From positions 372,001-436,000 of the forward strand of contig NZ_CP012371.1 of NCBI RefSeq assembly GCF_000619905.2: DNA of 64,000 nucleotides, written 5' to 3'. This document shows, in pieces, positions 1 through 64,000 of the stretch; position 1 is the first letter of the stretch; each line of letters starts with the position of its first letter. Origin of the DNA: Nitrosospira briensis C-128 (GTDB lineage Bacteria > Pseudomonadota > Gammaproteobacteria > Burkholderiales > Nitrosomonadaceae). The position numbers were made by a program, and so were the translations under genes. Below the pieces are notes generated by a model that worked only from the letters and a program-made list of their open reading frames with translations, searched no databases and had not been told where the DNA came from.

Positions 1-1095
1 GAGATTGCTTTTGCCCATACGTCATTCAAGTGGGCGAACCTGGCAAGCCACAATGCCGGAGTAACTGTGGTCGTCGTTGGTATTTCACGAGACACCAACC
101 AGAAAAGAAAGCTCCTTGACGATGATGGCGATGGCGTGATTGCCGTGCGAGAGGTTGACAGCATCAATGCTTATCTTGTGCCTGGGCAGAATGTTGTGAT
201 CGAACCAATTCCACGCTTGGTTCGCGATTCGGACAAAGCCACAATGGTCTGGGGAAATAAGCCGACGGATGGTGGCAACTTGTCACTGGCGGCAGAGGAG
301 AGAGATAAGTTTCTCGCGGAGAACCCCGAGACGGAGAAGTTTATGCGCCCCTATTTTGGAGCAGCTGAATACATTCGGGGGCTGGCACGATTCTGCATCT
401 GGGTGAATGACGCCGAGGCGAACGTAGCGGCACAGATTCCGGCGTTGCTCCGTCGATTCGAGAGGGTGCGAACCTTTCGAGAAGAAAGCAAAGCGGCGGA
501 AACAAGGCCGGCCGCCGATTATCCGCACCGTTTTCGGCAGATCCAAGGAGTCGCCATCAGTCACGCTCTGATCGTTCCTCAAGTGAGTTCAGAACGCCGA
601 GGGTATCTGCCGGTTGGTCTTCTGCCGCCTCGTTCGATTGTCAGCAACCTTGCGTTCGCTCTCTACGACGCGCCTCTTTGGAACATGGCACCCATCGCTT
701 CGCGCCTTCACCTTGTCTGGATTGCGACGGTCTGCGGCAAATTAGAAACACGCTATCGCTATTCCAATACCCTCGGCTGGAACACCTTCCCCGTGCCGCT
801 GCTCACCGAGCAGAGCAAGGCTGACCTGACCGCCTGCGCCGAGAACATCCTGCTTGCCCGCGAAGCGCATTTCCCCGCCACCATCGCCGACCTCTACGAC
901 CCGGACAACATGCCGGAAAACCTGCGTCGCGCCCACGAACGCAACGATGAAGTGCTGGAGCGTATCTATATCGGCCGCCGCTTCAAGAACGACACCGAAC
1001 GGCTGGAAAAACTGTTTGAGCTTTATACGAAGATGACGGCGGCAGCGGCCAAGGCCAAGCCCACCACAAAAGCGACAAGGAGAAAGAAAGCGTGA
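1..1095 (+). CDS. MmeI-like DNA methyltransferase, C-terminal part (5' end outside window)
   Basis: The reading frame is open from base 1, so the gene starts upstream and only about 364 C-terminal residues are visible. The first residues (FAHTSFKWANLASHNAGVTV) match the conserved segment after the catalytic region of MmeI-type class I SAM-dependent DNA methyltransferases. They are followed by a region with PRLVRDSDKATMVWG and FMRPYFGAAEYIRG, typical of the target-recognition and helical parts of that family. The SAM-binding and NPPY motifs would lie outside the window. The stop TGA overlaps the GTG start of the helicase gene by 4 bp, with an AAGGAG-like ribosome site just before it, so the genes are translationally coupled. 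Role inferred: modification arm of a restriction-like module. Family assignment is fairly sure; whether a nuclease domain is fused at the missing N-terminus cannot be seen. Confidence 0.8.
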   Translation, partial: EIAFAHTSFKWANLASHNAGVTVVVVGISRDTNQKRKLLDDDGDGVIAVREVDSINAYLVPGQNVVIEPIPRLVRDSDKATMVWGNKPTDGGNLSLAAEERDKFLAENPETEKFMRPYFGAAEYIRGLARFCIWVNDAEANVAAQIPALLRRFERVRTFREESKAAETRPAADYPHRFRQIQGVAISHALIVPQVSSERRGYLPVGLLPPRSIVSNLAFALYDAPLWNMAPIASRLHLVWIATVCGKLETRYRYSNTLGWNTFPVPLLTEQSKADLTACAENILLAREAHFPATIADLYDPDNMPENLRRAHERNDEVLERIYIGRRFKNDTERLEKLFELYTKMTAAAAKAKPTTKATRRKKA

Positions 1096-3212
1096 GCGAG
1101 CAAACCAGCAACCCCACCCACGCCTACACCGTACCGTCGGTGTCCATCACCACGGCGCGCACGGGCACTTCCAGTAAGGCCAACGCGCTGGGAATGCGCG
1201 CCATGCAGGAGCGTGCCTACGCCAAGCGTGGCGAGCAGTATCTGCTGATCAAATCGCCACCGGCATCAGGCAAATCCCGCGCGCTGATGTTCATCGCGCT
1301 TGACAAGCTCAACAACCAAGGCTTGCAGCAGGCCATCATCGTGGTGCCTGAGCGTTCCATTGGCGGCAGCTTTGCCGATGAACCCCTGAGTCAACACGGC
1401 TTCTATTGGGATTGGCAGGTGGCCCCGCAGTGGAACCTGTGCAACGCTCCTGGCGTGGACGAGCCGCGCGTGGCCAAGTCCAAGGTGGATGCGGTGCGCA
1501 AGTTCCTTGAGAGCACCGACAAGGCACTGGTCTGCACCCATGCAACCTTCCGCTTTGCGGTGGAAGAGCTGGGCATCGAAGCGTTCGACAACCGCCTGAT
1601 CGCCATCGACGAGTTCCACCACGTCTCCAGCAACCCGGACAATAAGCTGGGTAGTCAGTTGGGCGCGTTCATCATCCGCGATAAGGTACATCTAGTGGCC
1701 ATGACTGGCTCCTACTTCCGTGGCGATACCGAGGCTGTGTTGGGTCCGGCGGATGAGGCCAGATTCGAGACGATCACTTACACCTACTACGAACAGCTCA
1801 ACGGCTACCGCTGGCTCAAATCGCTGGACATCGGCTACTTCTTCTACACAGGTCCTTACGTGAACGCCATCGCCAAGGTGTTGGACCCGGCGCTGAAAAC
1901 CATCGTCCATATTCCCAATGTGAATGCCCGCGAAAGCCTCAAAGACAAGCAGCGCGAGGTGGATGAAATCATGCACAGCTTGGGGGAATGGAAAGGTGTT
2001 GACCCGGCCACCGGCTTCCATCTGGTGCTAGCCCGTGATGGCCGTATCCTGAAAGTAGCGGATTTGGTGGATGACAGCGATCCGGGCAAACGCTCCAAAG
2101 TGCTCACCGCGTTGAAAGACCCGACGCAGAAGAACAACCGCGACAGCGTGGATATCATCATTGCGCTGGGCATGGCAAAGGAAGGCTTTGACTGGATCTG
2201 GTGCGAACATGCACTGACCATTGGCTACCGCAGCAGCCTGACTGAAATCGTGCAGATCATTGGCCGCGCCACTCGTGACGCCGAAGACAAGGAACGATCA
2301 CGTTTCACCAATCTGATCGCCGAACCCGCGGCCGAACAAACTGCCGTGGCCGAGGCAGTGAACGATATGCTCAAAGCCATTTCCGCCAGCCTGCTGATGG
2401 AACAGGTGCTGGCCCCGCGCCATGAGTTTACCCCCAAAAATGCCGGCCCGAAGGAAGGCTTCGATTACGGCGAGGAAGACTATAAGTACGGCGGCCGCAA
2501 CATCGGCGTGAACAAGGATACCGGCCAGATTCATGTGGAGATCAACGGGCTGGCAACGCCGAAAAGTCCGGAGGCCACGCGCATCTGCAGGGAGGACTTG
2601 AACGAAGTCGTCACCAGTTTCCTGCAGGACAAAACCGTGCTGGAGCGCGGCTTGTTCGACAAGGAAAATACCCTGCCCGAAGAGCTGACCCAGTTGCGCA
2701 TGGGCAAGATCGTGCGCGAGCGTTATCCGGAGCTGAGCGCGGGCGATCAGGAGGCCATCCGGCAACACGCCATCGCAGCCATGAACATCACGCAGCAGGC
2801 CAAGCTAGTGTTGGCTCGGGCCGATGCCAACGGAGGCGGAGCAGCGCAGGGCAATACGACGTTGCTGGATGGCGTGCGCAAGTTCGTCAATGTGCGTGAC
2901 CTGGACATCGACCTGATCGACCGCATCAATCCCTTCGATGCTGCCTATGCGGTACTGGCGAAAGCGATGGATGAGAAATCGCTGCGTCAAGTGCAGGCCA
3001 GCATTGCCGCCAAGAAGGTGAGCATTCCCGAAGACGAAGCTCGCGAGCTGGCAAGACGGGCCTTGCAGTTCAAGAACGAGCGCGGTCGCTTGCCAGACAT
3101 CAATTCCGCCGATGCATGGGAAAAGCGCATGGCCGAAGGCGTGGCCGCACTGGCACGTTACCGTGCACAGGCTAAGGCGGCACAGGCGCAGGGAGAGTCT
3201 GGCAATGGCTGA
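1092..3212 (+). CDS. SF2 DEAD/DEAH-like helicase of the restriction-like module
   Basis: A 706-residue protein starting at GTG, overlapping the methyltransferase stop (GTGA). Superfamily 2 motifs are visible. Walker A is SPPASGKS near residue 55. Motif II is IAIDEFHH near residue 172, DEFH instead of DEAH. The motif III-like segment is LVAMTGSY. Motif VI is IVQIIGRATRD near residue 390. The C-terminal 300 residues have no motif I recognise. ATP-dependent translocation on DNA is the expected activity. Its end overlaps the GIY-YIG nuclease gene by 8 bp, so all three genes are probably co-expressed. It is not a typical HsdR because no nuclease domain is apparent; the nuclease activity would be supplied by the next gene. 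Confidence 0.85.
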   Translation: MSEQTSNPTHAYTVPSVSITTARTGTSSKANALGMRAMQERAYAKRGEQYLLIKSPPASGKSRALMFIALDKLNNQGLQQAIIVVPERSIGGSFADEPLSQHGFYWDWQVAPQWNLCNAPGVDEPRVAKSKVDAVRKFLESTDKALVCTHATFRFAVEELGIEAFDNRLIAIDEFHHVSSNPDNKLGSQLGAFIIRDKVHLVAMTGSYFRGDTEAVLGPADEARFETITYTYYEQLNGYRWLKSLDIGYFFYTGPYVNAIAKVLDPALKTIVHIPNVNARESLKDKQREVDEIMHSLGEWKGVDPATGFHLVLARDGRILKVADLVDDSDPGKRSKVLTALKDPTQKNNRDSVDIIIALGMAKEGFDWIWCEHALTIGYRSSLTEIVQIIGRATRDAEDKERSRFTNLIAEPAAEQTAVAEAVNDMLKAISASLLMEQVLAPRHEFTPKNAGPKEGFDYGEEDYKYGGRNIGVNKDTGQIHVEINGLATPKSPEATRICREDLNEVVTSFLQDKTVLERGLFDKENTLPEELTQLRMGKIVRERYPELSAGDQEAIRQHAIAAMNITQQAKLVLARADANGGGAAQGNTTLLDGVRKFVNVRDLDIDLIDRINPFDAAYAVLAKAMDEKSLRQVQASIAAKKVSIPEDEARELARRALQFKNERGRLPDINSADAWEKRMAEGVAALARYRAQAKAAQAQGESGNG

Positions 3213-4395
3213 GATGAACGATGACGAACTGCTGGATGCGTTGGGTGTAGAAGTCGCCCCGCTCAAGTCCGCCAGCCGAACTCCGCGCGAGGAACGCATC
3301 ATTGCGGGCTTCGAGGACATTCTGCGCTTCCATCAGGCTCATGGCCGCGCCCCGCTGCATGGCGAAGGTCGTGACATCTTCGAGCGCCTGTATGCGGTGC
3401 GCCTGGATCAGCTGCGCAAGTTGTCGGAAGCGCAAACCCTGCTGGCTCCTCTGGATAGTCCCGGCCTGCTGACTGGTACGGCAGCAGCCTCGGCCGATGT
3501 AGATGACTTGGACGAAGATGCTTTGCTGGCCGAGTTGGGTATTGGCGATGAACCCGCCGATCAGAACGACATCACCGTGCTGCGCCACGTGCGTTCGCGG
3601 GCGGAAATACGTGCGGCGGAGGAAATCGCTAACCGCGCGCCGTGTGCAGATTTCGACAAGTTCCAACCACTGTTCGAGCAGGTGGAGCGGGAACTGAAGG
3701 CTGGCGTTCGCAAAACGCTGCGTTTTGGACGCGATGCCAGCATTGCCAGCGGCAACCACTTCATCGTCGGCGGGCAGCTTGCCTATGTGGCTGAAACCGG
3801 CGAAACCATCAAGGCCCCGAACGGCGCAAGCGATGCGCGTCTGCGCGTCATCTACGCCAACGGCACGGAAAGCAACTTGCTGCGCCGCTCCCTGCAACGG
3901 GCACTCTACAAGGATGAAACAGGCCGCCGCCTGACCGATCCGGACATGGGGCCGCTGTTTGGTGATGCGCCAGAGCCTGACGATATTGAAACCGGGACTA
4001 TCTATGTACTGCGCAGCCTGTCCAGCCACCCCTTCGTGGTTGAGCACCGCGAGCTGATTCACAAGATTGGTGTGACCGGGGGCAAGATAGAGGCCCGCAT
4101 CGCAGGCGCGGAAAAGGATGCCACCTACTTGTTGGCTAGCGTGGAAGTAATCGCCACTTACAAGCTGCACAACGTGAACCGTATAAGGCTAGAAAACATC
4201 TTCCATCGCTTGTTCGGCACAGCACAGCTTGACTTGACCATCGAAGATCGCTTCGGCCATCCGGTCAAGCCGAGGGAATGGTTCCTGGTGCCGCTCCATG
4301 TGATTGACGAAGCTGTGCAGCGTATTCTGGATGGCTCGATTACCGATGTGGTCTACGATCCTGAGACAGCTCAGTTGGTCGGTCAGGCTCAGTAA
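3205..4395 (+). CDS. GIY-YIG (T5orf172-type) nuclease family protein
   Basis: A 396-residue protein. I chose the ATG at 3205 because it has a good ribosome site (GGGAGAG, 7 bases upstream) and begins MAEMNDDELLDALG. A longer frame to 3112 has no support. The C-terminal third resembles the T5orf172 branch of the GIY-YIG superfamily: TIYVLRSLSS for GIY, HKIGVTGG for YIG, then an arginine in EARIAGAE, a conserved glutamate region near RIRLENIFHRLFG, and REWFLVPL. The N-terminal half contains short acidic repeats of the type DELLDALG and DALLAELG and is otherwise unassigned. Being the last gene of the overlapping trio, it is the likely cleavage component acting on DNA. Family call is good; substrate and partner interactions are inference. 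Confidence 0.8.
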   Translation: MAEMNDDELLDALGVEVAPLKSASRTPREERIIAGFEDILRFHQAHGRAPLHGEGRDIFERLYAVRLDQLRKLSEAQTLLAPLDSPGLLTGTAAASADVDDLDEDALLAELGIGDEPADQNDITVLRHVRSRAEIRAAEEIANRAPCADFDKFQPLFEQVERELKAGVRKTLRFGRDASIASGNHFIVGGQLAYVAETGETIKAPNGASDARLRVIYANGTESNLLRRSLQRALYKDETGRRLTDPDMGPLFGDAPEPDDIETGTIYVLRSLSSHPFVVEHRELIHKIGVTGGKIEARIAGAEKDATYLLASVEVIATYKLHNVNRIRLENIFHRLFGTAQLDLTIEDRFGHPVKPREWFLVPLHVIDEAVQRILDGSITDVVYDPETAQLVGQAQ

Positions 4396-4469
4396 CGATT
4401 GCTAGCAGCGATGCCTGGATAGTGTGACGGAATTTTCGGTGGTTCCGGCTTACGTCCCCCTCTTGCTTG

Positions 4470-4676
4470 TTATCCGCAGCGGCATGATTGCATCTGGACC
4501 GGTGGGCATTTGACCGTCCCAAAAGAACAAAAGACACAGCAATCGCCAGGGATGGGACGCAGCAGGGATCGGCAGCCGTTGCATTCATAATAGAACTGGC
4601 AGGCGTCCGTCGGCATTATCTCGCGTTTGACGTACCCACAGCAGGGGCACGTCAGTATCGACTCCAGAATTGGCAT
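4470..4676 (-). CDS. GDCCVxC-domain small zinc-ribbon-like protein
   Basis: A short protein (68 residues from the ATG at 4676; 75 if the in-frame GTG at 4697 is used). It has a CPCCG motif, a YECNGC pair and the signature GDCCVFCSFGTVKCPP. The signature matches the GDCCVxC (seleno)protein family, in which some members carry selenocysteine; here all positions are cysteine. The pattern suggests metal or redox chemistry, and it sits beside a copper ATPase and a small lipoprotein. No clear ribosome site decides the start; I preferred MPILES because homologues usually start shortly before ILES. Biological role is not established. Confidence 0.65.
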   Translation of the reverse strand: MPILESILTCPCCGYVKREIMPTDACQFYYECNGCRSLLRPIPGDCCVFCSFGTVKCPPVQMQSCRCG

Positions 4677-4772
4677 GTTATCAGCCAGCATAAACACGGG
4701 AACCGTGGGTTGTTCCTGCTTTATTCATAATCATTAGCAAGACACATAATAGGGTGGAGCCTATTGCCGGCA

Positions 4773-5123
4773 TCATCGCGCCTCCTCTGCCATCTCGCGA
4801 TGAACTTTCGCCATGCTCATGTTTGCCTCTGCGGCTTCTTCATACAAGCGCACCAAAGCCTCGGTATGCTCTTTCAGATCTTCAGTTTGCCTACCATAGT
4901 AGTACCCATGCTCCCGGTATTCCGCGAGGCCATTTTTCTGTTCTTGTGCTTGCGCGCGCATGGCTTCCGCTGCAGCTTCATAATGCCTGGCCAGCGCATT
5001 ATGGTCCGCTTTGGTCTTGGCGCTGCGGACAGCGCTGCTCATATCCATCGGATGAGGATCGATATGCGCACAGGCCGACAGGGCGAAAGCAACCAGAACG
5101 GCGAAAAATACGCGTGATCTCAT
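4773..5123 (-). CDS. Small lipoprotein, member of a three-copy family in this window
   Basis: A 116-residue protein with a signal sequence and lipobox (LSAC followed by AHID). Start chosen at the ATG at 5123 because GGAG lies 6 bases upstream; in-frame starts at 5147 and 5135 lack this. The mature part is a predicted charged helical hairpin with the shared pattern AxxxADHNALARHYE, then YYYGRQTEDLKEHTEALVRLYE. Two related genes lie at 17501 (broken) and 20711. It follows the copper ATPase gene on the same strand, which may mean co-expression with metal resistance, but the family function is unknown to me. Probably periplasmic and lipid-anchored. Confidence 0.7.
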   Translation of the reverse strand: MRSRVFFAVLVAFALSACAHIDPHPMDMSSAVRSAKTKADHNALARHYEAAAEAMRAQAQEQKNGLAEYREHGYYYGRQTEDLKEHTEALVRLYEEAAEANMSMAKVHREMAEEAR

Positions 5124-5190
5124 GATGGTCTCCATGCTGGTTATCAAATTCTATTTCTTCATCTGCTCGGCCATCTAGCGATCCGTTTTT

Positions 5191-7413
5191 TCATAGTTTG
5201 ATGCGATCAAGCCGCAAGGCATTGGTAACCACGGATACCGAACTCATCGCCATGGCCGCGCCGGCAAACATCGGTGATAGCAACAGACCGAAAGCGGGAT
5301 AAAATACACCTGCTGCAAGCGGGATGCCAAGGGCGTTATAGCCGAATGCAAAGGTAAGGTTCTGCCTAATGTTGCGCATGGTGGCGCGCGACAGCGCCAT
5401 GGCACGCTTGATGCCGCGCAGGTCGCCCTTGACAAGCGTGATGCCCGCGCTCTCCATGGCCACATCGGTGCCGGTGCCCATTGCGATCCCCACATCTGCT
5501 TGCGCCAGCGCAGGCGCATCATTGATGCCATCCCCCGCCATCGCCACTTTATGCCCCTCGGCCTGCAGCCGCTTTATATGATCGGCCTTGTGCTCGGGAA
5601 GCACTTCAGCCAGCACCTCATCGATACCGAGTTTCCGGGCGATCGCCTCGGCTGTGCGTTTTGAATCGCCCGTCAGCATTATGATATGTGCACCCATGCT
5701 GCGAAGCGTCGCGATGGCTTCGGGCGTGCCATCCTTGACCGGGTCGGCAACTGCGGCAATGCCGGCGGCGATGCCATCAACCGCAAGGAACACCACCGTC
5801 TTGGCTTCGATCCGCCAGGTTTCCCCGCGCGCTTCCCAGTGCTGCGTATCGATATCATGCTGCACGAGGAAATTGCGGCTACCGACAAGCACGCGCTTGC
5901 CGCCGATATCGGCCTGCACGCCGAGGCCATTGACTGCATTGAAAGCTCCCGCGGCTCCGGGTTTCAAGTTGCGAGCCTTGGCGCCCTCGACGATTGCTTG
6001 CCCTATTGGATGCTCGGAAAGCTGCTCCACCCCTGCCATGAGCGCAAGCGCCTCGTCATGTGCAATGCCTTCCACATCAAAATCCGTTAGCGTAGGCCGG
6101 CCCAGGGTCAACGTACCGGTCTTGTCCACCACGACGGTATCGATATCACGCATGCGTTCGATTGCTTCCGCATTGCGGAACAGAATGCCCGCTCGGGCGC
6201 CCTGCCCCATCGCCACAGTCATCGAGATGGGCGTTGCGAGACCGACGGCGCACGGGCAGGCGATGATAAGGACCGCAATGGCGTTGATAAACGCATAGGT
6301 GAATCTTGGCTCCGGGCCGAGAAACCACCAGGCAAGCGCGGTAACGATGGCAATAGCGATAACGGTTTGGACGAAATACGCCGCGATGGTGTCGGCAAGA
6401 CGTTGTATCGGTGCGCGGGTACGCTGCGCCTCGCCAACCATGCGAACAATACGCCCAAGCAGCGTGTCTGCACCTATGCGTTCAGCGCGGATGACCAGCG
6501 AGCCATTACTGTTCATAGTCGCGGCGGTGATTTTATCGCCCTCGGTCTTGGCCACCGGCACGGGCTCGCCGGTTATCATCGACTCATCCACCCGGCTGGC
6601 GCCTTCAAGCACAATACCGTCGACCGGAATTTTCTCTCCCGGCTTTACGCGCAACCGGTTTCCCACCGCCACCGCCTCAAGTGGCACCTGTTCTTCCATC
6701 CCGTCTTCGCGCAGACGCCAAGCCTGATTGGGCGCAAGCGTCAGCAATTGCTGAATGGCCCGGCTGGTCTGCCCCATCGCCCGTGTCTGGAGATATTCGC
6801 CGAGTGTCACTAATGTCACAATAACAGCCGCCGCCTCAAAATAGGTACTTACCGCGCCGTCGTGCTCGCGGAACTCGGACGGGAACCAGTCAGGCACAAG
6901 TATGGCAGCCAGGCTGAAAAGATACGCCAACCCTACTCCCAGACCGATCAGCGTATACATGTTGAGCGCGCGTTGGAAAAGCGACAACCAGAATTTGTGC
7001 AGGATCGGCCATCCAACCCACAACACAACGGGGGTTCCCAGCAAGAATTCGATCCATCCACGTGAATGCGGCTCAAGCCCGAACGGTCCACGAATGCCGA
7101 TCATTGGCGACATTGCGACCAGCACCAGCGGGAATGACAATGCGACGCCGACCCATAATCGCCGTGCGAGGTCGTGCAACTCGGAATCATCCGCTTCGCC
7201 CGCACCCGCACCTGTACCGGCAATGGGCACCAACGCCATGCCGCAGAGGGGGCAATCACCCGCTGAATCCCGCACGATTTCCGGGTGCATGGGACATGTC
7301 CATTGGGCTCCCGCTGCCGCCGCTTCAACGCCTGGCGGCGCAGAATCCACAGGCTGGTGATCGTGATGATGCTGATCGTCTGCGTGTGGCTGGTGTGAAT
7401 GTTTCGGATCCAT
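5191..7413 (-). CDS. copA: Copper/silver-translocating P-type ATPase (CopA/SilP type)
   Basis: A 740-residue P1B-type ATPase that exports Cu(I)/Ag(I) across the inner membrane. The N-terminus is His-rich, then has a heavy-metal-binding segment (WTCPMHPEI, then [12 protein letters not shown]), replacing the usual HMA domain, as in SilP-like pumps. Further along are TGEP, the transmembrane CPC metal site ([11 protein letters not shown]), the phosphorylation loop DKTGTLT, the [12 protein letters not shown] motif and the [10 protein letters not shown] hinge. I chose the ATG at 7413 (MDPKHSHQ); the frame stays open to 7740 but the additional 109 residues resemble no known N-terminus. ATG 7446 is an alternative. 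It is near cusCBA and divergent from a pstS-like gene. Confidence 0.92.
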
Positions 7414-7745
7414 GTTCGTCGCTGATTCTTGGAGATTATCTCCCATAGGTGGAACAGGCTTGCAAAGCAGTGTTCGCCAGGACGCACCGAACTGAACCCG
7501 TTTTCCTCGGCCCTGATTCATATTAGGCCAACTTTTTGATATTTGAATGATTTTGGGGGAATTATTGTGTTGCCGGTTACGTGCACCGAGCACCCGAGAC
7601 CCGAGCTGATCATTGCTGATGAGCTTGCGGCGAGGCAGGAGGAACTTCTCGACGTTTCGCTGGAACACTGCCATGATGAGCATGTCACGCTGATATTTAT
7701 CAGTTGACGAGCGCTTCGCCAGCCATTTCACACGTTTCATCCCTT

Positions 7746-7780
7746 TACATGAAAATGTAATCCCTTTACATGAAACTGTA
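7746..7780. promoter_or_regulatory. Tandem imperfect palindromes, candidate operator
   Basis: Two copies of CCCTTTACATGAAA stand exactly 21 bp apart. Each contains an inverted repeat TACAT-GAAA-ATGTA (7746-7759, perfect) or TACAT-GAAA-CTGTA (7767-7780, one mismatch). The 21-bp period is two helical turns, as expected for cooperative dimers. The site lies in the divergent region between the copper ATPase and the pstS-like gene, so a metal- or phosphate-responsive regulator could act here. The regulator is unknown; the symmetry is seen, the role inferred. Confidence 0.4.
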
Positions 7781-7858
7781 TGAACGCTGGGCGAAGCAAC
7801 AGGGCCTTAGGCGGTGATGTGTGGCGACTAATCCGAGTTAACCGAAGGGAGAAAAAAA

Positions 7859-8875
7859 ATGTTTATTTCACGTATCGTTAAATTATTAGGCATGACCGCT
7901 GTATCAAGTGCGTTAATCAGCACTGCTGGCTTTGCAGGCGCCGATGCGATTATAAAAATTGACGGTTCGAGCACCATGTATCCCATTACCGAAGCGGTGG
8001 CTAAAAATTTCCAGGCAACTCAAAAAAATGCGATCAAAGTAACGGTCGGCGTCTCCGGTACGGGTGGCGGCTTCATGAAATTCTGCCGCGGTCAAATAGA
8101 CATCGTCAATGCGTCCCGTCCCATTCAGGGAAAGGAAATGAAGGTTTGCAATAAGGCCGACGTGGAATATGTCGAGTTGCCGGTGGCGTTTGATGCAATA
8201 ACAGTGGCGGTGAATCCGAAGAATGACTGGGCCAAAACCATGACTGTGGCCGAATTGAAGAAAATATGGAGCCCCGCCGCTCAAGGTAAAATCACCAGAT
8301 GGAGCCAGGTAAATCCGGCATGGCCAGATGAGGCGTTCAAGCTCTACGGCGCCGGCGTGAATTCCGGCACATTTGATTATTTCACGCAGGCCATCGTCGG
8401 CAAGGCAAGATCCATCCGCGGCGACTTTACGGCATCCGAGGACGACAACGTATTGGTCCAGGGTGTGGCAGGCGACAAGAACGCGTTGGGGTTCTTCGGT
8501 TTTGGATACTATGTAGAAAATCAGGAGAAAGTCAGAGCTGTCGCCATAGACGATGGTAGAGGCGAAGGGATCATTCCATCCGTCGAAACGGTGGAAGACG
8601 GAACCTATCGGCCTTTGTCCCGGCCCATTTTTATCTACGTGAACATGAAGAAAGCGGAGAAACCTGAAGTCAAGGAGTTTGTTACGTTCTATATCAAAAA
8701 TGCCTCCGCCCTGGTGAGAGGCGCCCAATATTTCCCGCTACCCCCCAGAGCTTATAGAGCCGATACGGAATTCTTCAAGACGAAGAGGTTGGGAACAGTA
8801 TTCGACGGTTTTTTGCCGGTAGGTATCACAATCGACGATTTGCTCCAGCGAGAGGCTCGCTTTTATGAGAACTGA
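7859..8875 (+). CDS. pstS: PstS-family phosphate (or oxyanion) ABC transporter substrate-binding protein
   Basis: A 338-residue periplasmic protein with a signal peptide (hydrophobic segment to about residue 28). The PstS signature IDGSSTMYPITEAV follows, then GVSGTGGGFMKFC in the anion-binding loop. Length and order match PstS. The start is well supported by GAAGGGAG about 10 bases upstream. No pstC, pstA, pstB or phoU gene is adjacent, so it is an orphan binding protein and could bind phosphate or a related anion in another role. The upstream intergenic region carries the tandem palindrome at 7746. Confidence 0.85.
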   Translation: MFISRIVKLLGMTAVSSALISTAGFAGADAIIKIDGSSTMYPITEAVAKNFQATQKNAIKVTVGVSGTGGGFMKFCRGQIDIVNASRPIQGKEMKVCNKADVEYVELPVAFDAITVAVNPKNDWAKTMTVAELKKIWSPAAQGKITRWSQVNPAWPDEAFKLYGAGVNSGTFDYFTQAIVGKARSIRGDFTASEDDNVLVQGVAGDKNALGFFGFGYYVENQEKVRAVAIDDGRGEGIIPSVETVEDGTYRPLSRPIFIYVNMKKAEKPEVKEFVTFYIKNASALVRGAQYFPLPPRAYRADTEFFKTKRLGTVFDGFLPVGITIDDLLQREARFYEN

Positions 8876-9330
8876 TCCTGAATCCAGTAGTTAGTGCCGC
8901 TTTCGAAATCTCGGCAGATCCGGGTTTTGGCCCGGAACTCCGATGCATCCTGATGCCAATCGATGACCTCGCCGGCTATCTCATTGCGTGCGCCCATTTC
9001 CGAACGAGAACGAGCATCCTTAGTTCGCCCCTTACCGGCTTGCTGCCTGCCATAAGGCGGGAATCAAAGTGATAGCTGAGGTGAATGCCCACAGCGTTCT
9101 CCTTTGTGGGTTGTTTAAAATGATCAGCTGTTTTGGCGGGTTCCGCTTCGCTCAACCCGCCCTACCGAACTGGTCTTTGATGGGTTACGCTTCACTTCAT
9201 CCATATTGACCATAGTATATATATCATTATTTTCATAATATTATATATTAAAGTTAAAGAGAATTCTTCGGGTGAAACACCCCTTAAAGCAGGTCAATTT
9301 ATGCCTTGTGAAAACAATATTAATTATACG
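8876..9330. other. Gene-free stretch between pstS-like and cusA genes
   Basis: About 455 bases with no convincing gene. It contains a short hairpin (8919-8936, TCCGGG/CCCGGA without a T-run), the REP-like palindrome listed separately, and an AT-rich block around 9210-9255. The two flanking genes converge, so both transcripts probably end here, but no textbook terminator is seen. Confidence 0.5.
9135..9161. repeat. REP-like palindrome
   Basis: Stem GGCGGGTT (9135-9142) pairs with AACCCGCC (9154-9161) around an 11-base loop (CCGCTTCGCTC). A second imperfect GGGTTACGCTTC segment follows at about 9182. This resembles short extragenic palindromes common in betaproteobacterial intergenic space. 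No other copy was noticed in this window, so repeat status is by resemblance. Confidence 0.45.
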
Positions 9331-12300
9331 TCATATATTGATTTGTTTACGCAAACCCCATTCCTTGACGATTGCATAAATGGCGGGAATTACGATCAAG
9401 GTAAGCAGGGTGGACGACACCATGCCCCCGACCATAGGCGCGGCAATGCGCCGCATCACTTCCGAACCCGTACCGGTGCCCCACATGATCGGCAACAGAC
9501 CCGCCATGATCGCCACCACAGTCATGATCTTTGGCCGCACACGCTCCACCGCACCTTCCATCACTGCTGCATAGAGGTCGGTCACCGTCGGCTTGTCGCC
9601 GGTGGATGCGCGTTTCGCTTTTATCGCATCCCAGGCGTGATCGAGATAGATCAGCATCACGACGCCCGTCTCTGCGGCAACGCCCGCGAGCGCGATGAAG
9701 CCCACTGCTACCGCAACGCTGAGATTGTAGCCAAGCAGCCATATCAGCCAGATACCCCCCACCAATGAAAAGGGTACCGACAGCATGACAATGAGGGTTT
9801 CGGTGAACCGTCGGAAATTAAGGTAGAGAAGCAGAAAAATGATCGCCAGGGTAAGCGGCACGACCAACTTCAGCTTCTGCTTGGCGCGTTCCATGTATTC
9901 GAACTGGCCGCTCCAGGTCGCGTAATATCCGGGCGGGAATTTCACCCGTTCGCGCACCGCCTTTTGTGCCTCAGCCACGTAACCGCCGATATCGCGGTGG
10001 CGAATGTCGATGAAGATGTACGCCGACAGCAGCGCGTTTTCGGTACGAATGCTGGGTGGCCCCTTGATCGTCTTGACGCTTGCCACCTGTCCCAACGGGA
10101 TCATGCCGCCGTTCGGGAGAGGCACCAGGACCTGAGTGGCGATAGTCAGGGGATCTTGCCGCAGTTCGCGTGGATAGCGTACGGTAACACCGAAACGCTC
10201 GCGGCCCTCGACCGTGGTCGTCAACATCTCGCCCCCAAGCGCCACCGAAATCACTTCCAGCAGGTCGCCGACCGATAACCCGTATCGCGCAAGCTCGATA
10301 CGGTCGGGTTCGATATCGAGGTAGTACCCGCCGGTCGTGCGTTCCGCGTAGGCACTGGTCGTTCCGGGCACCGTTTTGACGACAGTTTCGATCTGCCTGG
10401 CGAGCTCCTCCATTTCGCCCAGGTCCTTGCCGAATACCTTGATGCCGATCGGTGTGCGGATGCCGGTGGCGAGCATGTCGATCCTGTTCTTGATCGGCAT
10501 GGTCCAGGCATTGCTGACCCCGGGTATTTGCAATGCCTGATCCAGTTCTGCTATCAGGCTGTCTATGGTTACGCCGGCACGCCACTCACTTTCCGGCTTC
10601 AGGTTGATGATCGTCTCCGCCATCTCCAGCGGGGCCGGGTCGGTGGCGGTATTGGCGCGCCCCGCCTTGCCGAACACCGACTCGACCTCGGGGAAGGTCT
10701 TGATGATCCTGTCCTGGGTCTGCAACAGCTCGGCGGATTTGGTGATCGACAATGCCGGCAAGGTGATCGGCATAAACAACAGGCTTCCCTCGTTCAGCGT
10801 GGGCATGAACTCGCTGCCCAATTTCATGGCTGGAAATACCGAAAGCGCAAGCGTAATAACCGCCATGATTATGGTGAGTTTCTTCCAGCGCATGACCCAG
10901 GCGATGACGGGACGGTAAATCCATATCAGAAAGCGGTTAATTGGATTTTTCTGCTCGGGCATGATCTTGCCGCGAATGAACAGAAACATCAGCACCGGCA
11001 CCAGCGTGATGGACAATAGCGCAGCACCCGCCATCGCAAAGGTTTTGGTGTAGGCGAGCGGCGCGAACATCCGCCCTTCCTGCGCTTCCAGCGTGAATAC
11101 CGGCAGGAAGGAAACGGTGATGATGAGCAGGCTGAAGAACAATGCGGGTCCAACTTCCCGGCAGGCGTCAATCACTATCTGAAGGCGTGGTGCACCGGGC
11201 GGCGCGCGCTCGAGATGCTTATGGGCATTCTCGATCATGACGATGGCCGCATCCACCATGGCGCCGATGGCAATGGCGATACCGCCCAGGCTCATGATGT
11301 TGGAATTGAGCCCCAGCATGTGCATGGCGGTGAGCGCGATGAGCACGCCGATGGGCAGCATGACGATGGCGACAAGCGCACTCCTGGCGTGCATGAGAAA
11401 TACAATGCAAACCACCCCCACAATGATACTTTCCTCGATCAGGACCCGTTTCAGATTGTCGATGGCGCGATGGATCAGGTCCGAACGATCATAAACAGCC
11501 TGTAGCGACACGCCTTCCGGCAAACCGCTGGAGATTTCCTTGATCTTGCTTTTCAGGTTGTCAATGACACCAAGCGCATTCTGGCCGTAACGCGCCACGG
11601 CGATGCCGGAAACCACTTCGCCCTCACCGTTCAGTTCGGCGATCCCGCGCCGCTCATCCGGTGCCAACTCGACCCGCGCCACGTCGCGGATCAGTACTGG
11701 TGTGCCTTCCGTAGCCTTGACCACGAGATTTTCGATGTCGGAAATACCGCGCAGGTACCCTCGGCCTCGCACCACATATTCGGTCTCAGCCATCTCGATC
11801 ACCCGCCCGCCCACGTCGCGGTTGCTCGCGCGGATAACCGCTGCGACCTGATTGAGGGGAATCCCATAGGCCTGCAGCTTGCGTGGTTCCACAGTAACCT
11901 GATAGGTTTTGACGAATCCGCCCACGCTCGCCACTTCGGCCACGCCTTGGGCTTTGGTAAGTTGATAACGCACAAACCAGTCTTGTATGGTGCGCAGTTC
12001 CGCGAGCGTATGCTGGGCAGCCACCACTACATATTGATACACCCAACCGACACCGGTGGCGTCCGGTCCCAAGGTCGGGGTAACACCGCGCGGCATGCGC
12101 CCCGATGCAAAATTAAGGTATTCGAGTACCCGTGTGCGCGCCCAGTAGATGTCAGTGTGATCCTCGAAAATGACGTAGATAAAGGATGCGCCGAACACCG
12201 ACAGGCCCCGCACCACCTTGGATTTGGGCACCGCCAGCATGGCCGTGCTCAAGGGATAGGTAACCTGGTCTTCGACCACCTGCGGCGCCTGCCCCGGGTA

Positions 12301-12456
12301 TTCCGTATAGATGATGACCTGTACGTCCGAGAGATCCGGAATCGCGTCCAGGGGCATGCGGATCACGGCGTAGATGCCCAGGCCGATCACGAACGCGGTC
12401 CCCAGCAACACCAGGAACACGTTGCGTGCGGACCATTCGATAATTCGGCCCAGCAT
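9331..12456 (-). CDS. cusA: CusA/CzcA-family heavy-metal RND efflux pump
   Basis: A 1041-residue inner-membrane RND proton antiporter; the usual CusA length is about 1047. I chose the ATG at 12456 (MLGRIIEWSARNVFLVLLG), 1 base after the cusB stop; the frame extends upstream without family similarity. Visible features are the first transmembrane helix, a DAIPDLSDVQVI segment, repeated 12-helix architecture with the proton-relay segment (GAMVDAAIVMIENAHKHLE), and a C-terminal GTGSEVMRRIAAPMVGG. With cusB and cusC it would form a tripartite Cu(I)/Ag(I) exporter. Metal specificity is inferred from the CusF domain in its partner and the CopA neighbour. Confidence 0.92.
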   Translation of the reverse strand: MLGRIIEWSARNVFLVLLGTAFVIGLGIYAVIRMPLDAIPDLSDVQVIIYTEYPGQAPQVVEDQVTYPLSTAMLAVPKSKVVRGLSVFGASFIYVIFEDHTDIYWARTRVLEYLNFASGRMPRGVTPTLGPDATGVGWVYQYVVVAAQHTLAELRTIQDWFVRYQLTKAQGVAEVASVGGFVKTYQVTVEPRKLQAYGIPLNQVAAVIRASNRDVGGRVIEMAETEYVVRGRGYLRGISDIENLVVKATEGTPVLIRDVARVELAPDERRGIAELNGEGEVVSGIAVARYGQNALGVIDNLKSKIKEISSGLPEGVSLQAVYDRSDLIHRAIDNLKRVLIEESIIVGVVCIVFLMHARSALVAIVMLPIGVLIALTAMHMLGLNSNIMSLGGIAIAIGAMVDAAIVMIENAHKHLERAPPGAPRLQIVIDACREVGPALFFSLLIITVSFLPVFTLEAQEGRMFAPLAYTKTFAMAGAALLSITLVPVLMFLFIRGKIMPEQKNPINRFLIWIYRPVIAWVMRWKKLTIIMAVITLALSVFPAMKLGSEFMPTLNEGSLLFMPITLPALSITKSAELLQTQDRIIKTFPEVESVFGKAGRANTATDPAPLEMAETIINLKPESEWRAGVTIDSLIAELDQALQIPGVSNAWTMPIKNRIDMLATGIRTPIGIKVFGKDLGEMEELARQIETVVKTVPGTTSAYAERTTGGYYLDIEPDRIELARYGLSVGDLLEVISVALGGEMLTTTVEGRERFGVTVRYPRELRQDPLTIATQVLVPLPNGGMIPLGQVASVKTIKGPPSIRTENALLSAYIFIDIRHRDIGGYVAEAQKAVRERVKFPPGYYATWSGQFEYMERAKQKLKLVVPLTLAIIFLLLYLNFRRFTETLIVMLSVPFSLVGGIWLIWLLGYNLSVAVAVGFIALAGVAAETGVVMLIYLDHAWDAIKAKRASTGDKPTVTDLYAAVMEGAVERVRPKIMTVVAIMAGLLPIMWGTGTGSEVMRRIAAPMVGGMVSSTLLTLIVIPAIYAIVKEWGLRKQINI

Positions 12457-12457
12457 A

Positions 12458-14083
12458 TCAGTGCCCCCGCTGATCGTTGGCAGCGGGATTTGAAGTTGGG
12501 CTGGCATGCAGCGACTGGATGCGAACGATGACATATTCGCCAGCCGACTCCTCGACGATCTCGAAATCGACCTTCTGGCCGGGCTTCAGCGACCGCAGCA
12601 ATGCCGGGTCCCTGGCACGGAAATCCATGGTCATCGCTGGCCAGTCGAGGCTGGCGATCGGATCATGTGCAATCGTTACCGTCGCATGCACCCAATCCAT
12701 TTCTTTAACAGTGCCTATGCCATGATGACTTGCTGATACAGGTGCGGCCCCTGGTGTTGTCATGGATGCGCCGGGCGTGGCCTGCCCGTTCTCGCCGGGT
12801 ATGGAACCCAGGTGGTGGTCGAAACCGCCTAGTGCCGCCTTAAGGTTACTCTCTGCATCGATCAGAAAGTTCGCGCTGACCACAACCGTTTCCCCAGCTT
12901 CCAATCCCCCCAGCACTTCAACATAACCATCGGCGTGGATGCCCAGTTTTACCGTGCGCGGCTCAAACCGGCCTTCGCCCAAATCAACCAGCACCAACCG
13001 CCGTGTGCCGCTGTCAAGCACAGCCGAATCAGGCACGGTAAGCATCTTGTTTTTACTGTGAGTCGAGGCGAACTCCACCCTGCCGTACATGGCGGGCTTG
13101 AGCAATCCCTGAACGTTGGGAAGTTCGATGCGTACTTTTGCGGTACGGGTTTCGGGCATCACCGTGGGATAGATGAATGTCACCTCGCCGTTGAACACTT
13201 TGTCCGGATACGCATCCATCCTGATGGCGGCGCTCTGGCCCCGCTGCACTATGCCCAGATCCTGTTCGAACACATCCGCCAGCACCCAAACCTTGGAGAG
13301 ATCGGCAATCTGGTACAGTGCTTCTCCGGCCATGAAGCGCTTTCCCTGGATTGCGGGTTTTTCGATCACTGCGCCGCTGGCTGGGGAACGCAGGGTGACA
13401 TACCGTTTGATCCGGCCTTCTTCCTGCAGCGCTTGCAGGTCGAAATCCGATATGTCCCAGTTGCGCAGCCTCTGCAAGGCATTCTCTGACAGCCGCTGCA
13501 TGCCCGCCCGAACCTCTGGCCCGCTTCCCTCGACCGACCTCATCCCTTTCCTGGCAATAAGGTATTCATGTTGTGCTGTGATCAGTTCGGGGCTGTACAC
13601 ATCCATCAACGCCTCGCCTTTTTTCACCGCCTGGCCGGTGGTATTCACGTAAAGCCGCTGGATCCAACCCTCGAACTTGGGCGCCACAGTATATAGTTGC
13701 CGCTCGTCTGCCTGTACCGTTGCCACCGCCCTCACGGTACGAGTGAGTTCGCGCAGCGCGACAATCTCGGTTCTCACGCCCAGTTTTTGTATTTTTTCGG
13801 TACTGATCTTCACCACGGAGCTACCAGATGGGGATTCTTCGCCCTCGTAAACCGGGAGGTAGTCCATGCCCATGGAGTCTTTCTTCGGCACCGGCGATGT
13901 GTCAGGGTGTCCCATCGGATTGCGGTAATAAAGAATCTTCGGCTTATGTATCGACGCCTCGGACTTTTGCGGCTCAACCGTAGACGTAGAAGTTGCGGAT
14001 TTGGCGCTGCCCCACCAATATCCTGCGGCCAGGGCCGCTGCGATCAAGGCGATAATCGCTATCAAGCTGGTGATGGTTTTCAC
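12458..14083 (-). CDS. cusB: CusB-type periplasmic adaptor with fused CusF-like copper domain
   Basis: A 541-residue membrane fusion protein starting at GTG (14083), overlapping the cusC stop by 4 bp. Order of parts: N-terminal anchor or signal helix, a heavy-metal-binding segment (YYRNPMGHPDTSP, then DSMGMDYLPVYEGE), the barrel-sandwich hybrid and helical adaptor regions, and a C-terminal CusF-like domain from about residue 455. That domain has a His in IAHDPIAS and the WPAMTMDF motif, matching the His, Trp, Met and Met ligands of CusF. A separate cusF gene is absent, so the fusion probably replaces the periplasmic chaperone. It lies between cusC and cusA in one operon. Confidence 0.9.
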   Translation of the reverse strand: MKTITSLIAIIALIAAALAAGYWWGSAKSATSTSTVEPQKSEASIHKPKILYYRNPMGHPDTSPVPKKDSMGMDYLPVYEGEESPSGSSVVKISTEKIQKLGVRTEIVALRELTRTVRAVATVQADERQLYTVAPKFEGWIQRLYVNTTGQAVKKGEALMDVYSPELITAQHEYLIARKGMRSVEGSGPEVRAGMQRLSENALQRLRNWDISDFDLQALQEEGRIKRYVTLRSPASGAVIEKPAIQGKRFMAGEALYQIADLSKVWVLADVFEQDLGIVQRGQSAAIRMDAYPDKVFNGEVTFIYPTVMPETRTAKVRIELPNVQGLLKPAMYGRVEFASTHSKNKMLTVPDSAVLDSGTRRLVLVDLGEGRFEPRTVKLGIHADGYVEVLGGLEAGETVVVSANFLIDAESNLKAALGGFDHHLGSIPGENGQATPGASMTTPGAAPVSASHHGIGTVKEMDWVHATVTIAHDPIASLDWPAMTMDFRARDPALLRSLKPGQKVDFEIVEESAGEYVIVRIQSLHASPTSNPAANDQRGH

Positions 14084-15648
14084 AGAGGCTCCGCTGGGAT
14101 GGGCAGGCGGACTGGTGACGGCGGTTTGCCGGTGAGTAAATCAATTTCCGCCAGCGCCTTGTTATAGCCTGTCATGGCTGTCGCCAGACTGATCTCATAG
14201 TTGAATACCGTCATCTGGCTATCGAGCAGCGTAAGAAAGTCGACACGGTTGACCTGGTATGCGGACATCGCCGATTCAACCGTAAGCCGGGCCTGCGGCA
14301 GGATGGCGGTCTGGTAGAGCCGCGCCGATTGCAAATTTTGCTCGGCCAGCGCCATCTGCTGGCGCAGGCTGGCGGCTACCTCATTGCGTTGCGCCTCGTA
14401 CATGCTCTGGGCCTGATCGCGCTTCGCCAGGGCTTCTGCAACGCGTGGCGCGAGCTTGTTTTCGCGCCACACCGGCAGATTGACCGCTACAGTCAGGGTT
14501 ACCATGTCGGGGCGCCTGCTGCCGTCCAGCATGTTGTCGCGCTGACCGTACGCCAGACGCACATCGAAGTCGGGGTAATAATTTTTGCGCGCCAGATCCA
14601 GCGCTTTTTCGTTACGTGCCACAATACTTTGCAGCGCCAGTAATTGCGGTCGCCGCGAAAGAGCAGTTTCGCGCAACGATTCCAGACTCAAGGTTTCTTC
14701 GCGCAATTGCGGCGGCTCAGGTACAGGCGATGCAAGGATTGCATTACGGCCTAACGCGCGAATGAGCTCGGCTTCAACTGTCGGTCGTTCACGCGCGAGC
14801 TTGAGCAGTTCGTCCAGCATTCTGGATACCTGCGTCTGTGCCTTCAGTGCATCGGCCTGACTTCCCATGCCTACCCCGTAGTGTTGCTCGGCGATGTGGC
14901 GCATATCTTCCAGGATCAGCTTGTTTTTCTCGACCAGCCGAGTCTTTTCAAGGATGAGCCCCAGCTCGAAATAAGCAGCCTTGATATCGCGTGCTACACG
15001 GTTCACGGTTTCCTGATAACCATGGCCGACACTCTGCGCATCCCGCATTGCGACGTCCTTGCGCAAGCCGCGCTTACCGGGGAACGGCACGCGCTGGGAC
15101 AGACCGATCATTTTCATGGTCATGTCATCGCGATTGAAAGTTGATGATACCAGCGGCGCATTGATCACCCCTGCTTCGAGAATGGGGTCGTCGAGCGCTT
15201 CGGCCGGGGCTATTCTCTGGCTGGCGGCCTCCCGCTCCCACAAAGCGGCCTGGATTTCCGGATTGCTTTCCATTGCTTCCGCGATCAGCGCAGCCAATGC
15301 GGTAGCGCCATTTGTTGCAGAGACTTCCATGGCGGGTCCAAAAGTAGTCGAGGTACTTTCTGGCACAACGGCGCTAACGGAGGCTTCTGCTTTTACATTC
15401 GCTGAAAATATAGCTATGGCAAAAAATGCGGCGGTTGCCGCGCTTTGAATCATTCCGGCCGGTTTTCCGGCATCTATTGATCTGGCGCTTCCAGTGCTCT
15501 TTGCGATTTTGTACAGGCTTCTCGCGGCAAGACGCCGCTGAGCATGAGTAACTGGAATCTGAATGGCTGCGGACGGCATTTCCTTTGGAAGCGCCTCGAA
15601 GTTTCCAACGCCGAGTCGCTGCGATGCAACAGGGAATGAGAGGTTCAT
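14080..15648 (-). CDS. cusC: CusC-like outer-membrane efflux protein (TolC family)
   Basis: A 522-residue TolC-family outer-membrane factor. Start chosen at ATG 15648 (MNLSFPVAS) because AAGGA lies about 7 bases upstream; a longer frame reaches 15735. The N-terminus is unusually long before the hydrophobic signal-like segment (AATAAFFAIAIFSANVKAEA, near residue 75), so the true start could be further in. The mature part has the two OEP repeats with long coiled helices (for example VARDIKAAYFELGLILEKTR). First gene of the cusCBA operon, overlapping cusB by 4 bp. Confidence 0.87.
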   Translation of the reverse strand: MNLSFPVASQRLGVGNFEALPKEMPSAAIQIPVTHAQRRLAARSLYKIAKSTGSARSIDAGKPAGMIQSAATAAFFAIAIFSANVKAEASVSAVVPESTSTTFGPAMEVSATNGATALAALIAEAMESNPEIQAALWEREAASQRIAPAEALDDPILEAGVINAPLVSSTFNRDDMTMKMIGLSQRVPFPGKRGLRKDVAMRDAQSVGHGYQETVNRVARDIKAAYFELGLILEKTRLVEKNKLILEDMRHIAEQHYGVGMGSQADALKAQTQVSRMLDELLKLARERPTVEAELIRALGRNAILASPVPEPPQLREETLSLESLRETALSRRPQLLALQSIVARNEKALDLARKNYYPDFDVRLAYGQRDNMLDGSRRPDMVTLTVAVNLPVWRENKLAPRVAEALAKRDQAQSMYEAQRNEVAASLRQQMALAEQNLQSARLYQTAILPQARLTVESAMSAYQVNRVDFLTLLDSQMTVFNYEISLATAMTGYNKALAEIDLLTGKPPSPVRLPIPAEPL

Positions 15649-15823
15649 CCTGATTTCCTTAACATATGGTGGTAGAGCAGCCGATAAGGCAGTACATCGG
15701 CTAGCGGTTTTCGTTAGCGCTCTCGGCAATTGCAACCGCCATGAGGCGCTACCGCAAAAAATCTTAAGTATGAATTAGGTAAACGATTGCCGATGCAACA
15801 GGCGGATTTCTTCTGTCGAAGAA

Positions 15824-16234
15824 TTAAGCGAGGGGAGGACGCTGCGGTTGCTGCAGACTGAAGGAGAAAAAATGAGAATTAAAAGAGGTAGCATAAGAAA
15901 ATCCGCCGACGAAATTCAGGGCCGCAGGTGCCGAAGGCAGGCCGTTGCCGCTGATGTGGCAAACAACTCCATCGCAGGAAAGGACGAAACCCGTTTCACT
16001 TTCGGCGTCATAATCGCCATGCAGTTGCTCATGACTACTGCCGCCATGCTGGCTGCAGGCAAACTGGGGACTCGCGGATGGGATGGTGGAAGAGGGTTGA
16101 ACTACATGAGCTTCAAGCCCGGCTGACATATTCCTGGCTTGCGCACACAACGGCATAATGGCAGCGAGCGCACCTTGCAGCGGCAGTGCCAACATGATTA
16201 GAATCAGTGTAAACGTTTGTGTCCGCAACATCAT
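15824..16234 (-). CDS. Small secreted protein upstream of cusCBA, unknown
   Basis: About 136 residues from ATG 16234 (MMLRTQTFTLILIMLALPLQG), giving a signal peptide of normal form. The frame extends further to 16363 but would overlap the divergent PPK2 gene. The mature part is short, with Cys and His residues (CSQHGG, LSCDGVVCH) that could bind metal. Its place directly before cusC on the same strand suggests a periplasmic metal-related accessory protein. I do not recognise the family. Start is uncertain because no strong ribosome site is present. Confidence 0.55.
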   Translation of the reverse strand: MMLRTQTFTLILIMLALPLQGALAAIMPLCAQARNMSAGLEAHVVQPSSTIPSASPQFACSQHGGSSHEQLHGDYDAESETGFVLSCDGVVCHISGNGLPSAPAALNFVGGFSYATSFNSHFFSFSLQQPQRPPLA

Positions 16235-16301
16235 GTAATCCAGTATGCGTATTTCTTCCATGTAGAGCAAGTATGCGCTATAAAATCGAGGTCTTCCAGC
16301 C

Positions 16302-17114
16302 ATGAACAAAAAAGCCGACAAAAAAGAAAAAGAAACGGACAAGTCCGTGTCCGATATATCCAAAAAAACCTATGAGGACACGCTATACAAACTGCAGATT
16401 GAACTCGTCAAGCTGCAGCGGCACTTCATCAAGTGTGACGACAAGATTCTGGTCATCTTCGAGGGCCGGGATGCGGCCGGAAAGGATGGCACGATCAAGC
16501 GTATTACCGAGCATCTGAGTCCGCGCGAGACACGCGTGGTCGCGCTCGGCATACCGTCAGACCGAGATCGGAGTTCCTGGTATTTTCAACGTTATGTCCC
16601 ATATCTGCCCGCAGCGCGGGAACTCGTGCTGTTTAACCGCAGTTGGTACAACCGGGCGGGTGTGGAAAAGGTAATGGGTTTCTGTACTGAAGCCGAGTAT
16701 GAAGAATTCATGAACTCGGTGCTGGATTTCGAGCATATGCTGATCCGTTCCGGTATCAAGCTCCTCAAGTATTACCTCGACATCAGCAAACCCGAACAGG
16801 CAAAACGGCTGGATGAGCGCAAGAAGGACCCGCTCGCTCAATGGAAAATCAGCGGGCTAGACAAGCATGCGCTGAAGAAGTGGGACCAATACAGCCTTGC
16901 GCGCGACAAAATGCTGGCCAACACGCACAGCTTTATATCACCATGGATAATTGTGCATGCCGACGACAAACCGCTGACGCGGCTCAATGTCATCAAGGAT
17001 ATACTCAGCCGGCTTGATTACGCAGACAAGGACGAGCGGCTGATTCTTTCGGATCCGCAGATCGTTACCCCATTTGCGATCTCATCCATCGAGAAAGGCC
17101 TGCTGGCTTCTTAA
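16302..17114 (+). CDS. ppk2: Polyphosphate kinase 2 family protein
   Basis: A 270-residue cytoplasmic enzyme expected to move phosphate between polyphosphate and nucleoside di- or triphosphates. The Walker A motif GRDAAGKDG is at residues 55-63, followed by the family segments SPRETRVVALGIPSDRDRSS and FNRSWYNRAGVEKVMGF (Walker B region, residues 111-127), then KKDPLAQWK. Length fits single-domain PPK2. The N-terminus is Lys-rich. It is divergent from the cus-associated small secreted gene. Substrate class (ADP or GDP) cannot be decided by eye. Confidence 0.93.
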   Translation: MNKKADKKEKETDKSVSDISKKTYEDTLYKLQIELVKLQRHFIKCDDKILVIFEGRDAAGKDGTIKRITEHLSPRETRVVALGIPSDRDRSSWYFQRYVPYLPAARELVLFNRSWYNRAGVEKVMGFCTEAEYEEFMNSVLDFEHMLIRSGIKLLKYYLDISKPEQAKRLDERKKDPLAQWKISGLDKHALKKWDQYSLARDKMLANTHSFISPWIIVHADDKPLTRLNVIKDILSRLDYADKDERLILSDPQIVTPFAISSIEKGLLAS

Positions 17115-17500
17115 CGAAAACCAAGCTCAAATCCGCAGTACCGTCTCAGCACTCTGGAGCTTGCCAGCGCTAATCCGCAATGTCATCGGCAACACCATGA
17201 ATATGTCGGCACAGCCGGTAATTTCGCCGCCATTACCCATTTCCCACTGCGTCGCAGGCGCGGTGAACTGGAAATAACGACTGTTTTCCGCGTTCCCGTT
17301 CAGGCGGTGGCCTATTCTTCTTTGCACTTTTCGCAAACCACTGAATATGCTACACCAATAAATATTCTTGGCGATAGCTGAGATACTTTTAACATAGCAA
17401 AGTTGACAAAGTGCTATGCAGTTAGTACTCTATCCTCTGGTGGCCGGGTTTGCATACAGCGAATGTCGCGGCGTCAATTCAGACTCTTCGCAGCTTTTGC
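17115..17500. other. Gene-poor stretch after ppk2
   Basis: No confident gene. A minus-strand frame at 17127-17336 encodes a plausible-looking tail (YFQFTAPATQWEMGNGG, then MVLPMTLRISAG) from a TTG codon. It has no ribosome site or recognisable family and may be a remnant. Confidence 0.35.
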
Positions 17501-17914
17501 ATGATAATAAACAGGTCTCTGGCAATGATATCTACTTTCGGTTTATTGGTTGCCTGTGCACCGATGAGCCGATATGAAGCGGTTAAAAGTCCCGCGATCC
17601 TTAAAGCCGTTCAGAATGCCAGAACATATGGCGACCACAATGCCTTGGCAAAGCGTTTTGAAAATCTCGCCAAGGAAATGCGCATGAAAGCAGAGGAACA
17701 AAAAAGATTACTTGAGCATTATCAGGAAAAAAGCTATCTCTACGGGAGACAAGCGCAGGACCGAAAATCGCATACCTGGGCTTTAATGCACCGGTATGAA
17801 TAAGCGGCAAAGACAAGCCTCAGTAAAGCAGCGGCTCACCGGCAAATGGCGGCAAAACTCAAGCAGGATGATTATGGTACTTTTATCCGGCAAACAGATA
17901 ACACCCGCCAATAA
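17501..17914 (+). pseudogene. Small lipoprotein family member broken by an in-frame stop
   Basis: From ATG 17501 the frame gives a signal sequence with lipobox-like LVAC, then the family pattern (ILKAVQNARTYGDHNALAKRFE; SYLYGRQAQDRKSHTWALMHRYE). A TAA at 17801-17803 stops it exactly after the conserved YE. Reading through in the same frame continues with AAKTSLSKAAAHRQMAAKL and ends at 17914. This aligns with the AADMQAAALHRQMASKL end of the intact paralogue at 20711. A single nonsense change is the simplest reading. The truncated 100-residue product might still be made. Confidence 0.65.
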
Positions 17915-18041
17915 TCCTAAAACTACTGAAAACAATTGAGGTAAACGTATCAAGGCGACCGTTTTTGCCATATTTGTAGACCCGCAATTCAAGGTCACCG
18001 ATAGCAGCCGAATCAGGCTATTGGAAGGTGGCCTTTAAACG

Positions 18042-18320
18042 ATGAATATGAAATCAATCTGGCTAATATGCAGGGGAGCATCGTTGCTGTCATTGATAAA
18101 GAGGTGCTTTCCGCTCGTAATTCTTGTTATCTTTACCTTGATCAGTATCGCTGCGTTGAACGGGCTGGCGAGAAATATCGCCCAGAAAAGGGATTTTTTC
18201 AGCGATCCGTTGTGCACCGAGGCATTATGGAAAAAAACCTATCATGCCGGCCACGATTTGCCTCACGAAAGCACGCTACCAGAAAAGATCAAAACGGTTA
18301 AAGGCAGAAAAAGCGTTTAG
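18042..18320 (+). CDS. Possible small membrane protein, weak support
   Basis: A 92-residue frame with one strong hydrophobic segment (CFPLVILVIFTLISIAALNG) followed by a charged tail. No ribosome site is evident before the ATG and no family is recognised. It lies in a gene-poor region between the broken lipoprotein gene and the helicase, where another overlapping frame (18068-18301) is also open, so it may be chance. The remaining bases from 17915 to 18531 show nothing else. Confidence 0.25.
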   Translation: MNMKSIWLICRGASLLSLIKRCFPLVILVIFTLISIAALNGLARNIAQKRDFFSDPLCTEALWKKTYHAGHDLPHESTLPEKIKTVKGRKSV

Positions 18321-18531
18321 ACCAACGTTATATCATCTGAGACCAAAATACTGATACCCGGCTATTTACAGAAGCGGATGAGGATGTTTGAACCGGAAGT
18401 ATGGGAAGTATGCAACCTTTGCTGAACAATCGGACCGACGACAGGAATTAAACCAGCAACCGATCAGGGTTTAGCGGTGCCTTATACAAAGCACTGCGTT
18501 ATCATGGCGGCAGTTCACTTAACTCCCCTCC

Positions 18532-20505
18532 ATGCCTGATATCGAAACCTTCTTTTCCGCTGTCGGCGCGCTTGCCCGTACCGTGCCGGGATACAGCATG
18601 CGCGCGCAGCAACTTGAAATGGCGCAGGCAATAGCGGAAACCATCGCCGCAAATTCTCTCCTCGTTGCCGAGGCAGGCACAGGCACAGGCAAAACCTTTG
18701 CGTATCTGGTCCCGGCGTTGCTGGCTGGCGGCAAAGTGATTATCTCCACCGGCACCAAGACCCTGCAAGATCAGCTCTTCAACCGCGACATTCCTACCGT
18801 GCGGACGGCGCTCAAGGCCCCGGTCACCGTGGCGTTATTGAAAGGACGAGCCAACTACGTCTGTCATTACCACCTGGAGCGCACGGTGCAGGAGGGTCGC
18901 GCCATCCTTGCCAGCCGTGAAGAGGTGAAATATCTGAAGCTGATTGAACGCTACGCCGCCGTCACCAAAAGCGGTGACAAAAGCGGATTGAGCGAAGTGC
19001 CGGAAAACGCCGCGGTCTGGCAGCAGGTGACTTCCACACGCGACAATTGCCTCGGTTCGGAATGCCCGCACCACAAGAATTGCTTTGTCATGGAAGCCCG
19101 CAAGCAGGCGCTTGCAGCGGATGTGGTCGTAGTCAACCATCATCTGTTCTTCGCAGACGTCATGTTGCGCGATGAAGGCCTAGCGGAACTGCTCCCCGCC
19201 TGCAACACAGTCATATTCGACGAAGCCCACCAGTTGCCGGAAACCGCCAGCCTGTTTTTTGGAGAATCGGTAAGCACCAGTCAATTGCTGGAGCTTGCTC
19301 GCGACACCGAAGCGGAAACGGTGCGGGGCGCAAAAGATTTTACCGCCCTGCCCCCGGCCATAGCGGCAATGGAAAAGGCGGCACGCGACTTTCGGCTGAC
19401 TATCGAGGGCGAGAATACGCGCCTGCCGCTGGCCGCCACGATGAAGAATGCCAAATTCGGCAGTGCGCTGGATGAACTGCTGAAAAAACTCGATGCGCTG
19501 GTAGATATGCTGGAAAGCCAGGCAGAGCGCTCGGAAGGACTTGAGAACTGCTGGCAACGTGCGCGAGAGATTTCCAGCAACATAAAACGCTGGCGTGACC
19601 AGGCAGAAGCCGAAGGGTTTGTGCGGTGGGTGGAAGTGTTCAATCACGCGCTGCAGCTCAACGCCACGCCGCTTTCCATCGCGGAAATTTTCAACAAACA
19701 GTTGAGCGGGTCTCCCCGCGCATGGGTATTCACTTCCGCCACGCTTTCGGTAAAAGGCGATTTCTCGCACTACAAAAACGAAATGGGCCTGGATACGGAA
19801 TTGAATCCCGCACAGTCAGCCTGCTGGGAGAGCCCATTCGACTTTGCCAACCAGTCCCTGCTTTATGTACCCACCGGCATGCCCGAACCCAACAGCCGGG
19901 AATACACCGAAGAAGTGATAAAAGCCGCACTGCCAGTATTGAAAGCCAGCCGTGGCCGTGCTTTTTTCCTGTGCACCAGCCTGCGCGCAATGAAACGCGC
20001 GCACGAACTGCTGCTGGAGGCATTCGAGCGGGAGAAACTCGACTATCCCATACTGTTGCAAGGCCAGGGTTCGCGCTCCCATATGCTGGAACGCTTCCGT
20101 AAAATGGGCAATGCCATACTTATCGGCAGTCAATCCTTCTGGGAAGGTGTAGATGTACGCGGTGAAGCGTTGTCGGTCGTGATAATCGACAAACTGCCCT
20201 TTGCCCCGCCGGACGACCCGGTGCTCGCCGCGCGCATAGACAAAATCAACAAGGAAGGACGCAATGCCTTCATGGAATATCAACTGCCCCGCGCGGTCAT
20301 CAACCTCAAGCAAGGCGCGGGCAGGCTGATCCGCGATGAAACCGATCGTGGCGTACTGATGATCTGCGACCCGCGCCTCATCACCAAATCGTATGGAAAG
20401 AAAATCTGGCAAAGCCTGCCGCCGATGAAGCGCACGCGAGAACTGGCTGAGGTGGAGGCATTTTTTGCCACGAATAATGAGGCCGTCGTGACCGGTGACT
20501 CATAA
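18532..20505 (+). CDS. yoaA: ATP-dependent DNA helicase, DinG/YoaA (XPD-like) family
   Basis: A 657-residue SF2 helicase. Walker A is EAGTGTGKT (residues 47-55). Four cysteines suited to an iron-sulfur cluster are C111, C173, C178 and C184 (CLGSECPHHKNC). VVVNHHLFFADV follows, with the DEAH box at 230-233 and the C-terminal QGAGRLIRDETDRG (motif VI). Length is close to YoaA (about 636) rather than the longer DinG. Expected role: 5'-to-3' unwinding in repair or replication restart. It stands alone, with no operon partner in reach. Confidence 0.9.
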   Translation: MPDIETFFSAVGALARTVPGYSMRAQQLEMAQAIAETIAANSLLVAEAGTGTGKTFAYLVPALLAGGKVIISTGTKTLQDQLFNRDIPTVRTALKAPVTVALLKGRANYVCHYHLERTVQEGRAILASREEVKYLKLIERYAAVTKSGDKSGLSEVPENAAVWQQVTSTRDNCLGSECPHHKNCFVMEARKQALAADVVVVNHHLFFADVMLRDEGLAELLPACNTVIFDEAHQLPETASLFFGESVSTSQLLELARDTEAETVRGAKDFTALPPAIAAMEKAARDFRLTIEGENTRLPLAATMKNAKFGSALDELLKKLDALVDMLESQAERSEGLENCWQRAREISSNIKRWRDQAEAEGFVRWVEVFNHALQLNATPLSIAEIFNKQLSGSPRAWVFTSATLSVKGDFSHYKNEMGLDTELNPAQSACWESPFDFANQSLLYVPTGMPEPNSREYTEEVIKAALPVLKASRGRAFFLCTSLRAMKRAHELLLEAFEREKLDYPILLQGQGSRSHMLERFRKMGNAILIGSQSFWEGVDVRGEALSVVIIDKLPFAPPDDPVLAARIDKINKEGRNAFMEYQLPRAVINLKQGAGRLIRDETDRGVLMICDPRLITKSYGKKIWQSLPPMKRTRELAEVEAFFATNNEAVVTGDS

Positions 20506-20710
20506 CCGGCCGGGTATTCAGATTCGTAAACGGTTTTAGTATGACTGCGATCTTACAGGCTTATCCACTGCCCGAGTTGGCGCAAGCAATTGTCGCGTCA
20601 AGAGATTCCTAGGAGTTTCCCTTAGCATAAAACCAGAGTTTCCCCAATATACTCATAGTACTAATCGAGCTAGGATAGGGTCAACTAATCTATTTGGGTT
20701 CATTACTATT

Positions 20711-21142
20711 ATGAAAACAAAATCTGGAAAGTTCCTTGCCGCGATATCGATGATAGGGCTGTTGGCTTCGCTAAGCGCCCCCGCTACTGCGGCTGATAAT
20801 TCTGCCGACACCCCTGAAATCCGTGCGGCGATTCAGAATGCCACCACCCGGAGCGATCATGAGGCGATAGCAATACATTATGAAGACGCGGCTTCGCAGA
20901 TGCAGGTAAAAGTAAAGGAACAAAAGGAGTTGCTGGAACAGTATCAGAATAAAAGCTATCTCTATGGTCGGCGGGCGCAAGACTTGCAATCCCATACTGA
21001 AGCGTTAATTCGGAATTACGAGCGCACTATCGCAGCAGATATGCAAGCAGCCGCTTTGCATCGTCAAATGGCTTCAAAACTCGACGAAAACCATGCGACG
21101 TCAGGGAATCAGAGCCAAGAACTTCAAGCGAGCTATCGGTAG
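20711..21142 (+). CDS. Periplasmic helical protein, paralogue of the small lipoprotein family
   Basis: 143 residues with a cleavable signal peptide (MIGLLASLSAPATA-ADN) but no lipobox cysteine, unlike its relatives at 4773 and 17501. The conserved core is AIQNATTRSDHEAIAIHYE, then SYLYGRRAQDLQSHTEALIRNYE, then AALHRQMASKL. Predicted mostly helical and charged, so a coiled or bundle-forming envelope protein is likely. Function unknown. It has its own upstream region of about 200 bases after the helicase gene. Confidence 0.7.
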   Translation: MKTKSGKFLAAISMIGLLASLSAPATAADNSADTPEIRAAIQNATTRSDHEAIAIHYEDAASQMQVKVKEQKELLEQYQNKSYLYGRRAQDLQSHTEALIRNYERTIAADMQAAALHRQMASKLDENHATSGNQSQELQASYR

Positions 21143-21391
21143 ATTTTAAGTCGAGGCAATATTAAGGGTAGTTTCAATAACTCACCTTAAATGTCGAACC
21201 ACCTTCCGACAGGGCTTGCGGTGGACCATAGATCCTCGTAAGCGTACTGAGATAGGTGGGGCATGAAGCGCGTCTTGCGGCCCTGATCCGCAGATGCGCC
21301 ATCCCCTACACCCCCTACACTTTCAGTTTTGCCAAGCTCCGCGCGCCGGATGCCATGGTAGAGCAAAGTGGAGAGGTGGCTCGGTTTCGGT

Positions 21392-22213
21392 TTAACCACC
21401 ACCTCCGCAACCTCCTCCACAACCACCTCCATCACCTGAGCAACCATCCCCATCACCTCCGCAACCACCTTCTGAAGCATCATCATGCCGCTCGCCACCG
21501 ATGGCGTAGTCATTGTCCAGGACATGGTTGAATCCGGCAGATATCTTCAGCGTGTTATCAATCGCGAACAGAAGTGGGAGCCGCTCAGGCGAGTACTGAT
21601 TTATTCCCTCCCAATCACAGGCCAATCGCCATGCTCTGCTTATGCCCTCGGCAAAGGAAGTCGGCGAACTTGCCTCGCTTGCAGGGACATGATGGAGAAA
21701 ACGACCCATGGTACTCCAGCAGAAACGCTCGTAAGATCGTGTGATCAGAATGAATTCATGCCAGGCGCAATCCACCACGCGGGAAGGCATCGAAACTTCT
21801 TCCTTCCCGCTCATATGGCAAAATTGAAAATACTGGCTTAGCCCTTGCATGACGAGGCGCAGATGCTCGTCGGATAGATGAGGATAATGATTCCTGACTT
21901 GTTCCTTTATTGAATCGGGGAACGCGTACTCATTAATGAAAGCGGAACGATATCCGTTTTGCGCACTTTTTCGGGGTCTTTTTTTTCGAGGTCTTTTCGC
22001 CTGAAACAATGGAAAAAATAGAATTAAGCTTAAATAAAGAAAAAAAAGCACGATATCGCTTGCTTCCGCCACCCATTTAAACATTCCATACATAACGACA
22101 ACTACCCCATAAAAGAAGATCGGCTCAAAAATCCGAGTGTGGTTCTTCCTTTCTTTCAGGAAAGGCCTCAATGGAACTATTGCTTTCATCGGCAAATATT
22201 CGCTCACGTTCAT
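21392..22213 (-). CDS. Membrane protein with Gly/Cys-rich C-terminal tail
   Basis: 273 residues; start supported by GGGAGAG just upstream of the ATG at 22213. Two hydrophobic segments occupy about residues 30-70. A soluble domain follows, with the conserved-looking VVDCAWHEFILITRSYERFC and FLHHVPA, seen in glycine-rich-domain-like bacterial proteins. The tail of about 25 residues is almost only Gly, Cys and Asp (GGCGGDGDGCSGDGGGCGGG). Such tails occur in TIGR04222-like and related membrane proteins. Function unknown; the tail could bind metal or form disulfides. Confidence 0.65.
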   Translation of the reverse strand: MNVSEYLPMKAIVPLRPFLKERKNHTRIFEPIFFYGVVVVMYGMFKWVAEASDIVLFFLYLSLILFFPLFQAKRPRKKRPRKSAQNGYRSAFINEYAFPDSIKEQVRNHYPHLSDEHLRLVMQGLSQYFQFCHMSGKEEVSMPSRVVDCAWHEFILITRSYERFCWSTMGRFLHHVPASEASSPTSFAEGISRAWRLACDWEGINQYSPERLPLLFAIDNTLKISAGFNHVLDNDYAIGGERHDDASEGGCGGDGDGCSGDGGGCGGGCGGGG

Positions 22214-22716
22214 GACTCTCCCGGTATGTCACTGACGTGCTCATTGCTTCGTTCCGTAACCCACAATCGATATTCGACGATATTTCATTTTCCTGGGTAA
22301 GCGTATTAATACGGAGAACAGATACGTAGTTGCCACAAGCGATTGAATAAAAACATAAATAAATTGGAGTATATGAACGCACCTGAAGCAGTTGATGGCC
22401 TATATGGATGTCGTGACGCGCACGCGATGGATGCGTCGGGAAAGCGTGAAAAAAATGCATGATGTCTCGCTTCCAACCTGAGCTGTATAAAGGCGTCCAG
22501 CAGTTTTTTAAAAAGCCTGGAGGTCATACGGTAAGTCGCGCACTGGATCGGGATGGTATAAACCGATTCCGGATGGTTAGCCGGCTTTACTCATGGACAA
22601 CCGGCAATCGTTATCTGCTGGGCCCATCATGACGATCGTATGAAAAAGCCTGAATGCCAATCAAAGCGGACATACCGCTCGATAGATCCAGGTCGGGATG
22701 ACAGATTGCTTCTGCG
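22214..22716. other. Gene-free stretch before dcuB end
   Basis: About 500 bases without a supported gene; open frames here overlap one another and lack ribosome sites. It contains one TACGTA hexamer at 22323-22328, like the paired copies upstream of the kinase at 24528. Confidence 0.4.
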
Positions 22717-24057
22717 CTAGACGAGTCCGCGTGTCGCAGCAAACAAATATCCGAACACGCACGAAGTGGATACGCCAATCAGTCCGGGCAGGATGAAGCT
22801 GCTATCTAGCAGGTATTTGCCGGTATGCGTGGTGCCGGAGAGATCGAACTGGATGGCTGCCAGGTCGCTTGGATAAGTGGGCAGGATAAAATAGCCATAG
22901 CTCGCAGCCGCAAAAGCGATGACATATCCGGGCGCCACGCCGATCGACAGAGCCAGCGGTACCATTGCGGTGATGGCGGCTGCCTGGGAATTTACCAGCC
23001 TGGAAACCATCAGCAACGCAATCGCATAAGTCCAGGGCTGGGCCTCCACCAACCCCGACAACGCGATCTTCACATCTTCCAGATTCGCTTCGAATACGGT
23101 GTTAGCCATCCAGGCAACACCGAATACCGCAACGACAGCAACCATGCCGGCACGGAAAACATCGTTTTGGGCTATGGCTGCGGGATCCGTTTCCGTAAAT
23201 AAAATAATGAGGGCACCGGCCAGCAGCATGAATATCTGAATGGTGATCACCATCGATAATGGTTTACCATCGACAACGGGTCTCAGCGATTCGATTGCGC
23301 CGAGCATGGACACCACCATTATCGCGCCGAAAAATATGCCCATTGCGATCCATTGGCCGGGCAGCAACTGCTTCTTTTCCAATGAAGCGGTCTCGCCATA
23401 CACGCGCTTCCAGTTATCGGGGTCGGCAATAAATGCCTGGAACCGTTTATCGTCATCGAGCTCCTTGCCGCGGAACCCGCTGAAAATACTGACTATCAAT
23501 ACGCCGACCAATGTTGAAGGGATTGTAATTGACAACACGGTAATGAAATCGATTGCCGCACCTTCCACGGGTATGGCGGCAAGAAATGCCGCCAGCGAAA
23601 CCATTGCCACCGATACCGGACTCGCGACGATGCCCATCTGGCTGGCAACAGCGGAAGCAGCCATGGGGCGCTCCGGGCGGATGCCGTTCCTGATCGCGAC
23701 GTCATAAATGATGGGCAGCATCGTATAAACGACATGGCCTGTGCCACATACCATCGTCAATCCGCAGGTCGTAAAAGGCGCCAGCACCGATATGAATTTC
23801 GGATTGCGCCGCAAGAGTTTCTCTACTCCCCGCAACACCACCTCCAATCCTCCCGAGGCCTGCAGCGTTGCCGAGGCAGCCACGACCGCGATGATGGTAA
23901 GTATCACATCCACTGGCGGTTTTCCTGGCGATAACCGGAAAACGAATACCAATATGACGAGGCCAATGCCGCTTAGCAAGCCCAGCGCGACGCCCCCTTT
24001 TCGCGTGCCGTAAACCAGGCAGGCAAGAATGATGGCCAGTTCCAGAAGGAAATCCAT
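22717..24057 (-). CDS. dcuB: Anaerobic C4-dicarboxylate transporter, DcuA/DcuB family
   Basis: 446 residues from ATG 24057 (a TTG 9 bases upstream is possible), the same length as DcuB. The segments [71 protein letters not shown] and [15 protein letters not shown] follow DcuB closely. It is an inner-membrane protein with about 12 hydrophobic segments, exchanging or taking up fumarate, malate, succinate or aspartate. It is divergent from a Cache-domain histidine kinase gene with two TACGTA sites in between, suggesting ligand-responsive control by that two-component pair. Confidence 0.9.
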
Positions 24058-24527
24058 GCTGCTCAATTTTCCCAGGTAAAAATGGACAACCGCTTATCTT
24101 GAATCCAGGGCCGACATATCACCCAAACACAACAGTCATCTGTTGGCGAATTTGTGCCGTGAAAAGGCAAGAAAGAATATAAATGACTACGCATTTACCA
24201 TAATTGTTCATAGACAGCAAAATGAGCCCCCTACATCCCGGTCGATGCCCATACAAGTGATTGATCGGGAAAAACGCGGCTGATATTATGCCCCACCTAT
24301 TCTGGCTGAATTAGAGTTTTTCCCATTCGAACAGCATGCAGCATGGTCGAGGCAATTTCGTTCGTGGAAGACCGGTTTAGCCAGATCTGCAACTCATCAA
24401 TGCTGATTGCTTTCATGCAGCTGACATTTGGCAACAATCTGTTTTCTTGAGCAAGCGCACAAATACGTAGCACGGATACGTAGTTCTACGCATATGCCCA
24501 TGACACGCGAGCGATAAAATGGAGTTT
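24058..24527. other. Divergent regulatory region between dcuB and kinase gene
   Basis: About 470 bases with no supported gene; promoters for both divergent genes must lie here. The only structured signal noticed is the TACGTA pair listed separately. The minus-strand frame at 24413-24601 has no coding support. Confidence 0.45.
24464..24482. promoter_or_regulatory. Paired TACGTA palindromes upstream of Cache kinase
   Basis: TACGTA occurs at 24464-24469 and 24477-24482, both followed by G, 13 bp apart, about 50 bases before the kinase start. Similar pairs lie at 29941 and a single at 22323. Candidate binding sites for the neighbouring LuxR-type regulators; inferred from position and symmetry only. 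Confidence 0.35.
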
Positions 24528-25865
24528 ATGAAGCTAAGACAAAAAATCATTGTATTTGCCACTGTGCCGCTTGTTCTGGCACTTTGCATCATTGCGTTCA
24601 CTGTCTATCACCATGCAACGGAATTAAGCAAAGCTCAGCAAGAGGTTATTCAACCGGCTTTTCGTGCCAGCAAGCAGGCGGAATTGAAGAGCTACGTGAC
24701 GCTTGCCAGGCATTCGATCGCCCATCTTTATGAATCGGGGCGCACCGATACTGCGGCGATGGAAGAGGCCAAAGCCATCCTGACGCGGCTGGATTACTCG
24801 GATGATGGTTATTTTTTTGTATACGACCTCAAAGGCACACTACTTGTTCATTCACGCAGGCCGGAGCTGATCGGTCGCAATCGCCTGGATTACAAGGATG
24901 TTAACGGCTATCCAACCATCCACAGCCTGATCAGCCGCGCGAATGAGGGGGGCGGTTATGTACAGTACGCAACGGAAAAACCAACCACTAAATTACCCGC
25001 CATCAAGCTCACCTATGTAATTCCCCTGCCGGAGTGGGGATGGGTGATGGGGACCGGGATTTATCTCGATGATGTCGAGAACGCATTAGCTACCGTGGAT
25101 GCCCAGGTGTCGAGCAATAATTTCAACACTATGCGCTGGATTGGCGTCATTGCATTTCTAGGCGTGGTCCTGGTGGTTGTTTCCGGCCTTGTGCTGAGCA
25201 TCCGTGAGCGCCACGCCGCGCGAGTGGAGGAACAGATCAGATTGGCGGGCGAATTGCACGACGACATCTGCCAAAGACTGGTATCCGCCATATTGCTAAC
25301 CAAAACAGGTATTATCCGGTTGGGAATACCTGAGCAGTTCATGCAGGCGCAGCACATGTTCGAGCGCGCGGCGGCCGAACTGAATAAAATCCTCAGGGAC
25401 ACTCGCAACCTGGGCCTTGGACTTTATTCGGATATAACCGGCTTGATGCCGTCGCTCCGTCAGTTGGCCCGTGATATGCAAACTGGTTCGACCTCTATCG
25501 ATTTCACCGCAGTGGGTAATACAGAGGATCTATCCGCTGCGGTTAATGAAGTCTTGTTCCGGACTGCCCAGGGAGCCCTGAGAAATGTCATGGAGCATGC
25601 CGCTGCCAACCAGGCATGGATGCGGCTGGAAGGCGGCAAGCGCCGGGTAGTGCTCACCATCCGTGATAATGGCACCGGCTTCGACACAAACCGGCTCGAC
25701 ACCGAACCAGAATTCGGCATGAGTTTACGTAATATGGAAAAGCGGATGGAAAAGATCGGCGGGCACCTGGATATCAATTCTACAACCAGCGGCACAACGA
25801 TAACCGCCACCGCTCCGATATCTTTATTACGCTACTTATTCAATTATTTCTTTCCAAAACCATGA
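24528..25865 (+). CDS. Cache-domain sensor histidine kinase (NarL-type, HisKA_3)
   Basis: 445 residues from MKLRQKII. I chose this ATG because the paralogue at 32523 starts identically; an ATG 9 bases upstream is possible. Parts: first transmembrane helix (residues 8-27), periplasmic single Cache domain (DYSDDGYFFVYDLKGTLLVHS, PEWGWVMGTGIYLDD), second membrane helix (about residues 207-228), H-box with the phosphorylated His in AGELHDDICQRL, and an ATPase domain (NEVLFRTAQGALRNVMEHA, DNGTGFD). It probably senses a small carboxylate outside the inner membrane, in view of the divergent dcuB. Its stop overlaps the regulator gene by 4 bp. Confidence 0.88.
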   Translation: MKLRQKIIVFATVPLVLALCIIAFTVYHHATELSKAQQEVIQPAFRASKQAELKSYVTLARHSIAHLYESGRTDTAAMEEAKAILTRLDYSDDGYFFVYDLKGTLLVHSRRPELIGRNRLDYKDVNGYPTIHSLISRANEGGGYVQYATEKPTTKLPAIKLTYVIPLPEWGWVMGTGIYLDDVENALATVDAQVSSNNFNTMRWIGVIAFLGVVLVVVSGLVLSIRERHAARVEEQIRLAGELHDDICQRLVSAILLTKTGIIRLGIPEQFMQAQHMFERAAAELNKILRDTRNLGLGLYSDITGLMPSLRQLARDMQTGSTSIDFTAVGNTEDLSAAVNEVLFRTAQGALRNVMEHAAANQAWMRLEGGKRRVVLTIRDNGTGFDTNRLDTEPEFGMSLRNMEKRMEKIGGHLDINSTTSGTTITATAPISLLRYLFNYFFPKP

Positions 25866-26578
25866 TATACGGTCAACCCATCAACATCATGCTGGTCGAT
25901 GATCACAAGATGATATTAAACGGGTTACGAGGCCTGCTGGAAACACAGATAGCTTTTCGAGTGGTTGCGGAGGCAGCTGGCGGGGAAGAAGCCCTGCATA
26001 AGGTAAACGAATTACACAAGGCAAACGGTAAGGAGGCAATACACCTGGTGGTGACCGATCTGGCGATGCGCCGCGGAACTATCAACGGTATCCAATTGAC
26101 CAAGAAGCTGCTCGCTGACTTTCCCGCTTTACGCGTTCTGGTATATACCATGCACGATGAAGAAGCATACATACTTCAAGCAATCCAGGCGGGTGCGTGG
26201 GGTTATGTAATGAAAGACGAGGATACGGCAGTAGATCCTGTCATCGAAGCAATCCATAGGATCGTTAAAGGCCACAAAGTCTTTCCTCTGGTACTGAAAC
26301 CCGAAGAGCATCTGACTCCGACCGAACGACAAGTCCTATGGCTTCTTGGCGATGGGAAGTCCAATGCATATATTGCTGCCAAGCTCCGTGAAACCAGTAT
26401 AACTAAGCGCACAGTGGAAAAGCATCGCTCCAATATCTGGGATAAATTAAAAGAATATCTGTCGGAAGAAGACAGCGAGAATCCAACGGTTCTGATAAAT
26501 ATTGCCACAAGGTATAGAGATCGCTGTCCCTTCCCCATCATCATTGATGCGAAAATGAAAGATGGATCCTCTCGCTAA
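25862..26578 (+). CDS. LuxR/NarL-type response regulator
   Basis: 238 residues, ATG overlapping the kinase stop (ATGA). The receiver domain has acidic residues in MLVDDHKM, the phosphoacceptor Asp in LVVTDLAMRRG, a Thr in VLVYTMHDEE and Lys in YVMKDED. The C-terminal HTH is LTPTERQVLWLLGDGKSNAYIAAKL followed by RTVEKHRSNIWDKL. It is slightly longer than usual in the receiver loop and at the C-terminus. Cognate partner of the preceding kinase; target promoters may include dcuB and those with TACGTA sites (inference). Confidence 0.88.
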   Translation: MIYGQPINIMLVDDHKMILNGLRGLLETQIAFRVVAEAAGGEEALHKVNELHKANGKEAIHLVVTDLAMRRGTINGIQLTKKLLADFPALRVLVYTMHDEEAYILQAIQAGAWGYVMKDEDTAVDPVIEAIHRIVKGHKVFPLVLKPEEHLTPTERQVLWLLGDGKSNAYIAAKLRETSITKRTVEKHRSNIWDKLKEYLSEEDSENPTVLINIATRYRDRCPFPIIIDAKMKDGSSR

Positions 26579-26930
26579 TTACTTTGGCGAGTGCGCCTCG
26601 TCTTTGAGACCACCATTGCCCTTTCGCTGCTTGGCTGTTCAATAGCTGACCCGGCATAGAGTAAGCTATCGAACGCATCGGTTAGAATTGAGACATTCTC
26701 GTAAATTATTACGGCGCACACTAACGATAGCCTCGATCGTCGATTATCGACCAGCGGCACGGCTTATACTTACTTTGGGTACACACGCGGCTGCGGATAT
26801 CTGTGTCATGCACTTTTATTGTTCGCAATGCTTGACGTTGAGAACCCGGCGCAGAAAGCATACGTATCGTGGAGTCTTCCACTTCCACATGCTGCCTTCT
26901 GCGCGTTCGATAAAAGAACGGGGCGACTCT
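26579..26930. other. Gene-free stretch between regulator and DUF4410 gene
   Basis: About 350 bases where two convergent genes end. Frames open here overlap the real minus-strand gene and have no coding support. No clear terminator hairpin was recognised. Confidence 0.4.
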
Positions 26931-27467
26931 TTATTCTTTCGCGCTCGTCACCGCCTGTGCCACGCCTTCCGCAAATCCATGCTCCACGTCTTCAATCGTT
27001 GTGAGGCCACCATAGACTCCACCCCATGCGAACGTCTTGTCGATATCGAATTCGGAAACTTTCACACGCTCGGGCAGCAGGAATACGGATGCTCTGGCAT
27101 CAATATGAATTTGCCCAAGCCCGACAAGCATGAATCTGGCGAAAGCATTGCCTTTTTCATATCGTGTCAGCAACACCGCGATCTCATACTCACGCTTGCC
27201 CGAAGAATCGGGATTCTGCAATTTTTGCATGTCGATCTTTCCCAGAATGTTCCGGGCCAGCCGCTGTTTCTCATATTCGTCGATAAAAATGCCCTCTGCC
27301 GCTTCTATTTTCACATCGGCGGTGTCGTTCGCGTCCAGGCGCTGGTCCTTCGGTAATGCTTGCCTGAATGCCGCGTTAGGGGATGTTGTCGCGCACCCGG
27401 AAAGCAATAGTCCGGCGCCTATCGCCGCCAGGAGACCAACCCGCAATATCTTGATTGAATAGTACAT
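26931..27467 (-). CDS. DUF4410-like lipoprotein
   Basis: 178 residues with a signal and lipobox (LLLSGC-ATTS). The C-terminal part has VSEFDIDKTFAWGGVYGGLTTIEDVE, typical of DUF4410 proteins, which are small envelope lipoproteins of unknown role. It precedes two other small secreted proteins on the same strand (27523 and 28100), so an envelope-stress or surface function is possible. Start at the ATG 27467 matches the signal peptide. Confidence 0.7.
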   Translation of the reverse strand: MYYSIKILRVGLLAAIGAGLLLSGCATTSPNAAFRQALPKDQRLDANDTADVKIEAAEGIFIDEYEKQRLARNILGKIDMQKLQNPDSSGKREYEIAVLLTRYEKGNAFARFMLVGLGQIHIDARASVFLLPERVKVSEFDIDKTFAWGGVYGGLTTIEDVEHGFAEGVAQAVTSAKE

Positions 27468-27522
27468 TTTATTGATATTTCCTTTTTTAAGTTAAAATAT
27501 TCGTGTTCATCAGCAGGTGCAT

Positions 27523-27924
27523 TTATTTCTTCAATACCGTAACTTGATCGACCCTGTCGTCCTTATCGTATGAAACCTGGTAAGCCATCTCATCACCGCT
27601 GAAAACCGCTTCCGCGGGTGTGCCGACAACCTCCCACAAACCCAGCGTTGCTACATCGGCAGCACCATGAAACAACGCCCTGCCGGCTTTTACCCCGGTG
27701 CTGTAACCCTGGATGAACTTGAAAACCTCATATTTCCTGCCATCCCTCGTCTCCGATACGGCAGGAGGACCAAACTCACCCAGAAGCATATTTCTTGAAG
27801 TGCCTGACCTGAACAAATCCACATTCTTCTTGTCGGGTTGCTTCGCCGCCATGAAAACCGAGCATCCCGAGTTGAAGATCAATACAGGCGCGAGAAGAAA
27901 TACTGCCAATAGCTTATGTGTCAT
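27523..27924 (-). CDS. Small lipoprotein, unknown
   Basis: 133 residues with a signal and lipobox (FNSGC-SVFM). The mature region has a pattern often seen in small outer-membrane lipoproteins (NMLLGEFGPPAVSETRDGRKYEVFKF), resembling an SmpA/OmlA-like fold: a short strand, a G-P-P turn, then DKDDRVDQVTVLKK at the end. That resemblance is weak. It lies 55 bases upstream of the DUF4410 gene and may share its transcript. Confidence 0.6.
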   Translation of the reverse strand: MTHKLLAVFLLAPVLIFNSGCSVFMAAKQPDKKNVDLFRSGTSRNMLLGEFGPPAVSETRDGRKYEVFKFIQGYSTGVKAGRALFHGAADVATLGLWEVVGTPAEAVFSGDEMAYQVSYDKDDRVDQVTVLKK

Positions 27925-28099
27925 GATTTTTATGTTCTCGAAAGTTAATGACTAATGTGTATGAATCCGGGCTTTCCTTTGGAGCGCCACTCTTGTTACG
28001 ATAATTCATGTAATTGTGTTTAAAAGTGGCTATAACAACGAAGCGGTATATTCAAGTTGGAAATACATTTCCCCGATGGTGGGAACAACGCTCCGAACT

Positions 28100-28681
28100 C
28101 TATTTCTTCACCAGTACATCGGCCTCGGAAAAAATCCGCCTAGCGATATCCTCCAGTTCGGAAGGCCCCTCGTCGCCATGGTTGACGCATTTTTCATAGC
28201 TGGCCGCGGTAAAGCAGATCCGCATGCCGCCAGCGTCCAGAAGATGGAGTGCAGCCGTTTCGACAGTTCCCCCATCCTTCAGGAACACCGAATATCGGTT
28301 GGTATAATCATCTGGCATGTCGAAGAAATGAATCCTGTAGAACTCGTTCATCAGGGCCAGCAGCTTCGTCACCTGGTAGGTGAATGGCATGATTTTTCCG
28401 TCCCGCTCCAGCGTTGCGCTACCGGAACCGGACAAGCTGACCCGCTGAACCCGAAAGGCGGCGTTGCCGGGATGACGGGTCAGACGGATGTGGACGTCGT
28501 CAATACGATAGGTCAATGGCGGGCCGCCCGATTCAGGATTACGTTCCGCAGCCATGGCCGCCGGCACCCCAAGGCACGCGATAACGATCAGCAGAGTGCC
28601 GACGAAGAATCGCGCATCCCCAAGCTCACATTTGGAATTAGCCAATTGGTCCGTATCGGCTTTGTTGGCTTCGGATATCAT
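28100..28681 (-). CDS. Secreted protein of unknown function
   Basis: 193 residues. A long polar N-terminus of about 25 residues is followed by a hydrophobic segment (FFVGTLLIVIACLGVPAAMAA) that reads as a signal peptide. The mature part begins with an extended region, has SLSGSGSATLERDGK and FDMPDDYTNRY, and ends in helices with two cysteines (RICFTAASYEKC) that may form a disulfide. I do not recognise the family. The start is the first ATG in frame; the long n-region is odd and may mean a later start codon of another type. Confidence 0.55.
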   Translation of the reverse strand: MISEANKADTDQLANSKCELGDARFFVGTLLIVIACLGVPAAMAAERNPESGGPPLTYRIDDVHIRLTRHPGNAAFRVQRVSLSGSGSATLERDGKIMPFTYQVTKLLALMNEFYRIHFFDMPDDYTNRYSVFLKDGGTVETAALHLLDAGGMRICFTAASYEKCVNHGDEGPSELEDIARRIFSEADVLVKK

Positions 28682-28763
28682 TTGACTTCACCCTTCTCGA
28701 AAATTGTTGCCGGTAGTTTTAACCGGCAAGAAATTCGGCACCCGTTTTTGGGTCCCGAGTCGT

Positions 28764-29819
28764 TTAGCCCATCGCGATACCGGATGCGCGGCGACGTGTA
28801 ATCGCACCCAGAACAGCCAGACCTGCAAGCAGCATGGCGTAAGTTTCGGGTTCCGGCACGACCGCCACATAGCCGAGATCCTTGAGAATGCCGACCTCGA
28901 TCGCACTGAAGTCACGCATCTGCGGGCCTGCGTAGGTGGCCGGTGACATCAGCGTTCCCTCGATACCCGGCATCCGGTCGTCCAGATGGGAAACGCTGCT
29001 GCCCGGTTCCCAAGCGTCCGCTGTATAGAGAGTGACCAAAAAACCCCCATTCGCGGCCACGGCGTTAGTCCCATTGAAGAACAGGCCGTCGGAGCCGCCT
29101 CCGCCCCAATTGCCGACACTGCCGGTATCCCAGACTCCCTGGTTCAGCGCGAAGGTATTCGGATCGATGATCGGATTGTTGTTCTGGTCGACAATGAAGC
29201 TGGCAAACGTGCTCCAGCTTCCATCTTTCGTGCCGAATGCGCTCGCCCCTGATTGTGTCATTACCGGGCTGAAACCAAGCGTATGGGTAAATTCGTGATA
29301 CAACGTACCGTACAGGTCGTATGTGCCTGGATACCATCCCCATCCCCAAGCGGGCGGCGTATTGAAATCAAGCTCCCAGTTTTTACCAAAATTCACATTT
29401 ACAACACCATCCGCATCACTCCCGTTCAGATCGATTCCAGTTTGAAGCTTGGTCCGGACAACCTCTCCCAGGTTGAATCCCGCACTGCCCGGATTGGTAA
29501 AGTAACTGCCTGCGGACGCCAACGTCCCGCTGTAAGGATCGTTTTGAGCCCTCGCTGTCAGCACGATCGTGGCCGAATTGCTGAAATGGCTGCCGAACAT
29601 GCTGGAGAAATTGCTGGCTGCCGTGTTCAGGGCTGCTTGCCGGCTTGTTCCGTAGATAGGATCAAGGAATCCGGTTCCCGCGGGATCGCCATATTGAAAC
29701 TGGAATGTGACGCCCGCATATGCCGCCGTTCCCAGGGACAGACAGCCTGCCAGAAGCAGTCCGCCGTGTAGCGCAACGCGCATGGTGCGCAGCATCCGAT
29801 TTCGGTTCTGATGTATCAT
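28764..29819 (-). CDS. PEP-CTERM sorted protein with HExxH metalloprotease-like motif
   Basis: 351 residues; start supported by GAGGAGA upstream of ATG 29819. It has a signal peptide (to about residue 35), a central domain with LYHEFTHTLGFSP (zinc-protease HExxH followed by GF, near residue 176), and a classical PEP-CTERM tail: VPEPETYAMLLAGLAVLG then RRRAS. The tail directs exosortase-dependent surface processing. Proteolysis is an inference from the motif. No exosortase gene is in the window. Two TACGTA sites lie in its upstream region. Confidence 0.75.
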   Translation of the reverse strand: MIHQNRNRMLRTMRVALHGGLLLAGCLSLGTAAYAGVTFQFQYGDPAGTGFLDPIYGTSRQAALNTAASNFSSMFGSHFSNSATIVLTARAQNDPYSGTLASAGSYFTNPGSAGFNLGEVVRTKLQTGIDLNGSDADGVVNVNFGKNWELDFNTPPAWGWGWYPGTYDLYGTLYHEFTHTLGFSPVMTQSGASAFGTKDGSWSTFASFIVDQNNNPIIDPNTFALNQGVWDTGSVGNWGGGGSDGLFFNGTNAVAANGGFLVTLYTADAWEPGSSVSHLDDRMPGIEGTLMSPATYAGPQMRDFSAIEVGILKDLGYVAVVPEPETYAMLLAGLAVLGAITRRRASGIAMG

Positions 29820-29940
29820 GAAATCTCCTCAGGTTGGGTTAAAAAAAGCTGACTGGTTTTGTATCGGTTTCATTTACTGCTCAGGTTGAAATGTAGCTAT
29901 GTCCGCCTTCCTTCGAATCCGCATAATTACGTCTAAGAGC

Positions 29941-29956
29941 TACGTAAAAATACGTA
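29941..29956. promoter_or_regulatory. Paired TACGTA palindromes upstream of PEP-CTERM gene
   Basis: TACGTA at 29941-29946 and 29951-29956, 10 bp apart (one helical turn), between the PEP-CTERM gene start and the ybdD stop. The same hexamer pair occurs before the kinase gene at 24528. Regulator unknown. Confidence 0.35.
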
Positions 29957-29987
29957 CCGCTGGTTTTACCAGTGGTCCATCTCGATC

Positions 29988-30215
29988 CTAGCAACACCGC
30001 CCCACCCGGCCGTCATACCGTGCCGCCTGGCATTCCCGAAAGAATTCCTGATAGGACATAGGTGGTTTATCAGGATGTTTGCTGCGCATATGCGCAACGT
30101 AGGTACTGTATTCAGGCACGCCTACCATCAAACGCAGGCTTTGCCCGATATAACCTGTCATTCTCAGCAATCCGGCAAGTGCGCTAATTTTTCGACTGTC
30201 GATCTTATTCAGCAT
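29988..30215 (-). CDS. ybdD: YbdD/YjiX family protein (DUF466)
   Basis: 75 residues with the family segments [27 protein letters not shown] and [17 protein letters not shown]. Small YbdD proteins pair with CstA-type transporters and are thought to help their activity. It lies 19 bases after the cstA stop on the same strand, so the two are co-transcribed. It ends in CC, a minor oddity. Confidence 0.85.
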
Positions 30216-30234
30216 GGTTTTTGTTCCTTATCTT

Positions 30235-32319
30235 TCAGGTAAGGCTCGAAGGCCGGTGAGTGGCAGCGGTCGCGGATAATAGTTCGAATGGCGCTTCCTT
30301 GACGGTGGGCGCGTTCGTACCGCGTGCACGTATCACCGTTTGGATACCGAATGCCAGCAAGCTGACCAGCACCAGCATGAAGAGGCCCGTCATCGACGCA
30401 TTGACATAGTCGTTAAAGATCACCTGCCGCATCTGCTCCATCGATTTGGCCGGCGCAAGAAACATCCCACATGCGGATGCCTCCTTGTATTGGTCGGCAT
30501 GTGCCAGAAACCCGATGCGCGGATTCATGTCGAATATCTTCTGCCAGGCGGCGGTCAACGTGCAGACCAGCACCCAGGTTGCGGGAACGATGGTGACCCA
30601 CGCAAAGTGGTCGTGCTTCATCTTGAACAAGACACACGTACAAAGTATCAGCGCGATGCCGGCCAGCATCTGATTAGCGATGCCGAACAGCGGCCACAAG
30701 GTATTGATGCCACCCAGGGGATCCACTACTCCCTGATATAGGAAGTAACCCCAGCCGGCGACACAAAGCGCAGTCGCGATCAGGCTGACAACCATTGAAT
30801 CGTGCTTCATCGAGGGGATAAATTCGCCGAGCAAATCCTGCAACATGAAGCGTCCGGCCCGCGTGCCCGCGTCGACCGCTGTGAGGATGAAAAGGGCTTC
30901 GAACAGGATGGCGAAGTGATACCAGAACGCCATCATGGTTTGCCCTCCGACCACTTCAGAGAGAATTTGCGCCATCCCCACCGCCAGAGTGGGGGCGCCG
31001 CCGGCACGGGAAATGATGGTGTGCTCGCCCACATCGCGTGCCGTCTGCGCGAGCATCTCAGGGGTGAGATAAAAGCCCCATTGCGAGATCGCCTGCGACG
31101 CGGACTCCGCTGTAGTACCGATGATCGCGGCCGGGCTGTTCATGGCGAAATACACCCCAGGTTCGATGGTGGAGGCGGCGATGAGGGCCATGATGGCGAC
31201 AAACGATTCCATCAGCATGGCGCCATAGCCAATGAAACGGATATCGCGCTCATTGCTGATCATCCTGGGCGTGGTCCCGGAAGCGATGAGAGAATGGAAG
31301 CCCGATATCGCGCCGCAGGCGATGGTAATGAACAGGAAGGGAAACAGGCTTCCCGACCAGACCGGGCCGGACCCGTCCACGAACTGGGTGAAGGCCGGCA
31401 TCCTGAGTTCGGGTGAAATAAAGATGACGCCAATAGCCAGGCCAACGATGGTGCCGATCTTGAGGAAGGTGGACAAATAGTCGCGCGGCACCAGGAGCAG
31501 CCAGACCGGCAGCACGGAGGCAACGAAACCGTAGCCGATCAGCAGCCAGGCCAACTGCTCGCCCGTCAGGGTAAAGAATTCCGCCAAGGTGGGGAATTCC
31601 GGCAGATATTGTCCTGCTACTATCGACAGCATGAGCAGGACAAAGCCGATCATTGAAACTTCGCCGATGGCACCGGGGCGGATAAAACGGCTGTAAACCC
31701 CCATGAGCAAGGCAATGGGAATGGTGGCCGCAACGGTAAAGGTACCCCAGGGCGATTCCGCCAGCGCCTTGACCACGATCAGCGCTAGCACCGCCAACAG
31801 GATGAGCATGATGAAGAAAGTGCCGAACAGGGCGATCATGCCCGGAACCTTGCCCAGCTCCAGCTTTATCAGCTCACCCAGCGACCAGCCATGGCGCCGG
31901 GTGGAGATGAAGAGCACCATGAAATCCTGCACTGCGCCTGCAAACACCACACCGATCAGCAACCACAGCATGCCGGGCATGTAGCCCATCTGGGCGGCCA
32001 GGATCGGACCTACCAGCGGGCCGGCGCCGGCAATGGCGGCAAAATGATGCCCGAACAGAATGTAGCGGTTGGTGGGTACGTAGTCCTGCCCATTACAGTG
32101 TTTGTGCGCCGGAGTCATGCGGGTGGCATCCAGCCGCAATACCCGGCGAGCGATGAATTGGCTGTAGAAGCGATAGGCGATGGTATAGAGGCAGACGGCG
32201 GCGATTACAATCCAGATGGCACCGATTGGCTCATCATGTTGAAGGGCGATGTAGCCAAATCCAAAAGCGCCGATCAAAGCTATCAATGCCCAACCTGCTT
32301 TGTTGATTAGACGATTCAT
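30235..32319 (-). CDS. cstA: CstA family carbon-starvation transporter
   Basis: 694 residues with about 16-18 hydrophobic segments and the CstA signature regions (CNGQDYVPTNRYILFGHHFAAIAGAGPLVGP, then YMPGMLWLLIGVVFAGAVQD). CstA proteins move pyruvate or peptides into the cell. Length fits the family (about 700). Translation into ybdD follows. Upstream and divergent lies the second Cache kinase gene, the same arrangement as dcuB with the first kinase, suggesting substrate-induced expression. For an autotroph-like organism this would be an organic carbon uptake route (inference). Confidence 0.92.
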   Translation of the reverse strand: MNRLINKAGWALIALIGAFGFGYIALQHDEPIGAIWIVIAAVCLYTIAYRFYSQFIARRVLRLDATRMTPAHKHCNGQDYVPTNRYILFGHHFAAIAGAGPLVGPILAAQMGYMPGMLWLLIGVVFAGAVQDFMVLFISTRRHGWSLGELIKLELGKVPGMIALFGTFFIMLILLAVLALIVVKALAESPWGTFTVAATIPIALLMGVYSRFIRPGAIGEVSMIGFVLLMLSIVAGQYLPEFPTLAEFFTLTGEQLAWLLIGYGFVASVLPVWLLLVPRDYLSTFLKIGTIVGLAIGVIFISPELRMPAFTQFVDGSGPVWSGSLFPFLFITIACGAISGFHSLIASGTTPRMISNERDIRFIGYGAMLMESFVAIMALIAASTIEPGVYFAMNSPAAIIGTTAESASQAISQWGFYLTPEMLAQTARDVGEHTIISRAGGAPTLAVGMAQILSEVVGGQTMMAFWYHFAILFEALFILTAVDAGTRAGRFMLQDLLGEFIPSMKHDSMVVSLIATALCVAGWGYFLYQGVVDPLGGINTLWPLFGIANQMLAGIALILCTCVLFKMKHDHFAWVTIVPATWVLVCTLTAAWQKIFDMNPRIGFLAHADQYKEASACGMFLAPAKSMEQMRQVIFNDYVNASMTGLFMLVLVSLLAFGIQTVIRARGTNAPTVKEAPFELLSATAATHRPSSLT

Positions 32320-32522
32320 TCTCTCTTTCCTCTTAGTAAAAACATCTTTGTCATGATCTGGAATTGCAGATAAAAAATTTTGTTTTCAACACCTGGTTGT
32401 CTCGCGTGATGTTGAGGAAGAAAATATGACAGTTGAGGAGGTTGCCCGATACCTCTCTGAAGATGAGGCGATCTCAACCAAAAGTTGAGGCCACCGATGA
32501 AGCGACCTTGTACGATGACGAC

Positions 32523-33911
32523 ATGAAACTACGACAAAAAATCATCCTGTTTGCGGTCCTGCCACTGGTATTGGCGCTTTTAGCGGTTGCATCCACGGTT
32601 TACTACCAGGCAACCTCCCTGGAACAATTGCAACGCGAATCCATGGGGCGAACCTACAAGAACATCAAGGATGAGGAACTGAAGAACTACATCACGCTGG
32701 CCCAGCAATCCATCGCCCATCTGTACGATTCAGGCCGGACGGATACGTCCGCGTTGAATGAAGCCAAGGCTATCCTGGCAAGTTTGAATTACGGGCTGGA
32801 CGGTTACTTTTTCCTGTTCGATCTGCAGGGAATCATGCTGATGCATTCACGGCAGCCAGAACTGGTGGGGCAATATGTGTGGGATATCACGGATACCAAT
32901 GGCAACCCGGCAATACAGAAACTGGCCAGCCGGGCACTTGAGGGAGGCGGTTTTGAAGACTACACGTGGCAGAAGCCATCAAGCGGGACTACTGTCCCTG
33001 AACCGAAGCGCGCCTATGTCGTCGTATTAAAAAATTGGGGCTGGGTACTCGGAACCGGCGTTTACCTGGATGATATTGATGTGGCATTAACGGAGATTGA
33101 TAAACAGGCTTCGCACAACATATCCCGTACGATGATGTGGATTATCGCTATCTCTTTCCTGAGTGTGATCGCGATATTTTTAGGCTTGATGATAAATATC
33201 AAGGAGCGTAGCCTCCTCGATGAGAGGCTGGTTGCCGCAAACGCCGGTCTCGTCAAGACGAATACCGAGTTGGAGGAATCCAGGCAACGCATTGTAAACG
33301 CGCGAGAAAGAGAGCGTGAGAGAATGAAGAACGACTTGCATGATGGCGTTCAATCGATGCTGGTCGCAGCTAAGCTGAAAATCGAGACTGGCATGCAACT
33401 GCTCCATACAAGGGCAGGCGAACACGTAGCCTCGGCTCAACCAGCATTTAAATCCGCAGCAATGCTATTGAAAGAAACGCTGACCGAACTGCGTAAAATC
33501 ATAGACGACATCTACCCCGCTGGCGACCTGGTAGCTCGACTGAGCAAACTTTGCAGCGACATGTCGCATGATACTTTTCTGGTAGAGTTCAATGTACTGG
33601 GAGAGATAGAGGGTCTAAGCAGCGCTACAGAAAAAGCCCTGGATTACGTTGCAAGCGAAGCATTGCACAATATATCGAAGCATGCAAAAGCCTATAAAGC
33701 CTCGGTTCATCTGGCGGGTACGACGAGTTGTATAAAACTGGAAATCCTCGACGACGGTATAGGCTTCGACAAAGATCTTATTTTGAACAGTCCGGGCCGA
33801 GGTATCGGATTGCGCAACATCGAGCAACGTATCGAATCTGTAGGTGGGCAATTAACGATTACTTCATCATCCAGCGGTACATGTGTAGTCGCTACTGTTC
33901 CTCTTCCTTGA
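32523..33911 (+). CDS. Cache-domain sensor histidine kinase, paralogue of the one at 24528
   Basis: 462 residues from MKLRQKII. The Cache domain parallels its paralogue (NYGLDGYFFLFDLQGIMLMHS, KNWGWVLGTGVYLDD). A second membrane helix near residue 205 leads into a coiled segment (NTELEESRQRIVNARERERE) that the other kinase lacks, then the H-box in KNDLHDGVQSML and an ATPase domain (EALHNISKHA, DDGIGFD, GRGIGLRNIEQR). The frame is open 90 bases upstream but the family start is clear by comparison. It is divergent from cstA and probably senses a related carboxylate, for example pyruvate (inference). Confidence 0.88.
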   Translation: MKLRQKIILFAVLPLVLALLAVASTVYYQATSLEQLQRESMGRTYKNIKDEELKNYITLAQQSIAHLYDSGRTDTSALNEAKAILASLNYGLDGYFFLFDLQGIMLMHSRQPELVGQYVWDITDTNGNPAIQKLASRALEGGGFEDYTWQKPSSGTTVPEPKRAYVVVLKNWGWVLGTGVYLDDIDVALTEIDKQASHNISRTMMWIIAISFLSVIAIFLGLMINIKERSLLDERLVAANAGLVKTNTELEESRQRIVNARERERERMKNDLHDGVQSMLVAAKLKIETGMQLLHTRAGEHVASAQPAFKSAAMLLKETLTELRKIIDDIYPAGDLVARLSKLCSDMSHDTFLVEFNVLGEIEGLSSATEKALDYVASEALHNISKHAKAYKASVHLAGTTSCIKLEILDDGIGFDKDLILNSPGRGIGLRNIEQRIESVGGQLTITSSSSGTCVVATVPLP

Positions 33912-33923
33912 TTATCTTTCATT

Positions 33924-34598
33924 ATGGCTAATACGCAACTTGTCAAAATCATGATCGTGGATGATCATCCAGCGATAGTTGAAGGATTGTGCGGTTTTCT
34001 GCAGACGATATCCAAGTTTAAAGTGATTGCCATAGCCAGACATGCCGAAGCAGCAAGACACGGTATGCAAAACAATGAAGTCGACCTGGTGATAATGGAT
34101 ATTTGCCTTCCTGAAATTGAAGGTGGTTCGACTCGTGTCATCGGCATTGAGCTGACAGCGGAATTACGCAATCTCTATCAAGATTTGCCTATTCTCATAT
34201 ATAGCAGCATCGGCAATGCGGAACTCGCCAGCCGGGCAAAGGATGCGGGTGCGCGCGGATACTTGCTGAAGGGAGCAGACCTTCCGGTTATCAAACAGGC
34301 AATCGAAATAATCATGGGAGGATGGACTTACCTGGACCCGGCCCTAGGTCCAATACCAAAGCCAAGATGGGCTCTGGGCCCGCCGGAGTTGACCAGACGC
34401 GAAGATGAGGTGATGCGGCTTTTTGCTCATTGGCTGACGACTAAGGAAATCAGCCGAAAGCTTGGAATATCAGTATCTGCAGTAAAAAGCCATCGTAACA
34501 ATATCATATCGAAACTTGATATTATCAATGCACCCGGACTTTACAGAGAGGCCATAAGACGTTACGGCAATCCAGACGACCAGGAAGCGCGAGCCTGA
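33924..34598 (+). CDS. LuxR/NarL-type response regulator of the second Cache pair
   Basis: 224 residues starting 12 bases after the kinase stop. Receiver: MIVDDHPAIVEG, phosphoacceptor Asp in LVIMDICLPEIEGG, ILIYSSIG, GYLLKGAD. DNA-binding domain: LTRREDEVMRLFAHWLTTKEISRKLGISVSAVKSHRNNI. Partner of the kinase at 32523 and homologous to the regulator at 25862. Likely controls cstA-ybdD and perhaps itself. Confidence 0.87.
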   Translation: MANTQLVKIMIVDDHPAIVEGLCGFLQTISKFKVIAIARHAEAARHGMQNNEVDLVIMDICLPEIEGGSTRVIGIELTAELRNLYQDLPILIYSSIGNAELASRAKDAGARGYLLKGADLPVIKQAIEIIMGGWTYLDPALGPIPKPRWALGPPELTRREDEVMRLFAHWLTTKEISRKLGISVSAVKSHRNNIISKLDIINAPGLYREAIRRYGNPDDQEARA

Positions 34599-35103
34599 CA
34601 ACTTAACAAGCCGGTATGATACGAGATCATGCATCGCTGGATCTTCCCGATAGGTTGCGGTGCCTCCTGGGCGGTGGGCAGAGTTATCATGCTGAAATTG
34701 GAGATGAGCGCATAATGTTTCCCGTTATATGGAAAAGTTGGCGGCCAGGGAGAGTTCGGCAAGAGCGAGATTTAGGTAAAACAGAAATAATGGTGCCTGG
34801 GTATGCTTGAATTAAATGGTGCGCAATTCGATCAATGGTGTAGATTGGTGAATGCACAAACGCGGCCATCGCGGTTCCGAATCGCCACACAGGCGATCAT
34901 GCGGATAGATCCTGGATGGATCGTTCGGCAGCAATAAATGGTGAAGTCCGGATCACATGAAACATTGAGTTCTGGAGGTTGCATGATTCATACGCATCTC
35001 GCGCAAGACCATACCTGCGGCAAATGGCTGTGGAAATCGCCTGAAGACCATTCAGAGGGACATCTTCCCGTGTGCGCCAGTATGGCCAAATCGGCTGCAA
35101 GCC
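34599..35103. other. Gene-free stretch before the flavoprotein gene
   Basis: About 500 bases with several short overlapping frames but none with a ribosome site and family signal. One short frame (34938-35126) contains Cys and His residues but overlaps the next gene and has no support. Promoter for the flavoprotein presumably lies here. Confidence 0.4.
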
Positions 35104-36879
35104 ATGATGAACGAAGTTTCCGGTAGTTTGCTCTCGTCGACGCCCGGTCCGGTGGACGACGTTTCCGCCAACGCGGCGGATATGTCCCTGCCTCCAAGTC
35201 TGGCATCGCGCCGCGAGCAGATGTTTCCCAAGCTCGCCCCGGCAGAAGTTGATCGGTTACGGCGTTTCGGTGAGGTACATACCTGGCAGCCCGGCGAATT
35301 ATTATTCGAGGCCAGCAAGACCGGGCCCGGCATGTTCGTTTTGCTGGATGGGCACGTCCTGGTTACGCGCAAAAATTGTCTTGGAATCGAGGTTCCCATC
35401 GTTGAAAACGGACCGGGCGACTTCATGGCCGAAATCGGCCAGCTTTCGGGACGCCCTTCTCTTGTCTATGGACACGCGCTCGACGTGGTCGAAGCCTTGG
35501 TGATAAATTCACCTTCGTTGCGCGCCGTGGTCGTGGCCGAAGCCGAGCTCGGGGAACGAATCATGAGAGCCCTGATCCTGCGGCGTATGGGATTGATCGA
35601 AACCGGCGCAGGCGGCCCGATATTGATCGGTCCCGCCGACGGTGCAGGCATGGTGCGATTGCGGGGATTTCTTTCAAGGAACGGCCATCCTCATCTGGCG
35701 CTGGATCCGAAGCTGAATAGCATCGCGAAAGACGTGATGAAGCTCCACGAACCGCGCCCGAATGAATTGCCTTTGGTTATCTGCCCCGATGGAACGGTCC
35801 TCAAGTGTCCCACCGAAAGGGAACTTGCGCACCGCCTCGGCTTGTATATCGAGCTGAGCGCTGACCGCGTTTACGACGTTGCGATCGTCGGCGCCGGGCC
35901 CGCCGGCCTTGCGTGCGCGGTATATGCGGCGTCGGAAGGGCTTTCCGTGCTGGTGCTCGACACCCTTGCATTCGGCGGTCAAGCGGGCGCCAGCGCCAGG
36001 ATCGAAAATTATCTCGGTTTCCCGACCGGTATCTCCGGCCAGGCGCTCGCCGGACGCGCTTACGTTCAGGCGCAGAAATTCGGTGCTGAAATGGTGGTGC
36101 CCGTCGAAGTGACATCGCTGGATTGCACCTCTGTTCCCCACGCAATCAAGCTGGATTGCGGCACACGGATTTCGGCCAAAACCGTAGTGATCGCGACGGG
36201 CGCAAAATATCGGCGTCCCGCCATACCCGAACTCGAGAAATATGAAGGTCGCGGCATCTATTACTGGGTGTCGCCGATCGAGGCCGCGCTGTGTGGACAG
36301 GAAGAAGTCATACTGGTTGGCGGCGGCAATGCAGCCGGGCAGGCAATAGTATTCCTGGCGAACCACGCAGCGCATGTGCATCACCTGATTCGTGGCCCCG
36401 ACCTTGCAAAAAGCATGTCGAAATATCTCATTGACCGCATTGGGGCACTCGCGAATGTTACGCTGCACCCGGAATCAGATATTGTTGCAATCGAAGGCTC
36501 CGAGGAAGGCGTGAGCAGCGTTCACTGGCGCCATCGTAAAGACGGCAGCATGCAGACGAAATCTACCCGGCGCATATTCCTGTTCGTGGGAGCCGATCCA
36601 AACACTGGTTGGCTCGATAATTGCGGCGTGAAAGTAAATGATAAAGGATTCGTTTGCACCGGCCTCGATCTGTTACCGGCCGACTACGCGCGGTCGGCGT
36701 ATTCGACGGACGGTCACCATCCCCTGCCGCTTGAAACGTCGGTACCGGGGGTATTCGCGATCGGTGACGCGCGTGCCAACTCAACCAAGCGTGTCGCCGC
36801 CGCCGTGGGCGAAGGCGCCGCGGCGGCGGCGCAGGTGCATGCCCGGCTGGCATCACAGAACGCTATCAATAGAGCATAG
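35104..36879 (+). CDS. cNMP-binding domain fused to thioredoxin-reductase-like flavoprotein
   Basis: 591 residues in three parts. Residues 40-165 form a CRP-like cyclic-nucleotide-binding domain (FGEVHTWQPGELLFEASK, GPGDFMAEIGQLSGRPS). Residues 170-255 form a glutaredoxin/thioredoxin-like linker domain (PLVICPDGTVLKCPTERELAHRL). The rest is a thioredoxin-reductase fold with the FAD motif VGAGPAGLACAVYA, the NADPH motif LVGGGNAAGQAIVFLAN and the C-terminal FAIGDARANSTKRVAAAVGEG. The redox CxxC of TrxB is absent: the equivalent place reads GIYYWVSPIEAALCG, with one cysteine. Electron transfer to a disulfide as in TrxB is thus unlikely. The true partner is unknown. Start ATG 35104 or the adjacent ATG. 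Confidence 0.82.
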   Translation: MMNEVSGSLLSSTPGPVDDVSANAADMSLPPSLASRREQMFPKLAPAEVDRLRRFGEVHTWQPGELLFEASKTGPGMFVLLDGHVLVTRKNCLGIEVPIVENGPGDFMAEIGQLSGRPSLVYGHALDVVEALVINSPSLRAVVVAEAELGERIMRALILRRMGLIETGAGGPILIGPADGAGMVRLRGFLSRNGHPHLALDPKLNSIAKDVMKLHEPRPNELPLVICPDGTVLKCPTERELAHRLGLYIELSADRVYDVAIVGAGPAGLACAVYAASEGLSVLVLDTLAFGGQAGASARIENYLGFPTGISGQALAGRAYVQAQKFGAEMVVPVEVTSLDCTSVPHAIKLDCGTRISAKTVVIATGAKYRRPAIPELEKYEGRGIYYWVSPIEAALCGQEEVILVGGGNAAGQAIVFLANHAAHVHHLIRGPDLAKSMSKYLIDRIGALANVTLHPESDIVAIEGSEEGVSSVHWRHRKDGSMQTKSTRRIFLFVGADPNTGWLDNCGVKVNDKGFVCTGLDLLPADYARSAYSTDGHHPLPLETSVPGVFAIGDARANSTKRVAAAVGEGAAAAAQVHARLASQNAINRA

Positions 36880-36998
36880 CCTGCGGCCGGACATGCCGCA
36901 GCATGTCGACAACATATTAATCGGGCGCCATCCTGAACCTTCCGGCAGAAAAGGGCCTCTGGTCCCCCTCCCTTCCGTGGGCAAATTCTCTTATGCAA

Positions 36999-38366
36999 TC
37001 AATTCGCGGCAAGCTGCAAGCGGATGAGAATACTCAACCCTCCATCCGATTCGTTTTTTGCCACAATTTCGCCACCATACAGCCGAATGGCACGATCAGC
37101 GATGGCTAACCCGAGCCCGTGTCCGCCGCTTAGACTATCTCTGGCCTCCTCTACCCTCACGAACGGCTCAAAAAGACGGAGTAACATTTTTTCGGGTACG
37201 CCGGGTCCATGGTCCCGAACCTGAATAACGATGCTATCCGGATTACCCGCATCGGCCAGCATGCTTATTTCTACTGCCGTATCCGGTTTGGTGTACTTGA
37301 CGGCATTGCGCACGACGTTTTCAATGGCGCTGCGAAGCAACCTGGTATTTGCCTTGACACCGGCCGGAAAAGCGTTCTTCAGCTTGACTTCACAGCCCCT
37401 TGATTCCGCTTCGAATTGTGCATCATTGATGAGTCCTTCGAGCAGTTCGCGTATATCGACCTTCTCGATATGCGCAGCATCCACCCCTGCTTCCAGGCGA
37501 GAGAGTTCAAGAAGTTGCCCGATCAATTCATTCAGCCGTTCTATCTCGGTTTCGATGCGGTCGAGCTCTTTTTCCGCCTGACCGTTTGATCGCTGCCGGG
37601 CAAGGCCCAACGCGACCTGCAAACGCGCGAGTGGAGAACGCAACTCATGGGAGGCGTCACTCAGTAACTGCCGTTGTGCGCCAAATACCTTTTCGAGCCG
37701 TTCAGCCATTCTGTCGAATGCGCCCGCCAGATCCGCAATTTCATCGCGGCGGTTACCCATGGATGGGGCAACACGCTGGGTAAGATCACCCGCTGCAATA
37801 TGCTGGGTGGCGCGGCGCAACCGCTCGAGCGGAAAGGTCAGGTAACGGCTGAGCAACAGGCAAATCAGCGCACTGACCAGAGCTGCCACCGCCACGGGAA
37901 GCGCAATAACTCTTGGGCGCTGCAAGACTCTACGCAAGGTAATACTCTGGAAGTCGGGAACCATGCGGTAGGCGCTTCCATCCGCCAACCGTATGGACTG
38001 CAGGTGGCGCGATCCTTTTCGTTCCATGCGTTCAGCGTATTCCCGCCTTCGATCCAGTCTTGCAATGATATAAGCGGGAATCTCTCGCTCAAGCACATCC
38101 TGTCCTGTTTCATCGATAAGAAAAATGGGTATTGCTTCGCTGCGATCCAGATTTTCCAGCCATTCCTTGAGACCTTCGATACCTTTCTGTTTTGCGGCTG
38201 CCTGACCTTGATTGAAGTATTCCGACAGGCGTACGCGCATGCTGCCGATATCTTGTTGTGTTCGTGTATGTTCGAGATAACTTGAAGCAGCAAACATAAC
38301 CAATGCAGAAAAGATAATCAGCGTAAGCCAGAACGACAGAAATATTTTCCAGAAAAGTCTGTGCAC
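36999..38366 (-). CDS. cpxA: CpxA-like sensor histidine kinase
   Basis: 455 residues starting at GTG, 2 bases after the regulator stop. An N-terminal membrane helix (residues 9-30), a periplasmic region of about 140 residues, a second helix (near 155-172), a HAMP linker (RYLTFPLERLRRATQHIAAGDL), the H-box in LLSDASHELRSPLARLQ, and N/G boxes (NVVRNAVKYT, DHGPGVP, GGHGLGLAIADR). Order regulator then kinase, with the divergent Spy/CpxP gene, reproduces the Cpx layout, so an envelope-stress role is likely. The periplasmic domain is not obviously CpxA, so orthology is inferred. Confidence 0.82.
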   Translation of the reverse strand: MHRLFWKIFLSFWLTLIIFSALVMFAASSYLEHTRTQQDIGSMRVRLSEYFNQGQAAAKQKGIEGLKEWLENLDRSEAIPIFLIDETGQDVLEREIPAYIIARLDRRREYAERMERKGSRHLQSIRLADGSAYRMVPDFQSITLRRVLQRPRVIALPVAVAALVSALICLLLSRYLTFPLERLRRATQHIAAGDLTQRVAPSMGNRRDEIADLAGAFDRMAERLEKVFGAQRQLLSDASHELRSPLARLQVALGLARQRSNGQAEKELDRIETEIERLNELIGQLLELSRLEAGVDAAHIEKVDIRELLEGLINDAQFEAESRGCEVKLKNAFPAGVKANTRLLRSAIENVVRNAVKYTKPDTAVEISMLADAGNPDSIVIQVRDHGPGVPEKMLLRLFEPFVRVEEARDSLSGGHGLGLAIADRAIRLYGGEIVAKNESDGGLSILIRLQLAAN

Positions 38367-38368
38367 CG

Positions 38369-39067
38369 TCAGTTCCGTGAATAAATATAACCGACGCCGC
38401 GGACCGTCTTGATCCGCTCCTGGTCATCGGATAGCGGACCCAGCTTTTTACGCAGATTGCTTACATGCATATCAAGACTGCGATCATAACGGCTCAATTT
38501 ACGCCCGAGCGCACGTTCGGAAAGATCCGCCTTCGACACCACATTGCCGGCTTCGCTCAACAGTATGCTCAGCAGGCTGAATTCCGTACTGGTCATGGCT
38601 ACGGGATTATCGCCGCGCGTTACGGTACGTGAGCCAAAATGCATGACAAGATCATCCAGCGCAATCTGATCAGGGTGTTCGTTTCCATTATGCAACTCAC
38701 CTTGCGCCTCTGCTCTTCTCAGGATTGCGCGAATCCGCGCCACCATGACGCGGGGATTGGATGGTTTGGCCAGATAGTCGTCCGCCCCGAGCTCAAGCCC
38801 GACGATGCTGTCGACGTCATCTCCACGCGCGGTCAACATCAACACGGGCAGCAAGGACCGCACTCGCAGTTCACGCAATACGTCGAAACCATTCCGCTTC
38901 GGCATCATGACATCCAGTATCAATAGATCATACTCGTTAGCCAGCGCCTTGCTCAAGGCCATGTCGCCATCATAAGCCACGTCGACGCTGAATCCTTCTT
39001 CCGAAAGGTAATCGACCAGCATGCTGCTCAGTTCGATATCGTCATCCGCCAGGAGTATGCTCGCCAT
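38369..39067 (-). CDS. cpxR: CpxR-like OmpR-family response regulator
   Basis: 232 residues; start chosen at ATG 39067 (MASILLADDDIELSS). Receiver with DDD, phosphoacceptor Asp in LLILDVMMPKRNGFD, LMLTARGDD and the Lys in DDYLAKPSNP. C-terminal winged helix with MTSTEFSLLSILLSEAGNVVSKADL and DMHVSNLRKKLG, ending in IKTVRGVGYIY. Similar length and features to CpxR. A perfect GTAAA-N5-GTAAA box lies about 100 bases upstream in the divergent region, so it may control both itself and the chaperone gene. Confidence 0.85.
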   Translation of the reverse strand: MASILLADDDIELSSMLVDYLSEEGFSVDVAYDGDMALSKALANEYDLLILDVMMPKRNGFDVLRELRVRSLLPVLMLTARGDDVDSIVGLELGADDYLAKPSNPRVMVARIRAILRRAEAQGELHNGNEHPDQIALDDLVMHFGSRTVTRGDNPVAMTSTEFSLLSILLSEAGNVVSKADLSERALGRKLSRYDRSLDMHVSNLRKKLGPLSDDQERIKTVRGVGYIYSRN

Positions 39068-39165
39068 CCGTTTTCCCAAGTCAAGCTGCTGCAAATGCAA
39101 GCGTAATCCATTCTGTTTTGAATATTGCCAAATCATGGCGAACAAATATAGCGGCCTCTGGCTTC

Positions 39166-39180
39166 TTTACACAAATTTAC
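39166..39180 (-). promoter_or_regulatory. CpxR box (GTAAA-N5-GTAAA)
   Basis: On the minus strand the sequence is GTAAA TTTGT GTAAA with an exact 5-base spacer, the known CpxR consensus. It stands between the cpxR-like and the spy/cpxP-like genes. A TTGACA at 39197-39202 on the plus strand, 16 bases from the box, could be the -35 of the chaperone promoter; no good -10 was identified. Confidence 0.7.
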
Positions 39181-39282
39181 GCTTCCTTAACCCTACTTGA
39201 CATTGCCTGGTCTTATTCTTTGTTCAAGCCGTGTAGGTTCATGGCGACATTCGTTAATAACGCAATCAAGAGGATTTGGCTA

Positions 39283-39804
39283 ATGAAAACAATCATGAAA
39301 ATTTCACTGATCGGTGGTTTATTAGTAAGTAGTATCGCTTTGGCAGCTCCGCAACCCGATGCAGATTCCAAAGATGGCGCGCGGGGATGTCATCACGGCG
39401 CACATGCCGGGATGATGAGGCATGGCATGAAAGGCGAAGGGCGTTTCCTGGACAGGATGGCGGATCGCCTCCAACTTACTACGGAACAGCGTTCATCAGT
39501 TAAAACCGTTTTGGAAAAGTCGAAGCCGCAAATGACAGCGATTAAAGAGAAGATGCGGACAAATCGCAAGGCATTAAGAGAACTCGGGCGAGATGGCAGC
39601 AGCGACGATAGCCGGGTACAAGCATTGGCACGAGAACGAGGTGACCTGGTGGCAAACCTGGTCATTGAGCGCAGCAAAATACGCAGTGATATTCAGCAGA
39701 TTTTGACTGATACGCAACGGGAACAGATGAAACAGATGCGCTCGAAGCACAAGCATGGCGGGCATGACGGGCATGACGGGCATGAGCATCACGATAAGGG
39801 ATAA
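39283..39804 (+). CDS. Spy/CpxP family periplasmic chaperone
   Basis: 173 residues from ATG 39283, with an AGAGG ribosome site 10 bases upstream; the frame opens earlier without support. Signal peptide (MKISLIGGLLVSSIALAAP). The mature protein is helical with the LTxxQ-type pattern (DRLQLTTEQRSSVKTVLE, LTDTQREQMKQMR) seen in Spy, CpxP and ZraP. Both ends are His/Met-rich (CHHGAHAGMMRHGMKG at the start; repeated HDGHDGHEHH at the end), which suggests metal binding. Divergent from cpxRA with a CpxR box between, as in enterobacterial cpxP. Confidence 0.85.
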   Translation: MKTIMKISLIGGLLVSSIALAAPQPDADSKDGARGCHHGAHAGMMRHGMKGEGRFLDRMADRLQLTTEQRSSVKTVLEKSKPQMTAIKEKMRTNRKALRELGRDGSSDDSRVQALARERGDLVANLVIERSKIRSDIQQILTDTQREQMKQMRSKHKHGGHDGHDGHEHHDKG

Positions 39805-39816
39805 AGCGTAACGCCC

Positions 39817-39845
39817 GACAGCGGCTTGCCTAAGCGGCCGCTGTC
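39817..39845. terminator. Candidate terminator hairpin after the Spy-like gene
   Basis: GACAGCGGC (39817-39825) pairs perfectly with GCCGCTGTC (39837-39845) around an 11-base loop, 12 bases past the stop codon. There is no T-run after it, so factor-independent termination is uncertain. Confidence 0.45.
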
Positions 39846-39969
39846 ATTCACTGATCTGAAATTCATACTCTTCGTTTGCGAACTCATGAATAGGTGCCGG
39901 CAGGGGCAACGAATACCGAAAGGACACCGGATCGATGCAACCGTCGAGCAAGCGCAATACGCGGATGCG

Positions 39970-40203
39970 TTATAAGCGGTCACGCAGTTCCGTCACACCC
40001 TCTCTCTCCGCACAATGGTTACAACAGAATATTACCCCGTTCTTTTCCAGACCATGACCTACGATTCGCACACCGCAATGCGCGCAGGTGGGAGCGAGCA
40101 TCTGTATTGCACACTCGAAGCTATCAAAAGTATAGGTTTTACTGGAAGCGATAATTTGAAAAGATTTGTCGTAGTCATTACCGCACCCATCACATTTCGG
40201 CAT
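39970..40203 (-). CDS. Small Cys-rich zinc-ribbon-like protein
   Basis: 77 residues; start strongly supported by AAGGAGAG four bases before the ATG. Motifs: MPKCDGCGNDYDKSF, then SFECAIQMLAPTCAHCGVRIVGHG and FCCNHCAEREGV. That gives four cysteine pairs or singles arranged to bind one or two zinc ions. It belongs to a conserved family of small bacterial proteins of unknown function, as I recall it; no function can be read from the sequence. Confidence 0.7.
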   Translation of the reverse strand: MPKCDGCGNDYDKSFQIIASSKTYTFDSFECAIQMLAPTCAHCGVRIVGHGLEKNGVIFCCNHCAEREGVTELRDRL

Positions 40204-40616
40204 GAAGCTCTCCTTATTGATGCCTGATAGTTTCCGTTAAAGCGATTGATCGTCGAGGGTATACGGCAGGATCATGCCAGACATTAACTGCATCACGGCA
40301 AATGATGATGGGGTAGCCCAGGAAGCTCCTTCTGCATCCACAATTTTCCAGAGGATGAGTTTGGCGGAAGGTGCATACGAACCTTCCGAGGGACGGCACA
40401 AAATCGCAGCATCTCATCTGTGGAAACAGATTGAATCCAAAGCCCAGGTTCTGGCTACGATCTAGCATGAATACGGCAACCGGGTAAAGTGTAACGCCTG
40501 ACGACAGTGTCAACAACGGTCTGGCAAAAGCCGCCGCTGCCAACGTGGGATTGCGAGCTAATGTCACGTAAGGAATAATCTTTAAGCTGCCGTGGAACGA
40601 CCTGCTCAGAAGATTC
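40204..40616. other. Gene-free stretch between zinc-ribbon gene and the repeat-protein cluster
   Basis: About 410 bases. A minus-strand frame at 40214-40567 has no ribosome site or family signal and is probably not coding. No strong hairpin was found. Confidence 0.35.
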
Positions 40617-41048
40617 CTAATCCCTCTTTACAGCAATCCAGGAAGTGACATCACCCGCCTTGGCCCGGCCATCACTGTGAGGGACCGTGCGTACCACGGA
40701 ACCTGTCAGCGTTGGACGCTGATTGATGCCATTCGACCACATCGGAGTGAAAAAACCCACATAGTCATAGACCTGCCCATAGGAATCCTTGGTGTCGCCA
40801 ATCCCCCGAAATCGTACCGTGCATGGAAGAACAAAAGTCGTCCAGCCCGATAACCGGAATTGATAGGTATCACCGAAGGACAGTCGCCCCGCAAACACTT
40901 CCGGACCGAATTCTTCGATGATAAGTTCTCCCCTTCCGAACTCAAGCGCATTGAATTCCTTCGAAACATCGGGTTCGTTGATAAAGCTTCTGTACGTCCA
41001 GCTTCCTAGTACCGAATGTGGAGGCAAAATGCAGTTTTGCATGGTCAT
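40617..41048 (-). CDS. Unknown beta-rich protein, last gene of the tyrosinase cluster
   Basis: 143 residues, start supported by AAGAGG upstream. No signal peptide. The pattern LGSWTYRSF, GRGELIIEEF, FAGRLSFGDTYQFRLSG, VRFRGIGDT and DYVGFF suggests a small antiparallel beta barrel of avidin or lipocalin type; this is by eye only. It ends the - strand gene series starting at 46677 and is separated from the protease gene by 82 bases. I do not recognise the family. Confidence 0.6.
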   Translation of the reverse strand: MTMQNCILPPHSVLGSWTYRSFINEPDVSKEFNALEFGRGELIIEEFGPEVFAGRLSFGDTYQFRLSGWTTFVLPCTVRFRGIGDTKDSYGQVYDYVGFFTPMWSNGINQRPTLTGSVVRTVPHSDGRAKAGDVTSWIAVKRD

Positions 41049-41130
41049 GGTTCGAACCTCTTGATTTTGTTTATGAAACTCATCGGTATTTTTTATGACC
41101 GGTGAGGCTTAAGGCGTGGCGCCCATGGTA

Positions 41131-42453
41131 TTAGCAAATCCCCGGCGCGGGCTGCAATGGTGGAGGGGGCGGATAGGGAATCAGGAATGGCGGCTGCGGG
41201 GGAAACGGCGGAGGGGGCGGATAGGGAATAAGCGCCGGTTCCTCGAACGGCTGGCATGGCTGACCCGCCTGACCCGGCTGATTTGGCTGACCCGTCTGAC
41301 CCGGCTGGTTTGGCTGGCCCGTCTGACCCGGCTGATTTGGCTGACCTGTCTGACCCGGTTGATTTGGCTGGCCCGTCTGACCCGGCTGGTTTGGCTGGCC
41401 CGTCTGACCTGGTTGATTTGGCTGCCCCGTCTGACCTGGTTGATTTGGCTGGCCCGTCTGACCCGGTTGATTTGGCTGGCCCGTCTGATCCGGTTGATTT
41501 GGCTGAGTGCTCATGCTCACATCCAGAGCCGCTAAAACCGCCGCGATGGGGTTTGCTAAGCCATAAGGATCTTTCGGGTCACCCGCAAAGTAGAGGCCGA
41601 CAACCTCGTTGGCATCATTGAGTATTAAGGAGCCGGAGTCCCCGTTGTCGCCAAACTTCGCATTCCGGGTTGAATCGGGCTTTATTCCGATCTGGTTAGT
41701 AAGCTGAATCTGACCAATACCATGTCCAAAGTCGAGATTCACGCTGAGTTCATCCGTATCGACAATGCCGTAGGTCAGCCCCGTGGTCCGTCCGCGCTTC
41801 CGCACGGACTCGCCGAGGGTTGCCTTATTGGTTCCCGCTATCTTGCCGATATCAAGGATCTCCCAGTCTGCCTGACGGGCCGAAAGCTCCGCTACTGCAC
41901 AATCAACCTGATCGCCGAATATCCCGCGCTTCAGTATAGCGACCTCCGAACCGGGACACTTGCCCCCGTCAATCCGGGAGGGCTGCACAATCGCGTCGCC
42001 GACGGACCACGACTTGTCGATGCACAGCACATGAAAATTACTCAGGATCATGGGCTTGCCGGTCGCATTATCCGTGACGAGCGCGCCCAAGGTTCCACCC
42101 CAAGTCATTCGATCCACCAGGCGGCACGGACCGATGCTCATCCCGCCCTTTAAAACGGGATACTCTTTCATATCCGCCTCCAGGACGAGATCAAGGGCAT
42201 CCACGGCCAAAGGTTGCAATACGAACCTTCGCTCGATCACATCAGTGGGAAATCCCTCAATGGCCTGGGGAATACTATCCGCTGGCGAAACATCCCGTTT
42301 TTTCTCGACAAGCACGCGAATCGCCATGGTATTGGTGGGCCGGCCTCCTACTTCCTTAAAGCCGATATCTACTCCCGTAACTCCCGGGCGATTCAGCAGA
42401 TTTTTTTCCACGGCCGTCTTAGCCTGTTTTAGCTTGGGATCAATCTCTGCCAT
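41131..42453 (-). CDS. Trypsin-like serine protease with Pro/Gln repeat tail
   Basis: 440 residues; start supported by GGAGAG six bases before the ATG. N-terminal region (residues 1-95) includes RPGVTGVDIGFKEVGGRPTN, seen in some Nal1-like bacterial proteases. The catalytic triad can be proposed: His in LSNFHVLC, Asp in QVDCAVAEL, Ser in NGDSGSLIL. After that come nine 9-residue units (GQPNQPGQT type) and a tail rich in PPPPP and tyrosine (IPYPPPPP twice), ending in Cys. No signal peptide. Could be a processing protease or an adhesive matrix component. Same strand as the Tyr-repeat gene. Confidence 0.75.
   Translation of the reverse strand: MAEIDPKLKQAKTAVEKNLLNRPGVTGVDIGFKEVGGRPTNTMAIRVLVEKKRDVSPADSIPQAIEGFPTDVIERRFVLQPLAVDALDLVLEADMKEYPVLKGGMSIGPCRLVDRMTWGGTLGALVTDNATGKPMILSNFHVLCIDKSWSVGDAIVQPSRIDGGKCPGSEVAILKRGIFGDQVDCAVAELSARQADWEILDIGKIAGTNKATLGESVRKRGRTTGLTYGIVDTDELSVNLDFGHGIGQIQLTNQIGIKPDSTRNAKFGDNGDSGSLILNDANEVVGLYFAGDPKDPYGLANPIAAVLAALDVSMSTQPNQPDQTGQPNQPGQTGQPNQPGQTGQPNQPGQTGQPNQPGQTGQPNQPGQTGQPNQPGQTGQPNQPGQTGQPNQPGQAGQPCQPFEEPALIPYPPPPPFPPQPPFLIPYPPPPPLQPAPGIC
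41266..41505 (-). repeat. 27-bp coding repeats (GQPNQPGQT units) in the protease gene
   Basis: Nine near-identical 27-bp units: eight GQPNQPGQ[T/A] and a variant first unit QPNQPDQT. The unit keeps the frame. Likely to vary in number between strains by slippage or recombination. Confidence 0.85.
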
Positions 42454-42537
42454 AGCAGTCTCTCCAGTATCGGTACGGGAAAATTATTTTTCCAGACCTT
42501 TGTTTATCAATAATGACCAGCTGCCCATCTCGCCAGG

Positions 42538-43461
42538 TTATGTGGGTGAATCTCCGGATGCAAGTCGGCGTCCGATGGCCAGAAGTAGCTTTTCAGTTTC
42601 TGCCGCGTGCGCGCTGGCAACTGCCGGATCTTCGAGTCTCTCGTAGAGCCCAGCGGGCGCTCCTTCTGCCGCATCAGGTATTTTCCCCATCCATTTGCCC
42701 TGCCAGAAATTGCTTCCAAAAACGCCATGAACTACTTTCCAGCTTTCAACCCGATCATCCACCCACCCATAAAACTTCCAATACACGGGATTAACCTGCA
42801 TCGAATAAAAATCAGGGAGGTAGTTGTACCGAGGGTCGTCCCATTCGACTGGTATTGTCTCAACCTCGGGACCAGGATCGGGGCGCCTGGCACCGGGAAC
42901 AGCCGACCATCTCCGCTTCACCGTGTCATGTACCGTAGTATGGATAAGCTCGCCCAGCATGCCGAGACTTATATCCTTCAAAAACCCCGGATCGGTAAAC
43001 ATGTTCTCCCAGGGCTTGAGGTACTTCGCGAAGGTAAGGTCGGTCTTGGATCGCGTCATGAATTGAATGACTACCGGGAACTCTCCCGGATCAAACCACG
43101 GTGCCGGAACGGGAAAGTCGGGGTCATCCGGACATGATATCTCCAGCCAGCCTTCTATACGCCCATAGCTAGGATCGCCTGCCCGTGCAAGAATCTTGTT
43201 TGCATATTGGATGGTCTGACGATGCATGTAGAGATAATCCTCGCCAGAACCATTGTTCACGAACGGATCGCCATTTTCATCCAAGGCTGGTCGGGGTGGC
43301 TCCCACCCGGCCTTCCGCAACTCATCCTGCAGGTCTTTTGGATAATTTACCCAATTGTCACGCACCTCATGCCAAAGATAGTAATGCATTCGACATGCTC
43401 GGGCAGCCATCGCATCGACAAGTTGTTCAGGAACGGGAGGGGTCACCGAATCTTTCCTCAA
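42538..43461 (-). CDS. Tyrosinase-like protein with incomplete copper site
   Basis: Up to 307 residues from a TTG at 43461 (start uncertain). Clearly homologous to the protein at 44609: MHYYLWHEVRDNW, YLYMHRQTI (H80, the FLxxHR of tyrosinase CuA), ELIHTTVHDTV (H174 and H178, the CuB HxxxH) and NPVYWKFYGWVDDRVESW. In the last motif the copper-binding His of the paralogue (KLHGW) is Tyr231, and an upstream His (SSHVNP) is Gln222. Loss of the CuB ligand suggests an inactive or altered enzyme. It could act as a partner of the intact paralogue, or have a changed role. Confidence 0.7.
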   Translation of the reverse strand: MRKDSVTPPVPEQLVDAMAARACRMHYYLWHEVRDNWVNYPKDLQDELRKAGWEPPRPALDENGDPFVNNGSGEDYLYMHRQTIQYANKILARAGDPSYGRIEGWLEISCPDDPDFPVPAPWFDPGEFPVVIQFMTRSKTDLTFAKYLKPWENMFTDPGFLKDISLGMLGELIHTTVHDTVKRRWSAVPGARRPDPGPEVETIPVEWDDPRYNYLPDFYSMQVNPVYWKFYGWVDDRVESWKVVHGVFGSNFWQGKWMGKIPDAAEGAPAGLYERLEDPAVASAHAAETEKLLLAIGRRLASGDSPT

Positions 43462-43505
43462 TTACAAAAACGTTTCTCGGAAAAGGCTCGCGGGCTGCTC
43501 ATGGA

Positions 43506-44486
43506 TTATTGACAACCACGTACCGCTTCCAGCGACGGATAGCCACCGTAACCACGCTGGGCTTCCAGGGATGGATAGCCACCATAACCGCGCTGGGCTT
43601 CCAGGGATGGATAGCCGCCGTAACCGCGTTGGGCTTCAAGTGATGGATAGCCACCGTAACCACGTTGGGCTTCAAGCGACGGATAGCCGCCGTAACCACG
43701 TTGGGCTTCCAGTGATGGATAACCACCATAACCGCGTTGGGCTTCAAGCGACGGATAACCACCATAACCGCGTTGGGCTTCAAGCGACGGATAGCCACCG
43801 TAACCACGCTGGGCGTCAAGTGACGGATAGCCGCCGTAACCGCGCTGGGCTTCAAGTGACGGATAGCCGCCATAACCGCGTTGGGCTTCAAGTGACGGAT
43901 AGCCACCGTAACCACGCTGGGCGTCAAGTGACGGATAGCCACCGTAACCACGCTGGGCGTCAAGTGACGGATAGCCGCCGTAACCGCGCTGGGCTTCAAG
44001 TGACGGATAGCCGCCGTAACCACGTTGGGCTTCAAGCGACGGATAGCCGCCATAACCACGTTGGGCTTCAAGCGACGGATAGCCGCCATAACCGCGTTGG
44101 GCTTCAAATGACGGATAGCCGCCGTAACCACGCTGGGCTTCAAGTGACGGATAGCCGCCGTAACCACGCTGGGCTTCAAGTGACGGATAGCCACCGTAAC
44201 CACGCTGGGCTTCAAGTGACGGATAGCCGCCGTAACCACGCTGGGCTTCCAGTGACGGATAGCCGCCATAACCACGTTGGGCTTCAAGTGATGGATAACC
44301 GCCATAACCGCGCTGGGCTTCCAATGACGGATAACCGCCGTAACCGCGCTGGGCTTCCAGTGATGGATAACCGCCGTAACCGCGTTGGGCTTCAAGTGAC
44401 GGATAACCGCCATAACCGCGTTGGGCTTCCAGTGACGGATAGCCGCCATAACCGCGTTGGGCTTCAAATTGTGGGCAACCGTTCAT
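43506..44486 (-). CDS. Tyrosine-rich repeat protein (26 copies of a 12-residue unit)
   Basis: 326 residues from ATG 44486. AAGGAG six bases upstream decides this start; an in-frame ATG at 44501 overlaps that ribosome site. The protein is MNGCPQFEAQRG, then exactly 26 units of YGGYPSLEAQRG, then CQ. Variants are few: three units have Asp for Glu, one has Phe for Leu, and the last has Val for Gln. Tyrosine is about one residue in six. The only cysteines are at position 4 and the penultimate residue. There is no signal peptide. It lies between two tyrosinase-like genes, which could oxidise its tyrosines. Function unknown; resembles structural or adhesive repeat proteins in character only. Confidence 0.85.
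   Translation of the reverse strand: MNGCPQFEAQRGYGGYPSLEAQRGYGGYPSLEAQRGYGGYPSLEAQRGYGGYPSLEAQRGYGGYPSLEAQRGYGGYPSLEAQRGYGGYPSLEAQRGYGGYPSLEAQRGYGGYPSLEAQRGYGGYPSFEAQRGYGGYPSLEAQRGYGGYPSLEAQRGYGGYPSLEAQRGYGGYPSLDAQRGYGGYPSLDAQRGYGGYPSLEAQRGYGGYPSLEAQRGYGGYPSLDAQRGYGGYPSLEAQRGYGGYPSLEAQRGYGGYPSLEAQRGYGGYPSLEAQRGYGGYPSLEAQRGYGGYPSLEAQRGYGGYPSLEAQRGYGGYPSLEAVRGCQ
43515..44450 (-). repeat. 36-bp tandem coding repeat, 26 copies
   Basis: Contiguous 36-bp units without spacers. Most differences between units fall at silent positions (for example GCC/GCG and CGT/CGC-type changes on the coding strand), so the protein sequence looks conserved while DNA varies. The length is an exact multiple of 36 (936 bp). 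Confidence 0.95.
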
Positions 44487-44492
44487 AAGAAT

Positions 44493-44498
44493 CTCCTT
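44493..44498 (-). promoter_or_regulatory. Ribosome binding site of the Tyr-repeat gene
   Basis: AAGGAG six bases before ATG 44486. It lies inside the longer in-frame reading that starts at 44501, so it decides the start of the repeat protein. Confidence 0.75.
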
Positions 44499-44608
44499 CA
44501 TTTATGTGCTGCTGTTGGTAAAAATCCCCTCTCATGCAAATTCCTTTATTGCCAATTCTCCAGGCCCTTCTTAATTGGCTGCCAGAACTAGCTTAAAGCC
44601 TTGCCTTC

Positions 44609-45718
44609 CTACCATGCTTCAATCGAAAACGATGGCATGAATGGGTTATGGTGAAAAACGCCTGTTTGGGCGATCAGATTCACGACCTGCTGTGACTCGG
44701 CCATAAGGGAAACCGCATGCTCTGGCATCCCGTGCAATGCGTGCGGGGCAGCCATCTCCTCGTGGCCCGGCATCTTCCCTATCCATGTTCCTTTCCAGAA
44801 ACTATTCCCGAACACGCCATTGGCGATCTTCCAGCCCTCAACCCGATCATCGATCCAGCCGTGCAGTTTCCAGAATATGGGGTTGACGTGACTTGAATAC
44901 GTATCTCCCAAAAAATCGTACCGTGGATCATCCCATTCCACGCCAATCACCCCACCTCTCGTTGGATCGATATCTCCAGTGGCTTGCAGAGGATCAGGAC
45001 GAACGGTGCCAGTGGAGGCCGCCCATCTCATATGCATGGCGTTATGAATCGTCATTTCTATGATTACACCGAGTTTTCCGAGGGTTACACTACGTAGAAA
45101 TACGGGATCAATGAACGCTTTTTGCCAGAAATGGAAGCGTTTCTCATAGAAGATGTTGGATTTGATCCGATCAAGATTCGCGAAAGGTGCCTGATCTTGC
45201 CCCCCTGGATCAAACCAGGCTGGCGGTACGGGGTAGCTTGCATCATCCGGCGGCGGCGGTACCAGCCAGCCCTGTACGCGCGGATAATTCGGGTCCCCGA
45301 CTTGCTTGAGGATAGCGTTGACGTCTCCAATCATCTGCCGGTGCATATAAAGAAAATCTTCGCCGGAATCATTTTCGATATTCGGATTACCGCCTTCATC
45401 CAGAACCGGCCGGGGTGGTTTCCAGCCAAGCTCATCGATCTTCTGTTGAATATCATGTGGGTATTGATACCAGTTGTTCCGCACCTCATGCCAGAGCCAG
45501 TGGTGCATACGGTGCTCGCGGCTGGCCATCATATCGATTACTTCTTTAGGAAGCGGGTGGTCGTTACGGCCCGCTGCACACGCGGGGCATTCCTCGGTGT
45601 GCGCAACGTGCTGATGCGCCTCCGGGTGGGTGTGATCGGAACCCGTATGATGTGGTTGATCGCCGGATGCGGCAGTGGCCATATGATGCAACTGAGGGTG
45701 CAAGTCCGAAGCGCTCAC
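44609..45718 (-). CDS. Tyrosinase-like type-3 copper protein, His-rich N-terminus
   Basis: 369 residues from GTG 45718 (start moderately uncertain). Residues 1-50 carry about ten His and a CPAC motif; no signal peptide. Tyrosinase-like copper motifs: MHHWLWHEV (H72, H73, H77), FLYMHRQMI (H126), TIHNAMHMRW (H225 and H229) and NPIFWKLHGWIDDRVEGW (H286). These match the CuA FLPWHR and CuB HNxxH and DPxFWxxH patterns. Expected chemistry: O2-dependent oxidation of tyrosine or phenols to o-diphenols or quinones. The Tyr-repeat protein, 122 bases downstream, is the obvious candidate substrate (inference). His-rich segment may take up copper. Confidence 0.75.
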   Translation of the reverse strand: MSASDLHPQLHHMATAASGDQPHHTGSDHTHPEAHQHVAHTEECPACAAGRNDHPLPKEVIDMMASREHRMHHWLWHEVRNNWYQYPHDIQQKIDELGWKPPRPVLDEGGNPNIENDSGEDFLYMHRQMIGDVNAILKQVGDPNYPRVQGWLVPPPPDDASYPVPPAWFDPGGQDQAPFANLDRIKSNIFYEKRFHFWQKAFIDPVFLRSVTLGKLGVIIEMTIHNAMHMRWAASTGTVRPDPLQATGDIDPTRGGVIGVEWDDPRYDFLGDTYSSHVNPIFWKLHGWIDDRVEGWKIANGVFGNSFWKGTWIGKMPGHEEMAAPHALHGMPEHAVSLMAESQQVVNLIAQTGVFHHNPFMPSFSIEAW

Positions 45719-45939
45719 CAGTTTCCCATTGGATTTATCATAACGTCATAAATTCGGTAGTTCGTCGCCGCTGATTGTCCGTGAGCTGAAATCCTGTATT
45801 CGATTTTCGAGCCAACTAAACGCCATTCGCTATAATCTGGAAGTAATATAAAAGTGTGTCTAGACTTCTTCGGTGCGGCAACACACAAACATCAAGAATT
45901 TTGAAAGGGCCTTTCAGGGCGCTCCTTTCAAACGATGGC

Positions 45940-46677
45940 TCAAAGAATGGGAATATCTTCCGCGACGCCTTTAAGGTTCAATACATCGTAAGATAATTCC
46001 GCGCCGGCCGGGTTTATCACCCGACCCCTGCTGCGTGCTTTGATTCCCAGCGTTTTGAAATCCTGCCGTGCTTCACCTCCCAGATTAACCGGGGGCAGAA
46101 CAAGCGCGAAATCGATACCACCCGCATCGGCATCCGGTCTGAGAGTGACTGAAATAAGCGACCCGAGAATAGTTTGCTCCTGGGTGATATCTTCTCCATG
46201 GAATATCAACTGACCTTCCGGACCATCGTATTGGAGTTGTGCACCCGCGGGAGACTCGCTTGCTCCCAATGGAGTGAGCGCCCGGGGGAAAAATACGATG
46301 TGCGTACGGCCGTCGCAATCGCTCAGGGTGAAGTGATTGGGATGCCGATCAGATTGACCGGAATCATCCAGCATCGCAGTTTTTGAAATTTGCGAAGCAT
46401 GTATCCGGACCCCTTTCACATCCGGCGTTAAATTTTCCCTGATGTAAACGGCTTCGATGGGAGAAATTACCTGCGTCGCAACTCCCTCGGGAGGATCTGC
46501 AACAAAATCGAAATCGTAAATACCGTCCGGTGGCGCCTGGATATAGATGTAAGGATCCAGTTTGGGATTGGACCAGCCACCGGTGGGCACGGTACCCGAT
46601 GCCGTAATACTTAATTTGGGCGGGAAACTTTCCAGAACGGCAAGCGCGATTTCGGTAACTTCCAGAATTTTTTCCAT
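45940..46677 (-). CDS. Unknown protein, first gene of the tyrosinase cluster
   Basis: 245 residues from ATG 46677, with GGGGA six bases upstream; the frame opens earlier at 46713. No signal peptide. The N-terminal half reads as a beta-sandwich-like domain (LSITASGTVPTGGWSNPKLDPYIYI, DGIYDFDFVADPPEGVATQV), which I associate with uncharacterised proteins in diverse bacteria. A C-terminal half contains PPVNLGGEARQDFKTLGIKARSRG. It is separated from the tyrosinase gene by about 220 bases, so it may have a separate promoter, but the strand is the same. Confidence 0.6.
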   Translation of the reverse strand: MEKILEVTEIALAVLESFPPKLSITASGTVPTGGWSNPKLDPYIYIQAPPDGIYDFDFVADPPEGVATQVISPIEAVYIRENLTPDVKGVRIHASQISKTAMLDDSGQSDRHPNHFTLSDCDGRTHIVFFPRALTPLGASESPAGAQLQYDGPEGQLIFHGEDITQEQTILGSLISVTLRPDADAGGIDFALVLPPVNLGGEARQDFKTLGIKARSRGRVINPAGAELSYDVLNLKGVAEDIPIL

Positions 46678-46813
46678 ACCAGTTCCCCAGAACGTTGAAG
46701 ATGGGCCAGACATCGCTATGCTCTGTATCCGCTTCTATGTTCTTTATAGTTTAGAAAATAGAAAAGGCAAGAGTGAGATTGAGCAAAACGACCGGGGAAT
46801 GTATCTGCGACCG

Positions 46814-47923
46814 TCACAAAAGGCGGTTACGGAACAGCCAGGCAGCCAGCGGTAGTGTAATAGCAGATATGACCAGCAGTGGAATCAGGTCATGGACGAC
46901 TGTGAGCAACCCGACACCCTCCAGGTAGACGCGCTGCGCCAGATCGATCGCGAAGCGCAACGGGTTGATCAAAGTGGCGGTTTGCAGGAATTGCGGCATG
47001 TTACGTACCGGCGTGGCCAGTCCGGAAAGCAGCATCAGCGGCATGATCAGCATGAAAGTGTAAAGCATGGCTTGTTGCATGTTTGCCGAAATCGCCGAGA
47101 TCGATAGCCCCATGCCGACGCTGGCAATAGTGAACAGGCCCAACCCGGTGTAGAGCGTCACCAGTGAACCTGCCATCGGTATATTGAACCAGAACAGCGC
47201 CACTACCAGTACGATGGTGGATTGCGTCAGGCCAATCATGATGATTGGAATAGCCTTACCGATCATGACTTCCATCGGCGAAAACGGAGTCACCAGCAAT
47301 TGGTCGAAAGTGCCATTTTCGCGCTCCCGAGCAACGGACAGCGCAGACAGCATCAGCGTCTGTATCATGCTCAGCGCGGCAATCAAGCCGGGCAGCAGAT
47401 TCCAGCGGGTCTCCAGATTCGGGTTGTACCAGGCACGCGACTCAACGGTGAGCGGCGGTCCGGTCCCGCCGCGCAGCGTCGCATTAAACGAATCGATGAC
47501 TGCGCCAACATAGATCGCAGCGGAGCCGGCCGTATTCGAATTGCGTGCGTCCAGAATCAATTGCACCGGCGCGGATTCGCCTGCGTTCAGTTGTTGCTCG
47601 AACCTTGGCCCGATCTGGATCACGATCAGCGCATCTCCGCTGTCGATTACCCGTGCGATATCGCTCTGCGTCTGCAGCATTGCGATACGATGAAATACGC
47701 CGGTACCGTCCAGGTGAGCGATCAATTCGGTTGATGCGGAGCCACGGCTTTGATCCAGCAAGGCGTAAGGCACATTGGTCAGATCATAGGTGGCCGCATA
47801 ACCGAAAAGAAAACTCTCTATCAATGAGGGAACGACGAGAATGACGCGATTAGCGGGATCCTTGAAAATAGCCAGTAACTCTTTCCGGCACAGGCTGGCG
47901 ATACGGCGCAGGAAATCCAGCAT
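46814..47923 (-). CDS. ybhR: ABC-2 permease of a YbhFSR-type exporter
   Basis: 369 residues from ATG 47923, 2 bases after the other permease stop. An N-terminal membrane helix (residues 25-45), a large periplasmic region, and five C-terminal helices (ALSMIQTLMLSALSVARERENGTFDQLLVTPF is the coupling region before them). With the paralogous permease it would form the membrane part of an efflux pump. Gene order HlyD, double ATPase, permease, permease copies E. coli ybhGFSR, and lengths fit. Confidence 0.82.
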   Translation of the reverse strand: MLDFLRRIASLCRKELLAIFKDPANRVILVVPSLIESFLFGYAATYDLTNVPYALLDQSRGSASTELIAHLDGTGVFHRIAMLQTQSDIARVIDSGDALIVIQIGPRFEQQLNAGESAPVQLILDARNSNTAGSAAIYVGAVIDSFNATLRGGTGPPLTVESRAWYNPNLETRWNLLPGLIAALSMIQTLMLSALSVARERENGTFDQLLVTPFSPMEVMIGKAIPIIMIGLTQSTIVLVVALFWFNIPMAGSLVTLYTGLGLFTIASVGMGLSISAISANMQQAMLYTFMLIMPLMLLSGLATPVRNMPQFLQTATLINPLRFAIDLAQRVYLEGVGLLTVVHDLIPLLVISAITLPLAAWLFRNRLL

Positions 47924-47925
47924 GT

Positions 47926-49155
47926 TCAATCCAGCTTCTTGCGGGTGACGGCTCGTGCCAGCCCCAGCAGCACCACGGCATAGCCCGCCAGGATCGCGCA
48001 GTTCTTGAAAATCAGCGGCCATATGTTGCCCGCCAGGAACAACGTCCTGATCAGTTCCATGAAATAGGTAGCCGGCAGCGCGTTGCCGATAAGATGGATG
48101 ACAGTCGGCACATTACGCAAATCGAAAAAAAAGCCCGATAGCATCAGTGCCGGCATGAAACTGGTGATCAGTGCAAGCTGGCTGGCCAGGAACTGGTTCC
48201 GGGTCACCGAAGAAATCAGCAGGCCCAGGCCTAACGCTACCAGCAGGTAAAGCATCGAACTGCCAAGCACTATCAGCAGTGAACCGTACATGGGCACCTC
48301 GAACAGGAAGCGCGCGGCGAGCAGGCACATGCCCAGGCCAAGCATCCCGACCATAAAGTACGGAATAATCTTCGCCAGCAGTATCTCGTTGGGCCGCACT
48401 GGGGAGACAAACAATGCTTCCAGCGTGCCGCGTTCCCATTCCCGGGCCATTACCATCGCCGTGAGGAAGGCACCGACCAGCGTCATGATCAGTACGATCA
48501 ACCCGGGTACGAGATACCAGGTACTGGTATTGGCGGCGTTGAACCACATCCGCTGAATCAGCGTAACCGAACCCGAGGCGGCACTGTCCACGCCTGCTGC
48601 TGTAACCATCCCTTGATCGCTCTGACGTTGCGCCCACTGGCCCAGGGCGCCGCTGACATAGCTGCGTATGATAAGGGCACGACTGGCATCGGAACCATGC
48701 AGCAGTAACTGCACCTGCGCGTTCCCAGCCGCGAGGCGGCGCGAAAAATCGCTCTGCACCTGCACAATGGCATCCACCTCGCGCGCCAGCATCAGGCGCT
48801 GCGCATCATGCATGGAGGTAACCACTACCGGCGAGATATATGCGGAGAGTTCCAGGCCTGCGATGACATCAGCCGCCATGGGCGAAGGATCTTCCAGCAC
48901 CACCGCCACCGTGGCATTCCTGACATCGAGTGAAAGTCCATAGCCGAAAATCAGGATCAATACGAAAGGCAGGCCGATGCCGATGACCAGGTTGCTCCGG
49001 TCACGCAGTAGCTGGCGAATTTCCTTGCGGGTCAAGGAGATCAGACGCGACAAGAATCCCCTGATACCTTTATGTCTCTTGTACCCATTATCCGCTTTGC
49101 CCGATTTATACGCGGTATGTTCCTTGCTCCCTGCCTCTGTTCCGGCTTTGCTCAT
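47926..49155 (-). CDS. ybhS: ABC-2 permease of a YbhFSR-type exporter
   Basis: 409 residues; ATG overlaps the ATPase stop by 4 bp (ATGA). A polar N-terminus of about 35 residues, longer than YbhS, precedes the first helix (LVIGIGLPFVLILIFGYGLS). The periplasmic domain and the C-terminal ABC-2 helices (MAREWERGTLEALFVSPVRPNEILLAK coupling region) follow. Partner of the permease at 46814. Confidence 0.82.
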   Translation of the reverse strand: MSKAGTEAGSKEHTAYKSGKADNGYKRHKGIRGFLSRLISLTRKEIRQLLRDRSNLVIGIGLPFVLILIFGYGLSLDVRNATVAVVLEDPSPMAADVIAGLELSAYISPVVVTSMHDAQRLMLAREVDAIVQVQSDFSRRLAAGNAQVQLLLHGSDASRALIIRSYVSGALGQWAQRQSDQGMVTAAGVDSAASGSVTLIQRMWFNAANTSTWYLVPGLIVLIMTLVGAFLTAMVMAREWERGTLEALFVSPVRPNEILLAKIIPYFMVGMLGLGMCLLAARFLFEVPMYGSLLIVLGSSMLYLLVALGLGLLISSVTRNQFLASQLALITSFMPALMLSGFFFDLRNVPTVIHLIGNALPATYFMELIRTLFLAGNIWPLIFKNCAILAGYAVVLLGLARAVTRKKLD

Positions 49156-50987
49156 GGGTTGGCTTCCCTGGCGGGACTTTCACTGTTTTTCTGCCGCTCC
49201 TGCTCGACGATGCGGATGAAGGCCTCTTCCATATCCAATCGGGCGCCCTCTCCACCCGCTTGCATCCGTACCTCCTGCGGAGTGCCGAGTGCCAGCAGCC
49301 TGCCGGCATCCTGGATGACAATACGGTCGCAGTACTCGGCCTCTTCCATGAAATGGGTCGTAATGATAATCGTCGTACCCACCTCCGACAGCGCAGTGAT
49401 ACGCCGCCAGAATTCCCGGCGCTTGAGCGGATCGGTGCCACTGGTGGGTTCGTCAAGGAACAGGATATCAGGCTCGTGCAGCAGGCCGACCGCCATCGCC
49501 AGGCGTTGCTTGAATCCGCCGGGCAATTGCCCGCTCGGCGATTTCTCCCTGCCCTCGAGGTCGAACTGTTGCATAACGGTATCGATGCGCTCGCGCAAGC
49601 GCTTGCCGTACAAACCATATGCGCTACCGAAAAACGCCAGGTTTTCCATTACCGAGAGATCGCCGTAAAGCGCAAACTTCTGCGACATATACCCTATCCT
49701 GCGGCGTGCTACCGCGCGAGCACGCAGAAGATTGAAGCCGGCAACCTGAAGAAAACCGCTCGTGGCCGGCAGAAGGCCGCAAAGCATTCGAAAGGTCGTA
49801 GTCTTGCCTGCACCGTTGGGGCCCAGCAGGCCGAAGATTTCGCCGCGCCGAACCGAGAATGAAACATGGTCCACCGCGGTGAAATCACCGAACTTGCGCA
49901 CCAGGTCACGCACCTCGATGACAACTTCATCCGGCTCGCCTTTAGTGTCATCTTCACCTCCTTTAGCATCATCTTCACCGTTACCTTCGTTTCTCATCCC
50001 GCTAGTGGCCTTCAGTGCCGCCGTATCCAGCGGGGCCACATCGTGGCGTTCACGCAGCAGCACCATGAACCCGTCTTCCACGCGTGCTTCGACCGCTGTA
50101 GCCGGAATACCGCCAAGCAAGCTGTCCAGGCGCTGCCGGTCCACCTCGGATCGGCGGATGAAGCGCACAGCGCCGCCGTAAGGAACCGCATCGATGATGC
50201 AATCGGCGTCATCCAGCAAGCGCGCCTGGAGAATACGCGATGGTTGGCCTTGCGGCGGTGTAACGACGAAACACAGGTTGCGCGCATGTTGGCGAATTTC
50301 TTCGGGGGTGCCTTCAGCCAGCAGCTTGCCTTCCTGAAGAACGAAAACACGAGCACAATGCTCGGCTTCATCCAGATAAGCAGTGGTAACCAATACCGTC
50401 AACTGCTCGTCGTCAATCATTTGCTGAACAATCTCCCAGAGCTCCCGGCGCGACAATGGATCGACACCCACCGTCGGCTCATCGAGCAATAGCAGCTCGG
50501 GCGAACGCACGAGGGTGCAGGCCAGGCCCAGTTTCTGCTTCATGCCCCCCGAGAGCTTGCCTGTCGGACGCGCGGTGAAGCATGCCAGATCGGTCATTTC
50601 CAGGAGCCTTGCGTAGCGTTTCCGGCGAATTGCTTGCGGCACGCCATGCAGATCGGCGTAGAGGTCGAGGTTTTCCTGCACGCTGAGGTCTTCATACAGG
50701 CCGAAGCGCTGCGGCATATAGCTGATGCGGTCCTGCACCGCCTGTGGATCGGCTGCCACATCAATGCCCAGCACCTCGAGCCGGCCTTCGTCGGCCGTCA
50801 TCAGTCCGGCTATCAACCGCAGCAAAGTGGTCTTGCCCGCGCCATCGGGACCAACCAGGGCCGTGAGCGAACCCATCTGCACTGCAAGCGAAACGTCAGC
50901 GACCGCTTGAGTCGATTTCCCCGTTTCCTTGACCAGAAAACGTTTATGGACGCGATTTGCAATCAGCGCGACTGCCGGATCGCTCAT
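49152..50987 (-). CDS. ybhF: Double ABC ATPase of a YbhFSR-type exporter
   Basis: 611 residues with two complete nucleotide-binding domains. First: GPDGAGKTT, LSGGMKQKLGLA, LLLLDEPTVGVDP. Second: GPNGAGKTT, LPGGFKQRLAMA, ILFLDEPTSGTDP. An acidic, Lys/Gly-rich linker (KGGEDDTKGEPDE) joins them. I chose ATG 50987, which overlaps the HlyD stop (TGATG); a TTG 3 bases earlier is possible. It drives the two permeases. Confidence 0.88.
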   Translation of the reverse strand: MSDPAVALIANRVHKRFLVKETGKSTQAVADVSLAVQMGSLTALVGPDGAGKTTLLRLIAGLMTADEGRLEVLGIDVAADPQAVQDRISYMPQRFGLYEDLSVQENLDLYADLHGVPQAIRRKRYARLLEMTDLACFTARPTGKLSGGMKQKLGLACTLVRSPELLLLDEPTVGVDPLSRRELWEIVQQMIDDEQLTVLVTTAYLDEAEHCARVFVLQEGKLLAEGTPEEIRQHARNLCFVVTPPQGQPSRILQARLLDDADCIIDAVPYGGAVRFIRRSEVDRQRLDSLLGGIPATAVEARVEDGFMVLLRERHDVAPLDTAALKATSGMRNEGNGEDDAKGGEDDTKGEPDEVVIEVRDLVRKFGDFTAVDHVSFSVRRGEIFGLLGPNGAGKTTTFRMLCGLLPATSGFLQVAGFNLLRARAVARRRIGYMSQKFALYGDLSVMENLAFFGSAYGLYGKRLRERIDTVMQQFDLEGREKSPSGQLPGGFKQRLAMAVGLLHEPDILFLDEPTSGTDPLKRREFWRRITALSEVGTTIIITTHFMEEAEYCDRIVIQDAGRLLALGTPQEVRMQAGGEGARLDMEEAFIRIVEQERQKNSESPAREANP

Positions 50988-52006
50988 CAATGCGCCGTTC
51001 CAGCGAAACTCTTGTCGTCTTGCAAGGGGATGAGCACCGTGGCCGGCATGCCCAGACGCAGGCGGTCACCGACATCTTCGACAAAGACACGCACTTCATA
51101 GACCAGGCTGGTGCGCAGTTCTTCGGTCTGCACAATCTTGGGGGTAAACTCCGCGACTGAGGAGATATAGCCGATGCGGCCCGGAATCGATTGATCGGGA
51201 TGGCTGTCAGTAACCACGCGCGCACTCATACCGGACTTGATGCGGCCCAGATCCACTTCCGATACATAGGCGCGCACCCATTTTGGGTCGGTAATCGCCA
51301 GCGCATATACCGGACGTTGCGGTGAAGCCATATCGCCCGGTTCCAGCAAGCGCGAGCGCACGACGGCATTGATGGGCGACTTCAATTCATACAGGCTGAG
51401 CTGGTGCTTGAGCAAAGCCAGCTCAGCCTGCGAAACGTTCAATTGTGCCTCGGCCTGGGCGATGTCTTCCTTGCGTGGACCGATCACAGCCAATTGCAGC
51501 GCCTTCTGGTTGTTTTCCAGCTGTGCCTGGGCCACACGCTGGCGTGAACGCGCGCTGTCCAGATCCTGCTGGCTGACCGCCTGGTCGGCAGCGTGCTCGA
51601 TATTTTGCAAACGTTTGAGGAGCTGTGCGGCGAGATCCGCGTCGGCGCGAGCAGCAGCGACCTCAGCCTTGGCTTGAGCCACCTCTTCGGGGCGCGTTCC
51701 GTTCCTCAGCCGTAACAAGGCCTGATCCTGTACGTTGATCTGTGCTTCGGCCTGAGCGATTTGCAGGCTCAGGGTGCGGGTGTCGAGCGTGGCCAGGATT
51801 TGTCCGGTCTCCACCCGATCGCCTTCCTGCACGCGCATATCGGCGACCCGTTCGCTGCCGTTGAAAGCTAGCGAGACCTGGCGAATATCGACATTACCGA
51901 AGAGCACCAGCGTATCGCTATCATTCTGCTGCCGGGTGAAATACCAAACTGCCGTCACCGCGACGATGATGACAAGCACAGCCACCAGGACAAGCCTTTT
52001 CTTCAT
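50987..52006 (-). CDS. ybhG: HlyD-family periplasmic adaptor of the YbhFSR-type exporter
   Basis: 339 residues. N-terminal membrane anchor (residues 5-22), lipoyl-like and long coiled-coil region (LQIAQAEAQINVQDQALL, VAQAKAEVAAARADADLAAQ, QLENNQKALQ), and the C-terminal beta-barrel (VRAYVSEVDLGRIKSGM). First gene of the exporter operon. It would link the inner-membrane pump to an outer-membrane TolC protein encoded elsewhere. Substrate unknown. Confidence 0.85.
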   Translation of the reverse strand: MKKRLVLVAVLVIIVAVTAVWYFTRQQNDSDTLVLFGNVDIRQVSLAFNGSERVADMRVQEGDRVETGQILATLDTRTLSLQIAQAEAQINVQDQALLRLRNGTRPEEVAQAKAEVAAARADADLAAQLLKRLQNIEHAADQAVSQQDLDSARSRQRVAQAQLENNQKALQLAVIGPRKEDIAQAEAQLNVSQAELALLKHQLSLYELKSPINAVVRSRLLEPGDMASPQRPVYALAITDPKWVRAYVSEVDLGRIKSGMSARVVTDSHPDQSIPGRIGYISSVAEFTPKIVQTEELRTSLVYEVRVFVEDVGDRLRLGMPATVLIPLQDDKSFAGTAH

Positions 52007-52118
52007 GAGTGATTGGTCGGTTTAAACCATCGCGGAGCTCAAATTCAGATCAATGCCAGCCACAAGAAGCTGGGACCTCATTGCGCTGAAGACATCAGTC
52101 CGCTATTCAGCGCCACCA

Positions 52119-52535
52119 TCAAACCGGATCACGGGGTCCGATAATAGCTTCGGCGGCATCTTCCAACGCCACTATCCCGGCGGGAATCGACGCCGCGTTG
52201 CCGGATGAAATTGCGCCGGCCAGCAGGATCAGCGCCGAGGCAAGGTCGAGCACCTGCTTGAAGCTTGCGATATGCTGAATCGCGGACTTGGCACTTTCTA
52301 CGCTGGACTGCAGGCGTACAACCGGAGCCCGGCTATCCTTCAGGACGAGGCTTACCGCACTGGCGTAAATGCTTGAGGCGGCGTTTAGAAGCGTAATCTC
52401 CTGTTCATCGAGTTCATCCCATTGGGCTTTGCTCAGGCTGGCCCGGTTTTTGAAACGCCAGTCTCCAAGCATAATCGCAGCATCGCGAAACTGGTGGCCT
52501 AGCTCGAAAGCCTCATCCGCTGAAAGCTTGTCCAT
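52119..52535 (-). CDS. Hypothetical protein downstream of a lipoprotein
   Basis: 138 residues, no signal peptide, mostly helical and alanine/leucine-rich (LDEQEITLLNAASSIYASAVSLVL; LDLASALILLAGAISSG as a hydrophobic segment near residue 105). It starts 15 bases after the stop of the lipoprotein gene at 52551, so the two form an operon. No family recognised. Confidence 0.6.
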   Translation of the reverse strand: MDKLSADEAFELGHQFRDAAIMLGDWRFKNRASLSKAQWDELDEQEITLLNAASSIYASAVSLVLKDSRAPVVRLQSSVESAKSAIQHIASFKQVLDLASALILLAGAISSGNAASIPAGIVALEDAAEAIIGPRDPV

Positions 52536-52550
52536 GGCCTTGTTCTCTTT

Positions 52551-53411
52551 TTATCGTGAGACATCAAGTAAATCAGCATACGCTGCCCGAAGCGCGTCGA
52601 CGTACGGCTTGAATTGCCGTTCCAGCGCTTCATCGCCAAGGCTATTCCGATGGTCAAATAGATACTGGTGGCCTTGTGCGATTTTCTCCAATATAACGTC
52701 ATAACTTCGGGCGGCGTGGAGCCGATTATCCACACGGCCGAGGGCTTCTACCTTGGCCTCATTTGCCAATGCCATTGCAATGGGTTCCTGGGGATTATTT
52801 GGCGCAAATATGAAATTATCATAATACCTTCCCACCAGCGCGGATTCGACCTGCAAATCCGCGGCCATGCCCTTCACGACAATCTTGCGGGTCGCCTTGA
52901 TCACCTCCTGAAGCGGCTGATTGCCATCGCGAATCAGTTTCCTGATTTCGTGCTCCCGGTATGCGGCCGTGACCGTACGCGCAAGAAGGGTCGATAGCGC
53001 GCCAACGGCGTCCTTCTCGTCATCGCTGAGCAGCGTCACTTTATTGAGGCGGTCGCTGAGGTCGTCAAGCGACTTGTCATAGGTTCGGATTTCGCCGGCG
53101 GCCAGACCGCCAAGGCCCTGCATGTAATCCGCCACGGTTTGCTGGAGCACATCGAGACTGGCTCGCTGCGCTTCCCGGCGCATCTTCTGCGCTTCCAGCT
53201 CGCTATGGAATTTCTGCGGCTGATATTGCTTGCGCCTGTCGAGTGCCCCGATGTAGTCCCTTGTAAGCGCATCATGGGTGGCAGCACTCGACGAAAGCGC
53301 CGCAAATGCTTTTATTTCCTTGAAACTGGCGCATCCGGATATAGACGTCACCAGGAAGACCATGGTTAACGCCAACCGGAGGCGTCCAGTTATTTCAAGA
53401 GCACGAACCAT
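52551..53411 (-). CDS. Lipoprotein, unknown
   Basis: 286 residues with a signal peptide and lipobox (VTSISGC-ASFK). The mature protein is almost all helix with charged heptad-like segments (ELEAQKMRREAQRASLDVLQ; LSDRLNKVTLLSDDEKDAV). Probably an envelope lipoprotein that pairs with the protein encoded just downstream. Family not recognised. Confidence 0.65.
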   Translation of the reverse strand: MVRALEITGRLRLALTMVFLVTSISGCASFKEIKAFAALSSSAATHDALTRDYIGALDRRKQYQPQKFHSELEAQKMRREAQRASLDVLQQTVADYMQGLGGLAAGEIRTYDKSLDDLSDRLNKVTLLSDDEKDAVGALSTLLARTVTAAYREHEIRKLIRDGNQPLQEVIKATRKIVVKGMAADLQVESALVGRYYDNFIFAPNNPQEPIAMALANEAKVEALGRVDNRLHAARSYDVILEKIAQGHQYLFDHRNSLGDEALERQFKPYVDALRAAYADLLDVSR

Positions 53412-53583
53412 AGGTTATTTCCTATAGCACTAAATAACGGATGTTCTCTCAACTGCAATATCACGGAAATTGAGATGCTTGCTCCATTTTTCCAGCTCAT
53501 TTTTATTGTAGACGGAAAAGAGCAGCGTTGCGCGTTGCTGAGTTCGGGGAATGCCGGGAAGACCTGGCCAAGTTTCTTTTCCG

Positions 53584-54513
53584 CTACGCCAGTTGGAGCG
53601 GCCCCGTCACAATCAGCACATCGCAAAAACATTGCTCGATGACATGGCGTGAGACACTTCCCAGCAGCAACTCCTCGAAGCGGGACCGCCCATGCTTTCC
53701 CATCACGATCAAATCCGCCTTTATAGACTTGGCGTGGTCGTAAATGACGTGCCCCGGATGACCGAAAGCGACTGTCCGAAAAAAAGAGTGGCGGCTGGGC
53801 CGATGATCAGCCTCGCGACCCGCTTGAAGGCCCGCTATAAACTTGTTTAAATCGAGACGCGCCTCTTCCGCGGCCTTGACATGATAGTCGTGGATGGTGT
53901 CATGAGCAGCATTCAGGTATTGCATTTGTTCTTCCAGCACGACATCGAACACGTGCAAGAAAGTTATATGCGCATCCGGCGCAATTTCCAGCGCCATTTG
54001 CGCCGCGCGCCGCGAATTTTCAGAAAAGTCTACTGGAACCAATACCCGGCGATAAGGCTCTGTAGTCTGATTCTTTACCAGTAATAAGGGAGTTTTACTC
54101 ATGCGGGCCAATTTATCGGCGGTGTTGCCGAGAAAAAGGTCAGTAAAGAAATTGCCGCCGTGCGCACCTATCACCGTTAATCCCACGGCCAATTCATCTG
54201 CCCTGGCAACAATTTCCGCCTCTGGCCGCCCAAACTTGACAGTACTGGTGCAGCGAACGCCATAATTGTCTTGCAACAGACTGCAGATATGCCGCAACTC
54301 GCGCATGGCGCGCTCAACCAAGGCGGCCTCGGCCACTGCGGGCGTTTTTTTGAGGACAAGCCCCAGCGCGTTGGGTAAGCCGCTTTCCTTGACATTCAAC
54401 AACTCGACCGAATTCCAGTTCAGGCTGGCGCATAGCATTGCGGCGCGTGTCCCGGCACGGCCGGAAAACTCGGATAGATCGGTTGCCACAAGAATTGTTC
54501 TGATATTTTGCAC
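53584..54513 (-). CDS. Tandem universal stress protein (UspA family)
   Basis: 309 residues with two Usp domains. First: ILVATDLSEFSGRA and the nucleotide-binding loop GAHGGNFFTDLFLGNTADKL. Second: RRVLVPVDFSENSRRA and GKHGRSRFEELLLGSVSRHV. Both contain the G2xG9xG-like loop, so ATP binding is likely. Soluble cytoplasmic stress protein; role in survival under starvation or stress is known for the family, details unknown here. Confidence 0.88.
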   Translation of the reverse strand: MQNIRTILVATDLSEFSGRAGTRAAMLCASLNWNSVELLNVKESGLPNALGLVLKKTPAVAEAALVERAMRELRHICSLLQDNYGVRCTSTVKFGRPEAEIVARADELAVGLTVIGAHGGNFFTDLFLGNTADKLARMSKTPLLLVKNQTTEPYRRVLVPVDFSENSRRAAQMALEIAPDAHITFLHVFDVVLEEQMQYLNAAHDTIHDYHVKAAEEARLDLNKFIAGLQAGREADHRPSRHSFFRTVAFGHPGHVIYDHAKSIKADLIVMGKHGRSRFEELLLGSVSRHVIEQCFCDVLIVTGPLQLA

Positions 54514-55043
54514 GTCGTCTCCTCAATAGGAGTTGAAGCCCCGGCACCACTGACTTGCCCTGATGAAACTCCGCCATGAATCAACCTGAATCCGGCAGTT
54601 GACCGCTCACTTGCCAGTTCAGCGTTATAACCGAAAAGGATTTTTCGTACTCCGTGAGCTTCACCTTTTTGGTGAGTTCACTCCATCCCGTCCAACTGCC
54701 GGATTTACGTTTAATAAAGCACATTGACGTGATGATCTACGCATACGGCTCCGCTCGCCGATAAAGGGCCAATATGCGTTGAAGTCAATGCACTTGACGA
54801 TGGTGCCGTTATCCCGCGAGCTCGGGACTGGAGCCGGGATTGGGAGAGATGAGCATATCAAATCGCCGGCCTCGCGTGGCAGCACTTTAGACGATCCATT
54901 AATGGGACGGCGAACGCGACCTCTCGCAAACCGAGCGTATCACCTCAGCGAGAATTGCCATATGGAAGTAATTCTTCCAAGAAGCAACCTCTCTGCTTTA
55001 GCGCGCTGTGACCAAGCCCGACCATGCGGAAGAACTCGCTGTT
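54514..55043. other. Gene-free stretch upstream of Usp gene
   Basis: About 530 bases with no supported gene; the plus-strand frame at 54779-55180 runs into the ankyrin gene in antisense and lacks support. Contains an imperfect hairpin near 54660-54680 (TTCACC-TTTTT-GGTGAG). Confidence 0.4.
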
Positions 55044-56495
55044 TCATTTTTTGGCGCCGGCCTTTTCGAGGAGCTGCACTATTTCCTGGTGACCATTTTG
55101 CATTGCTATCTTTAGCGCCGTGGCACCATCCTTTGACTTGGCATGCAAGCGGGTGCCCGCGTCGAGCAGCGCGCGTATAACCTCCTGGCGGCCATCCTGG
55201 GACGCCATCATCAGCGCGGTGAAGCCATCTTTCGATTTGACATTTACGTCTGCGCCGGCGGCAAGCAGCACATATACCACTTCCAACCGGCCATCCTTCG
55301 CAGCCGCCATCAAGGCAGTAATACCGCCGTTCGATTTGATGTTCGCATCCGCCCCGGCTTCCAGCAACTCGTGCACTACCAACTGATGGCCTTCCTTCGC
55401 CGCCGCCATCAGTGCGGTAACCCCGTCAGTTGTCGTGGCGTTGATATCAGGTTTAGCCGCGAGCAGTGCTTGTGTCACCTTATGATGGCCCCTCTCCGAT
55501 GCCAGTATCAAAGCGGTCACGCCGTTGTCTGCATGAGCATTCACATCGGCCTTGGCGGAAAGCAGCTCATGCACCACCATCAGGTGACCTTCCTGCGCCG
55601 CCGCGATCAATGCGGCGACATCATTGCTCGTCCTGGCATTCACATCAGCATTGGCGGCGAGCAGCATCTGTACCACGTCGGGCTGGTTCATTTCCGATGC
55701 CATCAGTAAAGCCGTGAGACCATCTTGCGTCCTGGCATTTACTTCAGCTCTTGCCGCGAGCAATGTCTGCACCACCATCTGGTGCCCATTCTGTGATGCC
55801 ATGATCAAGGGCGTTGTGCCATTGTCCATGCCCGCGTTGACGTTGGCTCCAGCGGCCAGCAGTTCCTGGACCACCCGCTGGTGACCATTCTCGGACGCGA
55901 TCAGCAGCGCTGTGAGGCCATCACTTGTCCTGGCATTTACATCGGCCCCGGCCGTGAGCAACGCTTGCACGACTATCCGGTATCCTTCTTGCGACGCCGC
56001 CATTAGCGGGGTCACGCCATTGCCGGTGCTGGCGTTGACATCGGCCTTGGCATCAAGCAGCGCCTGTACGATCCGGGGGAAACCGCCCTCCGACGCGATC
56101 AGCAGCGCTGTCAAACCATCGCTTGCCTTAGCGTCCACATCGGCTCGCGCATCGAGAAGCGCCCGCACCACCTGCCGGTTGCCCACTGCCGCAGCCGCCA
56201 TCAGTGCGGTGGCGCCGTTGGTCATCCTGGCGTTCACATCGGCCTTCGCGGCAAGCAATGCCTGCACTACTGCCAGATGACCTGTGGTCGATGCTGCCAT
56301 CAATGCCGTGGCGCCATCTCCCCTTCTGGCATCCACATCGGCTTTGGCTCCAAGCAGTGTTTTGACCTGGGGAAGATCACCCCTTCTGGCCGCGACAAGC
56401 AGATCGCTGTCAGCCCATGTGGTTGCTGAAGCGCAGCATGAGCCCATCAGAACTATCATCATGCCTAAAATACGCATGCTTCGCGATGCAATCAT
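55044..56495 (-). CDS. Secreted ankyrin-repeat protein (14 repeats)
   Basis: 483 residues. Signal peptide (residues 1-29, MRILGMMIVLMGSCCASATTWA). One leading repeat (LLVAARRGDLPQVKTLLGAKADV) is followed by 13 full ankyrin repeats of 33 residues, each starting G(A/L/V/T)TAL. The C-terminus is LLEKAGAKK. A periplasmic or outer-membrane protein-binding scaffold is implied. Periplasmic ankyrin proteins such as AnkB are linked with catalase in pseudomonads, but no such partner is here. Confidence 0.85.
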   Translation of the reverse strand: MIASRSMRILGMMIVLMGSCCASATTWADSDLLVAARRGDLPQVKTLLGAKADVDARRGDGATALMAASTTGHLAVVQALLAAKADVNARMTNGATALMAAAAVGNRQVVRALLDARADVDAKASDGLTALLIASEGGFPRIVQALLDAKADVNASTGNGVTPLMAASQEGYRIVVQALLTAGADVNARTSDGLTALLIASENGHQRVVQELLAAGANVNAGMDNGTTPLIMASQNGHQMVVQTLLAARAEVNARTQDGLTALLMASEMNQPDVVQMLLAANADVNARTSNDVAALIAAAQEGHLMVVHELLSAKADVNAHADNGVTALILASERGHHKVTQALLAAKPDINATTTDGVTALMAAAKEGHQLVVHELLEAGADANIKSNGGITALMAAAKDGRLEVVYVLLAAGADVNVKSKDGFTALMMASQDGRQEVIRALLDAGTRLHAKSKDGATALKIAMQNGHQEIVQLLEKAGAKK

Positions 56496-57067
56496 TCGGA
56501 TCTCCTTGGTATGGTTTCATTCCTCCGGCTTTTGTCCATGAACATCGGCAGCAGGAAGAAGAGCAGAAAAATCGATCACACGAGCCAGAGCTTCCGAGAG
56601 ATGCCCATCACACCCTATTTCATCTTGGAAGTTCGAGCCTCCCGATACGCCACGACCGTCGCAACTCGCCCATCTCATTGAACCCGTAACGGCGATAAAT
56701 AATTTCGTTATTGCACTTAAACCCGATTACAACCTATCCGAGCTGACAGCTCAGCAGCCGTTATATCATGGACGAGTATTGGCTACTACCCCAACTGATT
56801 AGTGGGTATTAGCGCTGATCTACAGTCAGTAGCCCTTGGTCCCGCTGAAGAGTTTTCCAGATGGAGAGCCAATCTTTTACTGCTGCTTCCACCGTTCTCC
56901 TTGCTCGCTGGCGGCTTCTGTCGCCATGAACTGCGATATTTTTTCTATGTTATGCTGATCAGCAGATCGCTCATGCGCGTCAATCTATCCGCGATGTACC
57001 CTGAAGAGAATTATTGCAGGCTATTTCTTGATAAGCTTGGCGAATAACCGTGCAGGAAATTTCGAAT
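56496..57067. other. Gene-free stretch upstream of ankyrin gene
   Basis: About 570 bases. Open frames (for example 56802-57047) have no ribosome site or family signal. Divergent promoters for the ankyrin gene and the DUF2007-like gene should lie here. Confidence 0.4.
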
Positions 57068-57376
57068 ATGAAAAAACTCTGTACTGCCGCCAATCTCATG
57101 GAAGCGCAAATCAAGCTCGATCTCCTTGCGCACGCCAACATAGACGCAAGACTGTTTAATGAACACGCGCAGGGCGGCCTCGGAGATATCCCTTTTACCC
57201 ATGCATATCCGGAGGTGTGGGTCGTTCACGACAATGATCTTGCAAGAGGACAGGCAATTGTCAGGGATTTCGAAAAAACCCCGGTTGAAACTCGCGTCGT
57301 TTTCTGCCGGGCTTGCACCGAGGAAAACCCGCGCAATTTTCAATTATGCTGGCGGTGCGGAGCAGGGCTCGAGTGA
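57068..57376 (+). CDS. DUF2007-like protein with C-terminal zinc ribbon
   Basis: 102 residues from ATG 57068 (GGAAAT lies upstream; a GTG at 57050 is possible). N-terminal DUF2007-type half (TAANLMEAQIKLDLLAHANIDARLFNE, then PEVWVVHDNDLARGQAIV). C-terminal zinc ribbon VFCRACTEENPRNFQLCWRCGAGLE. Putative small signalling or metal-binding cytoplasmic protein. Confidence 0.75.
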   Translation: MKKLCTAANLMEAQIKLDLLAHANIDARLFNEHAQGGLGDIPFTHAYPEVWVVHDNDLARGQAIVRDFEKTPVETRVVFCRACTEENPRNFQLCWRCGAGLE

Positions 57377-57490
57377 AACCTGTGCCCTGAAAGATATGAT
57401 GACCGGGAATAGTTGGCTTGCATTAGCATCTCTGGAATCAGGTTGGAAAAAAATCACGTAGCTGGAACTGGTAAAGCTGGGAGCCGCTTT

Positions 57491-58309
57491 TTAGTCAACC
57501 TTGCCAGCGCTCTTCCGATCGATGACGCCGGGGATATCTTTCGTGGGCCGGGCGAACTTCCCCTTGAGATCATCGACGCCTGATTGGGGCTTGGCAAACT
57601 GTTCCAGGTCCTTGCGTTGTCTACGCGTCTCCGCAGTGTTCAGTTTCAGCTTCTTATCCCGCTTTTCGACCAGCTCCGGTATCGCCTCGCCATCGCGATT
57701 GAAAGACCAGCCCAGCATCGGCGTGCCCAACGGCATCTTATCGCCCGGGTTTCCTTCATAACCGGTATTCCAGACATGCCAGGTTTTGCCGTAGCTGTTC
57801 ATCTTCCCCTTCATCAACTCTTTTTCCGCAGCTTTCGGAATATCCGGCGCAACAAGCTGTCCGGTAAGAATTTCACCATTGTGAGGATGCCAGTATTTTC
57901 TTTCGGCTTCAGGCAAGGCAGCGAAAAGCTTTTCGGAAATAATGTATTCGATACCATTCAGGTTCGCGTCCTCGGTATTGTCATCGAATAATATGCATTG
58001 TGCAAAATCCTCATTCACCTGGTGACAGTAATGATGTGCCTCCATCTGGTCTTCCGGAGAATCCTTCATCGGATGAAAACCGACAAGATAGATGTCAAAC
58101 GGCTTTAATGGAGAATTGCGCTGCAGAAGTTTTGCACCCAACTCCAGCGCCCGTGTTTTGGCCGTCTTTTCCTCGCCGGCGGGTATCGTGCCAGGCGGCA
58201 AGCTCGCTTGCGCCACTTGGGCGAAGGAGCCTGCTGCAGAGGCGAGTGGTAGTGCTGGTAGTAAAGCAGCACATAAAATAATGCGAAAATTTAAACGCAG
58301 CCCGTCCAT
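57491..58309 (-). CDS. OBAP/DUF1264-like secreted protein
   Basis: 272 residues with a signal peptide (residues 1-26). The conserved region DSPEDQMEAHHYCHQVNEDFAQCILFDDN, then NLNGIEYIISEKLF, is typical of DUF1264, the oil-body-associated protein family. Its function in bacteria is unknown. The mature C-terminus is Lys-rich (ETRRQRKDLEQFAKPQSG). Confidence 0.78.
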   Translation of the reverse strand: MDGLRLNFRIILCAALLPALPLASAAGSFAQVAQASLPPGTIPAGEEKTAKTRALELGAKLLQRNSPLKPFDIYLVGFHPMKDSPEDQMEAHHYCHQVNEDFAQCILFDDNTEDANLNGIEYIISEKLFAALPEAERKYWHPHNGEILTGQLVAPDIPKAAEKELMKGKMNSYGKTWHVWNTGYEGNPGDKMPLGTPMLGWSFNRDGEAIPELVEKRDKKLKLNTAETRRQRKDLEQFAKPQSGVDDLKGKFARPTKDIPGVIDRKSAGKVD

Positions 58310-58399
58310 GCTATCTCCCCCATCATCTCCAGTTTTTTATTATAGGGATACCGCTGCGCGTTTCGGTACGGTAGCACACAAGGCATAAACAACCGCTGG

Positions 58400-60640
58400 C
58401 TAAAATGTGTACCTTGCGCTCATCCCCACTATTACGTTCCGCCCCGGCGCGGGTTCGTAAAAGCGGCTGTTCCCTTCGTTTACGATTACCGAGCCTACAT
58501 ATCGCGTATCGGTGATATTGTCCAACCGCAAGAATTCGCTGAGCTTCCAGCCGCCGATTTGATGCGAATAGGAGAACCGGATATTTGCGACGCCATATCG
58601 TTTAGCGGCTTCGGTATTGGTATCGTTCGCATAAACCTTGTCGCGATAGATCGCTTCAGCTACTGCCGAGAAACCGGGCAGGCCGCGCCGCCATGCCAAC
58701 TCCATGTAAGCGGTATTGCGGGGCACGCCAGGCAGAAAATTACCTTTGGCTACGGTTGTGGAAAGCCCTCCGGTTCGGAGGTAGGTATATGAATCCTCGA
58801 ATTCGGCATCGAGATAGGTATAAGATAAATAGGTGGAGAGATCAGCGCCAAATCGGGAGTCGGCTGAAACTTCCACACCGCGGCGTCTCGTATCGGCTGC
58901 ATTCTGAAAAGTGGTTCGGCCGCCGGAATTCGTCGCGGGCAGTATCTCACCGCTAACCCGTGTTTCAAAAAGTGCCAGATTGATACGTGTATTGCTCGTG
59001 GCCAACCATTTAACCCCCGCTTCGACATTGCGACTCTTGCTCGGCCGAAGCGCAAAATTGAGGCCTGTTGCACCGTCTGGCCTGTAGGCAAGCTCGGCAA
59101 AAGTGGGTGTCTCGAAACCTTCTCCCCCGCTGACGTACAGATTGAGCGTGGGCGTGACCTTATACAATAATCCCAGTATCGGAATAACATTACGGAAAGC
59201 CAGATTGCCGCTGTCATTGGTGTTATCGGACCGGATAAAAAAATCCTCCGACCTGAATTTCACTTCCGTATGGCGCACGCCGGCAGAAAGTATCCACGCT
59301 GGGGCGAACTGCCACTCGGCTTGTACATACTGGCTGAAGCTGGAGACCGTATCGTCCTCGTTACGACGCATGTTTCCGCGTACACCCAACGCCATCCCCG
59401 AGAAATTCTCGAATCCCTTGCGCCTTTCTTTAGAAATCTCATAATCGATACTCGCAGTGACCGTCAGAGGACGCTGCCCGCTACTGCGATGCATCCATCT
59501 CAAACCAAGGCCGCCAAATTCGCGATCCAGATCGACAACGCCTCCCGAGCTCGTGGCTGGAATCTGGGCGCCGCGCGGCACGGCGAGAAACTGCTCAATC
59601 TGCCGGGTCCCCGTATAACCTATCAGCTTGATCGTGTTAGCGGATGAAAACTTATGCGTATAGACGAGGCCGCCCTGTGTATTGTCGATGCTCTTGCGGG
59701 TGTTGAAGGTAGTCGCAGTTGTATCCGCCTGGCGCGGATTAGCGCTCACCTGAGCACGCGTGAGCCCGAGCGGATCCTGCGTATTGCCCTGGTGCAGCTC
59801 GTTTGCTATCAGGGTGAGCGTGGCGTCCTGATTGACCCGGTAGGTAAGTTTTGCACTTGCCTGGTAGCGTGTAGCAGCGCTGTGGTCGCGGTAACCATCT
59901 GTTTGAAAACGTGAAATATCGACCACATAGTTGAATGGGCCTGCCACTGCGCCTGCTGTACCTGACGTATCTGCCGCACCCGACCCACCCAGCGTGCCGC
60001 CAAGCTTGATCTCGCCGCGCGTCGTGCCATAGCTGCCCCCCAGCAGCGTGCCGGATATCGTGTGTTCCGCCGGGCCGTCTTCGGTGAATGCCTGTATCAC
60101 GCCGCCGGAGGCATTGCCATAGATAGCCGAGAAGGGGCCGCGCAGCACTTCAATGCGCTTGGTCGAACCCAGGTTGATATTAGCAGCCTGGCCCTGCCCG
60201 TCCGGCATTGAGGCGGGGATGTCGTCAACAATCATCCGTATGCCGCGAATACCGAAAGTGGAGCGTGCGCCAAAGCCGCGGCTGGATACCTGCAGGTCCT
60301 GCGCATAATTCTGGCGGTTTTGAATAACCAGGCCGGGAACGCGCGAAAGCGCTTCAGAGAGATTGACGCGTGGCTGGGAGTCCTGGATCACCAACCCCTC
60401 CACCACGTCAATGGACATGGGCAGCGAGAAACTCGATTGTTCCATACGAGTACCTGTAATGACAACAGGATGGAGGGTGGGCGGAGCGCTTGACGATGAG
60501 GCGCTTGGCTGGGTGACTGATTGAGCCGGCAACTGAGTATCCAACTCAGCATCCGGCTGTGCCAACAAGGAACCTGATGCCGGCGCCAGAATGAGCAATA
60601 CGACTACCGCAGTGGCCGGTATCGAACTTAACGTCTTCAA
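58400..60640 (-). CDS. TonB-dependent outer-membrane receptor
   Basis: 746 residues. Signal peptide to about residue 27. A TonB-box-like region (HPVVITGTR) is followed by the plug domain (SLSEALSRVPGLVIQNRQNYAQDLQVSSRGFGARSTFGIRGIR, then TKRIEVLRGPFSAIYGNASGGVIQ). A 22-strand barrel ends in aromatic residues (GMSARYTF). Plug segments are typical of iron-complex receptors, but the ligand is not identifiable and no exporter or regulator gene is adjacent. Stands alone with its own promoter. Confidence 0.88.
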   Translation of the reverse strand: MKTLSSIPATAVVVLLILAPASGSLLAQPDAELDTQLPAQSVTQPSASSSSAPPTLHPVVITGTRMEQSSFSLPMSIDVVEGLVIQDSQPRVNLSEALSRVPGLVIQNRQNYAQDLQVSSRGFGARSTFGIRGIRMIVDDIPASMPDGQGQAANINLGSTKRIEVLRGPFSAIYGNASGGVIQAFTEDGPAEHTISGTLLGGSYGTTRGEIKLGGTLGGSGAADTSGTAGAVAGPFNYVVDISRFQTDGYRDHSAATRYQASAKLTYRVNQDATLTLIANELHQGNTQDPLGLTRAQVSANPRQADTTATTFNTRKSIDNTQGGLVYTHKFSSANTIKLIGYTGTRQIEQFLAVPRGAQIPATSSGGVVDLDREFGGLGLRWMHRSSGQRPLTVTASIDYEISKERRKGFENFSGMALGVRGNMRRNEDDTVSSFSQYVQAEWQFAPAWILSAGVRHTEVKFRSEDFFIRSDNTNDSGNLAFRNVIPILGLLYKVTPTLNLYVSGGEGFETPTFAELAYRPDGATGLNFALRPSKSRNVEAGVKWLATSNTRINLALFETRVSGEILPATNSGGRTTFQNAADTRRRGVEVSADSRFGADLSTYLSYTYLDAEFEDSYTYLRTGGLSTTVAKGNFLPGVPRNTAYMELAWRRGLPGFSAVAEAIYRDKVYANDTNTEAAKRYGVANIRFSYSHQIGGWKLSEFLRLDNITDTRYVGSVIVNEGNSRFYEPAPGRNVIVGMSARYTF

Positions 60641-60974
60641 TGATTTTGCTGTGGCCGATACATTCCAATGTGAAGAAGGGACAATATTTCGAGTTACTCA
60701 GCTGTTAGTTGAAGCTGTCATTGACATAATCGGCATAGCATAGCGTCCTTGCCGCCATGAGCCGAAAGAATAACCTCTTTCGTTTAACCCAGATAATCCA
60801 TTAGGACGCGAGATGATGGCGAGGCGGGTTGCGAGACAGTTTTGCCGGTTGAGAGAAGTCCATAACTTGGTCTATGAACGCCGCGCAGGTAGCAAAAATG
60901 GCGGCGAAAATGGCCGCAAACTGACCGCCAGCACTCGCGTAGGCTCGCAGAATCACCTAATGAATTATCCGGGT
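60641..60974. other. Gene-free stretch upstream of the TonB receptor
   Basis: About 330 bases with no supported gene. The plus-strand frame 60813-61019 is short, has no ribosome site and overlaps the end of the next gene. Confidence 0.4.
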
Positions 60975-61382
60975 TTAATACGCCAGACTGCCAGGGGCTG
61001 CTCCGGGTGGGGAAGATAAAGGCGGAGAAGCGCTTTGGCTCTGCTCTACTTTCTGCTTTCCAGCGGCGACTTCCGCATTTATCTTTTCCACTATCCCGTT
61101 TATCCGCCCCTGCCCTGCCGTTGCAGACTGATTAATAGTTGCGCTGTCGGCATTTGCTTCCTTGATCATGCAGTCATGGTAGACCTGCATTTGTTTTTGC
61201 CAGGCGTTAATTGCACCGACGCTTCGATTGAAAGCAGCAACGCTACTCGAGTCGATAACCGGTGTTTCCGGCATGGCGCCGCATCCACTAGCGGACCAAC
61301 TCCCATTTTCCAGTACGCCTGCATTTGCTGTGAATGCGGTAGTGAGCGCAAAAAAAGCTGCAAAGAGAATCGTTTGATTCAT
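60975..61382 (-). CDS. Small secreted protein, unknown
   Basis: 135 residues from ATG 61382 with AAGGAG ten bases upstream. Signal peptide (MNQTILFAAFFALTTAFTANA-GV). Mature part has two Cys (GCGAMPE and YHDCMIKE) and a helical Gln/Ser-rich middle, then a Pro/Ser/Gly-rich end. Likely periplasmic. Family not recognised. Confidence 0.6.
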   Translation of the reverse strand: MNQTILFAAFFALTTAFTANAGVLENGSWSASGCGAMPETPVIDSSSVAAFNRSVGAINAWQKQMQVYHDCMIKEANADSATINQSATAGQGRINGIVEKINAEVAAGKQKVEQSQSASPPLSSPPGAAPGSLAY

Positions 61383-61642
61383 GACGTGCTGTCTCCTTAT
61401 CGTTTGTAAAATGACGTTAATCCGATATGAATTTGAATGAATATGGCCGTTTCGTGTCCCAGCCGATAAGGTCGTGGCCGCGTTCAACCGCAGCATCATT
61501 TACCCTCGGTAATTCTGAAATCGGCAATACACGCTAATACGGATAGCGGATTTCCGCACACGGCGTTGTGCTTTAAGTCGCGTCCTTAATATAGACGATA
61601 TCCCGCCCGAGGTGAGCGCAAACTGCCAGTCTTTCGAGACTG

Positions 61643-62326
61643 CTAGAGGCGGTTAACGGAGCTATTCGTCGTCGACGGTTTGGGGCGCCAGAAATGGATC
61701 AAGCCACCGACAAGTCCCGCTAGACCCAAAACCAGAAATAGAAAACCAAACCCCATGCCTGTACCCGTATTGACAAAGTCGCCCGCTCTTCTCACATCAA
61801 AGGGGATGCTGACCAGATTGGCAACATTGCCGCTGCCATCATCGCCTATCAGCAGCACCTCGTACTTGGCAAGCGGTTCCAGGTTGACGGCAAGCGGGAT
61901 GTTGCCGGATGTGTATGCTTGAGCGGGCATCGACACTACCTCACGTGCTTCCCCACCTTCTATTTTCACCAACCTTACGATCAGTGGTATTTCGCGAATC
62001 TCCGACACCAGTATATCCATCACCAGATTCAGCGGTCCTGCCGGTACGGGAGAGCAAAATGGAGGGTAAGAAGGATGATCGCCATCCGGCACCACGTAAG
62101 CATTGAAGCCGATCGGGAACGCGCCGGTTTCGATGACGCATGTGCCGCCGGTGAAAGCTTCTTTCTGTTTTGCCTGATTATCAGGACGATAAAGGCTCGC
62201 TGTACCGCCGGAGATAACCTCAGCCTGTTGCGCATGGGCGGCCGACCCGAATGACATCATTATGTCGAATGCCAAACCGAACGCTATCAATAAATTTCGT
62301 TCAGGCAGATTCACCCTGTCTCTCAT
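61643..62326 (-). CDS. Membrane-anchored periplasmic protein, unknown
   Basis: 227 residues from ATG 62326. Signal peptide ends near AAHA-QQ. The mature domain (GGTCVIETGAFPIGFNAYVVPDG, then beta-rich segments) ends with a transmembrane helix (FGFLFLVLGLAGLVGGLIHFW) and a basic tail, so it is anchored at the C-terminus with the domain in the periplasm. Function not recognised. Confidence 0.6.
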   Translation of the reverse strand: MRDRVNLPERNLLIAFGLAFDIMMSFGSAAHAQQAEVISGGTASLYRPDNQAKQKEAFTGGTCVIETGAFPIGFNAYVVPDGDHPSYPPFCSPVPAGPLNLVMDILVSEIREIPLIVRLVKIEGGEAREVVSMPAQAYTSGNIPLAVNLEPLAKYEVLLIGDDGSGNVANLVSIPFDVRRAGDFVNTGTGMGFGFLFLVLGLAGLVGGLIHFWRPKPSTTNSSVNRL

Positions 62327-62481
62327 TGTCTCTTTTTGTCTTCGTTTATATCGTGAGGACGCAGCCGCCAATGGCGGCATCCCACATTTACTCTCAAAAA
62401 CATAGCACAGAACCAGGTGCTAAGGAACCTCATGCTTGCTTTCGAATTCATTTGCCGGAGCCGCGCGATTTTTGGATCCCC

Positions 62482-63135
62482 TCAAACCGCCTTACGAAAA
62501 GTCAGGTTTATCCGGCAGGCACCCGCAAGGGGATGATACCCATCCTTAAGCGGGAGCACGCCATGGTAGTGCAGTCTCGCTGGTCCGCCCCACACCATCA
62601 CGTCACCATGTGCCAATTGTATGCGCACCGGCTTATCCCCGCGCCGCAAGCCACCCCATAAAAACACTGCCGAAATCCCTAGCGACACGGAAACGATAGG
62701 TGCGCCGAAGTCTCGCTCATTCTTGTCCTGATGCAACGATAGCCGCGCTCCCGGCTCGTAGCGATTGACAAGGCATGCATCTGGCGCGTAATTCGGGAAA
62801 CCGGCGCTTGCCGCGGCGTCTTGCGCCAGCTTCAGGAATACGCCCGGCATGGAAGGCCATGGCTTGCCGTTTTCCGGGTCTGCCCTATCATAGCGATAGC
62901 CCGTGCGATCCGTTACCCAACCAAAAGAACCGCAATTGGTTATCGCGACGGACATTCGAAAACCGCCCGGCGTAACCATGTGGCGAAATGGCGCAGCGGT
63001 TGTGATATCACATAATTGTGCAAAAATGGCAGCTTCATCCCGCATCGCAAAGCCGCGCAGCACGGTCGCGCCGGCGCATAGCTCCTCCCGCTGTGCCTGG
63101 CATTGCGTCACGCCTTCAAATAGGCTGAGCGTCAT
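62482..63135 (-). CDS. alkB: AlkB DNA oxidative demethylase
   Basis: 217 residues from ATG 63135, equal to E. coli AlkB length. Fe(II) ligands: HxD in LSLHQDKNERDFG and the distal His in RLHYHGVLP; 2-oxoglutarate-binding Arg in CRINLTFR. Repairs 1-methyladenine and 3-methylcytosine in DNA by oxidative demethylation. Substrate residues such as the SFGWVTDRTGYRY segment are also present. Lies 17 bases after the 2OG oxygenase gene in an operon with ada. Confidence 0.92.
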   Translation of the reverse strand: MTLSLFEGVTQCQAQREELCAGATVLRGFAMRDEAAIFAQLCDITTAAPFRHMVTPGGFRMSVAITNCGSFGWVTDRTGYRYDRADPENGKPWPSMPGVFLKLAQDAAASAGFPNYAPDACLVNRYEPGARLSLHQDKNERDFGAPIVSVSLGISAVFLWGGLRRGDKPVRIQLAHGDVMVWGGPARLHYHGVLPLKDGYHPLAGACRINLTFRKAV

Positions 63136-63152
63136 GTTTATCCCTTTGGCTC

Positions 63153-63902
63153 TCAAATTGCGTCGTGAAAAATGATGCCCACGGTTTGACGGCAGCCCGA
63201 CCGGATGCGGCTGACGCCGTGGCGCAAGTTGACCCGATATACGCCCCGTGTGCCTTGCACAGGCCGATGATGCACGGCAAACGCCACTGCGTCTCCTTGC
63301 CTGAGAGGCACGACCTCGGGGCGTGATTGCATGCGTGGCCGCTGCTCGGTCAGCACGAATTCACCACCTGTAAAATCGCGGCCCGGCTCGGATAGCAGTA
63401 TCGTGATCTGGATCGGAAATATATGCTCTCCATACAAGTCTTGATGCAGGCAATTATAATCACCCGGTTCATATTGCAACAACAAAGGGGTCGGGCGAAG
63501 CTGACCCGCTTCATGGCAGCGTTTGATGAAATCAGCAAGTTTCTCCGGATAGCGCACCGCTATGCCCATTGCTTCATTCCAGCGATTGGCGATCGGCACA
63601 AGCCGAGGATATATCGACGTGCGCAGTTCGGTGATGATGCCGGGTAACGGATAGCTGAAATACTTGTATTCCCCGCGCCCGAAACCGTAGCGCGCCATGA
63701 CGACCCGGCTTCTGAAAATGTCGTCCCGCACATATAATCGTGCCAACGCCTCGCATTCTTCAAGCGAAGCAAATCCTTTGATCACCGCGCAGCCCCGCGC
63801 GTCCAGATCATTCGATATCCGCGACCCATCAAACGCATTCACCCGGCGTGCTGTGTTCCGCACAGGAGCAATACTCCACGATTCGCTTGTCGGCGTATTC
63901 AT
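63153..63902 (-). CDS. 2OG-Fe(II) oxygenase, Ada/AlkB-associated
   Basis: 249 residues, ATG overlapping the ada stop by 4 bp. Jelly-roll features: the Fe ligands HQD in NCLHQDLYGEH and a His in AFAVHHRP or NLRHGVSRIRSG, with a likely 2OG Arg in YRVNLRHG. A conserved N-terminal region includes YGFGRGEYKYFSYPLP. It is encoded between ada and alkB, which suggests a role in alkylation damage repair or tolerance. The substrate is unknown; it is not AlkB itself. Confidence 0.85.
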   Translation of the reverse strand: MNTPTSESWSIAPVRNTARRVNAFDGSRISNDLDARGCAVIKGFASLEECEALARLYVRDDIFRSRVVMARYGFGRGEYKYFSYPLPGIITELRTSIYPRLVPIANRWNEAMGIAVRYPEKLADFIKRCHEAGQLRPTPLLLQYEPGDYNCLHQDLYGEHIFPIQITILLSEPGRDFTGGEFVLTEQRPRMQSRPEVVPLRQGDAVAFAVHHRPVQGTRGVYRVNLRHGVSRIRSGCRQTVGIIFHDAI

Positions 63903-64000
63903 GCCTGTACTTTCAACTTCACCTTCGCCTCCGCCTCTTTCTCAAGAAGGCTACGCTTACGCTCCACGCCCCAGCGGTAACCTGCCAGCACTCCGTCGTT
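63899..64000 (-). CDS. ada: Ada-type O6-methylguanine methyltransferase, C-terminal end (partial)
   Basis: The last 33 residues of a gene running off the window: NDGVLAGYRWGVERKRSLLEKE and a Lys/Ala-rich tail. The NGxLxGYRWGxxRK motif is the C-terminal signature of Ada/Ogt proteins (position after the active-site PCHR). The stop TGA overlaps the 2OG oxygenase start (ATGA). Being first in an ada-2OG-alkB operon, a bifunctional Ada activator is likely, but the N-terminal part is not visible. Confidence 0.75.
   Translation of the reverse strand, partial: NDGVLAGYRWGVERKRSLLEKEAEAKVKLKVQA

Follow-up and report, generated by a model that had tools for sequence, protein, structure and literature searches.

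The 64,000-nucleotide stretch of the Nitrosospira briensis C-128 genome analyzed here (hereafter, the window) contains a cassette of five minus-strand genes (40619-45796) that brings together a tyrosinase-like oxidase of the PvdP type (TyrA), its probably inactive sister copy (TyrB), a tyrosine-bearing tandem-repeat protein (Rep), a trypsin-like serine protease (Prot), and a small beta protein (B143). The reading that we favor, to which we assign a probability of about 0.5, is that the cassette oxidizes the tyrosines of the ribosomally made Rep. TyrA would hydroxylate and oxidize the YxGY tyrosines to DOPA and DOPA-quinone, and TyrB and B143 would act as noncatalytic partners in a complex with it (i.e., by holding the substrate, loading copper, or gating the reaction). 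The product would be a DOPA-bearing or quinone-cross-linked repeat polymer, with Prot either activating the oxidase or trimming that product.

The same five genes, in the order TyrA-Rep-TyrB-Prot-B143 and on one strand, occur in 3 of the 23 genomes of the genus. The three carriers, ammonia-oxidizing bacteria, are the source of the window, G021, and Nitrosovibrio tenuis Nv1. Because gene content, order, and strand recur in two further genomes, the cassette is not a chance grouping, and because the order is conserved at sites with unrelated flanks, the five genes either travel together or are retained as a block. The initial annotation had placed six same-strand genes together; all six are indeed minus-strand open reading frames, but the last of them, U257 (45940..46713, minus strand), falls outside the unit, since it is a core gene present in 21 of the 23 genomes and lies away from the cassette in the other two genomes that carry it. 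An ABC exporter (46814-52006) was rejected as a member on similar grounds (16 of the 23 genomes have it, and in the two additional cassette genomes its location is different). G021 resembles the window at the DNA level from 45796 to 40619 and no further. In the window, the cassette is flanked by U257 on one side and by a 77-aa gene on the other, with no adjoining prophage; in both remaining genomes it is situated upstream of a prophage (terminase, portal, major head protein), at a distance of a few kilobases. The GC content of the cassette (0.547) is host-like (window, 0.545) and lends no support to a recent foreign origin; its divergence also resembles that of core genes, and the cassette is thus not a very recent arrival.

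Rep (43506..44486, minus strand; 326 aa, 52 Tyr) is the candidate substrate. Tandem Repeats Finder (TRF) delimited an array with a 36-bp unit (43525-44467, 26.2 copies, 91% match), and the protein contains 26 YGGY units spaced at exactly 12 residues, 21 of which read YGGYPSLEAQRG, bearing out the 26-repeat protein originally described. Translation likely starts at the ATG at 44486, which is preceded by the ribosome-binding site GAAGGAG, rather than at 44501; the N-terminus is then MNGCPQFEAQRG and the C-terminus EAVRGCQ, with a Cys near both ends. Rep is a selected protein, as the DNA of its units differs almost only at silent positions: pS is 0.40 and pN 0.019 among the 26 units of the window, silent-site and amino-acid-changing differences are 0.385 and 0.020 among the 16 units of G021, and the corresponding values are 0.60 and 0.05 among the 19 units of Nitrosovibrio tenuis. 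The unit sequence shifts in step between species (YGGYPSLEAQRG, YGGYPSLEAARG, YPGYTSLEALRG), and both tyrosines of YxGY and the intervening Gly are kept in every unit of all three (26, 16, and 19 units). Every internal unit ends in R-G in all three species, the residue before Arg varying (Q, A, or L), and the last unit continues into a tail that contains Cys (GCQ, HCCH, GCH). No leader peptide was recognized in Rep. No Rep turned up in the remaining 20 genomes of the genus, and a search of viral contigs for Rep-like arrays as a DNA pattern returned none. Plasmid tblastn matches to Rep (approximately 22-41% identity) corresponded to collagen-like and other repeat proteins and were discarded as relatives.

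Both TyrA (44609..45718, minus strand; 369 aa) and TyrB (42538..43461, minus strand; 307 aa) match the NCBIfam PvdP model, with E 3e-48 (164 bits) and E 5e-33 (114 bits), respectively. These scores are far below the equivalog cut-off of 625 bits, and by this measure the two classify as distant relatives of PvdP, the tyrosinase of pyoverdine maturation, rather than as PvdP itself; they are also single-domain chains that lack an export signal. Neither has a match to the Pfam tyrosinase family PF00264 (common central domain). TyrA, a PvdP-like type-3 copper oxidase, matches the PvdP crystal structures PDB 6eys and 6rrp (E 2e-34) and has a His-rich N-terminus with a CPAC motif and no signal peptide. 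Six of its His residues (73, 77, 126, 225, 229, and 286) are invariant in all aligned sequences other than TyrB, including Pseudomonas PvdP and phage-borne relatives; they are taken as the copper ligands from this invariance and from tyrosinase motifs, not from a structure. TyrA is probably catalytic. TyrB keeps His 77, 126, and 225, whereas H73 is replaced by Y/N, H229 by K/R, and H286 by Y/S in all three genomes. The description of both as tyrosinase-like copper proteins therefore stands as to ancestry, but only TyrA looks catalytic, and TyrB, having lost three of the six invariant His, is probably not an active oxidase. Its dN/dS between the window and G021 is 0.074 (TyrA, 0.10), and given the loss of three ligands in every cassette genome under such strong constraint, it is best classified by sequence as a conserved pseudo-tyrosinase. 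TyrA and TyrB are sisters in the tree (support 88/84), with a long stem on TyrB, whose history would have run from duplication through copper-ligand loss to conservation; its role would be that of a noncatalytic partner.

Relatives of B143 (40617..41048, minus strand) form the N-terminal part of fusions with a PvdP-like tyrosinase at three loci, namely L022 (same family), L027 (Mesorhizobium plasmid), and L093 (Streptomyces family), with 32-42% identity between B143 and these N-terminal domains. In five of six further genomes, a B143-like gene stands on its own, next to a gene for a canonical tyrosinase or a multicopper oxidase or to a LodA/LodB pair. B143 is thus a recurring neighbor of copper and quinone oxidases, and the oxidases that it stands beside or is fused to (multicopper oxidase, LodA/LodB, PF00264 tyrosinase, and PvdP-like; L118, L119, L120, L121; L022, L027, L093) belong to several unrelated kinds. 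No Pfam family covers the domain. Alignment by hhalign is at most suggestive of a relation to the N-terminal domain of Pseudomonas PvdP (E 0.045-0.056). Two AlphaFold runs for B143 gave mean pLDDT values of 41 and 55, and a low-confidence model of it is beta-rich; Foldseek found no match at E <= 0.001 and, with a low-confidence model, did not list 6eys. At the fusion locus of the same family (L022:8240-10320, genome G067), an intradiol (catechol-type) dioxygenase gene lies directly upstream, which suggests that this enzyme cleaves a catechol made by the adjoining oxidase.

Prot (41131..42453, minus strand) was originally read as a trypsin-like protease with a Pro/Gln repeat tail, and both features were recovered: it carries the His, Asp, and Ser motifs, matches phrog_20754 (protease, E 9e-128), and ends in a PGQTGQPNQ repeat and a Pro-rich IPYPPPP segment. 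The three motifs are conserved in Nitrosovibrio tenuis as well as in a homologue from Rhizobium (29% identity), which carries a fused nuclease domain and is encoded beside a PvdP-like gene. On a plasmid of Rhizobium sp. T136 (L026:5971-8925), a PvdP-like tyrosinase gene precedes one for a trypsin-like protease joined to a DNA/RNA non-specific endonuclease. A trypsin-like preference for Arg was considered for Prot and set aside, as the residues preceding the active Ser (KFGDNGDSGS) lack the trypsin Asp189 pattern. Subtilase genes adjoin PvdP-like genes in Paenibacillus and occur in their vicinity on a phage contig and in Sinorhizobium.

The site that the cassette occupies has a distinct content in related genomes. 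In the close relative G009, approximately 8 kb stand in the place of window positions 40222-45939. They encode a PatA-like subtilase and a PatG_D/PatG_C protein alongside a canonical tyrosinase (PF00264, E 9e-44) with a 160-aa partner, as well as an AMP ligase and a small peptide whose start (PGFTAEASLY) is leader-like; G015 is similar. These loci (L075:7152-14940 in G009 and L081:7737-16995 in G015) are cyanobactin-like clusters with a canonical tyrosinase and leader-bearing, Cys-rich peptides. U257 lies approximately 0.57 kb from this tyrosinase in 10 of 11 genomes. Beyond B143, the window retains the remnant of a Cys-rich precursor-like peptide gene (40214..40567, minus strand), 63% identical over 51 aa to L081:16702-16995 and apparently truncated at the cassette boundary; no leader for it was found in any frame. 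The simplest reading is that the cassette displaced most of a different tyrosinase cluster in the window and cut its peptide gene short, leaving U257 as the remainder on the opposite side.

We infer the substrate relation, which is the main claim, from linkage in three genomes of one genus: since a PvdP-type oxidase there always adjoins strictly kept YxGY units, the Rep tyrosines are most simply the target of TyrA. Wherever TyrA or Rep occurs in the genus, the two are linked (3/3), and inside the genus the adjacency check turned out as expected. A search with TyrA across 150 relatives recovered the TyrA/TyrB pair in the genome of the window and in two others of the genus, together with one genome of the family that has a single two-domain relative. 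The broader expectation that such oxidases are always accompanied by a Tyr-rich repeat failed, although not for this sub-lineage: PvdP-like relatives mostly lack a repeat gene, and a universal link is ruled out by the distant homologues without one. Because these distant relatives lack such a repeat, it defines the cassette and not the PvdP-like family, which is itself rare (e.g., 3 of 249 sampled genomes of the Streptomyces family and 1 of 201 of the Paenibacillus alvei order). The proposed oxidation of the repeat tyrosines, in short, gains from the linkage and from the retention of Tyr, and is tempered by the homologues without a repeat and by the presence of one catalytic-looking oxidase instead of two. 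Phage contigs (L040:2309-5861, L041:2815-3684, and L039:1042-3834) also carry PvdP-like tyrosinases, one near a subtilase and one shortly after an integrase.

No signal peptides or membrane segments were detected in the cassette proteins, and no dedicated exporter is encoded in the cassette. For the adhesive suggested by the initial annotation, an extracellular location is weakened accordingly, and the lack of a signal peptide argues against a classical secreted adhesive; with neither signal peptide nor exporter, Rep would be oxidized and assembled inside the cell, unless the product leaves by another route. One might speculate that, in the two genomes where a prophage lies nearby, lysis would provide such a route. 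Copper/silver efflux-like genes (P-type ATPase, CusA-, CusB-, and CusC-like, as judged from their sequences) are located approximately 25 kb from the cassette, at 5191-15735.

Among the alternatives, a multi-core RiPP-like pathway is the strongest, although we consider it clearly less probable than the favored reading. Here TyrA would modify the tyrosines and Prot would cut between R and G, freeing many copies of a modified dodecapeptide (e.g., GYGGYPSLEAQR), perhaps a metal-binding catechol peptide. The R-G that closes every internal unit in all three species while the preceding residue varies, the protease with an intact triad inside the cassette, and the cassette's occupation of a site where relatives encode a canonical tyrosinase along with PatA/PatG-like proteins and small, leader-bearing peptides are all consistent with this scheme, and PvdP itself makes a metallophore (PMC6206403). 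It is opposed by the lack of a recognizable separate leader sequence, of the trypsin Asp189 pattern before the active Ser of Prot, and of an exporter; owing to the first two of these, a polymer is a slightly likelier product than R-G-cut dodecapeptides.

It is unlikely that TyrA instead acts on small phenols (in detoxification or in melanin-like or siderophore chemistry) with Rep as a structural or metal-binding protein that has nothing to do with this activity beyond sharing the operon. Such a role would suit the many distant PvdP-like genes without a repeat gene and the further canonical tyrosinases, three in number, in the same genome, but it leaves unexplained why Rep is so exactly linked to TyrA and TyrB in each of the three genomes and why two Tyr per unit are strictly retained. 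Very unlikely, in our view, is a mobile cargo or conflict system in which a protease-triggered, prophenoloxidase-like tyrosinase would gel or poison the cell on phage infection, with Rep as the gelling substrate. The prophage beside the cassette in the other two genomes, and the PvdP-like genes found with S8 peptidases on phage contigs and plasmids, would fit such a system; TyrA, TyrB, Prot, B143, and U257, however, have no match in PADLOC, the cassette of the window has no adjoining prophage, and its base composition and core-gene-like divergence are those of the host.

Several known systems resemble parts of the cassette. Mussel foot proteins and their tyrosinase likewise combine short, Tyr-bearing tandem repeats with a copper oxidase, but they are animal and secreted, whereas the cassette is bacterial, lacks signal peptides, and has an unrelated repeat. 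Fungal dikaritins and cyanobactins are multi-core RiPPs with repeated units in one precursor and with oxidase and protease genes; the cassette resembles this layout, although their enzymes are different and Rep has no recognized leader peptide. The tyrosine oxidation for which we argue has an enzymatic parallel in Pseudomonas PvdP, which hydroxylates and oxidizes a peptide tyrosine (PMC6206403) and has a homologous catalytic domain with the same six invariant His as TyrA. PvdP differs in that its N-terminal beta domain is part of the same chain, while in the cassette this domain seems to be a separate gene, and in that it is periplasmic and acts on the non-ribosomal peptide ferribactin, while the cassette has no signal peptide and includes a dead paralogue along with a repeat protein made on the ribosome. 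Streptomyces MelC1/MelC2 pairs a catalytic tyrosinase with a small beta-rich caddie helper (PMC9454253), much as TyrA is accompanied by B143; the tyrosinase is of another subclass (PF00264, not matched by TyrA or TyrB), and no sequence relation between B143 and the caddie was detected. The insect prophenoloxidase cascade also joins a type-3 copper enzyme to a trypsin-like protease (PMC11818254); the cassette is not homologous to it as a system and gives no sign of protease-triggered activation.

In the open-access literature searched, we came across no earlier bacterial system of this kind. More tentatively than the oxidation itself, we suggest that the cassette is a new post-translational system, able to move between sites as a unit, in which a PvdP-type tyrosinase and its dead paralogue convert a tandem-repeat protein to a catechol/quinone polymer or to identical DOPA peptides. 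If so, bacteria would have a previously undescribed means of making a catechol-rich polymer or peptide, and DOPA-rich protein, a target in adhesive and materials chemistry, would be within reach of a compact set of bacterial genes. The range of the PvdP subclass would also widen, from siderophore maturation to substrates made on the ribosome, and the cassette would provide a clear case of an enzyme and its catalytically dead sister kept together under selection. The proposal further makes testable why ammonia oxidizers of this genus carry so many tyrosinases. In the genome of the window, the additional canonical tyrosinases (L108, L109, and L110) each stand beside a different small protein gene, and the small protein at L109 (124 aa) is related to U257.

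Follow-up and report, generated by a model that had tools for sequence, protein, structure and literature searches.

Features of the locus

The window, that is, the whole 64,000-nt stretch of DNA analysed, lies in the genome of Nitrosospira briensis C-128, which consists of one contig and was reported to be 3,210,113 bp long in a paper that does not mention tyrosinase (PMC4964001). As summarized in Table 1, five genes form a cassette in the order TyrA (a PvdP-type tyrosinase), a tyrosine-rich repeat protein, TyrB (a paralogue of TyrA), a NAL1-like serine protease and a 143-aa homologue of a barrel domain. TyrA is located upstream and TyrB downstream of the repeat gene, and all three are on the same strand. 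Note that the start codon of TyrB is uncertain; a GTG near 43446 is also possible. An AAGGAG motif is found just 5' of the repeat-gene ATG in all three species that carry the cassette, and scans for promoters, terminators and Rfam families gave nothing above chance. No export signal was visible in any of the cassette proteins.

Table 1. Positions, in the window, of the cassette, its genes and the adjoining gene
Feature	Position	Strand	Basis or remark
Exchangeable cassette	40221..45938	.	Junctions common to three relatives with a classical tyrosinase block
143-aa protein	40617..41048	-	Homologue of the N-terminal domain in PvdP-like tyrosinase fusions
NAL1-like serine protease	41131..42453	-	H/D/S motifs SNFHVLC, DCAVAEL, GDSGS; C-terminal PGQTGQPNQ repeat tail
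TyrB, TyrA paralogue	42538..43461	-	NF051454 E 5e-33; alignments
Tyrosine-rich repeat protein gene	43506..44486	-	326 aa; proposed tyrosinase substrate
36-bp tandem array within repeat gene	43525..44467	-	TRF
TyrA, PvdP-type tyrosinase	44609..45718	-	NF051454 E 3e-48; PDB 6rrr Z 29.8; alignments
Flanking gene just outside cassette	45940..46713	-	Orthologues precede classical tyrosinase in relatives

The repeat protein and its evolution

As read from the translation, the N. briensis repeat protein contains 26 copies of EAQRGYGGYPSL, and the RGYGGY motif recurs in 26 units at a spacing of exactly 12 residues, in agreement with the near-perfect 12-residue repeat described in the initial annotation. 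Tyrosine accounts for 52 residues (16%), Lys and His are both absent, and the pI is about 6-6.5. At the DNA level, TRF reported 26.2 copies of 36 bp with 91% matches, no indels and a score of 1340, and the array ranks first in the window. Two further long open frames over the same stretch, 43571-44488 (+) and, in a different frame, 43499-44467 (-), are by-products of the repeat. Searches of Pfam and NCBIfam with the repeat protein returned no family, and its scores to tryptophan-tRNA ligase, SclB and MFS18 were compositional. The only leader-like sequence is a short M(N/D)GxPQ start, common to the three species, and no hydrophobic N-terminal segment was seen by eye, as the earlier statement that a secretion signal is lacking had it.

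The initial annotation also held that the units vary mostly at silent sites, and suggested a count of synonymous versus nonsynonymous differences as a check. The 25 complete units comprise 22 distinct DNA units versus 3 peptide variants (the consensus in 21, E to D in 3 and L to F in 1), and third codon positions make up 9 of the 10 variable columns. Silent differences far outnumber nonsynonymous ones: of 73 departures from the consensus unit, 68 are synonymous, where randomly placed mutations would give 23 (2000 simulations, maximum 36), and pS and pN are 0.389 and 0.013, respectively, giving a pN/pS of 0.034.

Two relatives encode the same type of protein, namely G021, with 16 copies of EAARGYGGYPSL, and Nitrosovibrio tenuis Nv1 (G010), with 19 copies of EALRGYPGYTSL. 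The unit number differs between the three species (26, 16 and 19). Both Tyr residues per unit are kept across all of these units, and, barring single-unit variants, the two Tyr, Arg-Gly and Ser-Leu are common to all three species. The pN/pS values of the three arrays are 0.034, 0 and 0.037, which strongly supports, at the level of sequence, the view that the peptide of the repeat is under strong selection in the three species independently, as had been suggested for N. briensis. The arrays are uniform internally and different from one another: species-specific replacements are present in every unit (Q/A/L at one position, G/P and P/T elsewhere), and the fixed silent codons also differ between species, which shows that re-amplification or homogenisation of each array followed the separation of the species, with silent drift thereafter. 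The earlier contrast of selection with recent slippage thus stands for selection, and its slippage part has to be qualified by this re-amplification.

The two Cys residues were placed correctly, at residue 4 and next to last (residue 325), and were proposed to link chains end to end. The C-terminal Cys is kept in the three species (GCQ, CCH and GCH), whereas the two relatives have Tyr or Met in place of the N-terminal one, so that end-to-end disulfide linking is unsupported. A disulfide-linked structural repeat protein with incidental tyrosinases would fit the one Cys near either end in N. briensis; given the absence of the N-terminal Cys from both relatives and the conserved order of the five genes, we regard it as highly improbable.

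TyrA and TyrB

The flanking tyrosinases, overlooked in the initial annotation, are the key to function. TyrA and TyrB match NF051454, the NCBIfam model for the pyoverdine maturation tyrosinase PvdP, with 164.5 and 114.3 bits, respectively, both under the curated equivalog cut-off of 625 bits, and also match PvdP structures by sequence; a PF00264 search of the two proteins gave no match at E up to 1. The predicted model of TyrA (mean pLDDT 73, core mostly above 80) aligned with PvdP at Z 29.8 and rmsd 2.3 for 276 residues. All six expected Cu-ligand His residues are present in TyrA (73, 77, 126, 225, 229 and 286), and in the alignment they are invariant among TyrA, its relatives in other phyla, whether free-standing or fused, and the PvdPs of four Pseudomonas sequences. 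The N-terminus of TyrA is His-rich with a CPAC motif, and neither a signal peptide nor a Tat motif was seen in it.

The six-His pattern of PvdP, complete in TyrA, is broken in TyrB, where three of the six are replaced in all three species (73 by Y/N, 229 by K/R and 286 by Y/S) and a new His is gained at position 221. TyrA and TyrB form sister clades (support 95/93), TyrB having the longer stem, and the dN/dS of TyrB is about 0.07 between N. briensis and G021. Since three Cu-ligand His residues were lost in all three species and the sequence is nevertheless constrained, TyrB is likely a pseudoenzyme under purifying selection.

A PvdP-like tyrosinase with the six His intact is also encoded in Candidatus Nitrosocosmicus, an ammonia-oxidising archaeon (L011 9989-10900), and it branches beside the Nitrosospira TyrA/TyrB pair (support 87/87). 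At L020 and L044, in Microvirga and Mesorhizobium, PvdP-like tyrosinases lie near LodA/GoxA-type cysteine-tryptophylquinone oxidases.

The 143-aa protein and the NAL1-like protease

The 143-aa protein is 40% and 37% identical to the N-terminal domain fused to the PvdP-like tyrosinases of Bacillus sp. ISL-51 and Mesorhizobium onobrychidis, respectively, and its match to the Pseudomonas PvdP barrel is weak (hhalign probability 23). Its model has eight strands at low confidence (pLDDT 56) and gave no usable fold match, and the assignment was made by sequence homology alone. PvdP consists of an N-terminal beta-barrel and a tyrosinase domain (PMC9569983). Given this two-domain layout and the homology of the 143-aa protein, the two domains of PvdP seem to be split into separate proteins in the cassette, and the 143-aa protein is probably a beta-barrel partner acting in trans.

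The NAL1-like protease scores below the cut-off of the Nal1 Pfam models, and homologues on a Paenibacillus plasmid (Nal1_C) and a Rhizobium plasmid (NAL1_N) score over it. Its PGQTGQPNQ tail (41257-41505) is collagen-like, and the tail varies between species in both its length and its unit. In G021, a second protein that looks by eye like the protease is encoded immediately upstream of the cassette, on the other strand (L007 4905-5870). In Rhizobium, NAL1-like proteases directly follow PvdP-like tyrosinases, and on two Rhizobium plasmids a NAL1-like protease lies beside a repeat protein, a radical SAM enzyme and an HEXXH peptide-modification protein. The repeat proteins of these plasmid loci (L046 1760-6867 and L063 2459-7969) have multiple EMHDQTHSEGG-type units, and the loci are probable multi-core modified-peptide clusters. 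Because repeat proteins, modifying enzymes and proteases of this kind repeatedly occur together, a modification-pathway reading of the cassette is supported.

The same recurrence on the two plasmids could speak for a RiPP-like multi-core precursor, in which TyrA would modify Tyr and the protease would cut the chain to identical dodecapeptides serving as small bis-catechol metallophores or signals. The identical units, the modifying enzyme adjoining the precursor and the protease in the cluster agree with such a pathway. However, the position of the trypsin S1 aspartate is occupied by Phe in the protease (aligned by eye), so that Arg-specific cutting is not predicted; moreover, the conserved block has no exporter, and no clear leader is seen apart from M(N/D)GxPQ. 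We consequently consider a RiPP-like precursor rather unlikely.

Distribution and exchange of the cassette

The tyrosinase pair was found in 3 of the 23 genomes of the genus, the repeat protein in the same three, and neither without the other. G021 and N. tenuis have the identical five genes in identical order, and a ribosomal precursor-like gene adjoins a modifying-enzyme gene in an order conserved in three genomes. When the 36-52 kb part of the window was compared with the 19-kb loci of these two relatives, there were no matches beyond the cassette. A search for similar repeat proteins covered 398 genomes of the phylum; the four matches inspected were rejected, as their repeats (EAEPEI, KGHDDH and others) were unrelated or lay out of frame. 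No repeat protein was found within the flanks examined of PvdP-like tyrosinases outside the genus, so that the pairing of repeat protein and tyrosinase is drawn from one lineage.

Other relatives carry different DNA at the same site. The flanks of G009 follow the window collinearly until 45940 and again from 40221, at about 90% identity (81% in the flanking gene), and the interval between the junctions holds about 8 kb of other DNA. This encodes a small protein followed by a classical tyrosinase (PF00264, E 9e-44), and, in addition, an AMP-binding enzyme, a subtilase and a protein with a PatG domain. G015 and G022 have junctions at 45938 and 40218 and the same block type, and the classical block of all three genomes lacks a tyrosine repeat protein. 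In G011, a 111-bp remnant (36 codons) of the 143-aa gene remains at the cassette site of G021. The shared junctions and this remnant indicate that the cassette is a discrete unit that was lost or exchanged, and that a tyrosinase of another family can replace it at the same site. The PatG-domain protein of the classical block has a Gly/Cys-rich stretch (GNCGCGG, GGCSCGG; L086 7059-15121 in G009, L103 and L104).

Orthologues of the flanking gene come before the classical tyrosinase in relatives, so that it may encode a tyrosinase-associated protein; in its C-terminal part it is similar to a protein adjoining another N. briensis tyrosinase. The N. briensis genome has four PF00264 matches, and no repeat protein was found beside these four classical tyrosinases. 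Between two and five such matches are present in each of the Nitrosospira-group genomes searched (e.g., G000:C1 145134, 2288979, 2553752 and 3184776), a number unusual for ammonia oxidisers and apparently undiscussed.

The classical block at the same site in relatives without the tyrosine repeat, and the further classical tyrosinase matches in each genome of the genus, would suit a model in which small phenols are the substrate of TyrA, or melanin its product, and the repeat protein serves as a structural or scaffold protein that receives quinones instead of being the direct substrate. However, neither Tyr varies in any unit of the three species, although other positions do, and a peptide substrate is known for PvdP-type enzymes; we therefore consider a quinone-receiving scaffold distinctly unlikely.

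Two further candidates were rejected. Export by the adjacent ABC-2 genes (46814-50990) was set aside, as these genes also neighbour the classical tyrosinase block of G009, G015 and G022, and in G010 and G021 a distance of 46-60 kb separates them from the cassette. A pyoverdine or other NRPS substrate was dismissed because NRPS genes occur in 23 of 23 genomes versus the cassette in 3, with none in the block; in N. briensis, too, NRPS lies outside the cassette block.

Proposed function

We favour the reading, at a probability of roughly two in three, that the repeat protein is made on ribosomes and serves as the substrate of a copper tyrosinase system that is dedicated to it and probably cytosolic. 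TyrA and TyrB flank the Tyr-rich gene in each of the three genomes with the cassette. PvdP was reported to hydroxylate and oxidise tyrosine within the peptide ferribactin (PMC6206403), and analogy predicts that TyrA converts the tyrosines of the repeat to DOPA. Several points weigh against this reading. PvdP acts in the periplasm, but the cassette proteins have no visible export signal, and copper is scarce in the cytosol. The pairing of repeat protein and tyrosinase comes from one lineage, the match to the barrel of Pseudomonas PvdP is weak, and the N. briensis genome also contains an NRPS and four classical tyrosinase matches. In addition, tyrosinases can act on small phenols.

We infer the identity of the substrate, DOPA formation, the roles of TyrB, the barrel and the protease, and the final use, as follows. 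TyrA would hydroxylate Tyr of each RGYxGYxSL unit to DOPA, possibly onward to quinone, with its His-rich, CPAC-bearing N-terminus as a probable copper supply. TyrB and the separate barrel would play non-catalytic parts, holding the substrate or bringing in copper, and the NAL1-like protease may trim or release the product. The product would be a polycatechol protein, or catechol peptides upon proteolysis, that binds metal ions and/or coheres; a fully modified chain would carry 52 catechols per 326 residues. The C-terminal Cys would be the main internal nucleophile for a quinone cross-link, the chain being without Lys. Because amine partners are few, we infer that metal chelation or C-terminal Cys-DOPA linking is likelier than Lys-type tanning.

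A more specific proposal, for which we see about even chances, is that the product is a ribosomal poly-DOPA protein, in which an active/pseudo-tyrosinase pair and a trans-acting barrel hydroxylate dozens of repeat tyrosines inside the cell, making it a prokaryotic counterpart of mussel-type catechol proteins with an origin in siderophore-type tyrosinases. No such system was found in the open-access literature on Nitrosospira tyrosinase, bacterial tyrosinase RiPPs and DOPA repeat proteins.

If true, the cassette would provide a bacterial protein that is naturally and densely DOPA-modified by its cognate enzyme, hence a genetically simple, five-gene source of catechol protein, as well as a model for enzyme recognition of repeat tyrosines, a case of a selectively retained pseudo-tyrosinase and a PvdP-type enzyme beyond siderophore synthesis. 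DOPA chemistry is used by mussels for sticking and metal binding, and N. briensis is a soil ammonia oxidiser; the product might be a new metal-binding or matrix material for ammonia oxidisers, organisms that need both copper and iron.

Comparison with known systems

The Rhizobium plasmid clusters resemble the cassette in having a repeat protein, a modifying enzyme and a NAL1-like protease adjoining one another, but they employ a radical SAM enzyme and an HEXXH protein, and their EMHDQTHSEGG repeat is His-rich, not Tyr-rich. The classical bacterial tyrosinase (PF00264), encoded after a small helper-like protein, occupies the same junctions in three relatives and is expected to perform the same chemistry, but belongs to a different tyrosinase family and has no tyrosine repeat protein.

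The pyoverdine maturation tyrosinase PvdP of Pseudomonas (PDB 6eys, 6rrp-6rrr) shares with TyrA the tyrosinase fold and the six-His pattern, and with the cassette a beta-barrel partner domain and, as predicted for TyrA, a target that is tyrosine inside a peptide. PvdP is, however, a single fusion protein that is exported by Tat and modifies a non-ribosomal peptide, whereas in the cassette the barrel and the enzyme are separate genes, no Tat signal is present, a second, degenerate copy exists, and the likely substrate is a ribosomal repeat.

Mussel foot proteins and the tubeworm proteins Pc-1/Pc-2 are animal DOPA adhesives hydroxylated by tyrosinase (PMC4275877, PMC6474901). The repeat protein has no homology to them, contains no Lys, has a pI of about 6-6.5 where they are basic, and lacks a secretion signal, and its DOPA is only predicted; what it shares with these adhesives is the combination of Tyr/Gly-rich tandem repeats with a tyrosinase.
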